Assembly (NCBI RefSeq): GCF_004118855.1
Contig: NZ_PDKF01000014.1
Location: 1-64,000 of the forward strand
Direction of reading: 5' to 3'
DNA: 64,000 nucleotides
Origin: Arcobacter sp. CECT 8983
GTDB lineage: Bacteria; Campylobacterota; Campylobacteria; Campylobacterales; Arcobacteraceae
The translations under genes were made by a program, and so were the position numbers. The notes under the pieces are model-generated. The model was not told the DNA's origin and ran no database searches. It worked only from the letters and a program-made list of their open reading frames with translations. Position 1 is the first letter of the stretch, and every line of letters begins with the position of its first letter. Shown piece by piece: positions 1-64,000 of the stretch.

Positions 1-776
1 TGCATCATAGTTAGAATATCTGGTTGGCTAGTTCCACCACTTACGGGAGAGGCTGCTAAGTCAATACCATCTGCACCTGCATCTAATGCTGCTAAGTAAC
101 AAGCAACAGATACACCTGCTGTTTCATGAGTATGTAATCTTATATGTGTATCTTCTCCAACTAAGCTTCTTGCCATTTTAATAGTATCAAATACTTTTTG
201 AGGAGAAGATGTTCCACTTGCATCTTTAAAGCAGATTGAGTCAAAAGGAACTCCTGCATCTAGAATATTTCTTAATGTTTTTTCATAGAAAGGAACATCA
301 TGAGCACCTTCACATCCTGGAGGTAAGTCCATTAATGTTACTACTACTTCATGGTTTAATCCATATTTTTTAATACATTCTGCACTATATTCAAGGTTTT
401 GAACATCATTTAGTGCATCAAAGTTTCTAATTGTTGTTACACCATGTTTTGCGAACATTTTTGCGTGCATTTCTACTAGTTCTCTTGAACCTGTATCTAG
501 CATTACAGTATTTATACCTCTTGCTAATGTTTGTAGATTTGCATCTGGTCCTACAATTTCTCTAAATTTATCCATCATATCGAATGCGTTTTCTTGTAGG
601 TAGAAGAATAAAGACTGAAATCTTGCTCCTCCTCCGAATTCGAAGTGATTTATACCTGCTTCTTTCGCAGCTTCAACAGCTGGAAAAAAATCTTCCATTA
701 AAACTCTACCTCCAAAGACAGACTGAAATCCATCTCTAAATGTAGTATCCATAACATCAATATATTTTTTTGACAT
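1..776 (-). CDS. oadA: Oxaloacetate decarboxylase / pyruvate carboxylase-type carboxyltransferase subunit, C-terminal part cut off
   Basis: Biotin-dependent carboxyltransferase of the HMGL-like TIM-barrel family. Only the first 258 codons are inside the window. I translated the minus strand from ATG at 776: it begins MSKKYIDVMDTTFRDGFQS, with the D-T-T-x-R-D-G/A-x-Q-S signature of this family, and later shows an HTHETAG motif that fits the metal-binding His-x-His of the barrel. The gene starts five bases after the stop of oadG, so they form one operon. With an OadG-like membrane subunit next to it, an oxaloacetate decarboxylase alpha role (oxaloacetate to pyruvate plus CO2, possibly Na+-linked) is more likely than a soluble pyruvate carboxylase B subunit, but the biotinyl domain is outside the window and the two cannot be told apart here. 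Confidence 0.8.
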   Translation of the reverse strand, partial: MSKKYIDVMDTTFRDGFQSVFGGRVLMEDFFPAVEAAKEAGINHFEFGGGARFQSLFFYLQENAFDMMDKFREIVGPDANLQTLARGINTVMLDTGSRELVEMHAKMFAKHGVTTIRNFDALNDVQNLEYSAECIKKYGLNHEVVVTLMDLPPGCEGAHDVPFYEKTLRNILDAGVPFDSICFKDASGTSSPQKVFDTIKMARSLVGEDTHIRLHTHETAGVSVACYLAALDAGADGIDLAASPVSGGTSQPDILTMM

Positions 777-781
777 TTAAT

Positions 782-1033
782 TTAACCTTTTAGATTTTTA
801 TGATGTTGAACAGCTGCTACTACAGCCGCTATCTTTGCAGTTTCGTTTATATTTTTCGCCCCTGTAGTTACTGTGGGCTTTGTAGGTACTGGTGTACTTT
901 TCTCTGGAAAATACTTCCCTATGATTTTTGCTTGCAGTTTTAAAGCATAGACCATTACGATCAAGAACAAGAATACTATCCCCATTCCTAAGACCATAAA
1001 CTTTACTGCCTCCGCAATTAAGTTTGTTTCCAT
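782..1033 (-). CDS. oadG: Oxaloacetate decarboxylase gamma-type membrane subunit (OadG family)
   Basis: Small 83-residue protein with one N-terminal membrane helix (about residues 10-32, rich in V, L, F, I and containing the typical GMGIVFLFL core) and a short cytoplasmic tail rich in Pro, Thr, Lys and Ala ending in His-His. This is the classical plan of OadG, which anchors the alpha subunit and helps bind Zn2+ through its C-terminal region. A GAGG ribosome site lies just upstream of the ATG. It is followed five bases later by the alpha-type subunit, which supports the call. The sequence outside the helix is poorly conserved in this family, so the call leans on architecture and context. Confidence 0.8.
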   Translation of the reverse strand: METNLIAEAVKFMVLGMGIVFLFLIVMVYALKLQAKIIGKYFPEKSTPVPTKPTVTTGAKNINETAKIAAVVAAVQHHKNLKG

Positions 1034-1101
1034 GTTTTTCCTCTAGTTCAAATTAAGATAATCTATTGTAATGAAATAAAAAAACTTTTTCTTCTTCTTT
1101 T

Positions 1102-1151
1102 GTGCTAATTTTATTGTTCAAACGTGCTAATTTTTTAGTTCATTCGTGCTA
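1102..1151. promoter_or_regulatory. Three direct repeats at 22-bp spacing in front of a GyrI-type AraC gene
   Basis: The core GTGCTA(A) occurs at 1102, 1124 and 1146, exactly 22 bp apart, so all three sit on one face of the helix. The last copy runs into a TACAAT -10 box (1150-1155) that lies 7 bases before the preferred ATG at 1163. Direct repeats about two turns apart are typical of AraC/XylS operators, so this is probably an autoregulatory site and may also affect the divergent oadG promoter. The binding itself is inferred. Confidence 0.6.
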
Positions 1152-1162
1152 CAATGGTTACC

Positions 1163-2026
1163 ATGAAAAAAGAAACTTTAGAAAAAAGAACAAGAATTGC
1201 AAATGATATTTTATACTACATTTACACTCATATCGACACTCACATAGATATAGAAGAGTTGAGTTATGACTTGCATATTAGTAAATTTCATATGCATAGA
1301 ATCTTTAAAGAAGCTTTTGGAAAAAACATCTATGAAAGTGTAAAATCAATTAGATTACAAAAAGCAGCAAACCTATTACTTACAAATAGATATTCTACTA
1401 TTTCTGATATAGCTAACTCTTGTGGATATAGTTCTCAATCATCTTTTATTAAAGCTTTTAAAAATAGATTTGATTTTTCTCCAAAAGAGTGGAGAAATAA
1501 TGGATACAAAGAGTATTCAAATAAAATTTTAGAAGAATCAGAGTTTGCTTTAAAATCCACAGCTGATTTTTCAAACTTAGAACCTAAAATAGTTAAAATG
1601 CCTTATTTAGAAAGTTATTATATAAGAAATAAAGGTTACAACATAAATATAAAACAAACTTGGCAAAAACTTCAAACATGGATTTTAAGTTCAGATATAA
1701 AAGAGTATAAACAAATTGCCCTACTACATGATAATCCTACAATTACACACTTAAATGAGTGTCAATACATTGCTTGCATTAAAACAGATGCATATAATGA
1801 CAAATTGCCAAAATTTAAAATAGCAAAAGGTGTTTATGCAAAATTTGATTTAGTAGGTAGCCATGGGGATATGTTAAAGTTTATTCACTGGGTTTATCAC
1901 GAATGGTTAATAAAAAGTGGTTATGAAACAACAACAAAACCATCATACGCTGTATATAAAAAGAATAACTTTCTAAGCGATGATGACAAGTTTGAGATAA
2001 GTTTTTATGTTTCTGTTAAGTTTTAA
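1163..2026 (+). CDS. AraC-family regulator with C-terminal GyrI-like ligand domain
   Basis: A 287-residue transcription regulator. The N-terminal ~110 residues hold the two helix-turn-helix motifs of AraC/XylS proteins (first around ISKFHMHRIFKEAFG, second around ISDIANSCGYSSQSSFIKAF), followed by a ~150-residue region (ending SYAVYKKNN...EISFYVSV) that matches the GyrI/SOUL-like effector-binding fold found behind such HTHs (Rob/SbmC class). The ATG at 1154 is three codons upstream, but no ribosome site precedes either; a TACAAT box 7 bases before 1163 suggests a leaderless transcript starting there. A close paralogue lies at 24763-25602 with the same repeat spacing. The inducer is unknown. 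Its stop overlaps the stop of the convergent DHH gene by a few bases. Confidence 0.85.
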   Translation: MKKETLEKRTRIANDILYYIYTHIDTHIDIEELSYDLHISKFHMHRIFKEAFGKNIYESVKSIRLQKAANLLLTNRYSTISDIANSCGYSSQSSFIKAFKNRFDFSPKEWRNNGYKEYSNKILEESEFALKSTADFSNLEPKIVKMPYLESYYIRNKGYNINIKQTWQKLQTWILSSDIKEYKQIALLHDNPTITHLNECQYIACIKTDAYNDKLPKFKIAKGVYAKFDLVGSHGDMLKFIHWVYHEWLIKSGYETTTKPSYAVYKKNNFLSDDDKFEISFYVSVKF

Positions 2027-3075
2027 GATGATAGTGAATCAAGTTTAGTTTGTATAAACTTTTTCACATCGTTATAATTAATTGTTTCTTTAAAGTCATC
2101 AAATTTACAACCACTTGCATTAACATGACCTCCACCATTTGCTAACTTCTGAGCCATTAATGAAACATCAACTTTTCCATCAGCTCTAAATGAAGCATTA
2201 CCTTTTTTACTAATATCAATAAAAAAGTCAAAATCAGGGTTTGCTTTTAAAAATGCATTTGCAGGAATAGAAATAGAGCCTAAAGTATAAGTTAATAAGC
2301 CTTTGTGCCCTTTATAAGTAACTGTTAATTTATCTTTTAAACCTTCTAAAGAATTAACTAAATATTTTGCAGCAAGATTATCTATAGTATCATTGTATCC
2401 ATCTTGTTTTAAAAACTCTTTTTTTAAAGAATGAATACTATCATCTAAAAGAATATTTCCATTCTCTTTATCTAAAAACTTTGATGCTTCTTTTAATAAA
2501 TAAAGTCTAAGTTCTCTATTTAAATTTGCAAATAAAACATTATTTATTTCTCTTACTTTACTAATCATACTAAGTAAAACTTTTCCAAACTCAAAGTTTT
2601 TTACTTCATGATCTAGCCAAATATCAATTGCATTTACACTATCAATTAATGGGCTTAACCATTTTCTAGTTTCTTCATCAAAAGCACTATAACTTTCAAG
2701 CATATAATCATAAGTTATTTTTGCGGCACATCTTTTGATATCTAAATAATACCAATCATATTTAGCAGCACTTTTTTCACCCGTTGCATGGTGGTCTAAC
2801 AATTGTAATTTAATGTTATATCCATCAGCAGTTAAAGCTTCTATACTTTTGTTTAAGTCCTTAGCTTCTTGAAGTGTTAAATTTAAATCTGTAATTAAAA
2901 AAAGAATCTCTTCATTTTTGAAAGCTTCAATATCTTCTAAAATTTTTTTAAGTGAAAGCTTTACTTCTAAACCATAATTAGCATTGTAAAAAAAACCCTC
3001 TTTGAAGAACTCTTTTGTAATTAATTGACAGCTAAATCCATCTAAATCTGTATGAGACAAATGAAAAAGCTTCAT
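2023..3075 (-). CDS. DHH/DHHA1-family phosphoesterase
   Basis: A 350-residue metal-dependent phosphoesterase of the DHH superfamily. Visible motifs: His8-x-Asp10-x-Asp12 near the N-terminus, Asp63 in the second motif, the name-giving DHH at 94-96 (LLDHHATG), and a DHHA1 signature GGGHVNASG beginning near residue 314. Family members degrade nanoRNAs, cyclic dinucleotides or act as oligoribonuclease-like enzymes; the sequence alone does not show the substrate. Its ATG overlaps the stop of the upstream Rrf2 gene by 4 bases, so translation is coupled and the two form an operon. The C-terminal end meets the AraC gene tail to tail. Confidence 0.85.
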   Translation of the reverse strand: MKLFHLSHTDLDGFSCQLITKEFFKEGFFYNANYGLEVKLSLKKILEDIEAFKNEEILFLITDLNLTLQEAKDLNKSIEALTADGYNIKLQLLDHHATGEKSAAKYDWYYLDIKRCAAKITYDYMLESYSAFDEETRKWLSPLIDSVNAIDIWLDHEVKNFEFGKVLLSMISKVREINNVLFANLNRELRLYLLKEASKFLDKENGNILLDDSIHSLKKEFLKQDGYNDTIDNLAAKYLVNSLEGLKDKLTVTYKGHKGLLTYTLGSISIPANAFLKANPDFDFFIDISKKGNASFRADGKVDVSLMAQKLANGGGHVNASGCKFDDFKETINYNDVKKFIQTKLDSLSS

Positions 3076-3473
3076 GTAGCAATGTCCTTTAATGTTAGAC
3101 TTCCTAAAAAGTCATTGATTTTGCCTTGTAGATTATTTAGTAATGGCCAAACGCTACATGCATTTGCGATATCTTGAGGACATGATGTAATAGAAGGAGA
3201 ACACTCAAATACAGATGGCATTTTTTCTTCTGCTACTGTTGTAATCTCTAAAATAGTAATTTCATCATAAGGTTTTTTTAAAACAAAACCTCCGTTAACT
3301 CCCCTTTGAGAAAGTACGATATCATTTTTTGCAAGATTTTGCATTATTTTTGCTAAAAAAGATTTTGGAATATTTAGCTCTTTTGATAAAACATCAACAT
3401 TCTTTGGGCTATCACTTTTTGCAATAGAAATCAAAGAAAGTAAAGCATATTCACTCTTTTTTGTTAGTAACAT
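3072..3473 (-). CDS. Rrf2-family transcription regulator with likely Fe-S cluster
   Basis: A 133-residue Rrf2 protein: winged helix over residues 1-75 (MLLTKKSEYALLSLISIA start, then QRGVNGGFVL in the wing) and three cysteines, Cys91, Cys98 and Cys106, placed as in IscR/NsrR-type proteins that carry a [2Fe-2S] or [4Fe-4S] cluster. It could sense Fe-S status, NO or redox state; spacing is close to but not identical with IscR, so the name is not assigned. Ribosome site AGGGA precedes the ATG. A TAGAAT -10 box lies at 3501-3506 on this strand with palindromes just upstream. It is translationally coupled to the DHH phosphoesterase. Confidence 0.88.
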   Translation of the reverse strand: MLLTKKSEYALLSLISIAKSDSPKNVDVLSKELNIPKSFLAKIMQNLAKNDIVLSQRGVNGGFVLKKPYDEITILEITTVAEEKMPSVFECSPSITSCPQDIANACSVWPLLNNLQGKINDFLGSLTLKDIAT

Positions 3474-3515
3474 TTTTTCCCTAATTTTATTTTTCTAAAT
3501 ATTCTACAAGAAGAT

Positions 3516-3553
3516 TTATTAATATTTATTATTAATAAAAATTAATTTTTATT
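3516..3553. promoter_or_regulatory. AT-rich palindromes over the rrf2 promoter, candidate operator
   Basis: TTATTAAT (3516-3523) is repeated inverted as ATTAATAA (3531-3538) with a 7-base gap, and overlaps a second perfect 20-bp palindrome at 3534-3553. Both sit around the expected -35 region of the minus-strand promoter whose -10 is TAGAAT (3501-3506). Rrf2 proteins often repress their own gene through such sites. Low GC makes chance palindromes more likely. Confidence 0.35.
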
Positions 3554-3567
3554 CTTATGTTTAATTC

Positions 3568-3600
3568 AAAAAAAAAGGCTGCAAGAAAACTTGCAACCTT
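3568..3600 (-). terminator. Rho-independent terminator of rpsO
   Basis: On the minus strand an 11-bp stem (arms 3590-3600 and 3575-3585, one G-U pair) closes a 4-base loop and is followed by a run of nine T residues. It lies 25 bases after the rpsO stop, the textbook arrangement. Confidence 0.9.
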
Positions 3601-3624
3601 CTTTATACTATTAAAAGCTGTAAA

Positions 3625-3897
3625 TTACTTAGCTCTAATTCCTAAGTCTGCAACTAATGAAGTGAATCTTGCGTAATCAGTTTTTCTTAAATATGCTAAA
3701 AGTCTTTTTCTTTTACCAACCATTTTTAAAAGACCTAATCTTGATGAGTGATCTTTTTTGTTTGTTTTTAAGTGCTCAGTTAATACTCTAATTTGCTCTG
3801 TTAAAAGTGCAATTTGTACTTCTGGTGAACCTGTATCGTTGTCTTCTCTTCTGAATTTTGCAATAATTTCTGCTTTTACGTCCTGATCTAAAGCCAT
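3625..3897 (-). CDS. rpsO: 30S ribosomal protein S15
   Basis: Ninety residues, the normal length for S15. It binds 16S rRNA in the central domain during early 30S assembly and contacts 23S rRNA in a bridge. The family core is clear: [14 protein letters not shown], then [30 protein letters not shown], a few residues of which contact the three-way junction. A strong AGGAGGT ribosome site precedes the ATG, and a good terminator follows, so it is a single-gene transcript. Confidence 0.98.
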
Positions 3898-4063
3898 GAT
3901 GACCTCCTAATAGGTATATTATCTCACTTATTTAAAGTGGAAACGGATTTTATCTTAATATATATTAATCTTTCTTTAAGGAAAAAACTAATTTAAAAGA
4001 ATTCTTAGTTAAATTTAAACATAGTAAACTATAATAAGCAAACTTAAACAAAAGGTAATTTAA

Positions 4064-4888
4064 ATGCAATCCCTTAAACTTACACTAGATAAGGCTTATT
4101 ATTACAAACTTTTTATGCTTGTTGCTTTTTTTCTGTTTGCTTCAGTAATGTATCAAGGACATATTCAACAAGGTGGAATTTACTCAATTTTATTTTTTGT
4201 AGCACTTGCATTATGTGCATTTCAAGTTGCTACTACAATTTATGTAACTTTTGTAAAAAGAGTGATTCAAATCAATATAAGCAATAACGAAATCTCATGG
4301 AACTTTTCAGATAATGATAAAAACTATAAAAACAATAAAATTGATTTAGAAGATATAAAAGATATTAAAACTGAGATTAATTATTTAATAGGAAACTTTT
4401 ATTCATCTTTTCAAGTTACTTTTTTACTAAAAGATGATTCAGAAGTGGTTTTAACAGATGGTATTATTTATGATTTTGGTTTAAAAAAAGCAGAAGAAGT
4501 ATGTAGATTTTTACTTGACAATAATCTTGGAGAAGAACAAGATATCAAATTTGCTAATCTTATTAAAGAGTTAAACATTGATACAGATAAAACAAATCAA
4601 AAGTTTACTAAAAAACAAGGTGATTCATATTATGTGGGCATTCTTTCAGACAATAAAAAAGAGTTCTTATCTCTTAGAATTCAAATTGAAACACTTTATG
4701 ATGATTATAAAAAAGTAGAAAAAAATGCCAATAATGAATATCTTGTATCAAGTGACACAATCAAAAATTCACATATTCATTTAAAATCAAATGCAATAGG
4801 CTTATTTGTTGAATTCAAAAATGTTAAAAGAAAAGAAGAACTTAAAACCTTAAAAGAGATGGGGAAAAGAAAGAAGATAGGATTTTAA
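4064..4888 (+). CDS. Hypothetical membrane protein, two N-terminal helices and a soluble domain
   Basis: I do not recognise a named family. The 274-residue product has two membrane segments (about residues 13-30 and 38-62) and then a hydrophilic domain of ~210 residues rich in Lys, Asp and Asn. Alternating strands after the second helix (RVIQINISNNEISW, then a FQVTFLLKDDSEVVL stretch) resemble bacterial PH-like membrane proteins, which is only a fold-level guess. AAAAGG precedes the ATG. The gene faces moaA tail to tail with only five bases between; a short 6-bp stem (4876-4881 with 4890-4895) spans the junction. Confidence 0.75.
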   Translation: MQSLKLTLDKAYYYKLFMLVAFFLFASVMYQGHIQQGGIYSILFFVALALCAFQVATTIYVTFVKRVIQINISNNEISWNFSDNDKNYKNNKIDLEDIKDIKTEINYLIGNFYSSFQVTFLLKDDSEVVLTDGIIYDFGLKKAEEVCRFLLDNNLGEEQDIKFANLIKELNIDTDKTNQKFTKKQGDSYYVGILSDNKKEFLSLRIQIETLYDDYKKVEKNANNEYLVSSDTIKNSHIHLKSNAIGLFVEFKNVKRKEELKTLKEMGKRKKIGF

Positions 4889-4893
4889 ACCTA

Positions 4894-5862
4894 TCATCCT
4901 CCTGTTTCATAAAATGCTCTAGTTGAAGTTTCTGTTGAATCTTCTGATGACCACTTATTTTTTTCTGGCTTATTTGCCAATACATCTTTTAATATAGCAG
5001 CAGCTTTTTTTATATCTTTAGCCTGAATTGCCTCTTTTATACTTTGAGCATCTTCAAAATATAAACAAGGAATCAATACTCCACTTGCCGTTAATCTAAT
5101 TCTATTACAGGTTGCACAGAAATCATCTTTATGTGGTTCAATAATACCAAATACATAACCATCATCTAATTTGTACCCTTGTGAAGGAGAAGATCCCGTT
5201 CTTTCCTCTTTTGTAAAGTTATATGATTTTTTGATTATTTCTTGAATCTCATCACTATTTAATCCTTTTGCGGTATCTTTAGCATGAGAATTTTCCATAT
5301 ATTCTATAAATCTTACAGGATAACCTTTTTCTTTACAGAACTCTAAAATATCAACTAACTCAGAATCATTTATACCTTTCATAGGTACACAATTGATTTT
5401 GATTTTTAAACCAACCTTATCTGCTGTTTCAATACCTTTTAAAACTTTCTTTAAAACATTTTTTTGAGCCACTTTTGCAGCTACATCTTCTTGTAAAGAA
5501 TCTAAAGAAACATTTATTCTTTTTAATCCTGCATCTTTAAGTTTTTGTGCAGCTTGATCTAATAAAAATCCATTTGTTGTAAGTGCTAAATCAATATCAT
5601 CTTTATATGTAGATATCATTTCAATAAAGTTTTCTAAACCTTCTCTTAATAAAGGTTCCCCTCCTGTTATTCTTACTTTTTTAATACCTTCATCAATTCC
5701 AACTTTAATAAATTCAAATAAATCTTCATAACTTAATAATTCTTCTTTAGGTACCCAAGAAAATGGTTTTTCTGGCATACAATATTGGCATCTGAAGTTA
5801 CATCTTTCTGTAACTGAAACCCTTAAATAGTCTACCTTTCTGCCAAATCCATCTACTAGCAT
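4894..5862 (-). CDS. moaA: GTP 3',8-cyclase (molybdenum cofactor biosynthesis protein A)
   Basis: Radical-SAM enzyme that with MoaC converts GTP to cyclic pyranopterin monophosphate, the first step of molybdopterin synthesis. The 322-residue product has both [4Fe-4S] sites: Cys21-x3-Cys25-x2-Cys28 (CNFRCQYC) for SAM and Cys249-x2-Cys252-x13-Cys266 ([10 protein letters not shown]) for GTP, the SAM-binding GGEP motif (ITGGEPLLR), and the C-terminal Gly-Gly needed for catalysis. Length and motifs are complete, so it should be active; Campylobacterota need it for molybdoenzymes such as nitrate reductase and formate dehydrogenase. Confidence 0.97.
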
Positions 5863-6092
5863 GAATACTCCATTCTAAATTTTTCTAAGCTTATTATAAA
5901 AAGCCTTAAATTTGACAAATATTACACTAGTAATTTATAGAACATATACAAACTATATTAATGATAAAATTGCACATTAATTATACAAAAATTCTAAAAA
6001 AAAGGTTTTTTTTACAATATAATTGTATTTGCTACACAATTGCTATTTTTAGTAATTATAATTGTTATTCAAATAAAAAAAAGGAAGAAAAG

Positions 6093-7109
6093 ATGAAATT
6101 ATTTAAAACTGCTACATTAAGTCTTGCTGCTTTAGCAATGACAGCATCAGTATCTATGGCAGATACATTAGATGATACAAAGAAAAAAGGTTACCTTAGT
6201 TGTGGGCTAAATACTGGTCTTGCAGGTTTCGCTGCTCCTGATACAAGTGGAGTATGGAAAGGGATTGATGTTGATTTTTGTAGAGCTGTTGCATCAGCAG
6301 TTTTAGGTGATGCATCTAAAGTTAAATATGCTCATTTAAATGCAAAAGAGAGATTTACTGCATTACAAAGTGGAGAGATTGACTTACTTGCTAGAAATAC
6401 AACTTGGACTGCAACAAGAGATACTTCATTAGGATTAAATTTTGTTGGGGTTAACTATTATGATGGTCAAGGTTTCCTTGTATCAAAAAATCTAGGGGTT
6501 AAATCTGCTAAAGAACTTGATGGAGCTGCTTTTTGTATTCAAGCAGGAACAACTACTGAGCTTAACTTAACTGATTATTTTAAAGCAAATAATATGTCAT
6601 ATACTCCTATTACATATGATACTCCATCTCAAGTAATTGAAGGATTTAAAGCAGGTAGATGTGATGTTGTTACATCTGATGCTTCTCAATTATATGCTTT
6701 AAGAACAAAACTAAAAGATCCAGATTCTGCATTTGTTTTACCTGAAATTATTTCAAAAGAGCCTTTAGGTCCAGTTGTTAGACAAGGTGATGACAAATGG
6801 TTCAATATTGCAAAATGGACTCATATTGCAATGTTAAATGCTGAAGAACTAGGTATTACTTCAGAAAATGTTGATGAAATGTTAAAGTCAAATAATCCAA
6901 ATATTCAAAGACTATTAGGTACATCAAGTAATATTGGTGAACAAATGGGATTAGATGCAAAATGGGCTTATAATGTTATTAAGCAAGTTGGTAATTATGG
7001 GGAAGTTTTTGAAAGAAACGTTGGAAAAGGTTCTCCTTTAAAAATTGATAGAGGTTTAAATAAACTTTGGAAAGATGGTGGATTACAATACGGTGCACCA
7101 ATTAGATAA
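6093..7109 (+). CDS. aapJ: General L-amino-acid ABC transporter, periplasmic binding protein
   Basis: A 338-residue family-3 solute-binding protein. The signal peptide runs to about residue 23 (ASVSMA before DTLDD). It carries the cysteines typical of AapJ (LSCGLN, DFCRA, AFCIQAG, GRCDV), probably two disulfides, and the GIDVDFCRAVA and LLARNTTWT motifs of the polar amino-acid binding fold. The frame is open back to 5961, but the ATG at 6093 with AAGGAAG upstream and an immediate signal sequence is the credible start. First gene of aapJQMP; it feeds amino acids of broad type to AapQM. Confidence 0.96.
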   Translation: MKLFKTATLSLAALAMTASVSMADTLDDTKKKGYLSCGLNTGLAGFAAPDTSGVWKGIDVDFCRAVASAVLGDASKVKYAHLNAKERFTALQSGEIDLLARNTTWTATRDTSLGLNFVGVNYYDGQGFLVSKNLGVKSAKELDGAAFCIQAGTTTELNLTDYFKANNMSYTPITYDTPSQVIEGFKAGRCDVVTSDASQLYALRTKLKDPDSAFVLPEIISKEPLGPVVRQGDDKWFNIAKWTHIAMLNAEELGITSENVDEMLKSNNPNIQRLLGTSSNIGEQMGLDAKWAYNVIKQVGNYGEVFERNVGKGSPLKIDRGLNKLWKDGGLQYGAPIR

Positions 7110-7140
7110 AAAGTAGAATAACTACTTATTTATTTAATAA

Positions 7141-7170
7141 AAAAGAAAAGGGAATATTCTCTTTTCTTTT
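7141..7170 (+). terminator. Hairpin between aapJ and aapQ (attenuator or mRNA-stabilising stem)
   Basis: A near-perfect 30-base inverted repeat: AAAAGAAAAG at 7141 pairs with CTTTTCTTTT at 7161-7170 around a small AATATT-centred loop, one G-U pair. Such stems after binding-protein genes usually protect or partly terminate the mRNA so the binding protein is made in excess over the permease. The pyrimidine-rich 3' arm would also allow partial termination. Confidence 0.6.
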
Positions 7171-7187
7171 AATAACAAGGTAAAAAA

Positions 7188-8372
7188 ATGAAGAAAATAA
7201 AAAAAGAACCTCAAAAAGATGTAGCTTTTTATAATAATCCTGAAAAAAGAGCTATTATCTATCAAATACTTGCACTTATAGGTATATTTTTATTTACATA
7301 TTTTATTTTAAACAATATGTTTATAAATATTGAAAAACGTGGAATTAATACAGGATTTGACTTTTTAAGTAGTGAAGCAGGATTTGGAATCTTGCAATCT
7401 CTTATTAAATATGATGAATCTAATACCCATGGAAAAGTTTTTATTGTTGGTTTATTAAACACTATTTTAGTTTCAGCCATTGGTATATTCTTTGCTTCAT
7501 TAATAGGTCTTTTAATCGGTATTGGAAGACTTTCTAAAAACTATATGGTTTCAAAACTTTGTATGGTATATATTGAAACTTTTAGGAATATTCCTATTCT
7601 TTTACAAATACTATTTTGGTATAATGTTGTATTAGCTTCACTTCCTAGCCCAAGACAATCAATTAATTATTTTGACACTGTTTTCTTAAACAATAGAGGT
7701 CTTTATATTCCAAGACCAATATTAGAAAGTGGTTTCATTGCTGTAATTATTGCTTTCATTTTAGCAGTTATTGCATGTAGATATCTAGTAAAATGGGCAA
7801 GAAAAAAACATGATGAAACAGGAGAAGAATTTCCTGTATTTTGGACTTCTTTAGCTATTTTAATTGCTGCTCCTACTTTAGTATTTTTTGTAAGTGGTAC
7901 TCCTGCAACTTTAGAGTATTCAGAACTTAAAGGTTTTAACTTCATAGGAGGTTGGACTTTAATTCCAGAGTTACTAGCACTTGCTTTTGCCCTTAGTATT
8001 TATACTGCTACTTATATTGCTGAAGCAGTACGTGCTGGTATAGAAGCAGTTCCAAAAGGACAAAAAGAAGCAGCTCATGCTTTAGGACTTAAAGATCATA
8101 TAATCTTAAAAAAAGTAGTTTTACCACAAGCACTTAGAGTTATTATTCCACCTGTAATTAATCAATATCTTAATCTAACAAAGAACTCCTCACTAGCAAC
8201 TGCTATTGGTTATCCAGAATTAGTAACAGTCTTTGCAGGAACATCACTAAATCAAGTTGGACAAGCCATAGAAATTATTCTTATGACCATGGCTGTTTAT
8301 TTAACAATTAGTATAGTTATCTCATTTATTATGAATTATATTAATGACAAAATAAAGATTAAGGAGAGATAG
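7188..8372 (+). CDS. aapQ: General L-amino-acid ABC transporter, permease
   Basis: A 394-residue inner-membrane permease of the His/Glu/Gln/Arg/opine family. Like AapQ of rhizobia it is longer than simple HisM/HisQ because of an N-terminal helix and a ~120-residue insertion between transport helices. The cytoplasmic coupling loop shows the EAA motif (EAAHALGLKDHIILKKVVLP). AAGG precedes the ATG. It pairs with AapM to form the channel; the next gene starts 2 bases after its stop. Confidence 0.95.
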   Translation: MKKIKKEPQKDVAFYNNPEKRAIIYQILALIGIFLFTYFILNNMFINIEKRGINTGFDFLSSEAGFGILQSLIKYDESNTHGKVFIVGLLNTILVSAIGIFFASLIGLLIGIGRLSKNYMVSKLCMVYIETFRNIPILLQILFWYNVVLASLPSPRQSINYFDTVFLNNRGLYIPRPILESGFIAVIIAFILAVIACRYLVKWARKKHDETGEEFPVFWTSLAILIAAPTLVFFVSGTPATLEYSELKGFNFIGGWTLIPELLALAFALSIYTATYIAEAVRAGIEAVPKGQKEAAHALGLKDHIILKKVVLPQALRVIIPPVINQYLNLTKNSSLATAIGYPELVTVFAGTSLNQVGQAIEIILMTMAVYLTISIVISFIMNYINDKIKIKER

Positions 8373-8374
8373 AG

Positions 8375-9454
8375 ATGGCTACATATGAAACAAAACAAGC
8401 TAGACCTGCTCCTTCAGGTACAAGAGGAATAGTTCATTGGCTAAGAGAAAACCTATTTTCTAGTATTACAAGTTCAATCTTAACAATACTATCTTTTGTT
8501 CTTTTATATCTTATTATTCCTCCTCTTCTTGATTGGATGATTTTTGATGCAACTTGGAGTGGAACTAAAGAAGAGATAACTAAAGATGGTGCAAGATGGA
8601 TTTTCATTTATGAAAAGTTTAATCAGTTTATTTATGGTTTCTACCCAGAAGATCAATACTATAGACCAAACTTAGTACTTGCAATCTTTATTTTATATAC
8701 CATTGGGTTTAGAAATATAAATAATACTTTAGTACGTGCATTTATACTTATCTCATTTCCTATTATTTCAGTAGTTTTACTTCATGGTGGGTTCGGGCTT
8801 GAAATTATTCCTACAACTAAATGGGGAGGATTATTACTTACAATTGTTATTGCTGCTGTTGGTATTATTGTTTCTTTTCCTATAGGTATAATTTTTGCAC
8901 TTGGTAGACAATCAGATATGCCAATTATAAAAACAATAAGTGTAATGTATATTGAGTTTATTAGGGGAGTTCCTTTAATTACTCTATTATTTATGTCTTC
9001 AGTGATTTTGCCTTTATTTTTCCCTGAGAATATGGATTTTGATAAACTTCTTAGAGCTTTAATTGGTATAACACTTTTTCAATCTGCTTATATTGCAGAA
9101 GTAATTAGAGGTGGTCTTCAAGCAATTCCAAAAGGTCAATATGAAGCTGCTGACTCTATAGGCTTAAGTTATTGGCAAACTATGGGATTAATTATTCTAC
9201 CCCAAGCACTGAAAATCTCAATTCCAAATATTGTTGGTACATTTATCTCTTTATTTAAAGATACAACCTTAGTACTAATTATTGGATTATTTGATGTATT
9301 AGCAATGGTTACACTAACATCAACAGATCCAAACTGGTTAGGATTTGAAACAGAAGGATACGTATTTGTAACCTTTATTTACTGGGTTATTTGTTTTAGT
9401 ATGTCTAAATATGCTAAATCAATAGAAGAAAAATTTAACACAGATCATAAATAG
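8375..9454 (+). CDS. aapM: General L-amino-acid ABC transporter, permease
   Basis: A 359-residue partner permease to AapQ. About eight membrane segments are visible, with the EAA coupling loop (YEAADSIGLSYWQTMGLIIL) and a conserved EFIRGVPLITLLF stretch typical of the amino-acid permease family. AGGAGAGATAG overlaps the end of aapQ and serves as ribosome site, indicating coupled translation. Downstream aapP starts 9 bases after the stop. Confidence 0.95.
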   Translation: MATYETKQARPAPSGTRGIVHWLRENLFSSITSSILTILSFVLLYLIIPPLLDWMIFDATWSGTKEEITKDGARWIFIYEKFNQFIYGFYPEDQYYRPNLVLAIFILYTIGFRNINNTLVRAFILISFPIISVVLLHGGFGLEIIPTTKWGGLLLTIVIAAVGIIVSFPIGIIFALGRQSDMPIIKTISVMYIEFIRGVPLITLLFMSSVILPLFFPENMDFDKLLRALIGITLFQSAYIAEVIRGGLQAIPKGQYEAADSIGLSYWQTMGLIILPQALKISIPNIVGTFISLFKDTTLVLIIGLFDVLAMVTLTSTDPNWLGFETEGYVFVTFIYWVICFSMSKYAKSIEEKFNTDHK

Positions 9455-9463
9455 GAAAATATA

Positions 9464-10210
9464 ATGAGTGAATTAGAATATATGATAGAAATGAATAATG
9501 TAAATAAGTGGTATGGTGATTTCCACGTTTTAAAAGATGTTAATTTAAAAGTAAAAAAAGGTGAAAGAATCGTAATTTGTGGTCCTTCTGGTTCTGGTAA
9601 ATCTACAACTATTAGATGTATGAATAGACTTGAACAATTTCAAGAAGGTCAAATAGTTATAAATGGTTTAGAATTAACTGAAGATGTAAAAAGAATTAGA
9701 GAGATTAGAACTCATGTGGGAATGGTTTTCCAACACTTTAATCTATTCCCTCATTTATCAATCCTAGAAAATCTAATTCTTGCTCCAACTTGGGTATCTA
9801 AAAAACCTAGAAATGAAGCTATTAAAACTGCAATGCACTATCTTGAAAGAGTAAAAATTGCAGAGCAAGCTCACAAATACCCTAATCAATTATCAGGGGG
9901 TCAACAACAGCGTGTTGCAATTGCAAGATGTCTTTGTAATAACCCAGAGATAATGCTTTTTGATGAGCCTACTTCAGCACTAGATCCTGAAATGATTGGA
10001 GAAGTTCTTGATGTAATGGTTGAACTTGCAGAAGAAGGAATTACAATGGTTTGTGTTACTCATGAGATGGGGTTTGCAAAAAAAGTTGCAGATAGAGTTA
10101 TCTTTATGGATGCAGGACAAATTGTAGAAGAAAATACTCCATCAGAATTCTTTGAAAATCCACAATCAGATAGATTAAAACTATTCTTAGAACAAATTTT
10201 AGATCATTAA
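9464..10210 (+). CDS. aapP: General L-amino-acid ABC transporter, ATP-binding protein
   Basis: A 248-residue ABC ATPase with all motifs: Walker [11 protein letters not shown]-loop [11 protein letters not shown], signature LSGGQQQR, Walker [14 protein letters not shown] and the H-loop VTHEMGFA. It is the classic polar amino-acid (GlnQ/AapP) type and closes the aapJQMP operon. A strong hairpin follows directly. Confidence 0.96.
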
Positions 10211-10215
10211 TAAAT

Positions 10216-10242
10216 ATTTGGTTAGCTTGAAGCTAACCAAAT
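10216..10242. terminator. Perfect 12-bp inverted repeat between convergent aapP and lysE-like genes
   Basis: ATTTGGTTAGCT (10216-10227), loop TGA, AGCTAACCAAAT (10231-10242). It probably ends both transcripts. There is no long T run on either side. The stop codon of the lysE-like gene (10222-10224) lies inside the stem. Confidence 0.6.
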
Positions 10243-10851
10243 ACCTATTCCTATCATCATAGTTCCTGCTACTTTATTGATTAGTTTTACATTATTACTA
10301 TTTTGTAAAAGCTTTCTAAGTGTTGTTCCACCACTTGCATAAATAACTAAACACATAAATTCTAATAATAAAATTATCAATAATAAAACTGAAAGTTGTG
10401 GAGCCAAATCTAGATTCTTATCAATAAAAGGAGGAAGTAAGGCAATAAAAAATGCCCATCCTTTAGGGTTTGCTATTGCTGTTAAAAAACCTTGTAATGC
10501 TAAGTTCTTTCTTGAAATATTAAAAGAACACTCTTCTAAACTTACTGCCATTTTTCCCTTAGACATCCACATTTGAATACCTAAATATGCTAGATAAGCT
10601 CCACCACCATACTTTAAGACTAAAAAAATAGTTGGATACTTTAACATTATAGTTGCAACTCCTATAACAGAAGTACTTGCAACTAAACCTACTCCAATAA
10701 GTTCTCCATACATCATAAAAAATGTCTTTTTCAATCCTATACTCATTCCCATACTTAAAGCAAGAGTCATACACATACCAGGGGTTATTGACACTACAAA
10801 AAATGTTGGAATAAATACTGCTAAAAGAGTTAAGTTTAATAAATCAAACAC
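10222..10851 (-). CDS. LysE/RhtB-family amino-acid exporter
   Basis: A 209-residue inner-membrane protein with about six helices and the LysE/RhtB features: an N-terminal helix followed by a SITPGMCMTLALSMG stretch and a later NPKGWAFFIALLPPFI loop. The family exports amino acids such as homoserine, threonine, lysine or leucine. Translation starts at GTG (10851) preceded by GGAGT at 4-5 bases. It lies 11 bases behind the TrpD2-like gene and is in the same operon. Substrate cannot be told. Confidence 0.88.
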   Translation of the reverse strand: MFDLLNLTLLAVFIPTFFVVSITPGMCMTLALSMGMSIGLKKTFFMMYGELIGVGLVASTSVIGVATIMLKYPTIFLVLKYGGGAYLAYLGIQMWMSKGKMAVSLEECSFNISRKNLALQGFLTAIANPKGWAFFIALLPPFIDKNLDLAPQLSVLLLIILLLEFMCLVIYASGGTTLRKLLQNSNNVKLINKVAGTMMIGIGIWLASS

Positions 10852-10862
10852 AATAACTCCAT

Positions 10863-11825
10863 TTACGAAAATAAATTTTTAAAGAAGCTTAAAAATCCTT
10901 TTTTCTCTTCTGTTAACATGTTATATGCTTCATTGATTGAGTCTACTCTATTAGCTGCAAAAAGTAAAATTGCAACATTTAGTTTTGCTAACTTAATTGT
11001 TTCTTTATCAGGATTTTCAATAAAGGCTAAAGCTTGTTCTAAAGAGATATTTTCAAACTTTCTAGCGTAGTTAATATCTAACTGTTTTAAATCCATACTC
11101 TTCTCTTCTATCTTTCCATTTTCATTTACCCAATATTTAAAGTTTGAGAAAACCTCTGTTGTTCCTTCATTTCCTTTTAAAATCAGAAGATTCTCATAAT
11201 TACTTGCAAAAAGTTTAGTGTATTTTTCAACATAAGGTTTATGAAAAGCTGACGTTATTGCATACTTTGAATTTGCAGGATTTAATAGTTTTTCTGTTGT
11301 GTTAAATATTGTTCTCATATAAAGTTTTTTTCTAAGTTCTGTTAAATCAGATAACTCTTTAAAATAATCTTTTCTATCAAAGAAGTGAATATTATCTTCT
11401 AACTCAATATTAGTAGCAATATCTTTTACAGTAATCCCTTCTTTTGCAGGTTGACAAAAATCTCCACTAATTACAATATCCAGTGGTTTTATATGATTAT
11501 TTTTTTCAAAAAACTCTTTTAATATTTTCCCATATAAAGGGAAAAGGTATGGTTGTTTAGTTTTTCCATCATATGAAAAACCAAGCTCAATTGATTCTGG
11601 GATATTCTCTCTTTTTATATATTTATCAAAAGCTTGTAAACAACCTGCTAACTCTTCTTGGCTTTCTAGTTTAACTCTTAATAGCATCAAAAATGCAGCT
11701 GCTTGTTCACTTTCACATTTTTGTTCAAGTATCCCTTGAATAGCTTCAATTATCTCTTCTTTTGTTAAATCTTTATTTGATTTTGGTCCTGTTCCAACTG
11801 CTTTAATATATTTAAAAAAATTCAT
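10863..11825 (-). CDS. TrpD2/YbiB-like glycosyltransferase-family-3 protein
   Basis: A 320-residue relative of anthranilate phosphoribosyltransferase. The start MNFFKYIKAVGTGPKSNKDL and the helical domain with EQAAAFLMLLRVK match the N-terminal region of the YbiB/TrpD2 family, which keeps the TrpD fold but lacks anthranilate PRT activity and, in E. coli, binds nucleic acid. The open frame extends 12 codons upstream; ATG at 11825 has AGGACA at a good distance, so I use it. No other trp genes are nearby, which argues against a tryptophan role. Co-transcribed with the LysE-like exporter. Confidence 0.75.
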   Translation of the reverse strand: MNFFKYIKAVGTGPKSNKDLTKEEIIEAIQGILEQKCESEQAAAFLMLLRVKLESQEELAGCLQAFDKYIKRENIPESIELGFSYDGKTKQPYLFPLYGKILKEFFEKNNHIKPLDIVISGDFCQPAKEGITVKDIATNIELEDNIHFFDRKDYFKELSDLTELRKKLYMRTIFNTTEKLLNPANSKYAITSAFHKPYVEKYTKLFASNYENLLILKGNEGTTEVFSNFKYWVNENGKIEEKSMDLKQLDINYARKFENISLEQALAFIENPDKETIKLAKLNVAILLFAANRVDSINEAYNMLTEEKKGFLSFFKNLFS

Positions 11826-11915
11826 AAATGTCCTAATAAAATATTTTTCGTATTTTAACACAAAAAATTTATTAAATCACAAAAAATATGCAATTATATT
11901 GTAGAATACAACATT

Positions 11916-12290
11916 ATGAAAGTTTTACTATTACTAATATTAATTATTAACTCAAATTTTGCAAACTCTAAAATCTATAATGCTTACGCATTAGCAATAT
12001 ATGATGAAAATGGTGTAAAAGAAATTATAAAAGACAAAAGAAAAACTAATAAAGACTATAAAAATATTTGTATTACAGAAGTTCTTGTAAACTCAAAATA
12101 CAAAACTGATACTCCTCATGTAACAATAGGAACTTCTATAGGACATTTAATATCTTCTAAATCAATTTACAATAAAAATAATATTAAGATTGGTGAAATT
12201 CTTAAGTTCAAGCACTATAATGTCATAAAAGGTTATTTAAAAATAACAATAAATAATAAAATCTATGACCAAAAGACATTTATTAAATAG
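11916..12290 (+). CDS. Small hypothetical exported protein
   Basis: No family recognised. The 124-residue product starts with a Sec signal peptide (about residues 1-18, ending FANS) and continues as a basic, Lys/Ile/Asn-rich periplasmic domain with one cysteine (NICITEVL). The ATG is only 8 bases after a TAGAAT -10 box and has no ribosome site, so the mRNA may have almost no leader. It is a lone gene between the divergent TrpD2-like gene and the EAL regulator. Confidence 0.6.
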   Translation: MKVLLLLILIINSNFANSKIYNAYALAIYDENGVKEIIKDKRKTNKDYKNICITEVLVNSKYKTDTPHVTIGTSIGHLISSKSIYNKNNIKIGEILKFKHYNVIKGYLKITINNKIYDQKTFIK

Positions 12291-12295
12291 TTTTA

Positions 12296-12328
12296 TAAAA
12301 TAAACCTAAAATAAACCTAAAATATAAC
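12296..12328. repeat. Three tandem 11-bp repeats upstream of the REC-PAS-EAL gene
   Basis: The unit TAAAATAAACC occurs at 12296 and 12307 exactly, and a third copy (12318-12328) keeps 9 of 11 bases. The AACC core recurs every 11 bp, one helical turn, as expected for OmpR/PhoB-type operators. A similar AACC repeat of 11-bp period lies before the HD-GYP gene at 50279. Confidence 0.55.
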
Positions 12329-12394
12329 GATTAATTTTGATTTTTATTCTTTATTTTTGTAGAATATTTCTACATAAATTAAAAAAGAGTAACA

Positions 12395-14386
12395 ATGGTT
12401 AATAAATTCCAGTTAGAAGATTTGCTAAATAAAGCTAAAGAAATAAAAGTTTTATATGTTGAAGATGATGATGAAGTCAGATTAAATATTGCAAAACTTT
12501 TAGAGACAATTTTTCCAACTGTAATATTAACTGAGAATGGACAAACTGCTTTAGATATTTTTAAAAATGATTCAACTATTGATTTAATAATTACAGATAT
12601 AAATATGCCTGTAATGAATGGTATTAGTTTTATAAAAGAAGCAAGAAAAATCAACTTTAATATTCCATCAATTATAATTACTGCACAAAATGATAGAGAA
12701 CTTATAAATGAAGCAATTATTGCAGGAATTGATGGTTTTATTTTAAAACCCCTTGAGCTAGATCAACTTTATAATGCACTTTTAAATGTAATTAATAAAT
12801 GTAATCTTATTAAAGAAAATGAAAATAATCTTGCAATTTTAAATCAATATAAAGATATTACAAATAAAAGTTCAATTATTTCAAAAACTGACCCCTATGG
12901 TATGATAACCTATGTAAATGATAACTTCTGTGAAATTTCAGGTTATACAGAAGTTGAACTTGTTGGAAGACCTCATAATATTGTAAGACATCCAGATAAT
13001 CCAAAAGAACTTTTTGCAAACTTATGGCGAACCATAAAAATAGAAAAAAAGCCTTGGACAGGAATCATTAAAAATCTTACAAAAGAAGGTAAAAGCTATT
13101 TTGTAAAATCTACTATAAAACCAATTTTTGATAACAGAGGTGAAATAGTTGAATATATGGCTTTAAGGGATGATATTACTCAAATAATGAGTGAAAAGAA
13201 GCAGTTAATTGCTTCTTTAGAGTCTTGCAACAAATCATTTTTAGCTCTTATTCAAATAGAAAACTTTGATATTTTAGATAAATTTTATGATACAAGAAGT
13301 GTAGAAAAAATAGAAACAACTCTAGCAAATGCAATTGTTGCATTACTTCCAAAAGATGGACAAGTTTTTGAAAAAATTTATAAACTTGGAGATGGATTAT
13401 TTGCTCTTAGTTGTGATTATACAAGATTGGATAAAGCTCAAAAGAAAATAGAAAATATTTTAAGTGAACTAATTATAAATACAAAACAAGAAACAATTGA
13501 TCTTGATAATATTGAGTATGACATCTCAATTGTAGTAAGCTATTGTATTGGTGAAAAAAACCTATTTGAAAATGCAAAATATGGTATAGAAAGAGCAGTT
13601 GAGAGCAATATGAATTTAATTTTTGCTAATAATCTAGTAGATGAAGCTCAAAAAAATGCTCAAAAAAATATTGAAACAATTCATATGGTAAAAAAAGCCC
13701 TTGATAACTTCAAAATTATCTCATATTTTCAACCAATTATTGATAATAAAACAAAACAAACGATTAAATATGAATCTCTTGTAAGACTTATAAATGAAGA
13801 AGGTGAAACTGTATCACCGTTTTTCTTCCTTGATGTATCTAAAAAAGGTGCTTACTATACAAAAATCACAAATAGAGTAATTGAGAGTTCTTTTAATGTT
13901 TTAGATCACATAGAACATAATGTAAGTATTAATCTTTCTGTTTTGGATATTGAAAATAATGCAATTAGAAATAAACTAATAGAATTAGTTTCAAAAGATA
14001 AATATAAAGGTAGAGTAACCTTTGAATTACTTGAAGATGAGAATATTAAAGATTTTAATACTGTTAAAAACTTTATTTCTGATGTTAAAAAAGTAGGAGA
14101 TGTAAAAATTGCCATTGATGACTTTGGAAGCGGATACTCTAACTTTGAAAGACTTTTAGAATATACTCCAGATATTTTAAAAATTGATGGAAGTTTAATA
14201 AAAAACATTGAAACTGATAACTTTAGTAGAAATCTTGTAGAAACTATTGTAACTTTTGCTAAAAAACAAAATATTAAAACAATTGCAGAATACGTAGAAA
14301 ATGAAGAGATATATAATATTCTAAACGAAATTGGAGTTGATTATTCTCAAGGTTACTATTTTGGTAAACCAGAAAGATTAATTTAA
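12395..14386 (+). CDS. Response regulator with PAS, degenerate GGDEF and EAL domains (c-di-GMP phosphodiesterase)
   Basis: A 663-residue cytoplasmic signalling protein. Domain order: REC (about 15-135; phospho-acceptor Asp68, acidic DDD near 24-26), Aer-type PAS (about 150-265, with GRPHNIVRHPDNP), a GGDEF fold whose active site has decayed to LGDGLFAL (so no cyclase activity expected), and EAL (about 430-660). The EAL residues for metal and catalysis are present: ESLVRL, ELLEDE, IDDFGSGYS, LKIDGS, AEYVE and SQGYYFGKP, so it should hydrolyse c-di-GMP. The HNIVRH-type PAS resembles the FAD-binding PAS of aerotaxis receptors, suggesting redox input. No kinase is adjacent. Confidence 0.92.
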   Translation: MVNKFQLEDLLNKAKEIKVLYVEDDDEVRLNIAKLLETIFPTVILTENGQTALDIFKNDSTIDLIITDINMPVMNGISFIKEARKINFNIPSIIITAQNDRELINEAIIAGIDGFILKPLELDQLYNALLNVINKCNLIKENENNLAILNQYKDITNKSSIISKTDPYGMITYVNDNFCEISGYTEVELVGRPHNIVRHPDNPKELFANLWRTIKIEKKPWTGIIKNLTKEGKSYFVKSTIKPIFDNRGEIVEYMALRDDITQIMSEKKQLIASLESCNKSFLALIQIENFDILDKFYDTRSVEKIETTLANAIVALLPKDGQVFEKIYKLGDGLFALSCDYTRLDKAQKKIENILSELIINTKQETIDLDNIEYDISIVVSYCIGEKNLFENAKYGIERAVESNMNLIFANNLVDEAQKNAQKNIETIHMVKKALDNFKIISYFQPIIDNKTKQTIKYESLVRLINEEGETVSPFFFLDVSKKGAYYTKITNRVIESSFNVLDHIEHNVSINLSVLDIENNAIRNKLIELVSKDKYKGRVTFELLEDENIKDFNTVKNFISDVKKVGDVKIAIDDFGSGYSNFERLLEYTPDILKIDGSLIKNIETDNFSRNLVETIVTFAKKQNIKTIAEYVENEEIYNILNEIGVDYSQGYYFGKPERLI

Positions 14387-14398
14387 CTTTTAATAAAG

Positions 14399-14426
14399 AA
14401 TAAACGATAAAAATTTATCGTTTATT
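14399..14426. terminator. 13-bp perfect inverted repeat between convergent EAL and serS genes
   Basis: AATAAACGATAAA (14399-14411) pairs with 14414-14426 around two bases; each arm is A/T rich with one CG step. T-rich sequence follows on the plus strand (TCTTCT). Probably a bidirectional terminator, though stem GC is low. Confidence 0.55.
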
Positions 14427-14430
14427 TCTT

Positions 14431-15669
14431 CTACATATATTTCTTTAAAACCTCAGGAATTGCTACTGTTCCATCTTCTTGTTGATAGTTTTCCATAATA
14501 GCTAAAAGAGTTCTTCCAACAGCTAAACTTGAACCATTTAATGTATGAGCTAAAATATTTTTCTTCCCATCTTTATATCTGATTTTTGCACGTCTTGCTT
14601 GGAATTCTCTTGTATTTGAAATAGAAGAGATTTCTCTATATTTGTTTTGACCAGGTAACCATACTTCTAAATCAATAGTTGTAGCTGCACTAAAACCTAA
14701 ATCACCTGTACACAGTTGTACTTTTTGATGAGCAAGTCCTAAAGAAGTTAATAAATCACTTGCACAAGAAACCATCTTTTCAAATACTTCATCTGACTCT
14801 TCTTGTTTTGTAATTGCAACCATCTCAACTTTGTCAAATTGGTGTTGTCTGATTAATCCTCTTGTATCTCTTCCTGCACTTCCAGCTTCTTTTCTAAAAC
14901 AAGGAGTATAAGAAGTTAACATTAAAGGTAACTCTTCTGCTGGCAAGATTTCATCGTTGTAAAGGTTTGTTAAACTTACTTCTGCTGTAGGAATTAAATA
15001 TAAATCTTCACCTTCGATTTTAAATAAATCATCTTCAAATTTTGGAAGTTGACCTGTTCCTTGAAGTGTATTAGAGTTTGCCATAAAAGGAACATACCAC
15101 TCTTCAAAACCTCTTTGTCTATTAAAATCAAGCATATAATTAATAAGTGCTCGCTCAAGTCTTGCACCCTGCCCTTTTATTGCAGAAAATCTTGATTTAG
15201 CTAACTTTACACCTCTTTCAAAATCTAACCAACCATTATCTAAATCCCAATGTTCTTTTGGTTCAAAAGAAAAGTTTGGTTTTTCACCAATAGTTTCTAA
15301 TACAACATTTTCTTCTTCATCTGCTCCATCTGGAACATTTGCATCTGGAAGATTTGGAACACCAAGGGCAATAGAAGTTAACTTCTCTTCTAAAACTCTT
15401 ACTTCATCTTCTAGTGATTGTTTTTTAGATTTTAATTCATTAATTGAAGCTTGTAAAGGTGCAATATCAAGACCTTCTTTTTTGTATCTACCAAACTCTT
15501 TAGATAATTTATTTTGCTCAGCAGTAACATTTTCCATTTCTTGTCTTTTTGCTTTAGCATCTTGTGCTAACTCTTTTAAATTATCTAAAATCTCTTGCTC
15601 TACACCTTTTCTAGTAAGTGCAGTTGCCATAGTTTCAAAATCTTTTTGTAGTTCTCTTACATCAATCAT
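14431..15669 (-). CDS. serS: Seryl-tRNA synthetase
   Basis: Class II synthetase that charges tRNA-Ser and also serves selenocysteine tRNA. At 412 residues it is of normal length. The N-terminal ~110 residues form the long tRNA-binding coiled coil (many Lys/Glu heptads), followed by the catalytic domain with motif 2 ([19 protein letters not shown]) and motif 3 near the C-terminus ([19 protein letters not shown]). Start ATG at 15669. Complete and unremarkable. Confidence 0.98.
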
Positions 15670-15752
15670 TTTAATCTTTCACATTTAATTTTTGGCTATT
15701 TTATCTAATTTTTACTATATGAAGGCTTTAGAAGAAAAATAGAATATTAAAT

Positions 15753-15767
15753 CAATAACGATTATCA
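15753..15767. promoter_or_regulatory. Fur-box-like site upstream of response regulator
   Basis: CAATAACGATTATCA matches the 7-1-7 Fur model TGATAAT-N-ATTATCA at 11 of 14 positions, with a perfect right half. It is about 33 bases before the response regulator ATG. Moderate evidence. Confidence 0.4.
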
Positions 15768-15799
15768 AGATTAAGATATTTTTTGTTAAACTTCTATTT

Positions 15800-16483
15800 A
15801 TGAGTAATAATCCTTTAAAAAATTTAAAACTGTTATATGTAGAAGATGAGGCAAATGTAAGAAAATATGCTTTATCATATTTTAATAGAATTTTTGAAAC
15901 AACGCTTGTTGCAAAGAGTGCCTTAGAAGCTTTAAATATTTTCAAAAGTGAAAAACCCCATATTATTGTTACAGATATAAAAATGGAAGAGATGTCAGGA
16001 CTTGAACTTTTGAAAAAAATAAGACAAGAAGACAAAAAATGTCAAATAGTTGTTTTATCAGCATTTTTAGATACTAAATATTTACTTGAAGCAATTGAAC
16101 TAAATCTTGTAAAATATTTAACAAAGCCTATCAAACATGAGGATATCTACCCTGTTTTACTTAAATGTGCTAATAATTTAAGAGAATTAGATTCAGACTC
16201 TATTTCTTTTTCACATGAGTGCTATTTTAAAATAAAAGAAAAGGTATTGATAAATAAAAATGAAGAAATAAAGTTATCAAATAATGAACGCACATTATTA
16301 GAACTACTTTGTATAAATAAAGATAGAATAGTTAGTTATGAAGAGATAGAAAATATTATTTGGTATGACTCGATTATGAGTGAAAATGCATTAAGAACAT
16401 TAGTTAAAAAACTAAGAAAAAAACTTCCTAAAGATAGCTTAATAAATATTTCAAAACTAGGATATAAAATTAGATGTCTTTAG
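15800..16483 (+). CDS. OmpR-family response regulator
   Basis: A 227-residue regulator: REC domain (1-120) with acidic Glu15-Asp16, phospho-acceptor Asp59 (VTDIKM) and Lys in YLTKPI, followed by a winged-helix effector domain with NNERTLLELLC and the recognition region ALRTLVKKLRKKLP. Its stop overlaps the start of the kinase gene by 10 bases, so it pairs with that kinase. A paralogue (28243-28929) shares Asp59 and the same domain plan. It sits just in front of a TonB-dependent receptor, so control of iron uptake genes is likely but inferred. Confidence 0.9.
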   Translation: MSNNPLKNLKLLYVEDEANVRKYALSYFNRIFETTLVAKSALEALNIFKSEKPHIIVTDIKMEEMSGLELLKKIRQEDKKCQIVVLSAFLDTKYLLEAIELNLVKYLTKPIKHEDIYPVLLKCANNLRELDSDSISFSHECYFKIKEKVLINKNEEIKLSNNERTLLELLCINKDRIVSYEEIENIIWYDSIMSENALRTLVKKLRKKLPKDSLINISKLGYKIRCL

Positions 16484-18186
16484 GTAGATTTTGTTTTATA
16501 TTACTACTATTTTTTTCAAATTTAAAAGCCTCTTATCTACGTGATTTAAATATTGAAATATTACTAAAAAATCAAAAAGAAGCATATCAAAATATTTCAT
16601 CAAAGATTCTAAAAAAAGAAAAATTTAAAAACTATTCAATCAAGCTAATTTTAGATAATGAAGAGTTTTTACATAAACAATATTACATAAAATTTAGATG
16701 TAATAAAGAAGAATTAATTAATAGTAATATTAAATACAATATTGAAAAAGACGGAATTATTTTCAAGATAAATAAAAATTCACCTAATGAAATCTATTTT
16801 GAATTTAAATCAAAAAAAGAAAAAACACTTGATATTAATATTGTTGTTATTTCACAATTTGAATATGAAGTACTCTCAAAACACGTAGAAACAATTATGG
16901 GTATTTCCTATGGTATTATCTTTTGTGCATTTTTATATAGTTTTATTATCTATTTAAACACTAAAATTAAATCTGTTTTATTTTATTCATATTTACAGAT
17001 TTCTATTCTTTCAATTTTGATTTTTAGAAACTATATGAATACTCATCTTGCATATAGCTATATAGAAAATGTCTTAGATTTTGCATTAAAAGATATCACT
17101 ATTATTGCTATAATTTTATTTTCAAAAGAAGTTCTCTCATTTAACAAATACAAAAAATATATAAGGGCTATATTTGATATTCTAATATTTTTAAATTTAA
17201 TGGATATTCTTCTTATTTTTATTTTTGAAGATACTGTCTTATATGAAATAATATCTATTCCATTGTTAATTGCAGTCTTGATTTCATTTAGTATTATTTC
17301 TTATTTTCAAGGTTTTAAAGAATCTATATATTTTATTTTAGGTTGGGTTTTAATTCTACTTTGCCTTCTTATTGAGCAATATCAGTTAGTTGATATAAAT
17401 GATAATCTAATTTTAGCTATTGGGCTACCTTTAGAATCTTTAATTTTAAGTAGTTATTTAGGCTATAAATTGAAGCTTATGATAAAAGAAAAAAGAGAAA
17501 AAGAAAAACTTTTTATACAACAAAACAAGTTAGCTTCTATGGGAGAAATGCTAAATAATATTGCCCATCAATGGAGACAACCTCTTGCAAATCTATCCTT
17601 TATAAACATGGATTTACAACTAGCTATACAAAATAATGATTTAAATAAGAAATATCTATATCAAATAATAGAAGACTCTACAAAACAGATTGATTTTATG
17701 TCTAATACATTAGATGATTTTAAAGGTTTTTATCAACCCAATAAAAAAAGACAAAAATTTCTACTTAGCAATACAGTTAAAAAAGCAATAAATATTATAA
17801 ATCCAAGTTTAGAATCTATAAAACTATCTTTTGAAATAAAAAAAGATAAAGAACTAAATTCATATGAAAATGAATATATTCAAGTTATTTTAAATATCTT
17901 AACTAACGCAAAAGATGCTCTTTTAGAATCAAAAAAAAGTCATCCCCAAATAAAAATTGAGCTTAGCCAAACAGAAGATAAAAAGAGTAGCTTAAAAATT
18001 AGTGATAATGCTTATGGAATTGAAAAAAAGATTATAAATAAAATATTTGAACCTTATTTTTCTACAAAAAATAAAAATAGTGGTATTGGACTTTATATGT
18101 CAAAAATAATAGTTCAATCCCATTTAAAAGGTGAAATAAGCCTGGAAAGTTCTAAAGAAGGTACTTCGTTTTATATAGTTATATAA
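16474..18186 (+). CDS. Sensor histidine kinase with 7TM (DISM-like) input region
   Basis: A 570-residue membrane kinase. Signal/leader helix at 1-19, periplasmic domain to about 140, seven membrane helices (about 142-335) in the 7TMR-DISM pattern, then a HisKA-like helix with His365 (NNIAHQWRQPL) and an HATPase domain (N box NEYIQVILNILTNAKDAL, G boxes DNAYGIE and NSGIGLYMSK). The IAHQWRQPL box is of the HisKA type common in Campylobacterota. Overlaps its response regulator by 10 bases. The stimulus is unknown; the neighbouring receptor gene suggests a metal or chelate signal. Confidence 0.9.
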   Translation: MSLGRFCFILLLFFSNLKASYLRDLNIEILLKNQKEAYQNISSKILKKEKFKNYSIKLILDNEEFLHKQYYIKFRCNKEELINSNIKYNIEKDGIIFKINKNSPNEIYFEFKSKKEKTLDINIVVISQFEYEVLSKHVETIMGISYGIIFCAFLYSFIIYLNTKIKSVLFYSYLQISILSILIFRNYMNTHLAYSYIENVLDFALKDITIIAIILFSKEVLSFNKYKKYIRAIFDILIFLNLMDILLIFIFEDTVLYEIISIPLLIAVLISFSIISYFQGFKESIYFILGWVLILLCLLIEQYQLVDINDNLILAIGLPLESLILSSYLGYKLKLMIKEKREKEKLFIQQNKLASMGEMLNNIAHQWRQPLANLSFINMDLQLAIQNNDLNKKYLYQIIEDSTKQIDFMSNTLDDFKGFYQPNKKRQKFLLSNTVKKAINIINPSLESIKLSFEIKKDKELNSYENEYIQVILNILTNAKDALLESKKSHPQIKIELSQTEDKKSSLKISDNAYGIEKKIINKIFEPYFSTKNKNSGIGLYMSKIIVQSHLKGEISLESSKEGTSFYIVI

Positions 18187-18245
18187 TTTTTTTAGATGGA
18201 CATATTTTGGACACTCTTTTTTATTAAAATTTCGCCCACACAAAT

Positions 18246-18260
18246 TAAGAATGATTCTTG
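18246..18260. promoter_or_regulatory. Fur-like palindrome upstream of first TonB-dependent receptor
   Basis: AAGAAT-G-ATTCTT (18247-18259) is a perfect 6-1-6 palindrome in the place expected for a Fur operator, 20 bases before the receptor start. It matches the 7-1-7 Fur model at only 9 of 14 positions, so it may belong to another dimeric regulator. Confidence 0.4.
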
Positions 18261-18279
18261 TTTTTATTAAGGAAATAAA

Positions 18280-20370
18280 ATGAAATTAAGCAAATTCACA
18301 TCTGTTTGTTTAGCAACTATTAGTTTAACAACAGTTCTAAATGCAACAGAAAAACTAAATGAAATAACGATTATGGGAGATAAACTTGATAGAAGTTTAC
18401 AGGAAAGTACCTCAAGTATTCAGGTATTTGACAGCAAGCTTTTAGAAAACAATACAAACTATGAAGACCTTTCAGGTGTAATCAATCAAAGTGCAAATGT
18501 ACAATCTACAGGCTGGGGATATAAAATTAGAGGAATTGATTCATATGATACAAACACAGGTATTGGAACAACAAACTTTACATTAGATGGAGCACCACTT
18601 AGTTTTTTTTCCATTTCTGCTGATACTTTAACAACTTGGGATATGGAACAAGTTGAAATATTAAGAGGACCTCAATCAACTTCACAAGGAAGAAACTCGC
18701 TTGCAGGAGCAGTAGTTTTAAAAACAAAAGATCCAGAATTTAATCATAAAGGAAAGGGAAGAATATCATATGGCTCATACAATTCACAATCCCTTTCATT
18801 AATGCAAACAGGACCAATTACAGAAAACTTAGCTTTTAGATTAACTGCTCAAAGAAAAGGAAGTGATGGATATCTTGAAAATAAGAATTTAAATGAAGAT
18901 GATTTTTCAGAAAATAGAAGTTTAAACTTAAGAGGAAAACTTCTTTATTTAATTGGTGATGATAGTCAAGTACTATTTACAACTTCACATACAAATAAAA
19001 ATGATAATGGTAATACTTTAGTTACAGGTGATCCAGAAAAAAGAATCAATATTTGGAATACTGATGGATATTATCAAACAAAAGTTAATACTCATTCCTT
19101 AGAATACAAAACATATTTAAATGAAAAATGGGATTTCAAAGCTATTACAACTTTTACTGATACTGACCACGATAGAAAAACAGATAGAGATGAAGACCGT
19201 GGTTTATCAACTATTGATATGGAAAATGAAAATAAAGATTTTACTCAAGAATTTAGAGTAGATTATAAAGGTGATAAACTAAAAGCAAGTATTGGACTAT
19301 ATTATGCAAATGGGAAAAATGACAGAACTTATAATATTACAGATGCAGATGCTAGTAGTCTTTTTGCAGGATTAAAAATAAAATATGATCAATCTACATA
19401 TGAAGAGTTTCATAACTATGCACTGTTTTTAAATTCAGACTATCAATTAACTGATAAGTTAACAATTATAACAGGATTAAGAGCAGATAGAGATAAAAGA
19501 GAAAATACTTCAGATTTAGCTATTAAAAGAAGCGTAGATTTAGGTGCTGGTATAAATGGTGTTGTAGATAATGCAATTAATAACCTTGTTGGTCCAGGTA
19601 ATGATAAAGCTGAGAGTAAACTTGATAATATCCTTCCAAAAATAGGATTTAACTATAAATTAACTGAAAATATTAATACTGGATTTACATATTCTAAAGG
19701 GTATAGACCTGGGGGAGTTTCTGTTAACCCAGTGCAAGGTAGTTCAAAACAGTATGATGCAGAGTTTACAAATAATTATGAATTATCATTTAAAAGTAAA
19801 TGGTTAGATGATGCTTTAATTGCTAATGCAAATATCTTCTATACTAAATGGGAAGATAGACAATTAAGTGTTTCTGGAAACTCTGGACTTGCAGAAGATG
19901 AATATATTGAAAATGCAGGAGAATCAGAACTAAAAGGTTTAGAACTTGAAGCTACTTACTATATAAATCCTAAATTTAGATTAAATACAAGTCTAGGATA
20001 TATTGACACTGAATACAAAAAATATGAAAACAATGGAACAAATTATGCAGGCAATGAGTTTGCACAAACACCAAACTTTACAGCTAATACGGGAGTATAT
20101 TGGGAAAATGATCAAAATGTTTATTTAGCAACAAACTTAAGATATTCAGGGAGTTCATATGCTAATAGTGAAAATACATTAAAAGTTAGCCCTTATACAG
20201 TTGTTGATACAAAAATTGGTTATAAACAAAAAGATTGGGAAATCTCTTTATTTGCAAATAATCTATTTGATAAAACATACTATACAGATAAGCAAAAATC
20301 AGGTTCTAACTATAGATATAGAGTAGGAGCTCCAAGAGTAGTTGGTATTAACTTTGAATATAAATGGTGA
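18280..20370 (+). CDS. TonB-dependent outer-membrane receptor
   Basis: A 696-residue receptor. Signal peptide to about residue 22 (VLNA before TEK), a TonB-box-like NEITIMG near residue 28, plug domain with VEILRGPQSTSQGRNSLAG (the usual RGPQ-xxxxG-x-N/D-x-GG motif), then a barrel with the typical receptor strands (FTYSKGYRPGG) and C-terminal aromatic ending INFEYKW. It probably imports a ferric siderophore. It follows the response regulator/kinase pair and precedes two DUF3649-PepSY modules, giving receptor plus inner-membrane reductase as a functional set. AAGGAAA ribosome site. Confidence 0.93.
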   Translation: MKLSKFTSVCLATISLTTVLNATEKLNEITIMGDKLDRSLQESTSSIQVFDSKLLENNTNYEDLSGVINQSANVQSTGWGYKIRGIDSYDTNTGIGTTNFTLDGAPLSFFSISADTLTTWDMEQVEILRGPQSTSQGRNSLAGAVVLKTKDPEFNHKGKGRISYGSYNSQSLSLMQTGPITENLAFRLTAQRKGSDGYLENKNLNEDDFSENRSLNLRGKLLYLIGDDSQVLFTTSHTNKNDNGNTLVTGDPEKRINIWNTDGYYQTKVNTHSLEYKTYLNEKWDFKAITTFTDTDHDRKTDRDEDRGLSTIDMENENKDFTQEFRVDYKGDKLKASIGLYYANGKNDRTYNITDADASSLFAGLKIKYDQSTYEEFHNYALFLNSDYQLTDKLTIITGLRADRDKRENTSDLAIKRSVDLGAGINGVVDNAINNLVGPGNDKAESKLDNILPKIGFNYKLTENINTGFTYSKGYRPGGVSVNPVQGSSKQYDAEFTNNYELSFKSKWLDDALIANANIFYTKWEDRQLSVSGNSGLAEDEYIENAGESELKGLELEATYYINPKFRLNTSLGYIDTEYKKYENNGTNYAGNEFAQTPNFTANTGVYWENDQNVYLATNLRYSGSSYANSENTLKVSPYTVVDTKIGYKQKDWEISLFANNLFDKTYYTDKQKSGSNYRYRVGAPRVVGINFEYKW

Positions 20371-20385
20371 TTTTTTACCATTTAT
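20360..20385 (+). terminator. Hairpin overlapping the receptor stop codon
   Basis: ATAAATGGT (20360-20368) pairs with ACCATTTAT (20377-20385) over an 8-base T-rich loop. There is no trailing T run, so it may be an RNA-processing or attenuation stem that lowers expression of the downstream membrane genes rather than a full terminator. Confidence 0.4.
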
Positions 20386-20408
20386 AAAAAGATTTAAAAG
20401 GAATTATC

Positions 20409-20696
20409 ATTAATTTAAATATTTTAAAAAAAGACAATAATAATGAACTTGGATTCTTAAGAATAAGTCTATCTCTTTTTGGAGGATTGGCAGTTGCATA
20501 TCTTTGTATTATGTATATTACAACTTTTTTGACTTTTAGTACTTTCGAAAATATTGTAATAGCAATTATTCTTCTTCCAGTTTTCTGGTCAATTTTTGCA
20601 CTTTGGATTGTAATGTCTAAAACTAAATTAAATGCAATCTTAAAAACATTGATTCCATTTATATTATTTTATTCACTACTTTATATAATAGGTTAG
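20409..20696 (+). CDS. Small DUF3649-like membrane protein, apparent AUU start
   Basis: A ~95-residue three-helix inner-membrane protein related to the one at 22385-22705: both contain FGGL-x-V-x-YL in helix 1 and an LW-x-V/A-xx-SKTKL/SHTKL motif after helix 2. Small proteins of this sort (DUF3649) accompany PepSY iron-reductase-like genes. The first standard start codon in frame is TTG at 20487, which would cut helix 1 in half. The frame is open from 20388 and has no ATG, GTG or TTG before that. AAAGGA at 20397-20402 stands 6 bases before ATT at 20409, the best start. A frameshift or sequencing error is the alternative. Confidence 0.65.
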   Translation: MNLNILKKDNNNELGFLRISLSLFGGLAVAYLCIMYITTFLTFSTFENIVIAIILLPVFWSIFALWIVMSKTKLNAILKTLIPFILFYSLLYIIG

Positions 20697-20699
20697 ATA

Positions 20700-22250
20700 A
20701 TGAAAAAGAAACTATTTAATATTCATAAACTAATTGGGATAAATATACTTTTATTTTTCTTCATCTCACTTTTTTTTGGTATTTTAACAATTTTTCAACC
20801 TTATATTAATTTATGGGAAGATGCAAAAAAACATATACCAAATATTGCCTTTAAAGATATAGATTTAAACCAATGTGTTAAACAAATACCCCAAAGAACC
20901 TATTTTGGAGAAAATGGCAAAAAAGTTAGAAGTGATTTAATAAAATTAACTCTGCCTGCATTGGAAGTAAAAGCAACAAACCTAATGATTGTTAAAAATA
21001 GACCAAACTTTCATTTAGACCCAAATACATGTAAAAGAGTTAGACAAAAATCATTCACTATTTCAAAGTTTTTTGACAAAATTCATACTGGTGCAATCTT
21101 TAATTCAATTATATTTAAAATCATATTTGGCTTTATGTCTGTAGCAGTTGTATTTTTATGCTTAAGTGGAATTTTATTGATTATAAAAAATAAATATAAA
21201 AATGCAAAAACAAAAACAGTAAGAGGCTTCTTTGCAAAATACCATAGACTTTTGTCTTTATATACCTTACCTTTTATTCTTATATTTGGTATTACAGGAG
21301 CCTTATTTAATTTAGGTGTTTATAGTTCACCTTTACTAACAAGTTATTTTACCAATGGTAAAACTGCAAATATTTTAAAAGTAAAAAAAAATATTCTAGT
21401 TGATCCTGATTTAAAACCTATAAAAAAAACCCAATATACAAAAACTATGGATTTAAATAAACTTTATAAAAAAGCTTTAAATGAATTTGACAATATAAGG
21501 TTTTATGAAATTCAACTATACAATCTAAATGACATAAATACAAGGGTAAAATTCATTGGATATGAACCTAAAAATATATTTGTAAGCTCTATGACAAATG
21601 AATCATATGTAGTATTAAATGGTGCTACTGGAAAAGTAATAGATAAAAAATTTGCAAAAGATGGAACTTTTGCAGAGAAGACTTTAGATTCAATTTTTTA
21701 CCTTCATTACCTAAGAACTTTTAGTGATATTCCAAGAATAATTTTTGGTTTAATTTGTATTGTTATTCTTTTTGGACTTGTTTATTCAGCCTTTTTATGG
21801 CTATTTAGACAAAAGAAAGACAGCTTTACTTATAAAGTATTAAAACCTATTTCTTTTACAATTATTTTAGGTTCTATTATTAGTAGTTCTGCCCTATTTT
21901 TAACTGCATGGACAATACCTAAAAAGTATATGCATTTTTATTTAATTGATTCACTTTTTAGTACTCAAGAAGTAATTTTTTATGCAACATTTATACTGGT
22001 ATTTATATTTATTTTAATAAAGAAGAACATATATATTGTATCAAAGTACTCCTCTTTAGTTGCAGGAATATTCTTAATACTTTCTGTTTTAGCTCATCAA
22101 TTATTTAGTGGCTTTAACTTTATTACACTTTTTGCTAAAGACCTATATATAATTGGATTCGTTGATATCACTTTATTAATATTAGGATTAATTTATATTT
22201 TTATTTACTTTAAACTTCCAATAAAATATTTTGATTTTGAAGCAAAATAA
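20700..22250 (+). CDS. PepSY-domain membrane protein (FoxB/PiuB-like iron-siderophore reductase candidate)
   Basis: A 516-residue inner-membrane protein of the PepSY-associated TM family. Helices are seen near residues 13-33, 140-160, 180-205, 345-370 and several near the C-terminus, with two periplasmic PepSY-type regions between. Histidines at helix ends (IHKLIG near 9, KYHRLLSLY, LHYLRTF) are suited to bind heme b. In Pseudomonas such proteins (FoxB, PiuB) reduce ferric siderophores and release iron. ATG follows the small membrane gene by 3 bases; same operon as the upstream receptor. Confidence 0.82.
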   Translation: MKKKLFNIHKLIGINILLFFFISLFFGILTIFQPYINLWEDAKKHIPNIAFKDIDLNQCVKQIPQRTYFGENGKKVRSDLIKLTLPALEVKATNLMIVKNRPNFHLDPNTCKRVRQKSFTISKFFDKIHTGAIFNSIIFKIIFGFMSVAVVFLCLSGILLIIKNKYKNAKTKTVRGFFAKYHRLLSLYTLPFILIFGITGALFNLGVYSSPLLTSYFTNGKTANILKVKKNILVDPDLKPIKKTQYTKTMDLNKLYKKALNEFDNIRFYEIQLYNLNDINTRVKFIGYEPKNIFVSSMTNESYVVLNGATGKVIDKKFAKDGTFAEKTLDSIFYLHYLRTFSDIPRIIFGLICIVILFGLVYSAFLWLFRQKKDSFTYKVLKPISFTIILGSIISSSALFLTAWTIPKKYMHFYLIDSLFSTQEVIFYATFILVFIFILIKKNIYIVSKYSSLVAGIFLILSVLAHQLFSGFNFITLFAKDLYIIGFVDITLLILGLIYIFIYFKLPIKYFDFEAK

Positions 22251-22253
22251 TCT

Positions 22254-22289
22254 TTTAGTTGAGTCTGCTTTTAGTAGTACTCAACTAAA
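22254..22289 (+). terminator. 11-bp stem after first PepSY gene
   Basis: TTTAGTTGAGT (22254-22264) pairs perfectly with ACTCAACTAAA (22279-22289) around 14 bases. It lies right after the PepSY stop and before a Fur box, so it separates two transcription units. No clear T tract. Confidence 0.5.
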
Positions 22290-22347
22290 TGCTATAAAAT
22301 TTTACTTATCATGGTAAAAAATATATTAAGTCTTTTTTTACTTTAAT

Positions 22348-22362
22348 TGATTATAATTCTCA
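22348..22362. promoter_or_regulatory. Fur box with embedded -10 (second DUF3649-PepSY module)
   Basis: TGATTATAATTCTCA matches the 7-1-7 Fur model at 12 of 14 positions. The TATAAT hexamer inside it (22352-22357) would serve as the -10 box, so Fur binding would block RNA polymerase. The same sequence, with 7 more identical bases, lies before the TonB operon at 34186. Confidence 0.75.
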
Positions 22363-22384
22363 AAATTAAATAAAGGTAGTATTT

Positions 22385-22705
22385 TTGAAACAGAATTTTA
22401 AATCTATTTATAAGAATTTATCAATTCCAGAAAAAAGTGGCAAAAATATTGGTTTACTTAGAACTTTATGTTCTATTTTTGGTGGTTTACTTGTGTCGTA
22501 TTTATCTATGACTTTACTAACTTTTTTGACACCTATTCCCTTAGGAGAATCTTTAGTAATTCCAATATATTTTTATACTTTATTATGGGCTGTGCTTTCT
22601 TTTTGGATAGCACTATCTCACACAAAACTAATTGCACTTAAAAGGGTATTTATTCCTAGTTTCATTTGTATAATTGCAATTTTATTTTTTATTTTAGGAA
22701 GCTAG
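22385..22705 (+). CDS. DUF3649-like small membrane protein
   Basis: A 106-residue inner-membrane protein with three helices (about 24-50, 58-80, 86-104). Related to the product at 20409. Starts at TTG (22385) with AAGG 8 bases upstream; the frame gives no better start. Such proteins are found beside PepSY-associated TM proteins and TonB receptors in Proteobacteria; their function is unknown, perhaps a small subunit of the reductase. First gene of a Fur-controlled unit with the PepSY gene 3 bases later. Confidence 0.75.
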   Translation: MKQNFKSIYKNLSIPEKSGKNIGLLRTLCSIFGGLLVSYLSMTLLTFLTPIPLGESLVIPIYFYTLLWAVLSFWIALSHTKLIALKRVFIPSFICIIAILFFILGS

Positions 22706-22708
22706 TTT

Positions 22709-24274
22709 ATGAAAAATGTAAATAAGTTATTTAAACAAAGATTACAAAGAATACATGTAAGTGTAGGAATTAGCGCCTCTTTATTTATGTATATGTGCGT
22801 ATTTTTTGGTATTTTTGCAATTTTCTTACCATATATTCAAACATGGGAAAAACCTTCAAGACACTTTGAAGCTGCAAATATCAAAGAGATAAACTATTCA
22901 AAGATGATTGACCCCGTTATTAGTGATCCAAATTTTCCTACAAATAATATCATTATAGAACTGCCAGGATATTTTAATGACCCAGCTTTAAAAGTTAATC
23001 ATATGTTTGTAGAACCAGTTGTTTTCAATCCAAAAACAATGCAAAGAGTTGATGATGAAGGCGATAATTCTCAACTTGCAAGATTTTTAAACCATATGCA
23101 CTATGGAAGACCTTTTATGACTGCTGGATATGTTGTATTTGGTTTAGTTGCAGTATCAGTTATGCTTTTAATTATTGGTGGTTTAATTCAAGTTTATCAT
23201 TTAAAGTATAATAATAATCCTAAAAATCATCAAGGAAAGTTTTCTAAATATCATAGAAAAGTTTTTATCTGGTTATTTGCTCCTTTTGTAATAGTTACAC
23301 TTACAGGAGCTTATATGAATATTGGATATACAGGCTCAACTTTAATGACATATATCTCTTCAAAGGGTGAAATCTCAAATACTTGGCAAGCAGTTGGTCC
23401 TATATTAAGACCCCAAAGAGCTTTAGTAAAAAGAAATGATGAGCAAGTTTCTATGCTTCCTATTAGTGAGCTTATTCAAAAAGCAGAAGATGTAAATCCA
23501 AGTATTAACTTTGACAAAATAAAACTAATCAACTGGAAAGATAGTTCTGCCCAAGTTGAACTTACGGGATATAATCCAAACTTTCCATTTCTAAATGGAG
23601 TTTATAATAATCCAGTTGTTGTTTTAAGTGGTGTTGATGGAAGTTTAATTGAGTATAAAAAAGTACTTGATGGAAACTGGACAAGTCTATTTGCAGATAC
23701 CTTATACTTCTTACACTTACTTTTTGGAGTTGATATTGTTGTAAGAACTATTATTGCAACAATAATGGCTATTTGTGGTATAGCAATTGGTTTTGGGGTA
23801 TTGCTTTTCTTAGAGAAAAAAGCTAAAAAATTTGATAATAAAATCCCTTTTTATCATTGGTTTGGAAAACTATCTTTAGCCGTTATGATTGGAGTTATTC
23901 CTGCAACTGGATTTATTTTTTTACTTCAATGGATTTTACCATTTGATTTACAAGATAGGATGTTTTGGCAAAAAGGATTATTCTTTATTGCTTGGCTTAG
24001 TACTTTAACTTGGGCTTTTTATAGAATTTGTTCCTTTAAAGCAGCAAAAGAGTTTTTAGTTTTAGGTGCGATTTTATTTATGATAACTCCACTTGTTCAT
24101 TTTTATGTATCAGGGTTTTCTCCTATTAGCCTATTTACAAACAATATGTTTATCATTTTAAATGTTGATATCGCTCTATTCATTTTTGGTTTTTTACTTT
24201 TACTTTTAGGATTTAAAATACCAAATAATAGAGAAGAGTTTAAACTTCTATTTTCTAAAAAAAAGGATAAATAA
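22709..24274 (+). CDS. PepSY-domain membrane protein (iron-siderophore reductase candidate), second copy
   Basis: A 521-residue paralogue of the product at 20700. It keeps the plan of N-terminal helix with His (RIHVSVGISASL), periplasmic region, helices with KYHRKVFIWLFAPFVIVTLTG, LHLLFGVDIVVR and a C-terminal bundle of helices. The conserved His at helix ends fits heme-b ligands. Likely role is reduction of ferric chelates at the periplasmic face of the inner membrane. Its stop overlaps the next start by one base (TAATG), so the three genes are translated as a unit. Confidence 0.82.
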   Translation: MKNVNKLFKQRLQRIHVSVGISASLFMYMCVFFGIFAIFLPYIQTWEKPSRHFEAANIKEINYSKMIDPVISDPNFPTNNIIIELPGYFNDPALKVNHMFVEPVVFNPKTMQRVDDEGDNSQLARFLNHMHYGRPFMTAGYVVFGLVAVSVMLLIIGGLIQVYHLKYNNNPKNHQGKFSKYHRKVFIWLFAPFVIVTLTGAYMNIGYTGSTLMTYISSKGEISNTWQAVGPILRPQRALVKRNDEQVSMLPISELIQKAEDVNPSINFDKIKLINWKDSSAQVELTGYNPNFPFLNGVYNNPVVVLSGVDGSLIEYKKVLDGNWTSLFADTLYFLHLLFGVDIVVRTIIATIMAICGIAIGFGVLLFLEKKAKKFDNKIPFYHWFGKLSLAVMIGVIPATGFIFLLQWILPFDLQDRMFWQKGLFFIAWLSTLTWAFYRICSFKAAKEFLVLGAILFMITPLVHFYVSGFSPISLFTNNMFIILNVDIALFIFGFLLLLLGFKIPNNREEFKLLFSKKKDK

Positions 24275-24771
24275 TGAAAATAAAATCAATACTTGTTTTT
24301 TTACTATTAAGCATAAGTTTAAATGCACACACCTTACTTATGGATGTAATAGATAATGAAGACAATACAATTACAGTAGTTGGAGCCTTTAGTACAGGAG
24401 AAAAAACAGTAGGTGCTTTAGTAAAATTAGAGTCACTAGTTTCAGGAGAAGTTTTATTCCAAAAAAGACTTCCCGAGGAGAGTGAACTTACAATTGAAAT
24501 ACCAAAAGAACAGTACCAAGTTGTACTTGATGGAGGTCCAGGGCATACAGTTGTAAAAGAAGGTTTTGCACCCCTTGAAGGTTTTGCAAAAAAAGCATCA
24601 ATGGAAACTTCAAGTAAAAAACTTTCTCAAAACCAACAAGGAACAATAGTAAATACTTCTGTTATTGTACTATTTTCTATAGCTTTTATCCTTCTTGCTC
24701 TAACTTTATATTTTAGTGCTAGAAATACAAAAATGTTAACTGCACAAATAAAAAGTAAAAACCTACATTGA
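24274..24771 (+). CDS. Periplasmic protein with C-terminal membrane anchor, unknown function
   Basis: A 165-residue protein with a signal peptide (1-18, SLNA before HTLL), a ~90-residue beta-rich domain that resembles a small Ig/carboxypeptidase-regulatory fold (VVGAFSTGEKTVGALVKLES), a polar linker and one membrane helix (about 128-150) with a basic cytoplasmic end. The general plan resembles the small domain of DUF4198/NikL-type proteins found beside metal carriers. The mature protein starts with His, which could be a metal ligand. Third gene of the DUF3649-PepSY unit; its 3' end overlaps the convergent AraC gene by 9 bases. Confidence 0.65.
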   Translation: MKIKSILVFLLLSISLNAHTLLMDVIDNEDNTITVVGAFSTGEKTVGALVKLESLVSGEVLFQKRLPEESELTIEIPKEQYQVVLDGGPGHTVVKEGFAPLEGFAKKASMETSSKKLSQNQQGTIVNTSVIVLFSIAFILLALTLYFSARNTKMLTAQIKSKNLH

Positions 24772-25602
24772 AATAGCTAGATAAAAATCTAAGTCAATAA
24801 TTCCTTCATTTGTTAAATAAGAATCATTTTTATATATAATAAATGAAGGTTCAGTATTTGCTTCATAACCACTATTTATCAACCAATCAAAATAAACCCA
24901 AAAAATAAAATCTACAAACTCTGTTTTACTGCCACTAAAACTAAACCTAGCGCAGATTTGTTCTGGCATAGTAAGATAAGGAAAACTATCTTCTACTAAT
25001 TCTTCATCAAAAATAATTGCAGATACAAAACGACTATTTTCAAAATCTTTTAATGCTAAATTATCATGAAAAAAATTGATTTTATTGAAGTTTTTATATC
25101 CTTTTATTAAAATCCAAGTATTTAACTTCTCCCAAGAGTTATCAAACTCTTTTTTAGTTCCTTTATGTCTTATATAGTAAGCTTTTTTTGATTGAAATTT
25201 TAATATTTTAGGTTTAATATCTAACTTTTTTAGACTTTTTCTTAAAAAAATCTCTTTATATTCTCCATTTCTCCAACGTTTAGGAGTTGTTTTAAACATC
25301 TCTTTAAATACTCGAATAAATGCTGCTTGAGAAGAATAGCCACAATTTCTTGCAATATTTGAAATAGTTGAACTTTTGTTTGTTAAAAGTAAACTTGCTG
25401 CTTTTTGAAGTCTAACTTCTTTTATTGTTTCATAAATATTTTGTTCAAACTCTTCTTTAAATACTCTATGCATGTGAAATTTGCTAATACTTAAATTCAT
25501 ACTTAATTCATCAAGATTTATATCTGTACTAATATATCTATAAATATAGTGCATAACATCATTTGCAATTTGACTATGTCTTTTTAGAGTATCTTTTTTC
25601 AT
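24763..25602 (-). CDS. AraC-family regulator with GyrI-like ligand domain, second copy
   Basis: A 279-residue paralogue of the regulator at 1163: N-terminal double HTH (ISKFHMHRVFKEEFEQNIYE and ISNIARNCGYSSQAAFIRVF) and a C-terminal GyrI-like domain. An upstream ATG at 25638 exists, but the ATG at 25602 aligns with the paralogue (MKKDTLK/MKKETLE) and stands 6 bases after a TATAAT box (25609-25614), so the transcript is probably leaderless. Two direct repeats at 22-bp spacing lie between this promoter and the divergent YitT gene, which is therefore a likely target. Confidence 0.85.
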   Translation of the reverse strand: MKKDTLKRHSQIANDVMHYIYRYISTDINLDELSMNLSISKFHMHRVFKEEFEQNIYETIKEVRLQKAASLLLTNKSSTISNIARNCGYSSQAAFIRVFKEMFKTTPKRWRNGEYKEIFLRKSLKKLDIKPKILKFQSKKAYYIRHKGTKKEFDNSWEKLNTWILIKGYKNFNKINFFHDNLALKDFENSRFVSAIIFDEELVEDSFPYLTMPEQICARFSFSGSKTEFVDFIFWVYFDWLINSGYEANTEPSFIIYKNDSYLTNEGIIDLDFYLAISM

Positions 25603-25635
25603 AGAGTTATTATAACTTAATAAAATTATTTTAAG

Positions 25636-25670
25636 CAAGAATAGTAAATTTTTTAAACAAGAATAGTAAA
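25636..25670. promoter_or_regulatory. Two 13-bp direct repeats at 22-bp spacing between araC-like and yitT-like genes
   Basis: CAAGAATAGTAAA at 25636-25648 and again at 25658-25670. They lie between the -10 box of the AraC gene (25609-25614, minus) and the -10 of the YitT gene (TATAAT, 25692-25697, plus), and the distal copy overlaps the -35 region of the latter. Spacing equals that at the paralogous gene (1102-1151). Likely AraC operator acting on both genes. Confidence 0.65.
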
Positions 25671-25721
25671 GAAAAAACTATCTATTTTATCTATAATTCG
25701 AGCAAAAAAGGAACTTAAAAA

Positions 25722-26546
25722 TTGAAAAAACTTTTTTATCTAATTGCTGGCTCATTTATTATTGCTTATGCAACAACTACTTTCTTAAATCCAAATAGTG
25801 TTATTACAGGTGGAGGAGTAGGACTAGCTCAACTTTTACATGAGTTATTTCCTCAATTTACACTTGGTGTATGGATTGCCATTGTAAGTATTCCTCTAAT
25901 TTTAATTGGAATGAAATATTTTGGAAAATCTTTTGTATTTAAAACTTTAATTTCTATTACACTTATCTCTTTATTTACTGATCTTTTAAGGGAAGTTTTA
26001 AAAATACAACCTGCAACTGATGAGACTATTTTAGCAGCTATTTTTGGAGGTTTATTAGTAGGTTTAGGAGTTGGACTTATTCTTTTAGCAAAAGCTTCAA
26101 CAGGAGGAACAACTATTCTTGCAGAAGTTATAGCTCAAAAATGTAGCTTTAAAACTTCTCAAATACTTTTACTCATAGATGGACTTATTATGTTTTGGTC
26201 AATATTTGTTTATAATGACCTTGAAAAGTCACTATTTTCTGTGATAGGTATTTACATCACTTCTAGAATAATTGATATTTTATTATCAGGAAAGCCTGCT
26301 CAAAAATCTGTAACAATTGTTACAAATAGTGTAAGAGAATTAAGTAAAGAAATTGATGAGAAACTTGGAGAACATGGAACAATAGTTAATGGATACAATC
26401 TAAAACAAGAGAAAAGTAAGACTTTGATACTCGTACTTGTGGATATATCAAAATTACAACTTTTAAAAAGTATCACTAAAAAACATGATCAGGATGCTTT
26501 TTTAATTATACAGGAGGCTTCTGAACTTTATGGTAGAGAAGACTAA
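25722..26546 (+). CDS. YitT-family membrane protein
   Basis: A 274-residue protein with five or six N-terminal helices (to about residue 190; GGGVGLAQLL and GLLVGLGVGLILLAKASTGGTTI stretches typical of the DUF161/YitT repeat) and a C-terminal DUF2179-type cytoplasmic domain (VTIVTNSVRELSKEI onward). Start is TTG at 25722 with AAGGAA 8 bases upstream. The transported substrate of this family is not established. Divergent from the GyrI-type AraC gene and sharing its repeats. Overlaps the convergent kinase by 4 bases. Confidence 0.85.
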   Translation: MKKLFYLIAGSFIIAYATTTFLNPNSVITGGGVGLAQLLHELFPQFTLGVWIAIVSIPLILIGMKYFGKSFVFKTLISITLISLFTDLLREVLKIQPATDETILAAIFGGLLVGLGVGLILLAKASTGGTTILAEVIAQKCSFKTSQILLLIDGLIMFWSIFVYNDLEKSLFSVIGIYITSRIIDILLSGKPAQKSVTIVTNSVRELSKEIDEKLGEHGTIVNGYNLKQEKSKTLILVLVDISKLQLLKSITKKHDQDAFLIIQEASELYGRED

Positions 26547-28246
26547 ACCTCTATTGTAAAGCACGCACCTTCTTTTTTATTTTCAACTCTTAGCTTCCCT
26601 TTAAAGTGAGAGTTGATTATTGTCTTAGACATATAAAGTCCTATTCCACTGCCTTTATCTTTTGTAGTAAAATATGGTTCAAAAATTTTGTTTAAATGAG
26701 CTTTTTCTATTCCTCCTGCATTATCGCAAACAGTAGTGAAAGACTTATCAAAATAACTATCTATTGTAATTTTTATTTTTGCATCTTCTATTTGTCTTTG
26801 AATTAAAACATCTTTTGCATTTGTTATTAGGTTTAAAACAACTTGAGAATATTCATTTTCGTAGGCATAAACTTTTTTATCTTTTCTAATATCAAGTTCT
26901 AAATCTATATTCTGTTTTTTTAATAATTCAGACATAATATCAACTGCTTGTTTTACTGCCTTTGATAAATAAAAGTTTTCTTTTTCTTTTTGTGGCTTAT
27001 AAAAATCTCTAAAACTATCAATTGTGTTTGACATAAATTCTAATTGAGTATTTGACTCTTCTATCTTCTCATTTAAATACTCTTTTGTAAGCTTCTTATC
27101 ATAAGATGCCATTTGCAAATTCATATTTATAAAACTAAGGTGAGTAAGTGGTTGTCTCCATTGATGGGCAATATTATTTATCATCTCTCCCATTGAGGCT
27201 AATTTTTCTTTATGTATTAATAATTTCTCTTTTTCATTTTTATCTTTTTGTATTTTCCTTAGAGTAAAAGCAAGTGCTAAAGTAAAAATCAATGATTCCA
27301 TTGGAGCTGCAAAATGAACAATATAAATTCCACTAAAAGGTATTAAATCATTTTCTGCTATATAAACAAAAGTTGCCATAAAACTCCAACCAATAGTGTA
27401 AATAATAGCATTTTTATTTCCCTTTATGATTGAAAGTAAACCTAATAAAGAAGGAATTAAAAAACTTATATAAAAAGGCATATATTCATATAACAAAGAG
27501 TAATTAATAAAAAGAATAATTCCTATATCAATTATATTTATCCATAAAAAAAAGTTTATTAAATTATATGAAAAAGAGAGCTTACTTTTTGCATTTAAAA
27601 TCTCTTTTGCAAAAAGTAAAGTAAAAATAAAACTTAAATTTTCTAATATATCTATTATAGTTTGAGCAAGTATTGTTGGGTATGGTTTAAAACTTACTAT
27701 CATAAATCCTATCAAAGATAAAAGTACAAAAAGTTGCATTATCGAATAATATAAAAAATATTTCTTTCTTATAGAAAAATAGATTATAAAATAGTACAAA
27801 AAAGCACAAAATATGATTCCATAAGCTACACCATAAATTATACCTTCATAGGGTAATATGTTTTTATATTCACTTTCAGAGATTACTTTTACTCTAAAAC
27901 CTGGTCTTTTAGGAGTATCATATTTATACTCAAAATATAAAACTTTGGGTGTAGTTTTATTAAGTTCTATTAACATCATGTGATTATAGTTCTTATGCTT
28001 TGTATTTGTGTAAAATAAGTCTTCATAATCAGAGATAACCGTTAAATAATAGTTTTTATTAAGATAGGTTTTCTTTTTTAATTTTACTTTTATAGCAAAC
28101 TGTTTAAGCTTTTTTTCTTTGTAGTCTAAATATTTTGCATTTTTAAAATTAACGAAATCTTCAGATATTTTTACTGACTCAATCACATCAAACTTATCTG
28201 CATATAAAAAAGAAAAAAAGAAAATTAAAATAAAAAGTTTTTTCAT
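26543..28246 (-). CDS. Sensor histidine kinase with 7TM (DISM-like) input region, second copy
   Basis: A 567-residue paralogue of the kinase at 16474. Signal helix 1-16, periplasmic domain to about 135, seven helices to about 330, His361 in NNIAHQWRQPL, then HATPase motifs (NEYSQVVLNLITNAKDVL, DNAGGIE, GSGIGLYMSK). Its start overlaps the stop of the response regulator by 4 bases. The periplasmic regions of the two kinases differ far more than the catalytic parts, so they probably sense different signals. Confidence 0.9.
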   Translation of the reverse strand: MKKLFILIFFFSFLYADKFDVIESVKISEDFVNFKNAKYLDYKEKKLKQFAIKVKLKKKTYLNKNYYLTVISDYEDLFYTNTKHKNYNHMMLIELNKTTPKVLYFEYKYDTPKRPGFRVKVISESEYKNILPYEGIIYGVAYGIIFCAFLYYFIIYFSIRKKYFLYYSIMQLFVLLSLIGFMIVSFKPYPTILAQTIIDILENLSFIFTLLFAKEILNAKSKLSFSYNLINFFLWINIIDIGIILFINYSLLYEYMPFYISFLIPSLLGLLSIIKGNKNAIIYTIGWSFMATFVYIAENDLIPFSGIYIVHFAAPMESLIFTLALAFTLRKIQKDKNEKEKLLIHKEKLASMGEMINNIAHQWRQPLTHLSFINMNLQMASYDKKLTKEYLNEKIEESNTQLEFMSNTIDSFRDFYKPQKEKENFYLSKAVKQAVDIMSELLKKQNIDLELDIRKDKKVYAYENEYSQVVLNLITNAKDVLIQRQIEDAKIKITIDSYFDKSFTTVCDNAGGIEKAHLNKIFEPYFTTKDKGSGIGLYMSKTIINSHFKGKLRVENKKEGACFTIEV

Positions 28247-28929
28247 TTATATAATTCTATTTTATATCCTAATTTGGATATATTTTTAATACAGTTTGTG
28301 GGAAGTTTTTTTCGTAAATCTCTTATTAAAAGTCTTACTGCATTTTCACTCATATATTCATCTTGCCAAATATCACTTTGTAGTTGTTCATAGGTTGCAG
28401 CTTTAGGATATTTTTTACAAAGAAGATCTAAAAGAACTATTTCATTTTTTGTTAATCTAACTTCTTTTTCATCAACTTTTAAAATACTTTCAAAACTATC
28501 ATAGTAAACATTATTTGCTATATATTTTTTATTGTTTTCATCTTCAAAACTCTCTTTTGCACATTGTAAAAGCAAAGGAAAAATTGTATCATGCTTAATG
28601 GGTTTTGTAAGATATTTTACTAAACCTAAATCAATAGCATCAAGTAAATAGTTTTTGTCAGTAAAAGCAGAAAGTACTATAAATTGGGTTTTTTTATCAC
28701 TTTGTCTAACTTTTCTAACCATATCTAAGCCACTTAGTTTTGGCATTTTTATATCTGTAATTACTAAATGAGGTTTTTCTTTTTCGATAATATCAAGTGC
28801 AGTAAAAGCATCATTTGCTTCATAAACATTTTCAAAAAATCTTTTTAAATATGAGACTGCATTTTCTCTAATAAAATCTTCATCTTCTACATATAGAACT
28901 TTTAGTTTTTTGTACTCTTCTTTTAACAT
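28243..28929 (-). CDS. OmpR-family response regulator, second copy
   Basis: A 228-residue regulator with REC (Asp59 in VITDIKMP, Lys in YLTKPI) and a winged helix (NEIVLLDLLC, AVRLLIRDLRKKLP). Paralogue of the protein at 15800 with the same neighbour order. A TATAAT box at 28937-28942 ends 7 bases before the ATG and no ribosome site is visible, so the mRNA may be leaderless. A Fur-box match lies just upstream. The receptor gene at 29022 ends 92 bases behind this promoter, so regulator and receptor point the same way but are separate units. Confidence 0.9.
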   Translation of the reverse strand: MLKEEYKKLKVLYVEDEDFIRENAVSYLKRFFENVYEANDAFTALDIIEKEKPHLVITDIKMPKLSGLDMVRKVRQSDKKTQFIVLSAFTDKNYLLDAIDLGLVKYLTKPIKHDTIFPLLLQCAKESFEDENNKKYIANNVYYDSFESILKVDEKEVRLTKNEIVLLDLLCKKYPKAATYEQLQSDIWQDEYMSENAVRLLIRDLRKKLPTNCIKNISKLGYKIELYK

Positions 28930-28961
28930 GGAAAGAATTATACAATATTCTTATTAAATAT

Positions 28962-28976
28962 TAATAGTTATTATCA
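28962..28976. promoter_or_regulatory. Fur box upstream of second response regulator
   Basis: TAATAGTTATTATCA matches the 7-1-7 Fur model at 12 of 14 positions, with a perfect right half. It lies about 20 bases upstream of the -10 box of the minus-strand response regulator gene. Confidence 0.65.
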
Positions 28977-29021
28977 TAATTGAGATATAACTAAAGAGAA
29001 AACTCCCTTTAGTTATTAAGT

Positions 29022-31130
29022 TTAGAAAGAATATTTTAAAGAAAGCATAGCACTTCTAGGTGCACCAATAGCCACTTGACTATAGAAACCTACATTTGAA
29101 TAATACTCTTCATCAAATACATTATTGATGTTTAATTGTGCTGATAAATTTTTATTAAATCTATATTTTGCCATTGCATCAACAATAGTATAAGCTTCTT
29201 GATATACTCCACTATTTTCAGTTGAAGTTTGCCAATTTAACCCAGCCCCTAAACTTAACTTATCAAGTTCATATTTTGTAAATAGTTTAAATGTTTTCCT
29301 TGCTTGATTTGGATTAACATCATTTTTATCTGCATCTTTTGCAATAAATTGAGCATATCCTGCACTTAAATTCCAATTTTCAGTAATTTCACCATTTATT
29401 TCTATTTCAAAACCTCTACTTGTAGTTCCTTCTGCTTCTACACTGGCAACAGATGTTGTACCTGGAACAAATACTCCTGATGGGTCATTTTGAGCCAATT
29501 TATCTTGTTCAATTCTAAATACTGAAAAACTTGCATCTAACTTGTCATCAAAAAACTCTGCTTTGATTCCAGTTTCATAACTTTTTCCTTCAATTGGATC
29601 TAAGAAACCTCCACTTGAATCCCTTTCATCTTGTGGTTTAAAGATATCAGTATAACTTGCATAAATTGAATAGTCATCTGTTATATCATATACTAATCCA
29701 ATGTATGGAGTAAGAATATTATCATGTTCATAATGTAAGTCTGCAACTTTTTCTTCTTTTTCATAATCAGTAATTCTTGCACCTGCAATTAATTTTACAC
29801 TATCTCCAATAGAAAATCTACCTGCTAAGTATGCACCTAGTTGTTTAGTTTCTGAGTCTAATTTTAAATCTTTTTTTCCAAAGTTTGGTTCAGCAATATT
29901 TCCATCCCACTCAAAGAAGTTTCCTAAAGAACCAACAGATGCACTTGCAGAATATCCTTCAGAGTTTTGTTTACTGTACATTACCCCAGCTATAACTTCA
30001 TGCTCTTGTCCTCCAAGTTCAAATGGAATAGAAGTATAAATATCAATATTATCTTGTTCCCTTTCAAAATCACCTAAATAACCACTTCCAGAAAGTCCTA
30101 ATCCCGTGTTTTTATCTAAGCTTCCATAAGCATATGAAAGTTTAAGATCTGCATTATTTTCTGTTTTTGAATAGCCTGTATATACTTTAATATCATTTTT
30201 AAAATAGTGTTCTAATTCAATAAAATAGTTTTTATTTTCAGAAGCCCAATAACTCCATTTTGGAGCTGTTGTTTTAGAAGAATCCCAATTGGTTTTTGTT
30301 CCATCTGAAAATTTAGAAGGTAAACCTCCCCACATACTACCTCTTGGGTCATTATCTTGATAACTTGCTCCAAAAGAAAGTTTTGTACTATCAGTTAAAT
30401 CAGCTTCAACAATTCCATAAAATACTTTTTTCTCTTTTTCATAATAGTCTTCAAAAGACTCTTTATCTTCTAAACTTGCAGCAAATCTTGCTCTAATTTT
30501 TCCATCATCTGTAAGTGGTGTAGAGATATCAACATTACCTTTATATTTATTCCAACTACCACCTTCAATACTTATATTACCAGTTAGCTCTTTACTATTT
30601 GCTCTTTTTTTGATTAAATTAATAGCTGCGGAAGGATCCCCTGCTCCACTAATTAAACCATTGGCACCTCTTACAACTTCCACTCTATCGTAAATTGTTA
30701 AATCTTGTTGAGATTCCCCTGTACTGTATCCAGAATTCCAACTTGTTGTAATTCCATCAATTTGGTAATTATTTATATTAAAACCTCTTGCTGAAAAAGA
30801 TTGTCTTTCACTATCTGATCTATTTACAGATAATCCAGTTACACTATTAACTACATCTGCAATAGATTCTAAACCTCTGTCTTTTATTTGTTCATTGGTT
30901 ATAACACTTACAGACTGAGGCGTATGTTTAGGTGATAGATTTAATCGTGTAGCACTCTTCATAGAATCAATTGTATATGAACCAGTTGATTCTGTGTCAC
31001 TTGAACTTACTATATTAACTGTTCCAAGAGATGTTTTATCTTTTTCATTTTCAGCTGCGAATACTGAACTATGGATTAAGAAGGCTGTACAAAGAGACAA
31101 ACCTAATATTCTTTTATTGCTTGTTTTCAA
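29022..31130 (-). CDS. TonB-dependent siderophore receptor
   Basis: A 702-residue receptor of the FhuA/FpvA-like class. Signal peptide to about residue 26 (SVFA before AEN), TonB box LGTVNIV, plug with TPQSVSVITNEQIKDRG, SARGFNINNYQIDG and VEVVRGANGLISGAGDPSA, then barrel strands and a C-terminal SLKYSF. Start is TTG (31130) with AAGGAAA upstream. Paralogous in sequence and promoter to the receptor at 31301, which lies directly upstream in the same direction. The TPQSVSV-type plug is typical of hydroxamate or mixed siderophore receptors; the ligand is not determined. Confidence 0.93.
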   Translation of the reverse strand: MKTSNKRILGLSLCTAFLIHSSVFAAENEKDKTSLGTVNIVSSSDTESTGSYTIDSMKSATRLNLSPKHTPQSVSVITNEQIKDRGLESIADVVNSVTGLSVNRSDSERQSFSARGFNINNYQIDGITTSWNSGYSTGESQQDLTIYDRVEVVRGANGLISGAGDPSAAINLIKKRANSKELTGNISIEGGSWNKYKGNVDISTPLTDDGKIRARFAASLEDKESFEDYYEKEKKVFYGIVEADLTDSTKLSFGASYQDNDPRGSMWGGLPSKFSDGTKTNWDSSKTTAPKWSYWASENKNYFIELEHYFKNDIKVYTGYSKTENNADLKLSYAYGSLDKNTGLGLSGSGYLGDFEREQDNIDIYTSIPFELGGQEHEVIAGVMYSKQNSEGYSASASVGSLGNFFEWDGNIAEPNFGKKDLKLDSETKQLGAYLAGRFSIGDSVKLIAGARITDYEKEEKVADLHYEHDNILTPYIGLVYDITDDYSIYASYTDIFKPQDERDSSGGFLDPIEGKSYETGIKAEFFDDKLDASFSVFRIEQDKLAQNDPSGVFVPGTTSVASVEAEGTTSRGFEIEINGEITENWNLSAGYAQFIAKDADKNDVNPNQARKTFKLFTKYELDKLSLGAGLNWQTSTENSGVYQEAYTIVDAMAKYRFNKNLSAQLNINNVFDEEYYSNVGFYSQVAIGAPRSAMLSLKYSF

Positions 31131-31143
31131 AATATTTCCTTTT

Positions 31144-31158
31144 TGATAGTAATTATTA
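31144..31158. promoter_or_regulatory. Fur box upstream of receptor gene at 31130
   Basis: TGATAGTAATTATTA matches the 7-1-7 Fur model at 12 of 14 positions, ending 14 bases before the receptor start on the minus strand. Part of a promoter segment duplicated at 33398. Confidence 0.7.
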
Positions 31159-31300
31159 AAATTAAGATAAGCGAATTATTTCTTAATTATTCTTAGAAGA
31201 AAATTGTAAAATATCCAAACATGATAAGAAGAGAATAATATTTACAAATATTAATTATCTTGTATATACTAAGAAAAGGACATAGCCCTTCTCTTAATAT

Positions 31301-33385
31301 TTAGAATGTATATTTTAGATTAATTGTTGCATTTCTAGGTGCCCCATAATTTGATTGCCCCCATTGTGCAGTTAGTTTATATTCTTCGTCTGTAATATTA
31401 TTTATATTTAAATTTATACTTAAATTTTTTGTAGCTTTATATCTTGCAAAAGTATTAATTAAAGCATAACTGTCTTGAGCCTCATTATCTCCTGAATAAA
31501 TTTCACTTTGCCATCTTAATGAAGCACCTACTCTTAAAGGTGCTGAAGAAAGTTGATATGCACTTGATAATTTAAACTCTTTTTTAGGGATATATCTTCT
31601 TGCTTTATTTCCATCTTCATCTTTAATATTTATATATGTGTATCCCATACTTAAATTCAAGCCTTCAGAAACTTCACCTGCTAATTCAAGTTCAAAACCA
31701 TCACTTTCTACTGAAATTCCTTTATATATATTTAATCCTGTTGCATGTTGACTTACATATTCCCCTAAATTTTCTTGTTCCGATTTGAAGTATGATAAAG
31801 ATAAAATTGCATTTCCATCATTTAACTCTTGTTTTATTCCTGCTTCAAAACTTTTTCCTTCAACTGCACCTAAAGGACTTAAACTCTCATTTACATAACT
31901 TTGAGAATTGAATACTTCACTATAACTTGAAAATAACATAGTTCCTGGAATTACTTCATAAGCTGCACCTATATAAGAGGCTACTTCATTTTCATCTACT
32001 TCTTGAGAAGCACCATATGAAATGCCATCTTGCCTAATATCAATTGCTCTAGCCCCTAATAAAATAGATAAGTTATCTAATATATTTAATCTAGAAGAAA
32101 TATAATATGCTGTTTGTTTTTCATTTGTATCTGTACTACTTTTTTTTGGGTCGTGTTTATAGAAAGTAGGTTTAGGAGTATTTCCACTCATCCAATCTCC
32201 ACCTATAGGAAAATAAGTTCCTCCAGTTGATGGGTATATTGATTTAGCTGTTGTATCAATATCTGCATGATTTACCCCAAAAACAACTTTATGTTCTTTG
32301 CCAAAAGCTTTAAAATATCCAGAAGCAAAAACATCTATTACATCTACTTCTTTTTCTTCTTCATATCTAGAAGCAAGAGAAGACAATCCTGTATTTGTTC
32401 CTTTATTTGGATTTCCATCTAAATAAAACCAATCCCAATCAGTTTCTAATTTATTATGAGAATAAATTGCTTTTGCTAACCAGTTTGTTGTAATATCTTG
32501 TTCTATTTCAAGAAATGTTTTAGAAAGAGTTAACTCTTTTCTTGCCCAATCTGGTGCTGTATTTGTTGACACATCATAATCTGTCTTTGTGCCATCACTA
32601 TAAAATAGTGGTAAGGCTCCAGAAGAAATACCTTTATTATCATTATCATTAATACTATGTCCAAATGTTACTTTAGTTGTATCTGTAAGATCACTGGTTA
32701 AAACACCATAAAAAGAAGTAATATCACTTGAGTATCTATCTAAATATGAGTCTCCTTTTTGTTTTGCAATAACAAATCTTCCTTTTAATTTATCATCAAT
32801 TATTGTTCCAGAAACATCACCTTCTATTCTTTTTTGATTCCAACTACCATATGAAGTTGAGATATAAGCCTTAGTTTCATCTGTTGGTTTTTTTCTAACA
32901 AAGTTTACTGTTGCAGAAGGATTTGATAAAGAACTAATAATGCTTGTGGCTCCTTTTACAACTTCAACTTGCTCATAAGCTGACATATCTTCAATTCCAT
33001 GGAAGGTTCCACTTGTAGGAACACCCACACCATCATATTGAAAGTTGACAATATTAAATCCTCTAGCATTATAATAGGTACGATCAGTTTCTGTTCTTTC
33101 AACTCTTACTCCAGAAACTTGTTCAAGAGCGCTTGCTGTGTCTGTTAAATTATAATCATCAATTTGTATATCAGATACCACTGATACAGCTTGTGGTGTT
33201 TCAAATATTGTCATATCTAGTTTTGTTGCAGATGTTGTTTTCTCTTGTTCTCCATAAATCATTACAGAGTCTAAAGTATTAAGATTATTTTTCTTTACTT
33301 CTGTTTCCTTTGCTAACACTTGAGTTTGTAAAATAAGTGCAGTTAAAAGAGATAACTTAGTTAACCTACTTCTTGTTATTTTCAT
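31301..33385 (-). CDS. TonB-dependent siderophore receptor
   Basis: A 694-residue receptor of the same class as its downstream neighbour: signal peptide (VLA before KET), TonB box LDSVMIYG, plug motifs TPQAVSVVSDIQIDDYN, NARGFNIVNFQYDG and VEVVKGATSIISSLSNPSA, C-terminal INLKYTF. ATG at 33385 with AAAGGAAA upstream. The pair most likely arose by tandem duplication that included the promoter; the extracellular barrel loops have since diverged, so a different chelate is probable. Confidence 0.93.
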   Translation of the reverse strand: MKITRSRLTKLSLLTALILQTQVLAKETEVKKNNLNTLDSVMIYGEQEKTTSATKLDMTIFETPQAVSVVSDIQIDDYNLTDTASALEQVSGVRVERTETDRTYYNARGFNIVNFQYDGVGVPTSGTFHGIEDMSAYEQVEVVKGATSIISSLSNPSATVNFVRKKPTDETKAYISTSYGSWNQKRIEGDVSGTIIDDKLKGRFVIAKQKGDSYLDRYSSDITSFYGVLTSDLTDTTKVTFGHSINDNDNKGISSGALPLFYSDGTKTDYDVSTNTAPDWARKELTLSKTFLEIEQDITTNWLAKAIYSHNKLETDWDWFYLDGNPNKGTNTGLSSLASRYEEEKEVDVIDVFASGYFKAFGKEHKVVFGVNHADIDTTAKSIYPSTGGTYFPIGGDWMSGNTPKPTFYKHDPKKSSTDTNEKQTAYYISSRLNILDNLSILLGARAIDIRQDGISYGASQEVDENEVASYIGAAYEVIPGTMLFSSYSEVFNSQSYVNESLSPLGAVEGKSFEAGIKQELNDGNAILSLSYFKSEQENLGEYVSQHATGLNIYKGISVESDGFELELAGEVSEGLNLSMGYTYINIKDEDGNKARRYIPKKEFKLSSAYQLSSAPLRVGASLRWQSEIYSGDNEAQDSYALINTFARYKATKNLSINLNINNITDEEYKLTAQWGQSNYGAPRNATINLKYTF

Positions 33386-33397
33386 CTATTTCCTTTA

Positions 33398-33412
33398 TGA
33401 TATTAATTATTA
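33398..33412. promoter_or_regulatory. Fur box upstream of receptor gene at 33385
   Basis: TGATATTAATTATTA, 12 of 14 matches to the 7-1-7 Fur model. It begins a 52-base block (33398-33449) that is identical at 49 positions to 31144-31195, the promoter of the neighbouring receptor. Confidence 0.7.
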
Positions 33413-33550
33413 AAATTAAGATATGCGAATTATTTCTTATTTATTCTTATAGATATATTACAAAGTAGCTGGACATGATAAGTAAATAATAATATTAAAT
33501 AAACTGTTTTACACACATGTTTTCCACATTTTTTTTTATTAAAATTCAAT

Positions 33551-34129
33551 ATGGAAAATTATGATATAGATAATAATTATTATTTAAGAAGTAGAAAGAT
33601 GGACATTGCAACTATAGAAAATATTTGTAAATGTTTTAGTGACGACTTAACAGCAAGTGAAGCATCACAAAAAGTTAATATTAGTAGAGTAACTATAAAT
33701 AAGTACTACAAAAAACTTAGAACTTTCATTACTAACAAACAAGAAAAAGCAAACAAAAATAAACCAAGATATTTTTATTTAAAATACTTTGTACTAAATA
33801 AAAACTACATATTCTACATAGAATATAACAATGAAATAGTCTTATTAAAAGAGTTTGATCTTAAAATTGATGATGAAGTAAAAAATAGTCTAATAAGAAA
33901 TAGAAAAATAAATTGTGCTAAATTGCTATTAAAAGAAAACAATAATAAATATATTGTCTTAGGATATATGAGTACAAAAAATAGATTAAATGATTTTATT
34001 AATAGTAGATTAAAAAAATTTAGAGGAATAAATAAAACAAATATTGAAACTCATATAAAAGAATCAATCTTTAGATTTAACAACTCTAACTCTTCTGTAT
34101 TCACAAATCTAACTACAATTTTTCTATAG
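33551..34129 (+). CDS. IS1595-transposase-derived HTH protein lacking the catalytic core
   Basis: A 192-residue basic protein. The N-terminal part (about 17-60) has a helix-turn-helix (LTASEASQKVNISRVTINKY) like the N-terminus of IS1595-type transposases, and the end (RLKKFRGINKTNIETHIKES followed by IFRFNN) matches their conserved C-terminal segment. The DDE catalytic region between them is shortened to ~80 residues with no convincing Asp/Asp/Glu set, so it cannot transpose. The frame is intact and no terminal repeats were seen, which suggests a domesticated DNA-binding protein. ATG at 33551 or 33599 (better ribosome site AGAAAG). It sits 94 bases before the TonB operon. Confidence 0.6.
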   Translation: MENYDIDNNYYLRSRKMDIATIENICKCFSDDLTASEASQKVNISRVTINKYYKKLRTFITNKQEKANKNKPRYFYLKYFVLNKNYIFYIEYNNEIVLLKEFDLKIDDEVKNSLIRNRKINCAKLLLKENNNKYIVLGYMSTKNRLNDFINSRLKKFRGINKTNIETHIKESIFRFNNSNSSVFTNLTTIFL

Positions 34130-34185
34130 TATAATTTCACAAGTTATTTATGTAACTTTTGTATAAGTTTAATTTTATATTTAAA

Positions 34186-34200
34186 TGATTATAATTCTCA
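34186..34200. promoter_or_regulatory. Fur box with embedded -10 (TonB operon)
   Basis: TGATTATAATTCTCA, 12 of 14 matches to the 7-1-7 Fur model, with TATAAT (34190-34195) as probable -10 inside it. The next bases (to 34207) are also identical to the site at 22348. It controls the six-gene TonB operon. Confidence 0.78.
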
Positions 34201-34223
34201 AAATTAATACTAAAAGGGTAAAA

Positions 34224-34970
34224 ATGAATAAACTATTTAATACTATTTTATTTTCATTAATCTTTTCAACTTCACTATTCTCAAATGAGATAGATAAGTC
34301 ATTAGAAGTAATTGAAAAGACAAATAACAAATTAAAAAATTATCAAAATAAAATAGATAATGAAGAGTATCAAAGAGAAGAACTTCTTAGTAAATATAAG
34401 TACACAAACGCTGAGTTAAAAAGCACTAAAGTATATAATGAACAACTTAGAAAAATTCTTCAATCACAAAAAGAAGAGCTAGTAAATATTGATCAACAAA
34501 TTGTTGATATTGAAAATACACAAAAAAATATTTTCCCTCTTATGCTAAATATGGTTGATAGTCTAAAGAAATTAGTTCAAATGGATACTCCATTCTTACT
34601 TGAAGAAAGAACAGACAGAATCAATAGACTTGAAAAAAGCCTTGACAAAGCAGATATTAAAACAGCTGAAAAATATAGAATTATTTTAGAAGCTTTTAAA
34701 ATAGAGTATGACTATGCAAATAGTATTGAAACATATCAAGACAAAATAAATGACACTACGTATGACTTCTTAAGACTTGGTAGAACAGCATTATATTATC
34801 AAAGTTTAGATTTAAAAAATTATGGATATTGGAATAATGAAACTAAATCTTGGGTTGAAATTGATAATTCAGAGGCAAAAGCAAATATCAGAAAAGGTAT
34901 TAAAATTGCTAAAAAACATCAAAATGTTGATTTCTTAAATCTACCATTTTTAAGTCAAAAGGATAATTAA
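34224..34970 (+). CDS. DUF3450 TonB-system-associated periplasmic protein
   Basis: A 248-residue exported protein: signal peptide (1-20, SLFS before NEI), a long coiled coil (about 25-110, Lys/Glu/Gln heptads), and a C-terminal helical part with LEERTDRINRLEKSLD, the family hallmark. DUF3450 genes head Vibrio-type TonB2 operons. I use ATG 34224 with AAGGG upstream, not the in-frame ATG at 34185 that lies in the Fur box. Its stop overlaps the next ATG by one base. Confidence 0.88.
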   Translation: MNKLFNTILFSLIFSTSLFSNEIDKSLEVIEKTNNKLKNYQNKIDNEEYQREELLSKYKYTNAELKSTKVYNEQLRKILQSQKEELVNIDQQIVDIENTQKNIFPLMLNMVDSLKKLVQMDTPFLLEERTDRINRLEKSLDKADIKTAEKYRIILEAFKIEYDYANSIETYQDKINDTTYDFLRLGRTALYYQSLDLKNYGYWNNETKSWVEIDNSEAKANIRKGIKIAKKHQNVDFLNLPFLSQKDN

Positions 34971-36286
34971 TGATTAAATATATTTTAGCAACACTTTTAA
35001 TTATAAATTCAAGTTTCGCTCTTGATTTAGAAAACCTATTAAATAGCGTAAAGCAAACATCAAATAAAGAAATTATTGAAGAAAAACAAAGATTAAAAGA
35101 GTTTATTGAGAATAAAAACCAGCAAAAAGCACTTTTACTTCAAGTACAAAAAGATTTAAGAATAGAAAATAATGAAACTAAAAGGTTAAAAAAACTTATT
35201 GAAGCAAATGAAGAAGTTTTAACTGTAAAAGAAGCAGAATTAAATGTAAAAATTGGTGATTTAGGAGAGATGTTTGGAAGTGTAAGACAAACTTCTGCTG
35301 ACTTTTTAACAAACTACCAAAGAAGTTTTACAGCATCACAATTTCCACAAAAAGAAGAGATTTTTACAAAATTCTCTAATTCTAAAAAATTACCAACTAT
35401 TGAAGAGTTAACTTCATTTTGGCACGCAATGTTAGATGAAATTATCCAAAGTGGAAAAGTAGCAACTTATAAAGCAAATGTTATTTTACAAAATGGTGAA
35501 AGAAATAATCAAGATGTTACTAGAATTGGTGTATTTTCTGCTTTTTCAGATGGAAACTTCTTAAAATATTCAAATGATATAAACTCGCTAATTGAACTAT
35601 CAACACAACCTTCATCAGCATATATTTCAGATGCAAAAGAGTTTGAAGAAAGTTCAAATGAGATAAAAACAGCATTAATAGATCCAACAAGAGGAACACT
35701 ATTTGAAATGCTTGGAAATAATCCTACTATCATGGATAGAATCAACCAAGGTGGAATTGTAGGATATATTATTATTTTACTTGGTGTTTTAGGTTTATTA
35801 TTTGCAGCTTATAAAATTGTATTCTTAAATTTAATTCATAAAAAAATCAAAAAACAACAAAAAAATTTAGAAAACTATGATGATTCTAACTCTTTAGGAA
35901 AGATTGCAGGAGTATTTTATAAAAATGTAAATAACTCTATCAATGATTTAGAAATCAAAATTGGTGAAGCAATTTTAAAAGAGACAAATCATATCAAAAA
36001 AGGTCAAAGCTTTGTTAAACTTCTTGCAGCAGTAACTCCATTACTTGGATTATTAGGTACTGTAACAGGTATGATTGCAACTTTCCAAGCTATTACTTTA
36101 TTTGGTACAGGTGACCCAAAACTTATGGCAGGAGGAATTTCAACTGCTCTTATTACAACTGTTTTAGGTCTTGTAACAGCTATTCCATTACTTTTTGCAT
36201 ATACATATATCTCTTCAAAAGCTGAAGCTATCGTATCTGTATTAGAAGAGCAAAGTATAGGAATGCTAGCAAAAACACTTAAATAA
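34970..36286 (+). CDS. ttpC: TtpC-like MotA/TolQ/ExbB proton channel protein with periplasmic extension
   Basis: A 438-residue ExbB-family protein. Signal peptide and ~240 residues of periplasmic sequence with coiled coil (about 20-90), a membrane helix near 265-285, and a C-terminal ExbB/TolQ domain with TPLLGLLGTVTGMIATFQAI and TALITTVLGLVTAIPLLFAY. In Vibrio this fourth TonB-system protein, TtpC, is needed for TonB2-dependent uptake. It pairs here with a short ExbB immediately downstream. Confidence 0.9.
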   Translation: MIKYILATLLIINSSFALDLENLLNSVKQTSNKEIIEEKQRLKEFIENKNQQKALLLQVQKDLRIENNETKRLKKLIEANEEVLTVKEAELNVKIGDLGEMFGSVRQTSADFLTNYQRSFTASQFPQKEEIFTKFSNSKKLPTIEELTSFWHAMLDEIIQSGKVATYKANVILQNGERNNQDVTRIGVFSAFSDGNFLKYSNDINSLIELSTQPSSAYISDAKEFEESSNEIKTALIDPTRGTLFEMLGNNPTIMDRINQGGIVGYIIILLGVLGLLFAAYKIVFLNLIHKKIKKQQKNLENYDDSNSLGKIAGVFYKNVNNSINDLEIKIGEAILKETNHIKKGQSFVKLLAAVTPLLGLLGTVTGMIATFQAITLFGTGDPKLMAGGISTALITTVLGLVTAIPLLFAYTYISSKAEAIVSVLEEQSIGMLAKTLK

Positions 36287-36287
36287 C

Positions 36288-36806
36288 ATGATTGATTTAT
36301 ATATAGATAACTTCTTTAACTTTTTTGATAAAGGTGGTTTTGTTTTATATATCGTATTTGCAATTGCCCTATTTCTTTGGGCATTGCTAATTGAAAGATA
36401 TATTTATATTAGCTTTGAATATAAAAAATATGCAAAAGCTTTAAAGCAAGAATTATCACAAAATGAATTTAATCAAAAATTTAAAGAAGAGATAAAAAAG
36501 TATTTAATTGAAGAATCAAATATCAAACTAAAATCAGGTCTTAGTTTTATAAAGACTTTGATTATTGTTTGTCCATTAGTTGGTTTATTAGGAACTGTTA
36601 CAGGAATGATTGAAGTATTTGATGTAATGGCACTAAGTGGTACAAGTAATGTAAAATCAATGGCAAGTGGTGTATCAATGGCAACTATTCCAACAATGGC
36701 TGGAATGGTAGTTGCACTTAGTGGAATACTATTTGAAAAGAAATTAGAATTATCAATAAAGTACCATACAGATAAGTTATATTTAGAAATATCAAAGGTT
36801 TTATAA
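36288..36806 (+). CDS. exbB: ExbB proton channel subunit
   Basis: A 172-residue ExbB of the short (Vibrio ExbB2-like) type with three helices (about 18-38, 82-105, 122-145) and the family core CPLVGLLGTVTGMIEVFDVM. Starts one base after the ttpC-like gene stop. With ExbD it forms the pentamer-dimer proton motor that energises TonB. Confidence 0.95.
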   Translation: MIDLYIDNFFNFFDKGGFVLYIVFAIALFLWALLIERYIYISFEYKKYAKALKQELSQNEFNQKFKEEIKKYLIEESNIKLKSGLSFIKTLIIVCPLVGLLGTVTGMIEVFDVMALSGTSNVKSMASGVSMATIPTMAGMVVALSGILFEKKLELSIKYHTDKLYLEISKVL

Positions 36807-36807
36807 A

Positions 36808-37212
36808 ATGAGAAGATTTTCACAAAAGAATAATAAAGAAGAAACAGAAATAAACTTAACTCCAATGCTTGATGTTGTTTTTATTATGTTAATTTTCTTT
36901 ATTGTTACAACCTCTTTTGTAAAAGAAGCAGGTATAGAAGTAAATAGACCAAGTGCAAAAACAAGTCAACAAAAAAGTGAAGCAAATATCTTAATAGCTA
37001 TTAAAAATAATGATGAAATTTGGATTGATAAAAGAATGGTTGATATTAGAGCAATTAGATCAAATATAGAAAGACTTAAAGCTTCAAATACACAAAGTAG
37101 TGTTGTAGTTCAATCAGATAAAGATGCAAGAACAGGTGTACTTGTTAAAGTTATGGATCAAGTAAGACTTGCTGGAATTACAAATATCTCAATTTCTACA
37201 CTAAAGAATTAA
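36808..37212 (+). CDS. exbD: ExbD subunit
   Basis: A 134-residue ExbD: cytoplasmic N-terminus, one helix with the essential proton-carrying Asp22 (NLTPMLDVVFIMLIFFIV), and a periplasmic ExbD domain ending in DQVRLAGITNISIST. Spacing of 1 base to both neighbours indicates strict translational coupling. Confidence 0.96.
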   Translation: MRRFSQKNNKEETEINLTPMLDVVFIMLIFFIVTTSFVKEAGIEVNRPSAKTSQQKSEANILIAIKNNDEIWIDKRMVDIRAIRSNIERLKASNTQSSVVVQSDKDARTGVLVKVMDQVRLAGITNISISTLKN

Positions 37213-37213
37213 A

Positions 37214-37840
37214 ATGAGAATATTAATAGCTGTAGTCGTATCTCTTGTTATCTCAATTGCGATGTTTGTATTGATGCAAAAAATGACATCAACTCAAAGT
37301 GAACATATAAAAAAAGAGACAAAACCTGTACAACTTACTTACTTAAGAGATAAAAAAGATACGGTTATTGAAAAGAAAAAAAGAGTTAAACCTAAAGAGC
37401 CAATTAAAAAAGTTGAACCAAAAAAGTTAGAATTAAAAACAAAATTAAATCAAGAACTAAATAAAAATGTAAAAATCAAGCCTTTGGATATTAGACAAAA
37501 TATTGATATTTCTTCAATCAACTCTTTAACAGGAGCTAAAATAAATATTGGTTCGAACCTTTTAGATGCAAATATGCTAACTGCACTTAAAAGAGTAAAT
37601 CCAAGATATCCAAGACGTGCAAAAATAAGAAGACAAGAAGGTTTTGTACAACTAACATTTAAGATTGATGCAAGTGGTTTTGTATCGGGGGTTCAAGTTG
37701 TTGATTCAAATCCTAAAGGTGTATTTGATGAAGCTTCAATCAAAGCTATAAAAAGATGGAGATTTAAACCTTCAAAAGATGATATTGCAGGAAGTTTTAA
37801 AAATGCAACTATCACATTTAACTTTAAATTAGCAAGGTAG
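37214..37840 (+). CDS. tonB: TonB energy transducer
   Basis: A 208-residue TonB: N-terminal anchor helix (about 4-22), a basic Lys/Pro linker (45-90; KPKEPIKKVEPKK), and the C-terminal TonB fold with NPRYPRRAKIRRQEGFVQL and ASIKAIKRWRFKPS. The anchor carries no clear SHLS His as in E. coli TonB, in keeping with TonB2-type proteins. It is the only TonB in the window and must serve seven receptors unless others exist elsewhere. Confidence 0.95.
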   Translation: MRILIAVVVSLVISIAMFVLMQKMTSTQSEHIKKETKPVQLTYLRDKKDTVIEKKKRVKPKEPIKKVEPKKLELKTKLNQELNKNVKIKPLDIRQNIDISSINSLTGAKINIGSNLLDANMLTALKRVNPRYPRRAKIRRQEGFVQLTFKIDASGFVSGVQVVDSNPKGVFDEASIKAIKRWRFKPSKDDIAGSFKNATITFNFKLAR

Positions 37841-37845
37841 TTATA

Positions 37846-39018
37846 ATGAAAAAAATATTAGTAATATTGTTTCTTTGTTTTTACAGCAGTGCATTTGCAA
37901 AAATGCATATGTCAAAAAGTACATACAATAGTTTAATGAAAGCTCAAAAACTAATAGAAAAAGAAGATTACAAAACTTCAAAAAAGATGCTTGAGGAGTT
38001 ATTAAAAGGTGATTCTAAAAATGATTATGAGAAATCATATATTTTGCAAACACTAAGTAATATATATATTCATAATGATAACTATAAAAAAGCTTCAAAA
38101 GCATATGAACAAATTATAAAATACAATGCTTTTGAAAAAGATAGTATTGATAAAATCAAATTTTCACTATCAAAAATCTATTTATCATTGGAAAAATATA
38201 AGCCAAGTATTAAACTTTCAACCAATCTTTTAAAGAGTAAAACTCTAAAGAAAAATGATGTTTACGAAACACTTATATTAGCTTATTATTATGATAAAAA
38301 ATACAAAAAAAGTATAGAGTATTCAAAAAAATATTTCTCTTCAGAAAAAAATATAAAAGAGTCATGGTATAAAATCCTTTATTCATCATATGTTGAAGTA
38401 AAAGATTATAATGGTGCAATAAAGACTATGGAGATCATGGTTAAACTTTTTAGTGATAATGAAAGTTACTGGGTTCAATTAGCTTCTTTATACCAAGAAA
38501 GAAATAGGTTAAAAGACTCTTTAGCAACACTAGAGTTAGCCTATAAAGAAGGTGTTTTAAAAAATAAAAATAATATTTTGTATTTTATAAATATCTCTTT
38601 ACAAAATGGAGTTTATAAAAAAGCAAATGACCTACTTACAAAGGCTGTTGAAACTGGTCTAATAGAAGAAGATAAAAAGATATTTGAACTACTTGTTTCA
38701 ACACATGTAAATGCAAAAGATATTGACTTAGCAATCAAAAAAATTGAAACTTCTAAATATAAAAATGAAAATAAATATAAACTAATACTTGCAAATTTAT
38801 ATTATCAAAAACAAGAGTTTAAAAATAGTATTTCAATCTTAGATACAATAAAAGCTAAAAGAAACTCTGAAACTGCTGGAGAAAAAGAGATTTTAAAAGC
38901 ACTATGTTATTATGAATTAGATGATAAAAAAACCTCTATTAAAATCTTAAAACAAGTTGTTAAAAACCCTTATCAAAAGAAAAGAGCAAGAAGTATTTTA
39001 AAAAGCCTTGAGAGTTAA
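37846..39018 (+). CDS. TPR-repeat periplasmic protein of the TonB operon
   Basis: A 390-residue protein with signal peptide (SSAFA before KMH) and a string of tetratricopeptide-like helices throughout (for example SYILQTLSNIYIHNDNYKKA and DVYETLILAYYYDKKYKKS). Vibrio TonB2 operons also end with a TPR protein whose role is not fixed, perhaps scaffolding of the complex. Five bases behind tonB and followed by a terminator. Confidence 0.88.
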   Translation: MKKILVILFLCFYSSAFAKMHMSKSTYNSLMKAQKLIEKEDYKTSKKMLEELLKGDSKNDYEKSYILQTLSNIYIHNDNYKKASKAYEQIIKYNAFEKDSIDKIKFSLSKIYLSLEKYKPSIKLSTNLLKSKTLKKNDVYETLILAYYYDKKYKKSIEYSKKYFSSEKNIKESWYKILYSSYVEVKDYNGAIKTMEIMVKLFSDNESYWVQLASLYQERNRLKDSLATLELAYKEGVLKNKNNILYFINISLQNGVYKKANDLLTKAVETGLIEEDKKIFELLVSTHVNAKDIDLAIKKIETSKYKNENKYKLILANLYYQKQEFKNSISILDTIKAKRNSETAGEKEILKALCYYELDDKKTSIKILKQVVKNPYQKKRARSILKSLES

Positions 39019-39036
39019 TCCTCTCTAGCTTTTTAT
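39001..39036 (+). terminator. Terminator of the TonB operon
   Basis: Two-part stem: AAAAGC (39001) with GCTTTT (39028-39033) and GAGAG (39010-39014) with CTCTC (39021-39025), ending in a TTTTT-A-TT tract. It overlaps the last codons of the TPR gene and stands before the convergent crp-like gene. Confidence 0.6.
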
Positions 39037-39040
39037 TACT

Positions 39041-39676
39041 TTACTGTAATATTTCATAAAAAGAATTATCAACAACTATATTTTCATCATTAATATATCC
39101 TTTTTCTTTTATCTTTTTAATTGATCTAGATAGTGTCGCTGGTGCCATATTTAATTTATTTGCAATTTCAGAATGTTTTCTTTCAATTAATATCTTTGGA
39201 TTATCTCTTAAAAAAGCACATACTTTTTGTGTAGCATCATATACTAAGTTTCTATGAATTGTTTGTTCTAAACTTCTCATCTTTTTTATTAAAGAACCTA
39301 TAATATGAAAAGACAAGTTGGCATTACTTTGTAAAAGAGAAAGAAACACTTCTTTTTCTAAAACTGCTACTTTAGTTATATTACTTGTACTAATTGCAGT
39401 TGCAGGAAAAGCAGATGCTTGAAAAGTAGCCATTTCTGCTAGTATTGTAGGTTTACTAAAATTGTGAATAACTATTTCATTTCCCATAGTACCAGTTTTA
39501 TATAATTTTAGTTTACCTTGAAGCATAATATAAAAAGAGTTTGCAAAATCTCCCTCATAAAATAAGATATTATCTTTATTTAAAGTAACTATTTTACAAG
39601 ATTTATTTATTAGCTCAATTTCTTCTTCACTTAAAAGTCTAAAAAAGTCTATTTTATTTAATACATTTTTATACAT
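39041..39676 (-). CDS. Crp/Fnr-family regulator (NnrR/Dnr-like candidate)
   Basis: A 211-residue regulator with an N-terminal cyclic-nucleotide-type beta barrel (about 10-115; NILFYEGDFANSFYIMLQGK), a long dimer helix and a C-terminal HTH (HSEIANKLNMAPATLSRSIK). No N-terminal cysteine cluster, so it is not an oxygen-sensing FNR. Placed divergent from an nnrS-containing operon, it may be an NO-responsive NnrR/Dnr/NssR-type protein; that is inference. Start taken at ATG 39676; an upstream ATG (39745) would run through the promoter. TAATAT ends 5 bases before the ATG and no ribosome site is present. Confidence 0.82.
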   Translation of the reverse strand: MYKNVLNKIDFFRLLSEEEIELINKSCKIVTLNKDNILFYEGDFANSFYIMLQGKLKLYKTGTMGNEIVIHNFSKPTILAEMATFQASAFPATAISTSNITKVAVLEKEVFLSLLQSNANLSFHIIGSLIKKMRSLEQTIHRNLVYDATQKVCAFLRDNPKILIERKHSEIANKLNMAPATLSRSIKKIKEKGYINDENIVVDNSFYEILQ

Positions 39677-39709
39677 GAAAAATATTAACTTAATCACACT
39701 TAAGTTTTG

Positions 39710-39738
39710 TTGATTTAAGTCATTGATAATCACTATTA
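39710..39738. promoter_or_regulatory. Adjacent FNR-like and Fur boxes in front of the nnrS transport operon
   Basis: TTGATTTAAGTCAT (39710-39723) matches the FNR/NnrR model TTGAT-N4-ATCAA at 8 of 10 positions. It abuts TGATAATCACTATTA (39724-39738), which matches the 7-1-7 Fur model at 12 of 14 with a perfect left half. Together they suggest joint control by iron and by the divergent Crp/Fnr-type regulator. Confidence 0.6.
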
Positions 39739-39772
39739 TTTTCAATAAAATTACAAAAAAGTTAAGGTACTC

Positions 39773-40555
39773 ATGAATTTTATATTAAAAATATTAAAAG
39801 ACTTTCCTAAATATATCTGGAGTGGTTGGGGCTCAATTGCCTCTATTTTTCTATTTTTTGCACTATGGGATTTAGGGAATCAAATATATGGAAACCTTGT
39901 ATTGCCAAGTCCAAAAGAAACAATCCTAACATTAATTTCAATTATTTTAAATGATGAAACTATCACAAATATAGTAATTACTATAAAAAGAGCCTTCTTT
40001 GGATTTTTTATCTCACTTATTTTTGGTTCTTTATTAGGCTTATTAGCAGGTCTTTTTGTAACTGCTTCAATGATGAGTAGACCAATAGTTACTATTCTTG
40101 TAGGGATGCCTCCAATAGCTTGGATAGTTTTAGCAATGATTTGGTTTGGAATGAGTGATATGACAGTTGTATTTACAGTAGTTGTTGCTTCCTTTTCTAT
40201 TGTTTTTGTAGGAGCATTACAAGGGACTAGAACCTTAGAAGGTAACCTAAAAGAGATGGCTGATAGTTTCAATTTATCTTTTAAAATGAAAATGCTTGAT
40301 TTGTATTTTCCTCATATTTTCTCTTATGTATTTCCTGCTTGGATTAGTGCCTTAGGAATGTCATGGAAGATTGTAGTTATGGCTGAGTTACTTTCAGCAA
40401 ATGAAGGAATTGGAGCAAGCTTAGCAATTGCAAGAAGTCAATTAGATACACCAACTGCCCTAGCCCTTGTTTTAATTATGGTTGGAAGTCTACTTCTAAT
40501 TGAATATTTAATATTAGAGCCCATAAAAAGAGAGGTTGAAGCATGGAGAGATTAG
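39773..40555 (+). CDS. NitT/TauT-type ABC transporter permease
   Basis: A 260-residue inner-membrane permease of the nitrate/sulfonate/taurine family (six helices; EAA-like loop MADSFNLSFKMKMLDLYFPH). AAGG precedes the ATG. First gene of a tight six-gene operon: ATPase, NnrS, binding protein, TonB-dependent receptor and a small membrane protein follow. The link to a TonB receptor means the substrate is a large or scarce compound, such as a metal chelate, rather than taurine. Confidence 0.9.
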   Translation: MNFILKILKDFPKYIWSGWGSIASIFLFFALWDLGNQIYGNLVLPSPKETILTLISIILNDETITNIVITIKRAFFGFFISLIFGSLLGLLAGLFVTASMMSRPIVTILVGMPPIAWIVLAMIWFGMSDMTVVFTVVVASFSIVFVGALQGTRTLEGNLKEMADSFNLSFKMKMLDLYFPHIFSYVFPAWISALGMSWKIVVMAELLSANEGIGASLAIARSQLDTPTALALVLIMVGSLLLIEYLILEPIKREVEAWRD

Positions 40556-41292
40556 AACAATTATTAGTAAAAGATGTTTCTTTCTCTTTTGGTTTTAAAG
40601 AGATTCTAAAAAATATAAATTTTGAGTTAAAAAAAGGACAAGTAGTATCAATAGTTGGTCCAAGTGGTGGAGGGAAAACAACTCTACTTCATCTGTGTGC
40701 CAGACTTTTAACCCTTGAAGAAGGAAAAATAAAAAACAGTTTTAAAAGTTCAGCTTTTGCTTTTCAAGAAGCAAGACTTCTTCCTTGGAAAAATGTTCTT
40801 GATAACATTTGTTTAGGACTTCTTGCAAAGGGTGTAAAAAAAGCAAAAGCTCAAAGTTTATCAAAACAGATTGCTTTGAAATTTGGACTTGAACAAGAGG
40901 ATTTATCAAAATTTCCAAAAGATTTAAGTGGAGGAATGAAACAAAGAGTGTCTTTTGCTAGAGCTTTAGTTGTAAAACCTTCACTTCTATTTTTAGATGA
41001 ACCATTTTCAGCACTTGATATTGGATTAAAAAAAGAGCTACAAAGTTTACTTATTGAAACTATAGAAAAAGAAGAGCTTAGTATTTTATTTATTACCCAC
41101 GATTTAATGGAAGCCATTAAGTTAAGTGATGAGATTTTAGTTTTAAAAGCTCAACCAGTAGGTCATATAGTAAAAAGGTTTAAGTTTGATAAACCAAGGA
41201 GTTTAAGGGATGATAGCTTTGTATATGAACAAACAGCAAAACTTTTAAATGATGAATATATCATAAATACTTTTGAATTGGAACTAAAATAA
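40543..41292 (+). CDS. NitT/TauT-type ABC transporter ATP-binding protein
   Basis: A 249-residue ABC ATPase: Walker A GPSGGGKTT, Q-loop FQEARLLPWKNV (the QEaRLLPW form is typical of the TauB/SsuB class), signature LSGGMKQR, Walker B LLFLDEPFSALD, H-loop FITHDLMEA. Overlaps the permease by 13 bases and the nnrS start by one base. Confidence 0.93.
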   Translation: MERLEQLLVKDVSFSFGFKEILKNINFELKKGQVVSIVGPSGGGKTTLLHLCARLLTLEEGKIKNSFKSSAFAFQEARLLPWKNVLDNICLGLLAKGVKKAKAQSLSKQIALKFGLEQEDLSKFPKDLSGGMKQRVSFARALVVKPSLLFLDEPFSALDIGLKKELQSLLIETIEKEELSILFITHDLMEAIKLSDEILVLKAQPVGHIVKRFKFDKPRSLRDDSFVYEQTAKLLNDEYIINTFELELK

Positions 41293-42527
41293 TGGAAAAT
41301 AAAAAACAGTATGCAGCAAAACATTATGAGCATTATCCCCAAGGGAATTTTCCTATTTATTTAGCCTATGGTTTTAGACCTATATTTTTACTTCTTGCTC
41401 CATATATTGTAATTTCTATTATCCTTTGGAGTTTTACTTTTAGTGGCTTTATCTCTTTAGGTTTTATTGATAACTTGTTAACTTGGCATATATATGAAAT
41501 GTTGTTTGGAGTAGGAAGTGCTGGTATTATTGCGTTCTTTCTTACGGGAGTTCCAGAGATGTTTCCAGGGGCAGTGCCAATTATAGGGAAAAAACTTTTA
41601 TTTATAGTTTCTCTTTGGTTAGCTTCAAGAATTAGTTTCTGGTTTATAGCATTTTTAGGTATTCCTTTTGTTGCTTTTATCAACTTATTCTTAAGTTTAT
41701 ATATTATTTTACTTATTATAAAACCAGTATTTGCAGATGTAAAGAAAAAACATATATCTCTTGCTTTTAATCTTGTGGCACTTCTAATAATACAAGGAAT
41801 GTTTTTTGCAAGTATTGCAAAATATTTAAATATTGATTCATCATCTATTTTGATTTTAGCTTTAGGTTTTTTCATTGTTTTAATATTACTTGCATTAAGA
41901 AGAGTAAATATGGAAGCTATAAATGAGCTTTTAGAAAGTGAAAATATAGATGAGACTTTTTACTCAAGAGCACCAAGATATAATTTAGCTATTTTTTGTG
42001 TGCTTTTATATACACTTGTAGAGTTTTTCTTTCCTAATAATTCTATTTTAGCTTATTTAGCCCTTGCTTGCTTTGCAGCTATTTTAAATATCTCAAATGA
42101 TTTTATTTTAAAAGATAACAATATCTTAACTAAGCCCTTTGTCTTATATATGCTAAGTATTATTCTACTAACTTCTATTGCTTATGGCTTCTTAGCTTAT
42201 GATTATTTAAATGAAAATCTTTATGCCTTAAATCATTTTAGGCATTTTCTTACAACAGGAAGTTTTGGTCTTGTCTTTTATGTTGTAATGATAGTTGTAT
42301 CAACTATTCATACAGGAAGAAAACTCTTTACAAACCTTTGGTTAAACCTTGGGCTTATTTTAATAATTATTTCTACTTTTATAAGAGCATTTATTCCCTT
42401 TTATGAAGAGTATTCAATTGAAGCATATATTGTATCATCCATTTTATGGGCGATTCCATTTATTATTTATATGAAAATCTTTTTTCCATTTTTACTTTCA
42501 AAAAGAGCAGATGGAATAAAAGGTTAA
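41292..42527 (+). CDS. nnrS: NnrS-family heme-copper membrane protein
   Basis: A 411-residue polytopic protein (about 12 helices) of the NnrS family, with YGFRPIFLLLAPY near the N-terminus, HIYEMLFGVGSAGIIAFFLT and the ...HFLTTGSFGLVFYVVMIVVS / STIHTGRK region. NnrS proteins bind heme and copper and protect from nitrosative stress by limiting dinitrosyl-iron complexes. Here, it is embedded between ABC transporter genes and in front of a TonB-dependent receptor, which is unusual. Conserved His residues (HIYEM, HFRHF, HTGR) are available as ligands. Confidence 0.9.
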   Translation: MENKKQYAAKHYEHYPQGNFPIYLAYGFRPIFLLLAPYIVISIILWSFTFSGFISLGFIDNLLTWHIYEMLFGVGSAGIIAFFLTGVPEMFPGAVPIIGKKLLFIVSLWLASRISFWFIAFLGIPFVAFINLFLSLYIILLIIKPVFADVKKKHISLAFNLVALLIIQGMFFASIAKYLNIDSSSILILALGFFIVLILLALRRVNMEAINELLESENIDETFYSRAPRYNLAIFCVLLYTLVEFFFPNNSILAYLALACFAAILNISNDFILKDNNILTKPFVLYMLSIILLTSIAYGFLAYDYLNENLYALNHFRHFLTTGSFGLVFYVVMIVVSTIHTGRKLFTNLWLNLGLILIIISTFIRAFIPFYEEYSIEAYIVSSILWAIPFIIYMKIFFPFLLSKRADGIKG

Positions 42528-42539
42528 AAAAGGAAAATC

Positions 42540-43517
42540 ATGAAAAAAATCTTACTACTTAGTTTTATGTTTTTATTATCTCTTTTTGCAAAAGATGAAA
42601 ATAAAATTGTTGTTGCAGGTCCTTTTGCCACAGTATCACATCCTATTATACACATGATACAAAATGACGTATTAAAAGACTTGAACAAAAAAATAGAGTT
42701 TAAACTATGGAAAAACCCCGATGAGCTTAGAGCTCTTGTTTTAAACTCAAATGTTGATTTTATAGCCTTGCCAACCAATGTAGCTTCAAATCTTTACAAT
42801 AAAGGAGTTGATTTAAAACTTCTAAATGTCTCTATTTGGGGGATACTTGCGATGATAAGTAGAGATCCAAACTTAAAAACCTTAAAAGATTTTAAAGGTA
42901 AAAAAATTGCTCTTCCTTTTAGAGCAGATATGCCTGATATTATCTTTCAAGAATTAGCAAAAAAATATAGTTTAGATCCTAAAAAAGATTTCAAAATTCA
43001 ATATGTAACAAACCCTATTGATGCTATGCAAATGCTTATTTTAAGACGTATTGATCATGCACTTTTAGCAGAACCTGCTATTTCAATAGCTCTAAGAAAA
43101 ACCGGCTCTTTCCCTATAAATATCGTTGCTCCTGATTTATATAGAAGTGTTGACTTACAAAAAGAGTGGGGAAAACTTTTTAAAACAGAAGCTAAAATTC
43201 CCCAAGCAGGACTTGCATATTTAGGAAAGATAAAAGGAAAAGAAAAGCTTATCAATAGATTTTTACAAGAGTATGAAAAGTCTCTTCAGTGGTACAAGAA
43301 AAACCCAAAAAAAGCAGCTTCATTAGTTGTAAAAACTTTACCAATGCTTGAAGAAAAAGGTTTAGCTGATTCTATAAAGCATGTACAAATTCAAAGTGTA
43401 AATGCCTATGAAGCAAAAGAGGAGTTAGAGTTTTTCTTTAATGTTTTAAAAAATAGTAATGAAAAACTAATAGGTGGAAAACTGCCAAATGAAAATATAT
43501 ATTATAAATCAAACTAA
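42540..43517 (+). CDS. NitT/TauT-type ABC transporter substrate-binding protein
   Basis: A 325-residue periplasmic protein with signal peptide (1-17, SLFA before KDE) and the NMT1/SsuA-like fold: ELRALVLNSNVDFIALPTN, GWG-like ILAMISRDPNLKTLKDFKGKKIALPF and an RRIDHALLAEPA hinge motif. AAGG precedes the ATG, 12 bases after nnrS. The ligand pocket cannot be read from sequence. It is the partner of the permease and ATPase at 39773-41292 even though nnrS separates them. Confidence 0.9.
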   Translation: MKKILLLSFMFLLSLFAKDENKIVVAGPFATVSHPIIHMIQNDVLKDLNKKIEFKLWKNPDELRALVLNSNVDFIALPTNVASNLYNKGVDLKLLNVSIWGILAMISRDPNLKTLKDFKGKKIALPFRADMPDIIFQELAKKYSLDPKKDFKIQYVTNPIDAMQMLILRRIDHALLAEPAISIALRKTGSFPINIVAPDLYRSVDLQKEWGKLFKTEAKIPQAGLAYLGKIKGKEKLINRFLQEYEKSLQWYKKNPKKAASLVVKTLPMLEEKGLADSIKHVQIQSVNAYEAKEELEFFFNVLKNSNEKLIGGKLPNENIYYKSN

Positions 43518-43530
43518 AAGGAATAAATAA

Positions 43531-45585
43531 ATGAAAAAAAGTCTTATTTTATCAAGTGTGACAACAATTGTTTTAGCAGGAAATTGCTATGCAAATGCAG
43601 ATTTAGGTGAAGTTTTAGTTACAACTGCCACTAAAACTGAAAAAAATATAGATGGAGTTAGTGCTTCTGTTATTGTTGTAACAAAAGAAGATATTGAGAA
43701 AATATCTGCTTCAACATTAAAAGATGTATTTGAAAAAATTCCATCAATCAATGCTCAATATGCAAGGTTCCCCCACCCTAGTTCTAAATCAAAAGCTGCA
43801 ATCTCTATAAGAGGAGTTGGTGCAAATGGTACTCTTATGCTTTTAGATGGTAAAAGATTATCAGCTGAAACAGAAAACCCATATGAGATGAATAGAATCC
43901 CTGCTTCAATGATTGAAAGAATAGAGATAGTAAAAGGTTCAATGTCAACACTTTATGGTTCTGATGCTATTGGTGGAGTTATAAATATTATTACAAAAAA
44001 AATCACTGAAGCTCAAACTGCTGTTGATTTAAAGTATGGCTTAAATAAAAAAGGTGATGCAAAACAAAAAAACTTCAACTTTACAACTATTGGAAAGAAT
44101 GATTATTTTAACTATAAAGTTTTTGGTTCTGTTGTTGATGAAGAAGCTTTTACAAAGAAAAAAAATTATACTCAAACAGCAGTTAATCCTCAAACAGGTG
44201 CTGTTATAGGTGCAAATCCACAAAATGGTATATCTGGAAAAGAAGATATGACTTTTATTGATGATGCAACTGTTTTAAGCTTTGGAACAAGGTTTGAAAA
44301 AAACTTAACAGATAATCTTCTTGCAGGTATTGATTTTAATTACTTCAAAGAAGAAAGAGAAGGTATTTATTTAGGAAATGCTAAATTTGCAGGTGGTGGT
44401 CTTATAAAAAATACGCCTGTTTTATCAAAAGATAATAATAAAAGAATTGATGTTTCTACCGATTTTGAGTATCAAGTAAATAATGACTTAACTACTAATT
44501 TAAAATTTTATAGATCATATTATAAAAAAAGAAATGAAACTACTCCTGAAAATTTTGCAGGTCCAGTAAATAAAAAGTTTAGTGCAAATGTAACAATTGA
44601 TAATGTAGAATCAACAACAACTTACCTTCTAAATGATAGTAATATACTTACTTTTGGAGCTGAATACAGAAAAGAAACTAGAGACTCAAGTGCTATTAAT
44701 CCGAATCCTAGTTCAAGTGATTTTATTACAAAAGAAGTTACGTATAAATCAGTATTCTTACAAAATGAGATTGAAATCACAGACTCTTTAAATGCTACAC
44801 TAGGAGCAAGATATGACCATATTTCAAACGCAGATAGTAAAGTAACATTCCAAGCAGGTGCTGTTCAAAAGTTTAATGATAACACCTCTTTAAGAATTAA
44901 TTATTCTCAAGGTTTCAGAGCCCCTGATACAGCTGAACTTTTTGTTGTTGCTCCAGTTTTCAAAGATGGAAAAAGATTTGGTTCAGATGTAATTTTTGGA
45001 CCTAAAACTACTGCTTATGACTTAAAACCTGAAGAATCACAAAGTTTTGAAATAGCTTTATCAAATAACTTTAATAAACTTTCTTCTGAAATTGTTGCTT
45101 TTCATACAAATATCAAAGATAAGATTGAGTTAGTTTCATATGGTACCGGAGCAGGGAAATACTATACTTCAGAAAATTTAGACAAAGTTGAAATCAATGG
45201 ACTTGAATTAAGGCTTGATTATGATTTTACTAACTATTTAAATACAAACTTTAATTTAACATATTTAGATACTGAAGATAAGACCTTAAATAAGGAACTA
45301 ACATTCACTCCTGATATTTCTGCATCTTTAGGAATAGACTATAAAATAACAAATAGTTTAAACACAAATATATCTTTAAGATATATAGGTGAACAATATA
45401 CAAATAGTCAAAACAGTGAAAAAACTGAGGATTATACACTTGTAGATTTAGGACTTAATTACAAAATAAATAAAACTACAAGTTTTTATACAGGAGTAGA
45501 TAATATTTTTGATAAAGAAGTTGATGAAGAGTTAGGAGTAAATGCTGGTACGTATATGTATGTTGGGTTTAGGTTTAATTTTTAA
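43531..45585 (+). CDS. TonB-dependent receptor of the CirA/BtuB-like class
   Basis: A 684-residue outer-membrane receptor: signal peptide (1-22, CYANA), TonB box LGEVLVTTATKTEK, plug with RIEIVKGSMSTLYGSDAIGG followed by VINIITKK, barrel strands and C-terminal YVGFRFNF. The plug is close to the catecholate/colicin-receptor (CirA) and BtuB class rather than to the FyuA-like receptors downstream. Thirteen bases after the binding-protein gene and two before the next ORF, so it belongs to the nnrS operon and supplies its ABC transporter. Confidence 0.93.
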   Translation: MKKSLILSSVTTIVLAGNCYANADLGEVLVTTATKTEKNIDGVSASVIVVTKEDIEKISASTLKDVFEKIPSINAQYARFPHPSSKSKAAISIRGVGANGTLMLLDGKRLSAETENPYEMNRIPASMIERIEIVKGSMSTLYGSDAIGGVINIITKKITEAQTAVDLKYGLNKKGDAKQKNFNFTTIGKNDYFNYKVFGSVVDEEAFTKKKNYTQTAVNPQTGAVIGANPQNGISGKEDMTFIDDATVLSFGTRFEKNLTDNLLAGIDFNYFKEEREGIYLGNAKFAGGGLIKNTPVLSKDNNKRIDVSTDFEYQVNNDLTTNLKFYRSYYKKRNETTPENFAGPVNKKFSANVTIDNVESTTTYLLNDSNILTFGAEYRKETRDSSAINPNPSSSDFITKEVTYKSVFLQNEIEITDSLNATLGARYDHISNADSKVTFQAGAVQKFNDNTSLRINYSQGFRAPDTAELFVVAPVFKDGKRFGSDVIFGPKTTAYDLKPEESQSFEIALSNNFNKLSSEIVAFHTNIKDKIELVSYGTGAGKYYTSENLDKVEINGLELRLDYDFTNYLNTNFNLTYLDTEDKTLNKELTFTPDISASLGIDYKITNSLNTNISLRYIGEQYTNSQNSEKTEDYTLVDLGLNYKINKTTSFYTGVDNIFDKEVDEELGVNAGTYMYVGFRFNF

Positions 45586-45587
45586 TC

Positions 45588-45995
45588 ATGTACGAATTAA
45601 TTAAATTTATTCATATATCAACAATAATACTATTTGTTGGAACAGTTTATTTTAGAACCTTTGTTATTTTGAAAATAGTTTCATCTTTTCCTAAAGATGA
45701 AGCTATAAAAATACAACAAGCGATGGGAAATAAAGCTAGAAATATAATCAAAATCAATAATCTGATTTTAATTATATCAGGAATGTTATTATTGTTTTTA
45801 TATACAAATAATAGCTCTATAATATTACATTTAAAAGTTTTATTAGGATTAATACTAGTAGTAGGCTTTTATTTTGTTCCTATTCTTTTTAATAAATTTG
45901 AGGCAGACCAAAAGTTTAAAACTATTTTTCACTATATCTTTTTTTCACTATTAATGTTTGTAGTTCTCTTATCCCAATTTATCTATAGTTTTTAA
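45588..45995 (+). CDS. Small four-helix membrane protein, CopD/DUF2269-like
   Basis: A 135-residue integral membrane protein with four helices (about 5-25, 52-72, 78-98, 112-132). The opening LIKFIHISTIILFVGTVYFR and the His near the first helix recall CopD- and YphA-like small membrane proteins that bind heme or copper at histidines; sequence similarity is only general. Starts 2 bases after the receptor stop; last gene of the nnrS operon and followed at once by a terminator stem. Confidence 0.65.
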   Translation: MYELIKFIHISTIILFVGTVYFRTFVILKIVSSFPKDEAIKIQQAMGNKARNIIKINNLILIISGMLLLFLYTNNSSIILHLKVLLGLILVVGFYFVPILFNKFEADQKFKTIFHYIFFSLLMFVVLLSQFIYSF

Positions 45996-46029
45996 ATAAT
46001 GCTTTAAGAATCAATTTTTAAAGCATTAT
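45996..46029. terminator. 12-bp inverted repeat between convergent units
   Basis: ATAATGCTTTAA (45996-46007) and TTAAAGCATTAT (46018-46029) with a 10-base loop. It begins at the base after the stop of the small membrane gene and ends 6 bases before the stop of the convergent AraC gene. Probably bidirectional. Confidence 0.6.
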
Positions 46030-46035
46030 ATTAAC

Positions 46036-47007
46036 TTAATAATAATAGTTTCTTGTCTTCATAATCTCTTTAGGTCTTATGCCAAATCTTTTAAAAAAAG
46101 CATTAGAAAAATTTTGTGCATATGAATAACCTACTAATAAGGCTATTTCATTTATATTATATTCACTTTCTTTTAAAAGTATTTTTGCTTTTTGCATTCT
46201 TTCTTCTAATAAAAAAGAGTAAGGAGTGAGATTAAAGAATTTTTTAAATCCAAATTGTAATTTAAAATCATTCAATTTTACAATTTTTGAAAGTTCTTCT
46301 ATGCTAGGTGGTTTCTGCATATTTTCAAGTAAAATTTTTTTTGCTTTGTTTAAAGCTTTTATATCATATTGTGAGAATTTTATTCCACTTAAATCTTTGT
46401 CAGGTTGACTTTGTGAAAAAGTATTAAGACAATGGTAAATAACCTCTAAAGTTTTTGACTCAAGATATAATTGATTTAATTTTCCAACCATAGGACTTTT
46501 ATACATTTCATTTGCTAAAAATGACATTTTAATATCCATAAGAGAGTTATATAGCATTTTACTAAAGTTACTATTTTCAAGAGTGTTAAATATATACTCT
46601 TTAAAAGTATTATCAGGTAAAACTTTTTCTAAAAACTCTTTTTTTAAAATAAAAGACAACGCTTTATAAGAACTGTTTCGTGGTATTTCATGATAAATAC
46701 AATCTTGCGAAATTAAGTGCAGATTAATATATGACTTTTTTGAAGAAAATTTTTCTCCTGAAATATAACTTTTTAATTTCATTTCTCCTTCAAGACCTAA
46801 TGTAAAGGCAATACCATCAATTTTATGAATTGACTTTTGTTTGATTTCATTTTTTAATAAATAGTCACTTTTGTACAAAAATACTGTGTCGTTAAAATTA
46901 ATTTCATTTATATCAAACTTTCCATTGTAATTAAATTCTTTTTTGGTATTTAATATTTCATTTTCATCTGAGAAACCTTTAAAGTTTTTCCAAAAACCAT
47001 TATTCAT
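46036..47007 (-). CDS. AraC-family regulator, YbtA/PchR-like
   Basis: A 323-residue regulator with a ~200-residue N-terminal ligand domain and a C-terminal double HTH (PSIEELSKIVKLNDFKLQFG and INEIALLVGYSYAQNFSNAF, ending RPKEIMKTRNYYY). The NDFKLQFGFKKFFNLTPY pattern is typical of PchR/YbtA-type regulators that bind a ferric siderophore in the cytoplasm and activate its receptor gene. AAAGGAAA ribosome site. Divergent from a FyuA-like receptor gene at 47189. Two more regulators of this type follow at 52137 and 55362 in the same arrangement. Confidence 0.9.
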   Translation of the reverse strand: MNNGFWKNFKGFSDENEILNTKKEFNYNGKFDINEINFNDTVFLYKSDYLLKNEIKQKSIHKIDGIAFTLGLEGEMKLKSYISGEKFSSKKSYINLHLISQDCIYHEIPRNSSYKALSFILKKEFLEKVLPDNTFKEYIFNTLENSNFSKMLYNSLMDIKMSFLANEMYKSPMVGKLNQLYLESKTLEVIYHCLNTFSQSQPDKDLSGIKFSQYDIKALNKAKKILLENMQKPPSIEELSKIVKLNDFKLQFGFKKFFNLTPYSFLLEERMQKAKILLKESEYNINEIALLVGYSYAQNFSNAFFKRFGIRPKEIMKTRNYYY

Positions 47008-47118
47008 AAATTTCCTTTATTGATTTCAATAACTGTTATCATAATATAATTTTTAACATAAATTAATCTTTACTCTATTTTAGAATTAAAAAAAATATAT
47101 ATAAAATATTTTCAATAT

Positions 47119-47133
47119 TGATTTTTATTATTG
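47119..47133. promoter_or_regulatory. Fur-like sites between AraC and receptor genes
   Basis: TGATTTTTATTATTG matches the 7-1-7 Fur model at 10 of 14 positions, 55 bases before the receptor ATG. A second 10-of-14 candidate, CAATAACTGTTATCA, lies at 47027-47041 next to the AraC start. Weaker than other Fur boxes here. Confidence 0.4.
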
Positions 47134-47188
47134 TTATTAATAAAATTACACATTAAATTTGTTCATAAACATATAAAGGATATCAGAT

Positions 47189-49234
47189 ATGAAAAAGAAA
47201 TTACTGGTCAAAAGTATAATATTATCAACTATTACAAGTAGTTTTTTATTGGCACAAGACCAGCCACAAGAACTTGGAGACGTTACTGTTAGTGCGAATA
47301 AAATTGAAGAAAATATTCAAGAAGTTCCACAAAGTATTACAGTAATTAATAAAGAAGAGTTAGAAGAAAAAAGAATAACAGACATTGAGGGTGTGGTTGA
47401 TGAAATACCTAACATGAGTTTTGAAAGGGCTTTAAATGGAAGTTTATCTACTACCTTTAGAGGCTTATCAGGTTCAACTTTTACTCTTAGTAACCCCGTT
47501 GTTATTTATGTTGATGGTGTTCCATATTATGACAGATATGATTATAACCCTTCTTTTATAAATGTAGATCAAGTAGAAATTCTAAGAGGTCCACAAGGTA
47601 CACTTTATGGTAAAGACTCTACAGGGGGAGTTATAAATATTATTACAAAAGCACCTGAAAATGAGTGGCACGGAAGTATCAATGCTGAAGCTGGAAATTA
47701 TGGTTACACAAAGGGAGCCTTCAATACAAGTGGAGCACTCATAGATAATAAACTGTATGCGGGTATTAATGGTTCTTTAAAATCGGATGATGGTTGGCTT
47801 ACAAATAAATATTCAGGTATGAATAAAGATGCCAATAGAACAAAAGCAAAAAGAGTAAGTGCTTTTACAATTTATAAACCGACAGACAACTTATCAAGTA
47901 AACTTGTTATTTCTCATGATTATGACAAAGAGTATGGAAGAAGAGGTATAAATATTGATAATACACTTCCAATTAATGATTTAAAACGAGATGAGAATGT
48001 GAGTTTTGATGTTCCTTCATATATTACAAGAAAAACAAATTCACAAAGTCTAAAATTTGATTATGAATTAGAAAAAATGAAAATGGAATCTGTAACCATA
48101 CATAAAGATTTCGATATTGATATCGTTCATGACAGTGATTTTTTATCTGGAACCAGCAGTGATGGTTTAGCTTCACTTATTATTTCAGATGTCCAAACGT
48201 GGTCGCAAGAATTTAAATTAGCAAGTAAGAATCAAGATATAAAATGGGTAGCAGGACTATTTTTTGATGATGAAAAAAGAGAACAAGGTCCATATGGAAA
48301 TGCAAGTAGTAGAGGTACTGCAAATGTAGTCTCTACAATTGATACAAATACATATGCAGTATTCGGTCAAGTCATGATTCCTCTAAATGATTTTGAATTA
48401 ACTCTTGGAGGAAGATACCAAAGAATAACTAAAGATATTAAATCTGACTTTTACAACAGTTTTACAAATACTTCTAACAGTCTTCATCAATATGATGATG
48501 AAAAGTCATGGAGTACTTTCTTGCCTAAAATTGCTTTATCGTATAGTTTTAACAATGATTTAATGGCATATACTTCTGTTTCAAAAGGGTTTATTCCAGG
48601 TGGTTTCAATTTCTATTCCACAAGTGATAGCAGTGATTCTTCTTTTGAGCCTGAAAAATCTACAAATTATGAAATTGGAATAAAGTATCAACAAGATGAC
48701 TATACTATTAATGCAGCTATCTTTAGAATGGAAATAGAAGATTTACATGTATATAGTACTCTTCCTGGGGGTGTTTTTGTAACAGATAATGCACGAAAAG
48801 CTCACTCTCAAGGATTAGAAATTGATGGGAAATATTATTTAGGCAATAACTTTGAATTAACAGCAAGTGTAGGACTTATTAAAGCAAAATATGATGATTA
48901 TACAGATGCTAATGTTAATTATGATGGACAAAAGATTACTGGAACTCCTAAATTTACAACTTCAATAGGAATATCATATTTTGCTCAAGAAGGTCTTTAT
49001 GGAAGAGTTGGTCTTCAAGGAAGAGGAAAGACTGGTTTTAGAAGAAATGGCAAAGTTGAAGAAACTGACGGTGGTTTTACTGCAAATACAAAAATAGGAT
49101 ATAAAATCAATGATTGGGATGTTTATGGATATATTACAAATATTACAGATGAAGAATATGTTCTATCTTATGGTAGAGGTGTAGGATTTAATGAGCCAAG
49201 AAGATTTGGATTTGGCGTAAAATATACATTTTAA
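47189..49234 (+). CDS. FyuA-like TonB-dependent siderophore receptor
   Basis: A 681-residue receptor: signal peptide (to about residue 22, SFLLA), TonB box LGDVTVSANKIEE, plug motifs NPVVIYVDGVPYYDRYDY and VEILRGPQGTLYGKDSTGG, and a late-barrel pattern VSKGFIPGGFNFYSTS and EPEKSTNYEIGIKYQ that strongly recalls the yersiniabactin receptor FyuA. C-terminal FGVKYTF. Close paralogue of the receptors at 53209 and 56465. Divergent from its own AraC regulator; a DUF4198 gene follows 42 bases later. Confidence 0.93.
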   Translation: MKKKLLVKSIILSTITSSFLLAQDQPQELGDVTVSANKIEENIQEVPQSITVINKEELEEKRITDIEGVVDEIPNMSFERALNGSLSTTFRGLSGSTFTLSNPVVIYVDGVPYYDRYDYNPSFINVDQVEILRGPQGTLYGKDSTGGVINIITKAPENEWHGSINAEAGNYGYTKGAFNTSGALIDNKLYAGINGSLKSDDGWLTNKYSGMNKDANRTKAKRVSAFTIYKPTDNLSSKLVISHDYDKEYGRRGINIDNTLPINDLKRDENVSFDVPSYITRKTNSQSLKFDYELEKMKMESVTIHKDFDIDIVHDSDFLSGTSSDGLASLIISDVQTWSQEFKLASKNQDIKWVAGLFFDDEKREQGPYGNASSRGTANVVSTIDTNTYAVFGQVMIPLNDFELTLGGRYQRITKDIKSDFYNSFTNTSNSLHQYDDEKSWSTFLPKIALSYSFNNDLMAYTSVSKGFIPGGFNFYSTSDSSDSSFEPEKSTNYEIGIKYQQDDYTINAAIFRMEIEDLHVYSTLPGGVFVTDNARKAHSQGLEIDGKYYLGNNFELTASVGLIKAKYDDYTDANVNYDGQKITGTPKFTTSIGISYFAQEGLYGRVGLQGRGKTGFRRNGKVEETDGGFTANTKIGYKINDWDVYGYITNITDEEYVLSYGRGVGFNEPRRFGFGVKYTF

Positions 49235-49276
49235 ATAAAAACAAATCAATTATTATATATAAAATAAAGGACAAAA

Positions 49277-50164
49277 ATGAAAAAAATAAAAAAAGTTTTT
49301 TTAGCAACTGTTATTTTAAGTGTTAACACTTTATTAGCACATAGTTTGTGGGTTAACTCTTTTGAGTCATTCTCTCATAAACCAGGCCATGCAATAGTTA
49401 GTTTAGGATGGGGACATTCAATTCCTATTGATGATATACTTAATTCACCCAATGGAAAAGTTGTTATAGAAGATTTTTCTTTAATTAATCCAAAAGGAGA
49501 AAAAACACAATTAAAAATTCCTTCAAGTGAAACTGCAAAGGCAAGTAAAACAACTAAAGATTTTGATTTATATGATGCCGATATAGCTTTACAGAAAATT
49601 GCTCTTAAAAAAGAGAGTATAAAAGGAGTTTATATTCTTCAAGCAAATTCTAAACCTACTTTTTATACAAGTTATATAGATACAAAAGACAGACAAAGGT
49701 TAAAATTAAAACCAAAAAATGAGCTCAAAGATATTAAAAAAATATTGATGTCTATTAAGTATCAAGCCAATGCAAAATCTTACCTTACTTTAGACAAATG
49801 GACTGAACCAAAAGCTACAAACAAAGGACTTGAAATCATTCCTAAAAGTGACCTTTCTAATGTAAGAATAGGAGACCTTGTTGAGTTTGAAGTTTTATTT
49901 ATGGGGAAACCTTTAAATGCAACTGCTGCTAGTATGGATTATATAAAAGCTGCTAGCAATACTTTTGGTCAAAATGAAGGATTTGCTTTAATGTCATCTA
50001 TAGTAGAAGGAAAAGCTCAAATAAGAGTTCAAAGTGCAGGACAATGGATTGTATCTTGTACCCACAAAACAGCCATTACAAAAGATGGTCCATTAAAAGA
50101 GTTATATAATAAGGTGAATTATTCATTTAATGCCAGTAGCTTAACTTTTAATGTAAAAGAATAA
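49277..50164 (+). CDS. DUF4198-type periplasmic protein
   Basis: A 295-residue exported protein (signal peptide to about residue 21, LLA before HSLW) that matches the DUF4198 family: HSLWVNSFESFSHKPGHAI at the mature start, a middle domain with two beta-sandwich parts and a C-terminal ending FNASSLTFNVKE. Several mature-end histidines (HSLW, HKPGH, WGHS) could bind metal. Members accompany nickel/cobalt carriers and TonB receptors and are thought to handle metals in the periplasm. Same transcript as the FyuA-like receptor upstream; followed by a terminator-like palindrome. Confidence 0.8.
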   Translation: MKKIKKVFLATVILSVNTLLAHSLWVNSFESFSHKPGHAIVSLGWGHSIPIDDILNSPNGKVVIEDFSLINPKGEKTQLKIPSSETAKASKTTKDFDLYDADIALQKIALKKESIKGVYILQANSKPTFYTSYIDTKDRQRLKLKPKNELKDIKKILMSIKYQANAKSYLTLDKWTEPKATNKGLEIIPKSDLSNVRIGDLVEFEVLFMGKPLNATAASMDYIKAASNTFGQNEGFALMSSIVEGKAQIRVQSAGQWIVSCTHKTAITKDGPLKELYNKVNYSFNASSLTFNVKE

Positions 50165-50179
50165 GATACAATTTAAATT

Positions 50180-50199
50180 CTAAAGAGTTAACTCTTTAG
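50180..50199 (+). terminator. 20-bp perfect palindrome after the DUF4198 gene
   Basis: CTAAAGAGTT and its complement AACTCTTTAG lie back to back, 16 bases after the stop. Only the outer pairs can form a stem once a loop is allowed; the following bases are T/A rich without a long T run. Confidence 0.5.
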
Positions 50200-50278
50200 G
50201 GTTTAATAGTAATAAAAATATATCTATAACTATTTTTTCATCTTACAAAGAGGATATACCTTAAAAAGGCTATTTCTT

Positions 50279-50300
50279 TAACCAAAACTTAACCAAAACT
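50279..50300. repeat. Two tandem 11-bp repeats upstream of the HD-GYP gene
   Basis: TAACCAAAACT occurs at 50279-50289 and 50290-50300 without a change. The AACC core at an 11-bp period recalls the repeats at 12296 before the EAL gene. The layout suits an OmpR-class response regulator bound in tandem on one helix face, about 40 bases before the start codon. Confidence 0.55.
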
Positions 50301-50340
50301 TTAATAAAATCTATAAAAAAATTTTATAGGTGTTTACAAA

Positions 50341-52140
50341 GTGTTCGATAAAAAACTTAATATTTCTTTGCTTTACGTAGAAGATGATATCCATACAAGA
50401 GAAGAGTTATCTCATATTTTAAATTTTTATGTAGATAAACTTTATGTTGCTGAAAATGGAGATGAAGGTTTAAAACTCTATGAAGAGTATAACCCTGACT
50501 TAATTTTAACAGATATAAAAATGCCTGTTTTAGATGGTATATCAATGAGTAAAAAGATTAGAGAATTTAATCCTGATGCAAAAATTATTTTACTTACTGC
50601 TTTTAATGAAACAAACTACTTAGTAGAAGCAATAAAAATGAGTATTGACTCTTATGTAACTAAACCTGTAGATCTTGAAGATCTATTTTTAAACATGGAG
50701 AAAGTTTCTTCTCAAGTTGAACTTAAAAAAGATAAAGAAAATATTGGAAACCTTTTAGAAGAGTACAAAAAAACAGTTGATTTAAGTTCTATTGTTTCAA
50801 AAACAAACTCAAAAGGTATTATCACTTTTGTAAATGAACAATTTGAAACAATTTCTGGATACAAAAAAGAGGAGCTTATTGGCAAATCTCACAATATTGT
50901 AAGACATGAAGACACTCCTGCTGAAGTATTTAAAGAAATGTGGTACACAATAAAAATATTAAAAAAGCCATGGTACGGGAAAATTAAAAATAAAAAGAAA
51001 GATGGAAATGCTTACTATGTAAAAACTGTAATAAATCCCATCTTAGATACAAATGATAATATTATAGAATTTATTGCAGTACGTTCAGATATTACAGAAC
51101 TAGAAGAAACAAAATTAAAATTAGAAAAAGAGTATGAAAAAACCTCAATAAAATATAATGAAGCTTCATCATTATCAAAAATATATGAAGAAGCCTTTGA
51201 TAAAAGTAGTATTATTTTAAGAGTTACAAGTGATATGCAAATCAAATATATCAATAAAATGTTTTGTGAACTAACTGGCTATACAAAAGATGAACTTGAA
51301 GGAAAATCTTATTGGACAATTAAACACCCTAATACATCAAAAGAATTTATAGAAAAAGCTTTTAACCAAGCAAATGAAAATGGTATATGGAAAGGTCAAC
51401 TAGAAGGCTGTACAAAAGATAAAAAAGATATTCACTATATTTCAACTATTGTTGCAATTAAAGATTTAAATGGCAATCTTATTGAATATCTTTGTATAAG
51501 ACTTGATATAACAAAAGTAATAGAATTACATGAAGAACTTGAAGAGACTCAAAGAGAAATAATTTATACTATGGGTGAAATAGGAGAAACAAGATCTAAA
51601 GAGACTGGCTTCCATGTAAAACGTGTTGCAGAATACTCAAAACTACTTGCTCTTAAATTTGGATTATCAAAAGAAGAAGCAGAAATTTTAAGGCTTGCAA
51701 GTCCTATGCATGATATAGGAAAAGTTGGAATACCTGATTCTATTTTAAATAAGCCAGCTAAACTTACACCCCAAGAGTACGAAATAATGAAAGATCATGT
51801 TAATATTGGTTATGACCTTCTTAAAAACTCTTCAAGAGACACCCTTAAAGCTTCAGCTATTGTTGCTTATGAACATCATGAAAAATGGGATGGAAGTGGT
51901 TATCCTAGAGGATTAAAAGGTGAAGAAATTCATATTTTTGGAAGAATCACTGCAATTTGTGATGTTTTTGATGCCTTAGCTCATGAAAGACCTTATAAAA
52001 AAGCTTGGGAATTGGATAGAATCATCAAACTCCTTAAAGAAGAAAAAGCTAAACATTTTGATCCAGTATTAGTAGATCTGTTTTTAGAAAATCTAGACAA
52101 ATTTTTAGAAATCAAAAATACATATGAAGATAAAGTTTAA
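50341..52140 (+). CDS. Response regulator with two PAS domains and HD-GYP domain (c-di-GMP phosphodiesterase)
   Basis: A 599-residue cytoplasmic protein: REC (1-120; Asp58 in LTDIKMP), Aer-type PAS (about 135-255, KSHNIVRHEDTP), second PAS (about 285-400), then HD-GYP (about 400-590). HD-GYP motifs are intact: HDIGKVGIPD, EHHEKWDGSGYP with the GYP signature, and ICDVFDALAHERPYKKAW. It should degrade c-di-GMP to GMP. Start is GTG (50341) with AGGTG upstream. Tail-to-tail with the AraC gene, 4-base overlap. Confidence 0.93.
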   Translation: MFDKKLNISLLYVEDDIHTREELSHILNFYVDKLYVAENGDEGLKLYEEYNPDLILTDIKMPVLDGISMSKKIREFNPDAKIILLTAFNETNYLVEAIKMSIDSYVTKPVDLEDLFLNMEKVSSQVELKKDKENIGNLLEEYKKTVDLSSIVSKTNSKGIITFVNEQFETISGYKKEELIGKSHNIVRHEDTPAEVFKEMWYTIKILKKPWYGKIKNKKKDGNAYYVKTVINPILDTNDNIIEFIAVRSDITELEETKLKLEKEYEKTSIKYNEASSLSKIYEEAFDKSSIILRVTSDMQIKYINKMFCELTGYTKDELEGKSYWTIKHPNTSKEFIEKAFNQANENGIWKGQLEGCTKDKKDIHYISTIVAIKDLNGNLIEYLCIRLDITKVIELHEELEETQREIIYTMGEIGETRSKETGFHVKRVAEYSKLLALKFGLSKEEAEILRLASPMHDIGKVGIPDSILNKPAKLTPQEYEIMKDHVNIGYDLLKNSSRDTLKASAIVAYEHHEKWDGSGYPRGLKGEEIHIFGRITAICDVFDALAHERPYKKAWELDRIIKLLKEEKAKHFDPVLVDLFLENLDKFLEIKNTYEDKV

Positions 52141-53087
52141 TAGTAGTACTTCCTTGTTTTCATCACATCTTTAGGAAGAACTCCAAAATGTTTAAAAAAA
52201 GCAGTTGAAAAACTTTGTTGGTATTTATATCCAACTTTTCTTGAGATTTCACTAATATTATAATCACTACTTTCTAAAAGTTTTTTTGCTTCTTCCATCC
52301 TTGTTTGCAAAACTAAAGCTCCAGGAGAAGTATTAAAAAACTTTTTAAATCCATACTTTAATTTAAACTCATTTAAAGCAACTTTTTTAGATAAACTAGA
52401 GATTGTGCAGTCAAAAGTCAATGAATTAATTATATTCTTTGCTTTTTCTAAAGCCTGCATATCTTTTTCATCAAATTTAATACTGCTAGATAAAGACTCT
52501 TTTGGATTAAAAAGAGAGTTTAATTCTAAATAAATTAATTCTAATATCTTTGATTCTAAATATATTTCACCAAGCTTTCCTTTATATAAGCTTGTATAGT
52601 ATAGTTCACTTAATATTTTTCCAACTTGAAAATCTGTTGTCTTACTTGCTAAAAGTTCATGGCAATAGTTTTTCTGTAAAGAATCAAAAACTTTATTTGT
52701 TTCTTTATTTTCTGGTAAAACTTTTGACAAGAAATCTTTTTTTAATACTAGTGTTATTTTATTAATATTACCTTTTTTAGCTTTTGATTCTGTTTCTTCT
52801 TCCTTTACTAGTTCAATATCTGTCATATTATTTGATGTTGAAAATCCATATTTCGATACTTTAGATTTATAATTAACATCTCCTACTAAATTAAAATCCA
52901 TCATTATTCCATCAACTTTAGATTTGGATAAAACTACTATGTCATCTTTTAAAACTATATTAGATTTTACAAAATAGATTGAGTCATTGATTTGTTTATC
53001 AATTATTTCTCCTTCAACTTTTTCTGAAGGAAATATCATTTCACTTTGATTATTATTAAATTTAAAATTTATTTTATTTAAAGACAT
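52137..53087 (-). CDS. AraC-family regulator, YbtA/PchR-like
   Basis: A 316-residue paralogue of the regulator at 46036: N-terminal ligand domain to about 210 and C-terminal double HTH (TISSLSKKVALNEFKLKYGF and ISEISRKVGYKYQQSFSTAF), ending LPKDVMKTRKYYY. GGAGTAGGT ribosome site. Divergent from the FyuA-like receptor at 53209, which it most likely activates when the cognate ferric siderophore is in the cell. Confidence 0.9.
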   Translation of the reverse strand: MSLNKINFKFNNNQSEMIFPSEKVEGEIIDKQINDSIYFVKSNIVLKDDIVVLSKSKVDGIMMDFNLVGDVNYKSKVSKYGFSTSNNMTDIELVKEEETESKAKKGNINKITLVLKKDFLSKVLPENKETNKVFDSLQKNYCHELLASKTTDFQVGKILSELYYTSLYKGKLGEIYLESKILELIYLELNSLFNPKESLSSSIKFDEKDMQALEKAKNIINSLTFDCTISSLSKKVALNEFKLKYGFKKFFNTSPGALVLQTRMEEAKKLLESSDYNISEISRKVGYKYQQSFSTAFFKHFGVLPKDVMKTRKYYY

Positions 53088-53144
53088 ACCTACTCCAAAA
53101 TACTATTTGATTAAAAAAGAATACCACTAAATTTAAAAACTCAT

Positions 53145-53159
53145 TGAAAATGATACTGA
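53145..53159. promoter_or_regulatory. Weak Fur-like site upstream of receptor at 53209
   Basis: TGAAAATGATACTGA matches the 7-1-7 Fur model at 10 of 14 positions. It stands in the divergent promoter region, 20 bases after a TTAAAAAAGAATACC element (53111-53125) that recurs in the neighbouring receptor and ABC promoters. Confidence 0.35.
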
Positions 53160-53208
53160 GTATTAATTATAATAAAGAACAAATTAAAAAAACATAATGG
53201 AGTAAAAA

Positions 53209-55332
53209 ATGAACAAAAGGCTAGAAAAAATAGCTTTAATTTCACTAATAACAAGTAGCCTACTTTTAGCAAATGATCTAAAAAAAGAACAATTAAAATT
53301 AGATGAAATAACGATAAGCGCAAATAAGATGGATGAAACAATTAAAGAAGTACCTCAAAGTATTTCTCTTTTAACTGATTTAAATATTGAAGAAAGAGAA
53401 ATCAAAAGTATTCCAGAAATTATTGAATACATTCCTAATCTTTCTTCTACATTTATGTATTCTGATAGAGTAAACTTTAGAGGTATTAATACTTCAATTT
53501 TTACTAATAATAACCCTGTCGTTATTTATATTGATGGAATTCCTCATAGTAGTGTTTATGCTTTTGATGCTTCAATTTTAAATATTGAAAGAGTAGAAGT
53601 ACTAAGGGGACCTCAAGGTGCCTTATATGGGAAAGATAGTATAGGAGGAGTTATAAATATAGTCACTAAAAAACCTTCTAATGAAATAGAAGGTTTTGTT
53701 GGACTAGAATATGGAACTAACAACTTTAGACAAACCAGTTTCAATATTAGTGGGGCACTTATTGAAAATGAACTATTCTTTGGTTTAAATGGTCTATTAG
53801 GGAAGGATGATGGTTGGCAAACAAATCATAATGCTAACCAAGAAGATGATGCTAACAGAAAGGAGTTCCATAAATTAAATGCTAGTTTATATTATGAGCC
53901 AACTGATAAGTTAAGTTTTAACTTAAACATTTTAGATGACAAAAGTTACAGATTTGGGTTTGAAGGAGGTGCTATTCCTCAGAATAAAAATATTAATAAT
54001 TATAAAAGAGATGATTTTAAAAATATAAATTATGAAACAGATACATATATGAAAACAAAATCAAAAGCTCAATCACTAAAAATTGATTATAAGTTAGATG
54101 AAAATATAAATTTCACTTCAGTATCTGCAAATAAAAAAATAGATATTGATGGAACATGGGATGTTGATTTAGGAATAAATCCAAACTATGATGATATGTC
54201 AATGTTCCAAGATGCAACTTCAAAAAACTTTTCCCAAGAATTTAGAATCGCAGGAGAAAATAAATATTTAAGATATGTGTTTGGCTTATATTTTGAAAAA
54301 GATGAATTTAATTTCCACAATTATGGACAAGAGTATCCTAGTTATCTTGCTGGTAATCCTTTTGGTGCAGGTATTGATGTAGAGTTTAATGCAAAATCAA
54401 AGGCTAATAGTAAAACTTATGCAAGTTTTGGGCAAGTTGTTATTCCATTTTTAGAAGACTATGAATTAACACTAGGAGGTAGATATCAAAAGATAAAAAA
54501 GAAGATGGACTTAGATAATTATATGCATCCAATAAATACTAATGCAAACCCTTATTTTGAATTAAATGAAGAACATACTTGGAATACATTCTTACCTAAA
54601 GTTGCTCTTTCTAAAAAATTAACTGACGACTTAACAACTTATGTTACTGCTTCAAAAGGTTATTTACCTGGAGGATATAATAACTTTGCTTCAAATGGAG
54701 GAGAAAAGGAAAATAGATTTGATGCACAAACTTCAATAAATTATGAGTTAGGAATTAGAGGTTCACTTTTAGAAGATAAATTATACTTATCATCTTCAAT
54801 TTTTTATATGGATATTGAAGATATTCATGTATATAGTACGGACCCCGCAACTAGTATGATGTATACATCAAATGCAGGGGAAGCCTCATCAAAAGGTTTA
54901 GAAATAGAACTTGCTTACAATATCAATAATAATTGGAGTATCGATACTGCTATTGGTATAGTTCAAGCTAAATATAGTGAATATACAGATTCAAATGGAA
55001 ATGATAACAAAAATAAAAAGATAGAGAGAACTCCTAGTCACTCTTTAAACCTTGGTCTTTCATACTATGGTGGAAATGGTTTATATGGAAGATTTGATAT
55101 TAGAAATCAAGGAGATATGTATTTTAATGCCCAAAATAGTTTAAAACAAGACTCTTATACAGTTGCAAATGCAAAAATCGGATACCTATTTAAAGATTTA
55201 GATATTTATACTTATGTAAAGAATATTACAAATGAAAGTTATATTGTAGCTGTAGAAGAGATGGCTGAATTCAGACAGTTAACATATGGAAGAGGTAGAT
55301 TTATAGGCTTAGGATTAAAATATAATTTCTAA
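53209..55332 (+). CDS. FyuA-like TonB-dependent siderophore receptor
   Basis: A 707-residue receptor: signal peptide (to about residue 21, SLLLA), TonB box LDEITISANKMDE, plug motifs NPVVIYIDGIPHSSVYAF and VEVLRGPQGALYGKDSIGG, late-barrel ASKGYLPGGYNNFASN and INYELGIRGSLL as in FyuA, C-terminal LGLKYNF. Paralogue of the products at 47189 and 56465; the outer loops differ most. Monocistronic: a strong terminator follows. Confidence 0.93.
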   Translation: MNKRLEKIALISLITSSLLLANDLKKEQLKLDEITISANKMDETIKEVPQSISLLTDLNIEEREIKSIPEIIEYIPNLSSTFMYSDRVNFRGINTSIFTNNNPVVIYIDGIPHSSVYAFDASILNIERVEVLRGPQGALYGKDSIGGVINIVTKKPSNEIEGFVGLEYGTNNFRQTSFNISGALIENELFFGLNGLLGKDDGWQTNHNANQEDDANRKEFHKLNASLYYEPTDKLSFNLNILDDKSYRFGFEGGAIPQNKNINNYKRDDFKNINYETDTYMKTKSKAQSLKIDYKLDENINFTSVSANKKIDIDGTWDVDLGINPNYDDMSMFQDATSKNFSQEFRIAGENKYLRYVFGLYFEKDEFNFHNYGQEYPSYLAGNPFGAGIDVEFNAKSKANSKTYASFGQVVIPFLEDYELTLGGRYQKIKKKMDLDNYMHPINTNANPYFELNEEHTWNTFLPKVALSKKLTDDLTTYVTASKGYLPGGYNNFASNGGEKENRFDAQTSINYELGIRGSLLEDKLYLSSSIFYMDIEDIHVYSTDPATSMMYTSNAGEASSKGLEIELAYNINNNWSIDTAIGIVQAKYSEYTDSNGNDNKNKKIERTPSHSLNLGLSYYGGNGLYGRFDIRNQGDMYFNAQNSLKQDSYTVANAKIGYLFKDLDIYTYVKNITNESYIVAVEEMAEFRQLTYGRGRFIGLGLKYNF

Positions 55333-55336
55333 TAAA

Positions 55337-55364
55337 TAGGCTAAAGTAAAACTACTTTAGCCTA
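55337..55364. terminator. Bidirectional terminator between receptor and AraC gene
   Basis: Perfect 12-bp stem TAGGCTAAAGTA (55337-55348) and 55353-55364 with a 4-base loop, A-rich on one side and T-rich on the other. The AraC stop codon (55362-55364) lies within the stem. Confidence 0.75.
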
Positions 55365-56342
55365 AAAATAATAGTTTCTACTTTTTACTAAGTCTTTAGG
55401 TAATACACCGAAATGCTTAAAAAAAGCAGTTGAAAAACTTTGTTGGTATTTATATCCAACTATACTTGAAACTTCGGAAATATTATATTCACCTGTACTT
55501 AATAAAGCTTTTGCTTTTTGCATTCTAGTTTTTAAAACTAAACCTCCCGGAGTTGTATTAAAAAGTTCTTTAAATCCAAATTTTAATTTAAATTCATTTA
55601 TTGCTACTTTTTTACAAAGTTGTTCTAATGTATAAAAGTCATCTGCTTTCTCAATTAGCTCTTTTGCTTTGTGTAAAGCAATTCTATCTTCATAATTTAT
55701 TTTAGAACATCCACAAGTACATAAATTATTTTCTTCTTTTAAAATAGTAGTTAATTCTTTATATACCAATTCAAAGACTTTACTTTGAGTATATAAATCA
55801 TTTAATTCCCCTTCAAAAGGTGAGTTATACAATTCTTTTGCAAGGGATATTATTTTATAATTTTCAAAATTCTTTTGAAAGTTTGTAGAAATATTGTTTT
55901 TATAATTTGTAAGTAATTCATCTTTTCTTTCTATCTTATTTAAAAAATATTTTTCCAGAAATTCATCTCTTAAAATAAGACATAAATTACTACTTTTAGA
56001 ACTATTATTAAAATCTATAACAGAATCATATTCATTTACATATTTAGTAAATACACTATTTTTTTTTATATCTAAAATACTTTTATTACTTTTATCAGAA
56101 TATCTGTATTCTCCATCTAAATTAACAAGAATAGAAAGACCTGAGATAAAAGATTTTGAATTTATTGATAATGACTCATTGATAGTAGTATGTGTTTTAA
56201 ACATTACAATATCTTTATTTACTATCTCTTTTTTACTTGTAAAGTTTCCTAAGTTTTTTGGCAATTGAAAATTTATTGTTTTAGAAATATCTGACTCAAG
56301 CATAAATTCATCAAAATTTTCTAAATTTAGTTTATATGACAT
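55362..56342 (-). CDS. AraC-family regulator, YbtA/PchR-like
   Basis: A 326-residue regulator with the same plan as those at 46036 and 52137; C-terminal HTH pair (TLEQLCKKVAINEFKLKFGF and ISEVSSIVGYKYQQSFSTAF), ending LPKDLVKSRNYYF. Near the middle it has a Cys-rich NLCTCGCSKI stretch that the other two lack. I take ATG 56342 (AAGGT upstream) rather than the in-frame ATG 56375. Divergent from the receptor at 56465. Confidence 0.88.
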   Translation of the reverse strand: MSYKLNLENFDEFMLESDISKTINFQLPKNLGNFTSKKEIVNKDIVMFKTHTTINESLSINSKSFISGLSILVNLDGEYRYSDKSNKSILDIKKNSVFTKYVNEYDSVIDFNNSSKSSNLCLILRDEFLEKYFLNKIERKDELLTNYKNNISTNFQKNFENYKIISLAKELYNSPFEGELNDLYTQSKVFELVYKELTTILKEENNLCTCGCSKINYEDRIALHKAKELIEKADDFYTLEQLCKKVAINEFKLKFGFKELFNTTPGGLVLKTRMQKAKALLSTGEYNISEVSSIVGYKYQQSFSTAFFKHFGVLPKDLVKSRNYYF

Positions 56343-56360
56343 AAAAAAATACCTTTTTAT

Positions 56361-56414
56361 TAAAAAATAATCCATATTTATTAAAAATATATTTGTTTAT
56401 AATTATGATTATCA
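56361..56414 (+). promoter_or_regulatory. Shared 13-mer and Fur box before receptor at 56465
   Basis: TAAAAAATAATCC (56361-56373) recurs exactly at 58564-58576 before the ABC operon and may be an AraC-regulator site. The Fur box TAATTATGATTATCA (56400-56414) matches the 7-1-7 model at 12 of 14 positions, with a perfect right half. Confidence 0.6.
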
Positions 56415-56464
56415 ATATAATAATATCCAATTTAAACATAAGATTTAATAATGAAGGTTAAATA

Positions 56465-58552
56465 GTGAAAATCAATGAAAAAATCATTTTACTATCTTTA
56501 GTTTGTAGTACTCTTATTTATGCAAATAATGAATCTACAAACTTAGATAGTGTTACCGTAACTGCAAACAAAGTAGAAGAAAATATCAAAGATGTTCCTC
56601 AAAGTATTAGTGTATTAGATGCAACTGTAATTGAAGAAAAAGGTATAAAAAAAATCTCAGAGGTAATAAAAGAAATTCCAAATATGAATTTCCAGAATTC
56701 TACAACTGGTGGAGCTAGTTCGTTTAGAGGATTAAACACTTCTATGTTTACAAATAACAATCCTATAGTAATCTATGTAGATGGAGTAGCATATTATGAT
56801 AGAGTTGATTTTGATCCATCACTAGAAAATATTGATAGAATTGAAATATTAAGAGGACCTCAAGGTACTCTGTATGGTAAAGATGCCATAGGTGCTGTTA
56901 TTAATATAATAACAAAAACTCCCACAAATGACTGGAGTGGAAATATTTTAGCAGAATATGGAAACGATAATCTATATAAAACTTCATTTTATACAAGTGG
57001 AGCAATAATTGAAAATAAACTTTTTGCAGGTATTAATGGTTCTTTTAAAAGAGAGGATGGCTGGATTACAAACAATTATTCAGCAATGGATGAAGATGCA
57101 AATAAAAAAAGAGATAGAAAAACAAATGCTTTTTTACTTTTTGAACCAAATGAAAAGTTCTCTGCAAAAGTTACTTTAACTAATAATTATAAAAAAGACT
57201 ACTTTATGGATGGATTTGGCAGTGATCCTTCTATTGATATTAATAAACTAAAACGAGAAGATGCCAAAAATGTAAGCTTTGATGTTCCAGCTTACGAAAG
57301 AACAAAAGTAAAATCTGAGAGCCTTAATCTTAACTATGAATTTGAGAAAATGAAACTTGAATCAATAACAACACATAAAAGAGTTGATTTTGATGGAGAA
57401 TATGACACTGATAATACTTCCAATACTGCAAGTGATGGATTAAGACAGTTCAATTATACAGAATTAAAAGCATGGACTCAAGAACTAAGACTTGCAAGTA
57501 AAAATCAAGATATCAAATGGGTTGCAGGTTTATACTTTGATAAAGAAGATAGATCGCAAGGTCCATATGGAGTAGAACAACTTTCTATGGGAAGTGTTTA
57601 TATAGGAGATGCCTATTCAAATGCAAACAGCAAAACGCAAGCTATCTTTGGACAAACAATGATACCTTTAAGTGAAGATTTTGAATTAACTTTAGGAGGT
57701 CGATATCAAAGAATAAAAAAAGATATTGATGTAATTGCTAAATCTAGTTGGGCAGGTACTTCTAATCCTGATGTTAATTACAAAGATGAAAAAACATGGA
57801 ATACATTTCTTCCAAAACTTGCATTAATGTATCACTTAAATAAAGATACTTCTACTTACTTCTCTGTTTCAAAAGGATATATGCCTGGAGGATTTAACTT
57901 CTACCCTTCTAGTGACAAAAGTTCTGAAAATAGTTTTGAAGCGCAAAAATCAATTAATTATGAACTTGGATTAAAACACTTAGGAGAAAATTATGCAATT
58001 AATCTTGCTCTATTTAGAATGGATATAAAAGATATTCATGTTTATAAACAATTAATGGGTGGAACAATATTTGCCACAAGTAATGCAGAAAAAGCCTATT
58101 CACAAGGTATTGAACTTGATGGTTCATATTATATTACTGACAACTTACAATTATCAGCAGCCTTAGGTTTCATTGATGCAAAATATGATGAATACAACAA
58201 TGGAACAAGAGATTACAAAGATGAAAGAATAGAAGGCACACCAAGATATACAGCAAGTTTGAGTCTTGCATATATGCAAGAAAAAGGTCTATATGGAAGA
58301 GTTGATATTCATGCTAAAGGAAAAACAACTTTTATTGATGGAGCAAATAATGATGATTTAGTTGAAGCCAATGGAGGAATCACCTCTAATATAAAAGTTG
58401 GATACAAAATTAAAAACCTTGATGTATTTAGTTATGTCAATAATATTACAGATGAAGATTATGTAAGTTCTTATATGTCTAAACCAGGTGTGTCTTGGGT
58501 TGGATTTAATGAACCTAGAAGATTTGGAGTTGGCGTTAAATATAGTTTTTAA
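56465..58552 (+). CDS. FyuA-like TonB-dependent siderophore receptor
   Basis: A 695-residue receptor: signal peptide (to about residue 20, LIYA), TonB box LDSVTVTANKVEE, plug motifs NPIVIYVDGVAYYDRVDF and IEILRGPQGTLYGKDAIGA, late-barrel VSKGYMPGGFNFYPSS and INYELGLKHLG, C-terminal FGVGVKYSF. Starts at GTG 56465 with AAGG upstream. Very close to the receptor at 47189 (both have a KLESITTHK/KMESVTIHK strand), so they are recent duplicates. Next to the ABC/MFS inner-membrane set. Confidence 0.93.
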   Translation: MKINEKIILLSLVCSTLIYANNESTNLDSVTVTANKVEENIKDVPQSISVLDATVIEEKGIKKISEVIKEIPNMNFQNSTTGGASSFRGLNTSMFTNNNPIVIYVDGVAYYDRVDFDPSLENIDRIEILRGPQGTLYGKDAIGAVINIITKTPTNDWSGNILAEYGNDNLYKTSFYTSGAIIENKLFAGINGSFKREDGWITNNYSAMDEDANKKRDRKTNAFLLFEPNEKFSAKVTLTNNYKKDYFMDGFGSDPSIDINKLKREDAKNVSFDVPAYERTKVKSESLNLNYEFEKMKLESITTHKRVDFDGEYDTDNTSNTASDGLRQFNYTELKAWTQELRLASKNQDIKWVAGLYFDKEDRSQGPYGVEQLSMGSVYIGDAYSNANSKTQAIFGQTMIPLSEDFELTLGGRYQRIKKDIDVIAKSSWAGTSNPDVNYKDEKTWNTFLPKLALMYHLNKDTSTYFSVSKGYMPGGFNFYPSSDKSSENSFEAQKSINYELGLKHLGENYAINLALFRMDIKDIHVYKQLMGGTIFATSNAEKAYSQGIELDGSYYITDNLQLSAALGFIDAKYDEYNNGTRDYKDERIEGTPRYTASLSLAYMQEKGLYGRVDIHAKGKTTFIDGANNDDLVEANGGITSNIKVGYKIKNLDVFSYVNNITDEDYVSSYMSKPGVSWVGFNEPRRFGVGVKYSF

Positions 58553-58563
58553 TCCTTTTCAAA

Positions 58564-58624
58564 TAAAAAATAATCCTTAAAGAATACATTAGATATTGAT
58601 AGTTCTTATCAATATCTATATAAT
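58564..58624 (+). promoter_or_regulatory. Promoter of the siderophore ABC/MFS operon with strong Fur palindrome
   Basis: TAAAAAATAATCC at 58564; Fur box TGATAGTTCTTATCA (58597-58611; 12 of 14) inside a longer perfect inverted repeat with 11-bp arms (58591-58601 and 58607-58617); -10 TATAAT at 58619-58624. The Fur site covers the spacer next to the -10, so iron-bound Fur should block transcription. Confidence 0.75.
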
Positions 58625-58656
58625 TTACAATAAATACCAATCATACTTAGGAATCA

Positions 58657-60450
58657 ATGATGAATAAACACACAAGTAAAAAGCATGGTCTTTGGACCAT
58701 TATGAAACCTGTGATGCTTGAGATACGTTTAGCTATGGTTTTATCAGCAATCGGTAGCTTATCTTTAATTGCTTCACTTTTAATTTTATCTCTTACTTTA
58801 ACAAATATTATGCAAGGCACTCCTTTAGAACTTTTTAATATAAAACTTGACCTAATAAATACAATTATATTATTAGCAATTTTGACAGCTATTGCTTTTT
58901 TATCAAGATTTTATGCTTTTGTAGTTTCTCATTTAGGAGCATTTAGATTAGAACAAATTTTACGTACAAAATTAACGCAACATTTAGCAGAAATTCCTTT
59001 AGGTTATATTATTTCAAATGGTTCAGGATCACTTAAAAAAGTTATTCAAAATGATGTAAGAAATCTACATACCTTTGTAGCAGATAGTATTCCTATGTTA
59101 GCAAAAAGTATTGTTGCTCCAATTACTACTTTAATAATACTTTTTATCATAGATTATCGATTAGCACTTGCTAGTATCTGTATATTACTTCTTGGTTGGC
59201 TTGCAATGGCTTATGCTATGCGAGATTCAAAAGAATTAAGAGATAAATATGATCAAAGCCAAAGTGATATAAATAAAGCAGTAATTGAATTTGCACAAGC
59301 TATGCCTGTAGTAAGAACTTTTGATGATGGAACAAGCTCTTTCAAAAGATATAATAGTGCACTTTATGCTTATAAAGAAAATTTAACTAATTGGATGAAA
59401 ATAAGTGCAGTTCCTGCAAAACTTGGAATGATAATATTAAGCCCTCTTCCCACACTTCTAACAGTTTTATTCATAGGTATTTTGCTTTTAAATAGTGGTT
59501 CTTTAGAACTTTTTGCTTTGATTTGTGCACTTTTTTTAAGTACAGGAATGGCGGATGCAATGATGCCTATTATGTGGCTTCAAAACTTTATAAAAAAATC
59601 TCAAGCCTCTGCTTTAAAGATTCAAGAACTACTAGATGTTCCAACTTTACCTATTTCAAAAAATGCAAAAATTCCTACTACTTTTGAACTAGAATTCAAA
59701 AATGTATTTTTCAAATATGAAAATGTAGAAGAAAACTATGCTCTAAAAAATATAAACTTTAAAATAGAAAGTGGAAGTGTTACAGCTTTAGTAGGTCCAA
59801 GTGGTGCGGGTAAAAGTACCATTGCAAAACTTATTCCTAGATTTTGGGATGCAAGTAAAGGAGAGATTTGCATAGGTGAAATTAATATTAAAAATATTGA
59901 ACCTCATGTTTTAATGAATACAGTCTCTTTTGTATTTCAAGATACTTTTCTTTTTCAAGACACAATTTACAACAATATTAAAATTGCAAATGAAAACGCA
60001 AGTAAAGAAGAAGTTATAGAAGCAGCAAAAGCAGCACAAATACATGATTTTATAGAAAGCCTTCCAAATGCTTATGAAACAAAAGCTGGAGATAGAGGAA
60101 CTAATCTTTCAGGAGGTCAAAAACAAAGAATTACAATTGCACGTGCAATATTAAGAGATACTCCTATTGTGGTACTTGATGAAGCAACTGCTTTTGCAGA
60201 CCCTGAAAATGAAGAAGAGATAGTAAAAGCCTTAGCAAATTTAACTATAAATAAAACAGTTATTATGATAGCCCATCGTCTTTCAACTATTAAAAATGCT
60301 GACCAGATTGTTGTTTTTGACCAAGGAGAGATAAGTGAAATAGGCAAACACGAAAAACTACTTGAAAATAAAGGTATCTACAAAAAATTATGGGAAAACT
60401 ATGAACAAGCAAGTCAATGGAATCTAGAAAAAGGAAAAACAAATGAATAA
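58657..60450 (+). CDS. ABC half-transporter (permease-ATPase fusion), YbtP/PchH-like
   Basis: A 597-residue protein with six membrane helices (to about residue 310) fused to an ABC ATPase: Walker A GPSGAGKST, signature LSGGQKQR, Walker B IVVLDEATAFADPENEE, H-loop IAHRLST. The DEATAFADPENE variant of Walker B is characteristic of the YbtP/IrtA iron-siderophore importers that use an exporter-type fold. ATG at 58657 or 58660 after AGGA. Overlaps the second half-transporter by 8 bases, so a heterodimer is expected. Confidence 0.9.
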   Translation: MMNKHTSKKHGLWTIMKPVMLEIRLAMVLSAIGSLSLIASLLILSLTLTNIMQGTPLELFNIKLDLINTIILLAILTAIAFLSRFYAFVVSHLGAFRLEQILRTKLTQHLAEIPLGYIISNGSGSLKKVIQNDVRNLHTFVADSIPMLAKSIVAPITTLIILFIIDYRLALASICILLLGWLAMAYAMRDSKELRDKYDQSQSDINKAVIEFAQAMPVVRTFDDGTSSFKRYNSALYAYKENLTNWMKISAVPAKLGMIILSPLPTLLTVLFIGILLLNSGSLELFALICALFLSTGMADAMMPIMWLQNFIKKSQASALKIQELLDVPTLPISKNAKIPTTFELEFKNVFFKYENVEENYALKNINFKIESGSVTALVGPSGAGKSTIAKLIPRFWDASKGEICIGEINIKNIEPHVLMNTVSFVFQDTFLFQDTIYNNIKIANENASKEEVIEAAKAAQIHDFIESLPNAYETKAGDRGTNLSGGQKQRITIARAILRDTPIVVLDEATAFADPENEEEIVKALANLTINKTVIMIAHRLSTIKNADQIVVFDQGEISEIGKHEKLLENKGIYKKLWENYEQASQWNLEKGKTNE

Positions 60451-62221
60451 TGAAAAAATATCTTCATTTAAAGAATCTTATCAGACAACTATGAATATAG
60501 CAGGTAAAAATGCTAAGCTAGTAAAAAGAAGTTTTTTATATTTTATTTTTGCTTATATCTTTCAAGGTTTAGCTTTTGCTTTATTTTTTCCTCTTCTAAA
60601 TAATATTTTTGCTACAGAATTTAATATTAAAGAAACTCTATTTTGGTTTGGAGCAGTTTGTATCTTTAGTCTAATTTCTTTCTTTTTTAGATGGTTAGCT
60701 TCAGGTTTTCAATATTCAAAAGATATCATAAAAATAACCCATGACCTCAGAATTAAACTTGGTGAAAAAATAAAAACCATGCCTTTACAAAGTCTATATA
60801 AATATAGAACAGGCGAATTAAACTCTATCTTAGCACAAAATGTAGATGAATCAATTCTTCATATGGGAATAGTTTCAGGGATGTTTTTTGAAGTTCTTAT
60901 AGTACCTCTTGTAATAATTATTGCAACCTTTTTTATAAACCCTAATATGGCACTTGCACTTCTTATTGCTCTTCCTTTTGCCGTTCCTATTTATTATTGG
61001 AGTAGAAAAAAAACAAAATGGGACAAAACAGAAGGAGTCAAAGCACATTCAGAACTTGAAGCTAATACAGTTGAATACATTCAAGGCTTACCTATTTTAA
61101 GAGCAGTAAATCAAGTTGGTGAAAATGCACAAAACCTTCAAAAATCTATTATTAATTTAAGAGAAGTACAGAAAAAAGGTGTTTTTGCCTCAACTATTCC
61201 TATGATTATAATGAATACTTTAATTGAATTTATATTTTTATTTGTACTTGTTTTAGGAAGTTTATTAATTACAAAAGCAGATTTTACTATAGGAGCTTTA
61301 ATTGCCCTACTTATTATTTTAGGAAGATTATCTGAACCTTTGGCAAACTTTTTAGCTGTTGCAGGGGTATTAGATATTATGGAAGCTTCTTTCAAACAGA
61401 TTCAAAAACTTTTAGATACAAAAGAGTTTTTTATAAAAGAACCAAAACAAAAACCCAAAAAATTTGATATTGTGTTTAAAAATGTAAATTTTGCATATGA
61501 AGGGAACAAAAAGAGTGTCTTAAAAGAACTAAACCTTCAAATACAAGATAAATCACTTACTGCAATAGTTGGGCCATCAGGAAGTGGTAAAACAACAATT
61601 ACAAAACTTATTATGAGATATGATGACCCACAAAAGGGAGTAATAAAGATTGGTGATGTAGATATTAGAAGTATGAAGCAAACTACTTTGATGCACTATA
61701 TCTCTGTGGTATTTCAAGATGTTTACTTATTTGATGATACTATCTTAAATAATATACGTATGGGAAAACCAAAGGCTAGTAAGGAAGAAGTATTAGCTGC
61801 TTCTAAAGCTGCATTTTGTCATGAATTTGTTTCAAAACTTCCTAATGGCTATGAAACAAAAGTGGGAGAAATTGGTGGTAGTTTAAGTGGAGGAGAACGT
61901 CAACGTATTTCAATTGCAAGAGCTATCTTAAAAGACGCACCAATTGTAATCCTTGATGAACCTACCTCAGCACTAGACACCGAAAGTGAAGTAGCTGTTC
62001 AAAATGCTTTAGATGAACTTATCAAAGACAAAACTGTAATTGTTATAGCCCATAGACTTTCTACTATTGCCCATGCGGATAATATCCTAGTAGTAGAGAA
62101 TGGTGTTATAAATGAACATGGTACACACCAAGAATTAATTAATAAAAAAGATAAATATTATTCTATGTTTCAAGCACAACAAAGAGTTAAAAAATGGGAT
62201 GTAAAGAGTAGTTTAGTATGA
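60443..62221 (+). CDS. ABC half-transporter (permease-ATPase fusion), YbtQ/PchI-like
   Basis: A 592-residue partner of the preceding protein: six helices then ABC ATPase with Walker A GPSGSGKTT, signature LSGGERQR, Walker [17 protein letters not shown] and H-loop IAHRLST. In Yersinia YbtP and YbtQ together import ferric yersiniabactin despite the exporter fold; the same order and overlap are seen here. Its stop overlaps the next ATG by 4 bases. Confidence 0.9.
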   Translation: MNNEKISSFKESYQTTMNIAGKNAKLVKRSFLYFIFAYIFQGLAFALFFPLLNNIFATEFNIKETLFWFGAVCIFSLISFFFRWLASGFQYSKDIIKITHDLRIKLGEKIKTMPLQSLYKYRTGELNSILAQNVDESILHMGIVSGMFFEVLIVPLVIIIATFFINPNMALALLIALPFAVPIYYWSRKKTKWDKTEGVKAHSELEANTVEYIQGLPILRAVNQVGENAQNLQKSIINLREVQKKGVFASTIPMIIMNTLIEFIFLFVLVLGSLLITKADFTIGALIALLIILGRLSEPLANFLAVAGVLDIMEASFKQIQKLLDTKEFFIKEPKQKPKKFDIVFKNVNFAYEGNKKSVLKELNLQIQDKSLTAIVGPSGSGKTTITKLIMRYDDPQKGVIKIGDVDIRSMKQTTLMHYISVVFQDVYLFDDTILNNIRMGKPKASKEEVLAASKAAFCHEFVSKLPNGYETKVGEIGGSLSGGERQRISIARAILKDAPIVILDEPTSALDTESEVAVQNALDELIKDKTVIVIAHRLSTIAHADNILVVENGVINEHGTHQELINKKDKYYSMFQAQQRVKKWDVKSSLV

Positions 62222-63456
62222 AAAAGAAATTAACTTTTACTACCATAATATTGCTATTCAGTCTTTATACAACTCAATTTTTAGGTTTAGGTTTTTTTGT
62301 AGAAGCCTTTGTTGGTATTTTAAGACAAAATGGTGTTCCTTTAGAAAACCTTGGCTTTATTTATATGTTAGGGCTTTTTTGGGTATTTAGATTTTTATGG
62401 GCACCTTTTATTGATAAAATATATTTTAAAAAAATGGGACATTATAGGGCTTGGATTCTTATTTTCCAATCTTTGATGGTTATTACCCTTTGTATTATTG
62501 CTCTATTAAATGTAGAAGACAATCTTGCTTTAATAATATATCTATCAATGTTTTTTGCTTTTTTTGCAGCTTCACAAAATATTGCTTTAGATGCCTTTGC
62601 TTTTAAAGTAACTTTTAAAAGACAGCGTTCTTTAATTAATGGAATAAAAGCAGGAGGTGGTCTTGTCGGTATGGTTCTAGGTGGAGGTTTTGGTTTAATT
62701 CTTTATTCTAAATTTGGTTGGCAATATACTTTATTTGTAATGGCTATTTTCACATCAATTTCACTTCTTCAAATATTTATCTATACTGAACCAAAAATGA
62801 AACATTCAAACTTTATTGAAAAAGTAGACTATAAACAATATCTTACTTTTTGGAAAACAAAAAAGAAAAAACTGTGGTTTATTTTGCTTCTTTTTTATCC
62901 AGCTACTATCTCTTCTGCTTTTGGAATGATTACACCTCTTCTTGTAGATTTAAATTGGAGTTTAGACAAAATAGGTTTTTCTGTTCATATAGTAGGATAT
63001 GGAATAGGTTTTTTAGCCTCTTTTACTGCTTCTTTCTTAATAAGTAAATTTGGTAAAAAAAATATTCTAATAATTGCTGCATTAGGACAAATTGTAGGTA
63101 TTTTGATGCTTCTATTAATTTTTGAACATCATGAAAATGAACTTATTGTAATGTTAATAATAGGATTTGTATTCTTATTCTATACTCCTTCACAAGTTTT
63201 AATGACAACATTAATGATGGATTTATCTTCAAATAAATCCCCTGCTTCACAATTTGCGATACAACATAGTATTTACATGTTCTCTGGGATTTTCTTTAGT
63301 TCCATATCTGTTTCTTTATCTGGAATTTTAGGTTACGAAAAGATAATTATAATTTGTGCCTTTATAGGCTTAATATCAATCTATTTTTCAACAAAAATTG
63401 AATTTATTATAAAAAGGAATAAAAATGAAAGAAATCAAGCCTTTAATGGCAGTTAA
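62218..63456 (+). CDS. MFS-type siderophore permease, RhtX/FptX-like
   Basis: A 412-residue twelve-helix carrier of the AmpG/RhtX/FptX type. It opens with TTQFLGLGFFVEAFVGILRQ, has the FRFLWAPFIDKIYFKK loop after helix 2 and a QNIALDAFAF motif in helix 4, as in FptX, which alone moves ferric pyochelin across the inner membrane. YbtX-like in position (after ybtPQ). The last 32 bases overlap the next MFS gene, whose ribosome site (AAGGA at 63415) lies in this reading frame. Confidence 0.85.
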   Translation: MKKKLTFTTIILLFSLYTTQFLGLGFFVEAFVGILRQNGVPLENLGFIYMLGLFWVFRFLWAPFIDKIYFKKMGHYRAWILIFQSLMVITLCIIALLNVEDNLALIIYLSMFFAFFAASQNIALDAFAFKVTFKRQRSLINGIKAGGGLVGMVLGGGFGLILYSKFGWQYTLFVMAIFTSISLLQIFIYTEPKMKHSNFIEKVDYKQYLTFWKTKKKKLWFILLLFYPATISSAFGMITPLLVDLNWSLDKIGFSVHIVGYGIGFLASFTASFLISKFGKKNILIIAALGQIVGILMLLLIFEHHENELIVMLIIGFVFLFYTPSQVLMTTLMMDLSSNKSPASQFAIQHSIYMFSGIFFSSISVSLSGILGYEKIIIICAFIGLISIYFSTKIEFIIKRNKNERNQAFNGS

Positions 63457-64000
63457 TATTTTATGTGTTTCTTCTATGATGGCTTTTTTAGCTGTTGTAG
63501 GACCTATAATTAGAAGTTTAAACCTACAAGAGTGGCATGCTGGTCTTATGGTAGCACTTGCAGGAGTTGCGTGGGTATTACTCTCAAGATTTTGGGGTAA
63601 AAAAAGTGATTATTATGGAAGAAAAAATATTTTAGTTTTTACAATATTTGGATTTTTCCTTTCTTACTTATTTTTAGCAGTATTTGTAAACTATGCAATA
63701 ATAACGCCACCTACAATTATTATTTCACTTAGTGCTTTAGTTTTTGCAAGAGTAATGATTGGGGTATTTTATTCTGCTATTCCTCCTGTTTCAAATGCTT
63801 TTATTGCAGATAAAGTGGAACCTAAAAAAAGAACTTCTTATATGGCAAGCTTAGGAGCTGCAAATGGAATTGGCATGGTATTAGGACCAATGGTTGGTGG
63901 AGCACTTGCTATATATGGATTAACAACACCTTTATATTTTGCAGCTATTTTACCTTTAGTTGCAGTTGGTATCATATATTTTAGTTTAGAACCAAGTAAA
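63425..64000 (+). CDS. MFS transporter, N-terminal 192 residues only
   Basis: I translated from ATG 63425 (AAGGAATAAAA upstream) to the window edge, where the frame is still open. The product begins MKEIKPLMAVNILCVSSMM and shows MFS features: a SRFWGKKSDYYGRKN loop between helices 2 and 3 (the G-x-x-x-D-x-x-G-R-K/R signature) and GMVLGPMVGG in helix 5. It could export a siderophore or its iron-free form or another small molecule (EntS-like). It is co-transcribed with the uptake set. Confidence 0.85.
   Translation, partial: MKEIKPLMAVNILCVSSMMAFLAVVGPIIRSLNLQEWHAGLMVALAGVAWVLLSRFWGKKSDYYGRKNILVFTIFGFFLSYLFLAVFVNYAIITPPTIIISLSALVFARVMIGVFYSAIPPVSNAFIADKVEPKKRTSYMASLGAANGIGMVLGPMVGGALAIYGLTTPLYFAAILPLVAVGIIYFSLEPSK

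Follow-up and report, generated by a model that had tools for sequence, protein, structure and literature searches.

An NnrS gene inside a NitT/TauT-type ABC transporter operon of Arcobacter, with a possible role in the import of an iron-bearing compound

The NnrS family (PF05940) is known from the NO responses of denitrifiers and Vibrio. NnrS has long been named an NO-response protein, and we know of no job assigned to it. Among substrate-binding proteins (SBPs) of the NMT1 type, PqqT is a periplasmic PQQ-binding protein whose system has a TonB gate in the outer membrane, and an SBP of the same kind is paired with a TonB receptor in the Pseudomonas sulfate-ester system. Thus, the first-pass annotation of this locus went too far in stating that a partnership of NitT transporters with TonB receptors is unusual. 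To our knowledge, no NnrS belongs to the PqqT/PqqU system. The gene nnrS is a member of known NO regulons (PMC1274295) and NnrS is termed a cuproprotein (PMC6769254).

The window analyzed here is a stretch of 64,000 nucleotides from Arcobacter sp. CECT 8983, in which nnrS lies within an ABC transporter operon that also encodes a TonB-dependent receptor (TBDR). The open literature searched yielded no account in which NnrS is combined with both a NitT transporter and a TonB receptor, and no paper in which NnrS is mentioned jointly with "heme-copper oxidase" and "superfamily". The passages seen of two Arcobacter papers make no mention of NnrS.

Operon organization and conservation

The six operon genes (Table 1) are all on the forward strand and span positions 39773-45995. 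In the ORF list, the permease and ATPase genes overlap by 13 bases and the ATPase gene and nnrS by 1 base, and gaps of 12, 13, and 2 bases separate nnrS from the SBP gene, the SBP gene from the TBDR gene, and the TBDR gene from that of the four-helix protein. As no overlap or gap exceeds 13 bases, the first-pass description of one tight unit was confirmed, and the coordinates agree that nnrS sits within the ABC set, between the ATPase and SBP genes. A position of nnrS outside the unit, which had been named as evidence against the reading, was not found, and the overlaps suggest that the genes are co-transcribed. The ABC domains scored above their Pfam cut-offs for the permease (BPD_transp_1, 48.9 bits against 26.4), the ATPase (ABC_tran, 98.7 against 25), and the SBP (NMT1, 29.3 against 20.5), and both the barrel and the plug of the TBDR had Pfam support.

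Table 1. Features of the operon and its upstream region (positions in the window)
Feature	Coordinates	Strand	Evidence or remark
Divergent Crp/Fnr-type regulator without FNR cysteines	39041..39745	-	cNMP_binding 62 bits
FNR/DNR/HcpR-type box TTGATTTAAGTCAT	39710-39723	+	Centre about -41.5 from predicted transcription start; kept in relatives
Fur 7-1-7 box TGATAATCACTATTA	39724-39738	+	12/14 to consensus; immediately 3' of FNR-type box
Candidate -10 TAAAAT	39746-39751	+	36 bases from FNR-type box start, as in 31/45 elements
NitT/TauT-type ABC permease	39773..40555	+	ORF listing, Pfam/NCBIfam profiles
NitT/TauT-type ABC ATPase	40543..41292	+	ORF listing, Pfam/NCBIfam profiles
NnrS, predicted 12-helix heme-copper-oxidase-subunit-I fold	41292..42527	+	Pfam, operon-NnrS alignment, predicted model
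NMT1-type periplasmic SBP	42540..43517	+	Pfam, structure comparison
TBDR, CirA/siderophore-receptor-like	43531..45585	+	Pfam barrel and plug
Four-helix membrane protein, weakly HemJ (UPF0093)/DUF1516-like	45588..45995	+	Pfam, sub-cut-off

The gene order was not unique to this strain, an outcome that the first-pass annotation had named as refuting its reading, and a search of other genomes recovered it in several genera. In a set of 298 genomes from the class, NnrS lay within 6 kb of 65 of the 72 SBP matches. The ATPase gene and nnrS were adjacent in 94 of 114 distinct loci, a count that takes in bins carrying no Campylobacterota label (L130, L132, L137, L138, L143, L147, and L150), which may be misbinned; the two genes overlapped by 1 base in 51 of the loci and by 4 bases in 23. 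The outer-membrane gene is exchangeable: the window has a TBDR, and a number of Sulfurimonas carry a PF13557 channel instead. The four-helix protein, proposed as an inner-membrane partner, is present in the window but optional elsewhere (8/114 loci, plus the window). None of 13 pattern-matching stretches in viral contigs encoded an NnrS relative. A divergent form of the unit (44 SBP matches, 13 of them fetched) was found in the genome families f2 and f3, and we suspect that its hosts are Campylobacter and Helicobacter relatives.

The divergent regulator was correctly described as a Crp/Fnr-type protein without Fe-S cysteines; its ORF holds two cysteines in all, at positions 50 and 176 as listed, and thus should carry no FNR-type cluster. 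The ATG at 39676 is likelier to be its true start than the listed TTG at 39745, because the latter would place both promoter boxes within the first codons of the regulator. An ortholog (82% identity) adjoins the operon in a single relative among the loci mapped (L032), and weaker Crp-family matches lie close to the operon in L057, L064, L081, and L114. An adjacent Crp gene as a fixed part of the operon was accordingly rejected.

A composite promoter element

In the composite element, TTGAY-N4-RTCAA near -41.5 is followed by the Fur 7-1-7 box and the -10. The distance from the start of the first box to the -10 is 35-37 bases for 42 of the 45 elements. The Fur box of the first-pass annotation was recovered with its 12/14 agreement, and its pattern was equalled within the window in none of 200 shuffles. 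The FNR-like box was also present, at a spacing kept in relatives, but the pattern used for it performed no better than shuffles within the window (p 0.46). The genome is so AT-rich that either box taken alone could be due to chance; joint conservation at fixed spacing is the stronger evidence. Among the composite elements in fetched loci, 43 of 44 precede the transporter-NnrS unit. The exact pattern occurs in 10 copies in the 298 genomes, eight of them upstream of the unit, and in 8 of the 67 genomes with the SBP. Fur matches of at least 15/19 lie upstream of 53 of 90 main-form units; among the other upstream regions in those loci, 51 of 346 have one. Neither such a match nor the composite element was found in the divergent form (0/13 for both), and a conserved 7-1-7 operator over the promoter thus appears to be confined to the main form.

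Near-exact 7-1-7 boxes occur at 17 sites in the window genome, and the reversed control gave 15. Among the 15 loci fetched for such boxes, four precede TBDR-like genes (BLAST) and two more were seen by eye at Fur- or FeoB-like genes. Many relatives have AATATCA rather than ATTATCA as the second half-site, so a different dyad-binding regulator may be involved. The proposed NO- and iron-responsive control is supported insofar as the boxes point to iron and Crp/Fnr-type (anoxia or NO) regulation, and Fur and a Crp/Fnr-type protein would be the regulators that bind.

Features of NnrS, the binding protein, and the receptor

The window NnrS matched PF05940 with 239.7 bits (cut-off of 28). H66, H318, and H340 are invariant in an alignment of 22 operon NnrS proteins and, by eye, common to 11 stand-alone ones. 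Its predicted model has the 12-helix fold of heme-copper oxidase subunit I, resembling CcoN (8smr_E; Z 30.1 over 376 residues) and NorB (Z 29.3 over 360 residues), and the 50 matches listed all have titles that name oxidases, NO reductases, or supercomplexes containing these; Foldseek by itself found a single match with E of 0.001 or lower. Sequence proof of oxidase kinship was sought and not found: Pfam at E 0.01 gave PF05940 and no PF00115, the profile-profile comparison (hhalign) gave probabilities of 0.8 and 0.2 percent, and a profile search against the PDB gave no match. No histidine is invariant at the Cu-B positions of helices 6 and 7 in the 22 operon proteins. NnrS may contain heme and transfer electrons.

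Among the solved structures listed, the closest to the window SBP were 3hn0, then PqqT (second to fourth, Z 27.7) and 3un6, with SsuA and CmpA/NrtA also present. The ligands in the titles of these same-fold proteins are PQQ, sulfonates, bicarbonate, nitrate, and thiamine and its precursors, with Zn or Gd in two; none of the titles listed names a ferric chelate. Among positions of the SBP with at least 90% conservation, none is Cys, Met, or His, and all NCBIfam equivalogs of SsuABC, TauABC, and Ntr remained far below their cut-offs.

CirA and other siderophore receptors were nearest to the window TBDR in the PDB list. It reached 207.3 of the 316.85 bits set for heme receptors (TIGR01785) and 52 of 472 for copper receptors (TIGR01778), with weak OprC entries (E about 1e-5). 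The TonB-hemin model ranked first or second for the TBDRs of the window, L050, and L151. The heme-receptor signature was half present: a plug histidine (FPH), which may or may not be the heme ligand, is retained by 17 of 25 aligned TBDRs including that of the window, and the region from FRAP to the NPNL-like stretch contains no histidine in the window TBDR and in 24 of the 25. At 75%, these receptors share no Cys or His, and Met only at the start and M138. For the divergent-form receptors of L064, L068, and L070, TonB-copper ranked first among the NCBIfam models, with E values of 1e-51 to 2e-53 and 176-182 bits against the cut-off of 472. "CopD-like" was a loose label for the four-helix protein, since no CopD family appeared among its Pfam matches at E 0.01, only UPF0093 and DUF1516, both sub-cut-off.

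Possible roles of the unit and comparison with known systems

A role of the unit in uptake, as the first-pass annotation proposed, is supported, and its observations were confirmed; its interpretation stood in part, heme and copper ligands having weak or no support from the receptor. We tentatively favor, at somewhat less than an even chance, the view that the unit imports an iron-bearing compound. This would most likely be a ferric chelate acquired as a xenosiderophore, and NnrS would be a b-type cytochrome partner. A Crp/Fnr-type activator at about -41.5 would switch the unit on under anoxia or NO, and Fur between -35 and -10 would repress it while iron is plentiful. The compound would pass the outer membrane through the exchangeable gate and be delivered by the SBP to the permease and ATPase. 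Translation of nnrS is probably coupled to that of the ATPase gene. The protein would retain the oxidase fold but lack the copper site that reduces oxygen or NO; with electrons drawn from the quinone pool, it could reduce the metal as it arrives, or that same iron during NO stress, thereby freeing the iron. A sharper version, which we consider somewhat unlikely, is that an ABC metal-chelate importer has NnrS, a stripped oxidase-fold cytochrome, as its fixed subunit or electron donor, the importer being on only at low iron with oxygen absent or NO present.

The iron reading draws on the association of NnrS with the SBP and ATPase genes, the Fur matches and composite element, the TBDR-, Fur-, and FeoB-like genes at other Fur boxes, the predicted NnrS fold, and the CirA-like receptor. 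Against it are the ligands of same-fold SBPs, the divergent form with its copper-type receptors, the copper genes beside some loci, the rarity of the exact composite pattern, the 7-1-7 count close to its control, the AATATCA half-site, and an oxidase likeness of NnrS that has no sequence-profile link and one Foldseek match. A PF13557 channel in place of the TonB receptor would also be less suited to a rare chelate than to a small compound that diffuses.

Import of copper, free or chelated, to supply nitrous oxide reductase and oxidases, with NnrS as a copper/heme membrane partner, is unlikely, although the cuproprotein label (PMC6769254), the copper-type receptors of the divergent form, and the weak OprC entries speak for it. 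The SBP gene is followed by a NosL-domain gene in L086 and, in the possibly misbinned L147, by one unassigned gene and two plastocyanin-like genes; the L051 unit adjoins NosL and an ABC-2 permease gene, and NosZ lies 7.7 kb from the unit in G167. The suggested co-conservation with denitrification was seen class-wide, with NosZ in 48 of 67 SBP genomes versus 40 of 231 others (a statistic that ignores kinship), but not within the window's own family, where NosZ is no commoner with the operon (3/10) than without it (3/11). NosZ as the sole purpose of the unit was rejected, as the window genome has no NosZ match. The main-form Fur boxes, the low TonB-copper scores, and the absence of Cys, Met, and His from the conserved SBP positions and, the start and M138 aside, from those shared by the TBDRs further disfavor copper.

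Import of heme or another tetrapyrrole, in which NnrS and the four-helix protein would handle heme, appears quite improbable. The TonB-hemin ranks, the plug histidine, and the weak HemJ likeness favor it, the Fur boxes are consistent with it, and in L041 a CobN-family gene, which we take to be HmuS-like, a DUF2149 gene, and a MotA/ExbB gene run into TonB-ExbB-ExbD-TBDR-SBP-ABC-NnrS. However, CobN lies within the gene run of only 1 of 114 loci, a composite promoter stands between the TBDR and SBP genes in L041, L090, and L108, so the CobN/TBDR genes may form a separate unit, and the missing FRAP-NPNL histidine and the TIGR01785 score argue against heme.

We give a similarly low standing to the uptake of a small organic anion or an organic cofactor (PQQ-like, a thiamine precursor, or a sulfonate) needed under anoxia, with NnrS only co-regulated as both answer to NO. 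The nearest SBP folds speak for it, PF13557 channels would suit small organics, and nnrS belongs to NO regulons (PMC1274295), but the Fur boxes and the missed TauABC, SsuABC, and Ntr cut-offs do not fit, and ATPase-nnrS overlaps in many loci are hard to square with co-regulation alone. A chance neighborhood of gene families that are each common is practically negligible, being contradicted by the order, overlaps, and promoter element kept in several genera.

NnrS is thus tied gene to gene to a transporter and to iron-type and Crp/Fnr-type boxes, with a predicted fold, so that its role, including in uptake, becomes directly testable. If the iron reading is right, it would connect nitrosative stress with the way in which Arcobacter, Sulfurimonas, and their relatives acquire metals. 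If the sharper version holds, respiratory machinery would have been converted into part of a nutrient transporter, and the stand-alone NnrS of denitrifiers would use the same chemistry to protect iron when NO is present.

Compared with known systems, the unit shares permease, ATPase, and NMT1-type SBP with NitT/TauT importers (SsuABC, TauABC, and NrtABC), but differs in its extra membrane protein, outer-membrane gate, iron-type box, and scores below the equivalog cut-offs. It resembles PqqT/PqqU in the SBP fold and the TonB gate, whereas SBP identity is 16% and the window receptor is far below the PqqU cut-off. NosA/OprC copper receptors are the nearest NCBIfam model for three divergent-form receptors, which lack a Pfam plug match and fall far under the cut-off; the window receptor is instead CirA-like. 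With CcoN (cbb3) and NorB, NnrS has in common the predicted 12-helix fold and histidines in helices 2 and 10, but not a sequence link or conserved Cu-B histidines. With its own family, the window NnrS shares the PF05940 match, the three histidines, and a Crp/Fnr-type box upstream; unlike known NnrS, it is encoded within an operon for an ABC transporter that is preceded by a Fur box.

The operon and its conserved core

The window belongs to a 2.74 Mb draft genome, and its six operon genes overlap or are separated by at most 13 bases; a Crp/Fnr-type gene without the FNR cysteine cluster is divergent to them. The ExbB/ExbD/TonB-like run is likely the TonB power unit for the receptors in the window. 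A DUF4198-like gene with a Fur box was also observed elsewhere in this genome (locus L200).

Coordinates of features in the window and in fetched loci (L-numbers); SBP, NMT1-type substrate-binding protein; TBDR, TonB-dependent receptor
Locus	Coordinates	Strand	Feature
Window	34970-39018	+	Tight run of ExbB-like, ExbD-like, TonB-like and TPR-like genes directly upstream of the operon (named by eye)
Window	39773-45995	+	Permease, ATPase, nnrS, SBP, TBDR, four-helix protein
Window	46036-50164		Second TBDR and DUF4198 protein, divergent to AraC-type regulator
L041	9077-18706		CobN-family gene, DUF2149 and MotA/ExbB genes heading a TonB-ExbB-ExbD-TBDR run; operon core at its end
L064	6812-8704		Divergent-form receptor before SBP; no Pfam plug match
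L068	7266-9113		Divergent-form receptor before SBP; no Pfam plug match
L070	6765-8618		Divergent-form receptor before SBP; no Pfam plug match
L070	6765-13217		Paralogous SBP and plug-less receptor beside BtuF/FecCD-like ABC set and methyltransferase-like gene; without NnrS (by eye)
L086	7568-10863		PF13557 channel, four-helix protein, SBP and NosL-domain protein, consecutive; no permease or NnrS adjoining
L196	5007-7222		FmdE-like gene behind promoter pattern, chemoreceptor gene next
L197	3417-5330		DUF2269-like four-helix gene behind promoter pattern, chemoreceptor gene next

Searching 298 genomes of the class with the SBP retrieved 72 matches from 67 genomes: identity was at least 51% for 28 of them (the main form, the window's own counted) and 28–35% for 44 (the divergent form). 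In this set, 118 genomes together encoded 146 NnrS (PF05940) genes. An NnrS gene was found within 6 kb of 65 of the 72 SBP matches; as these represent only 65 of the 146 NnrS genes, more than half of the NnrS genes stand elsewhere. Five of the seven SBP matches without NnrS were additional to a first copy that adjoins NnrS in the same genome, and the remaining two were in genomes G027 and G290. Flanking DNA was taken for 40 of the 72 matches, of which 27 belong to the main form and 13 to the divergent form (44 matches in all). A species-wide scan (one genome per species, 84,980 species) retrieved 411 SBP relatives, of which the best 80 were used, and among these the closest named relatives were from Arcobacter and Aliarcobacter (80% identity). 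Among 114 distinct loci, NnrS was within 6 kb in 97, and the ATPase gene and nnrS were adjacent in 94, overlapping by 1 base in 51 and by 4 bases in 23. The flank was shorter than 4 kb on one side in 11 of the 17 loci without NnrS and longer in six.

Two gene orders prevailed, permease-ATPase-nnrS-SBP-TBDR (the Arcobacter type, including the window) and (outer-membrane gene)-SBP-permease-ATPase-nnrS, and the ABC-nnrS genes were reversed in a few loci (e.g., L047, L048, and L144). Within two genes of the SBP, 25 of the 114 loci had a TBDR and another 25 a PF13557 outer-membrane channel, one had both, 10 had a divergent-form receptor, and 53, which include loci cut by contig ends, had no outer-membrane gene. 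Since the outer-membrane gene varies and the four-helix protein was near the SBP in only eight of the 114 loci, the core consists of the SBP, permease, ATPase, and NnrS. By eye, the divergent-form SBPs (L059–L071) carry an N-terminal twin-arginine-like signal (RR motif), and the main-form SBPs an ordinary one.

A composite promoter element

Conserved before the core was a dyad of the FNR/DNR/HcpR type (TTGAY-N4-RTCAA), followed at once by a predicted Fur 7-1-7 box (TGATAATnATTATCA) and then by a -10. According to PMC1274295, HcpR and DNR are members of the Crp/Fnr family without the FNR cysteines, and one published HcpR consensus is TTGACnnnnGTCAA. With mismatches allowed and 200 bases upstream of the first gene considered, the composite element was counted in 33 of 90 main-form units (a few of which appear spurious), versus none of 13 divergent-form units. 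As a control, 346 further upstream regions from these loci, including regions shared with divergent genes, yielded 11. The exact-core pattern identified 44 distinct elements in the fetched loci, 43 preceding the first gene of a unit (SBP in 28, permease in 13, and TBDR in two) and one inside another gene; because the loci were chosen for carrying the SBP, this is evidence of place and not of rarity. In loci with an outer-membrane gene just upstream (e.g., L039, L041, L090, L100, and L108), the element lies between that gene and the SBP, so that the core has a promoter of its own. The distance from the first box to the -10 was 35–37 bases in 42 of 45 elements, window included, a spacing that is partly fitted because the -10 was the best match within a short range. 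This distance would place the box centre near -41.5, where class II activators bind, with the predicted Fur box over the -35/-10 spacer.

The exact pattern TTGAYNNNNRTCAATGATAAT, which was derived from such promoters themselves, had 10 copies in the 298 genomes, eight of them at the operon by coordinates, and no copy of its reversed control was among the matches listed; 59 of the 67 SBP genomes had no exact copy. The other two copies precede the FmdE-like gene of L196 and the DUF2269-like four-helix gene of L197, and a small regulon under this composite operator is possible. Near-exact 7-1-7 boxes occurred at 17 sites in the window's genome versus 15 for the reversed control, and thus the 7-1-7 box alone is weak evidence. 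Among 15 fetched loci of this genome, four boxes were before TBDR-like genes (BLAST), and two further loci were at Fur-family or FeoB-like genes (by eye).

Predicted folds and conserved residues

For the NnrS structure model (pLDDT 89.6), the nearest structure was 8smr_E, the CcoN subunit of cbb3 oxidase (Z 30.1 and rmsd 3.3 over 376 residues), with NorB (4xyd_A) at Z 29.3, and the titles of the best 50 structure matches were oxidases, NO reductases, or supercomplexes containing them. Foldseek alone retrieved 3mk7 at E 6e-4 and no other structure below 0.001, and sequence-profile comparison of NnrS with the oxidases gave no support. Three histidines were invariant in 22 operon NnrS and were also observed by eye in 11 stand-alone NnrS: H66 in helix 2, and H318 and H340 at the two ends of helix 10 (start and end, respectively). 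Helices 6–7 had no invariant histidine among the 22. By helix number, H66 and H318 lie as the low-spin heme ligands of the oxidases do, a match of position and not of residue alignment.

The SBP model (pLDDT 91) was nearest to 3hn0 of Parabacteroides (Z 32.2), followed by PqqT (Z 27.7) and 3un6 (26.8), which are tied, and then by SsuA and CmpA/NrtA. Its invariant residues include W57, D61, N80, D130, D133, and Y155, and no Cys, Met, or His reached 90% conservation in the aligned SBPs. Among the PDB matches listed for the window TBDR, CirA and the enterobactin receptors were nearest. A plug histidine (FPH) was present in 17 of 25 operon TBDRs, the window's included; in 24 of the 25, the segment from FRAP to the NPNL-like stretch contained no histidine, and no His or Cys position was conserved at 75% across the 25. 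TonB-copper was the best NCBIfam model for the divergent-form receptors of L064, L068, and L070.

Possible ligand and function

The Fur boxes, the CirA-like receptor, and the TonB/ExbB/ExbD-like genes just upstream point to an iron-bearing ligand, and the first box points to control by anoxia or NO. If NnrS bears heme and belongs to a chelate importer, its simplest role would be reduction of the metal. Evidence against this reading is that the divergent form has neither box and a copper-receptor-like gate, and that copper genes lie beside several loci (NosL in L086 and L051, and plastocyanin-like genes in L147). NosZ was commoner with the operon class-wide (48 of 67 genomes versus 40 of 231 without the operon) but not in the window's own family (3 of 10 versus 3 of 11). 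The main and divergent forms may have different ligands.

No published description of the six-gene unit or of the NnrS fold was found in the open literature searched. We regard the unit as a form of TonB/ABC import in which NnrS is a fixed partner that would not have been expected.
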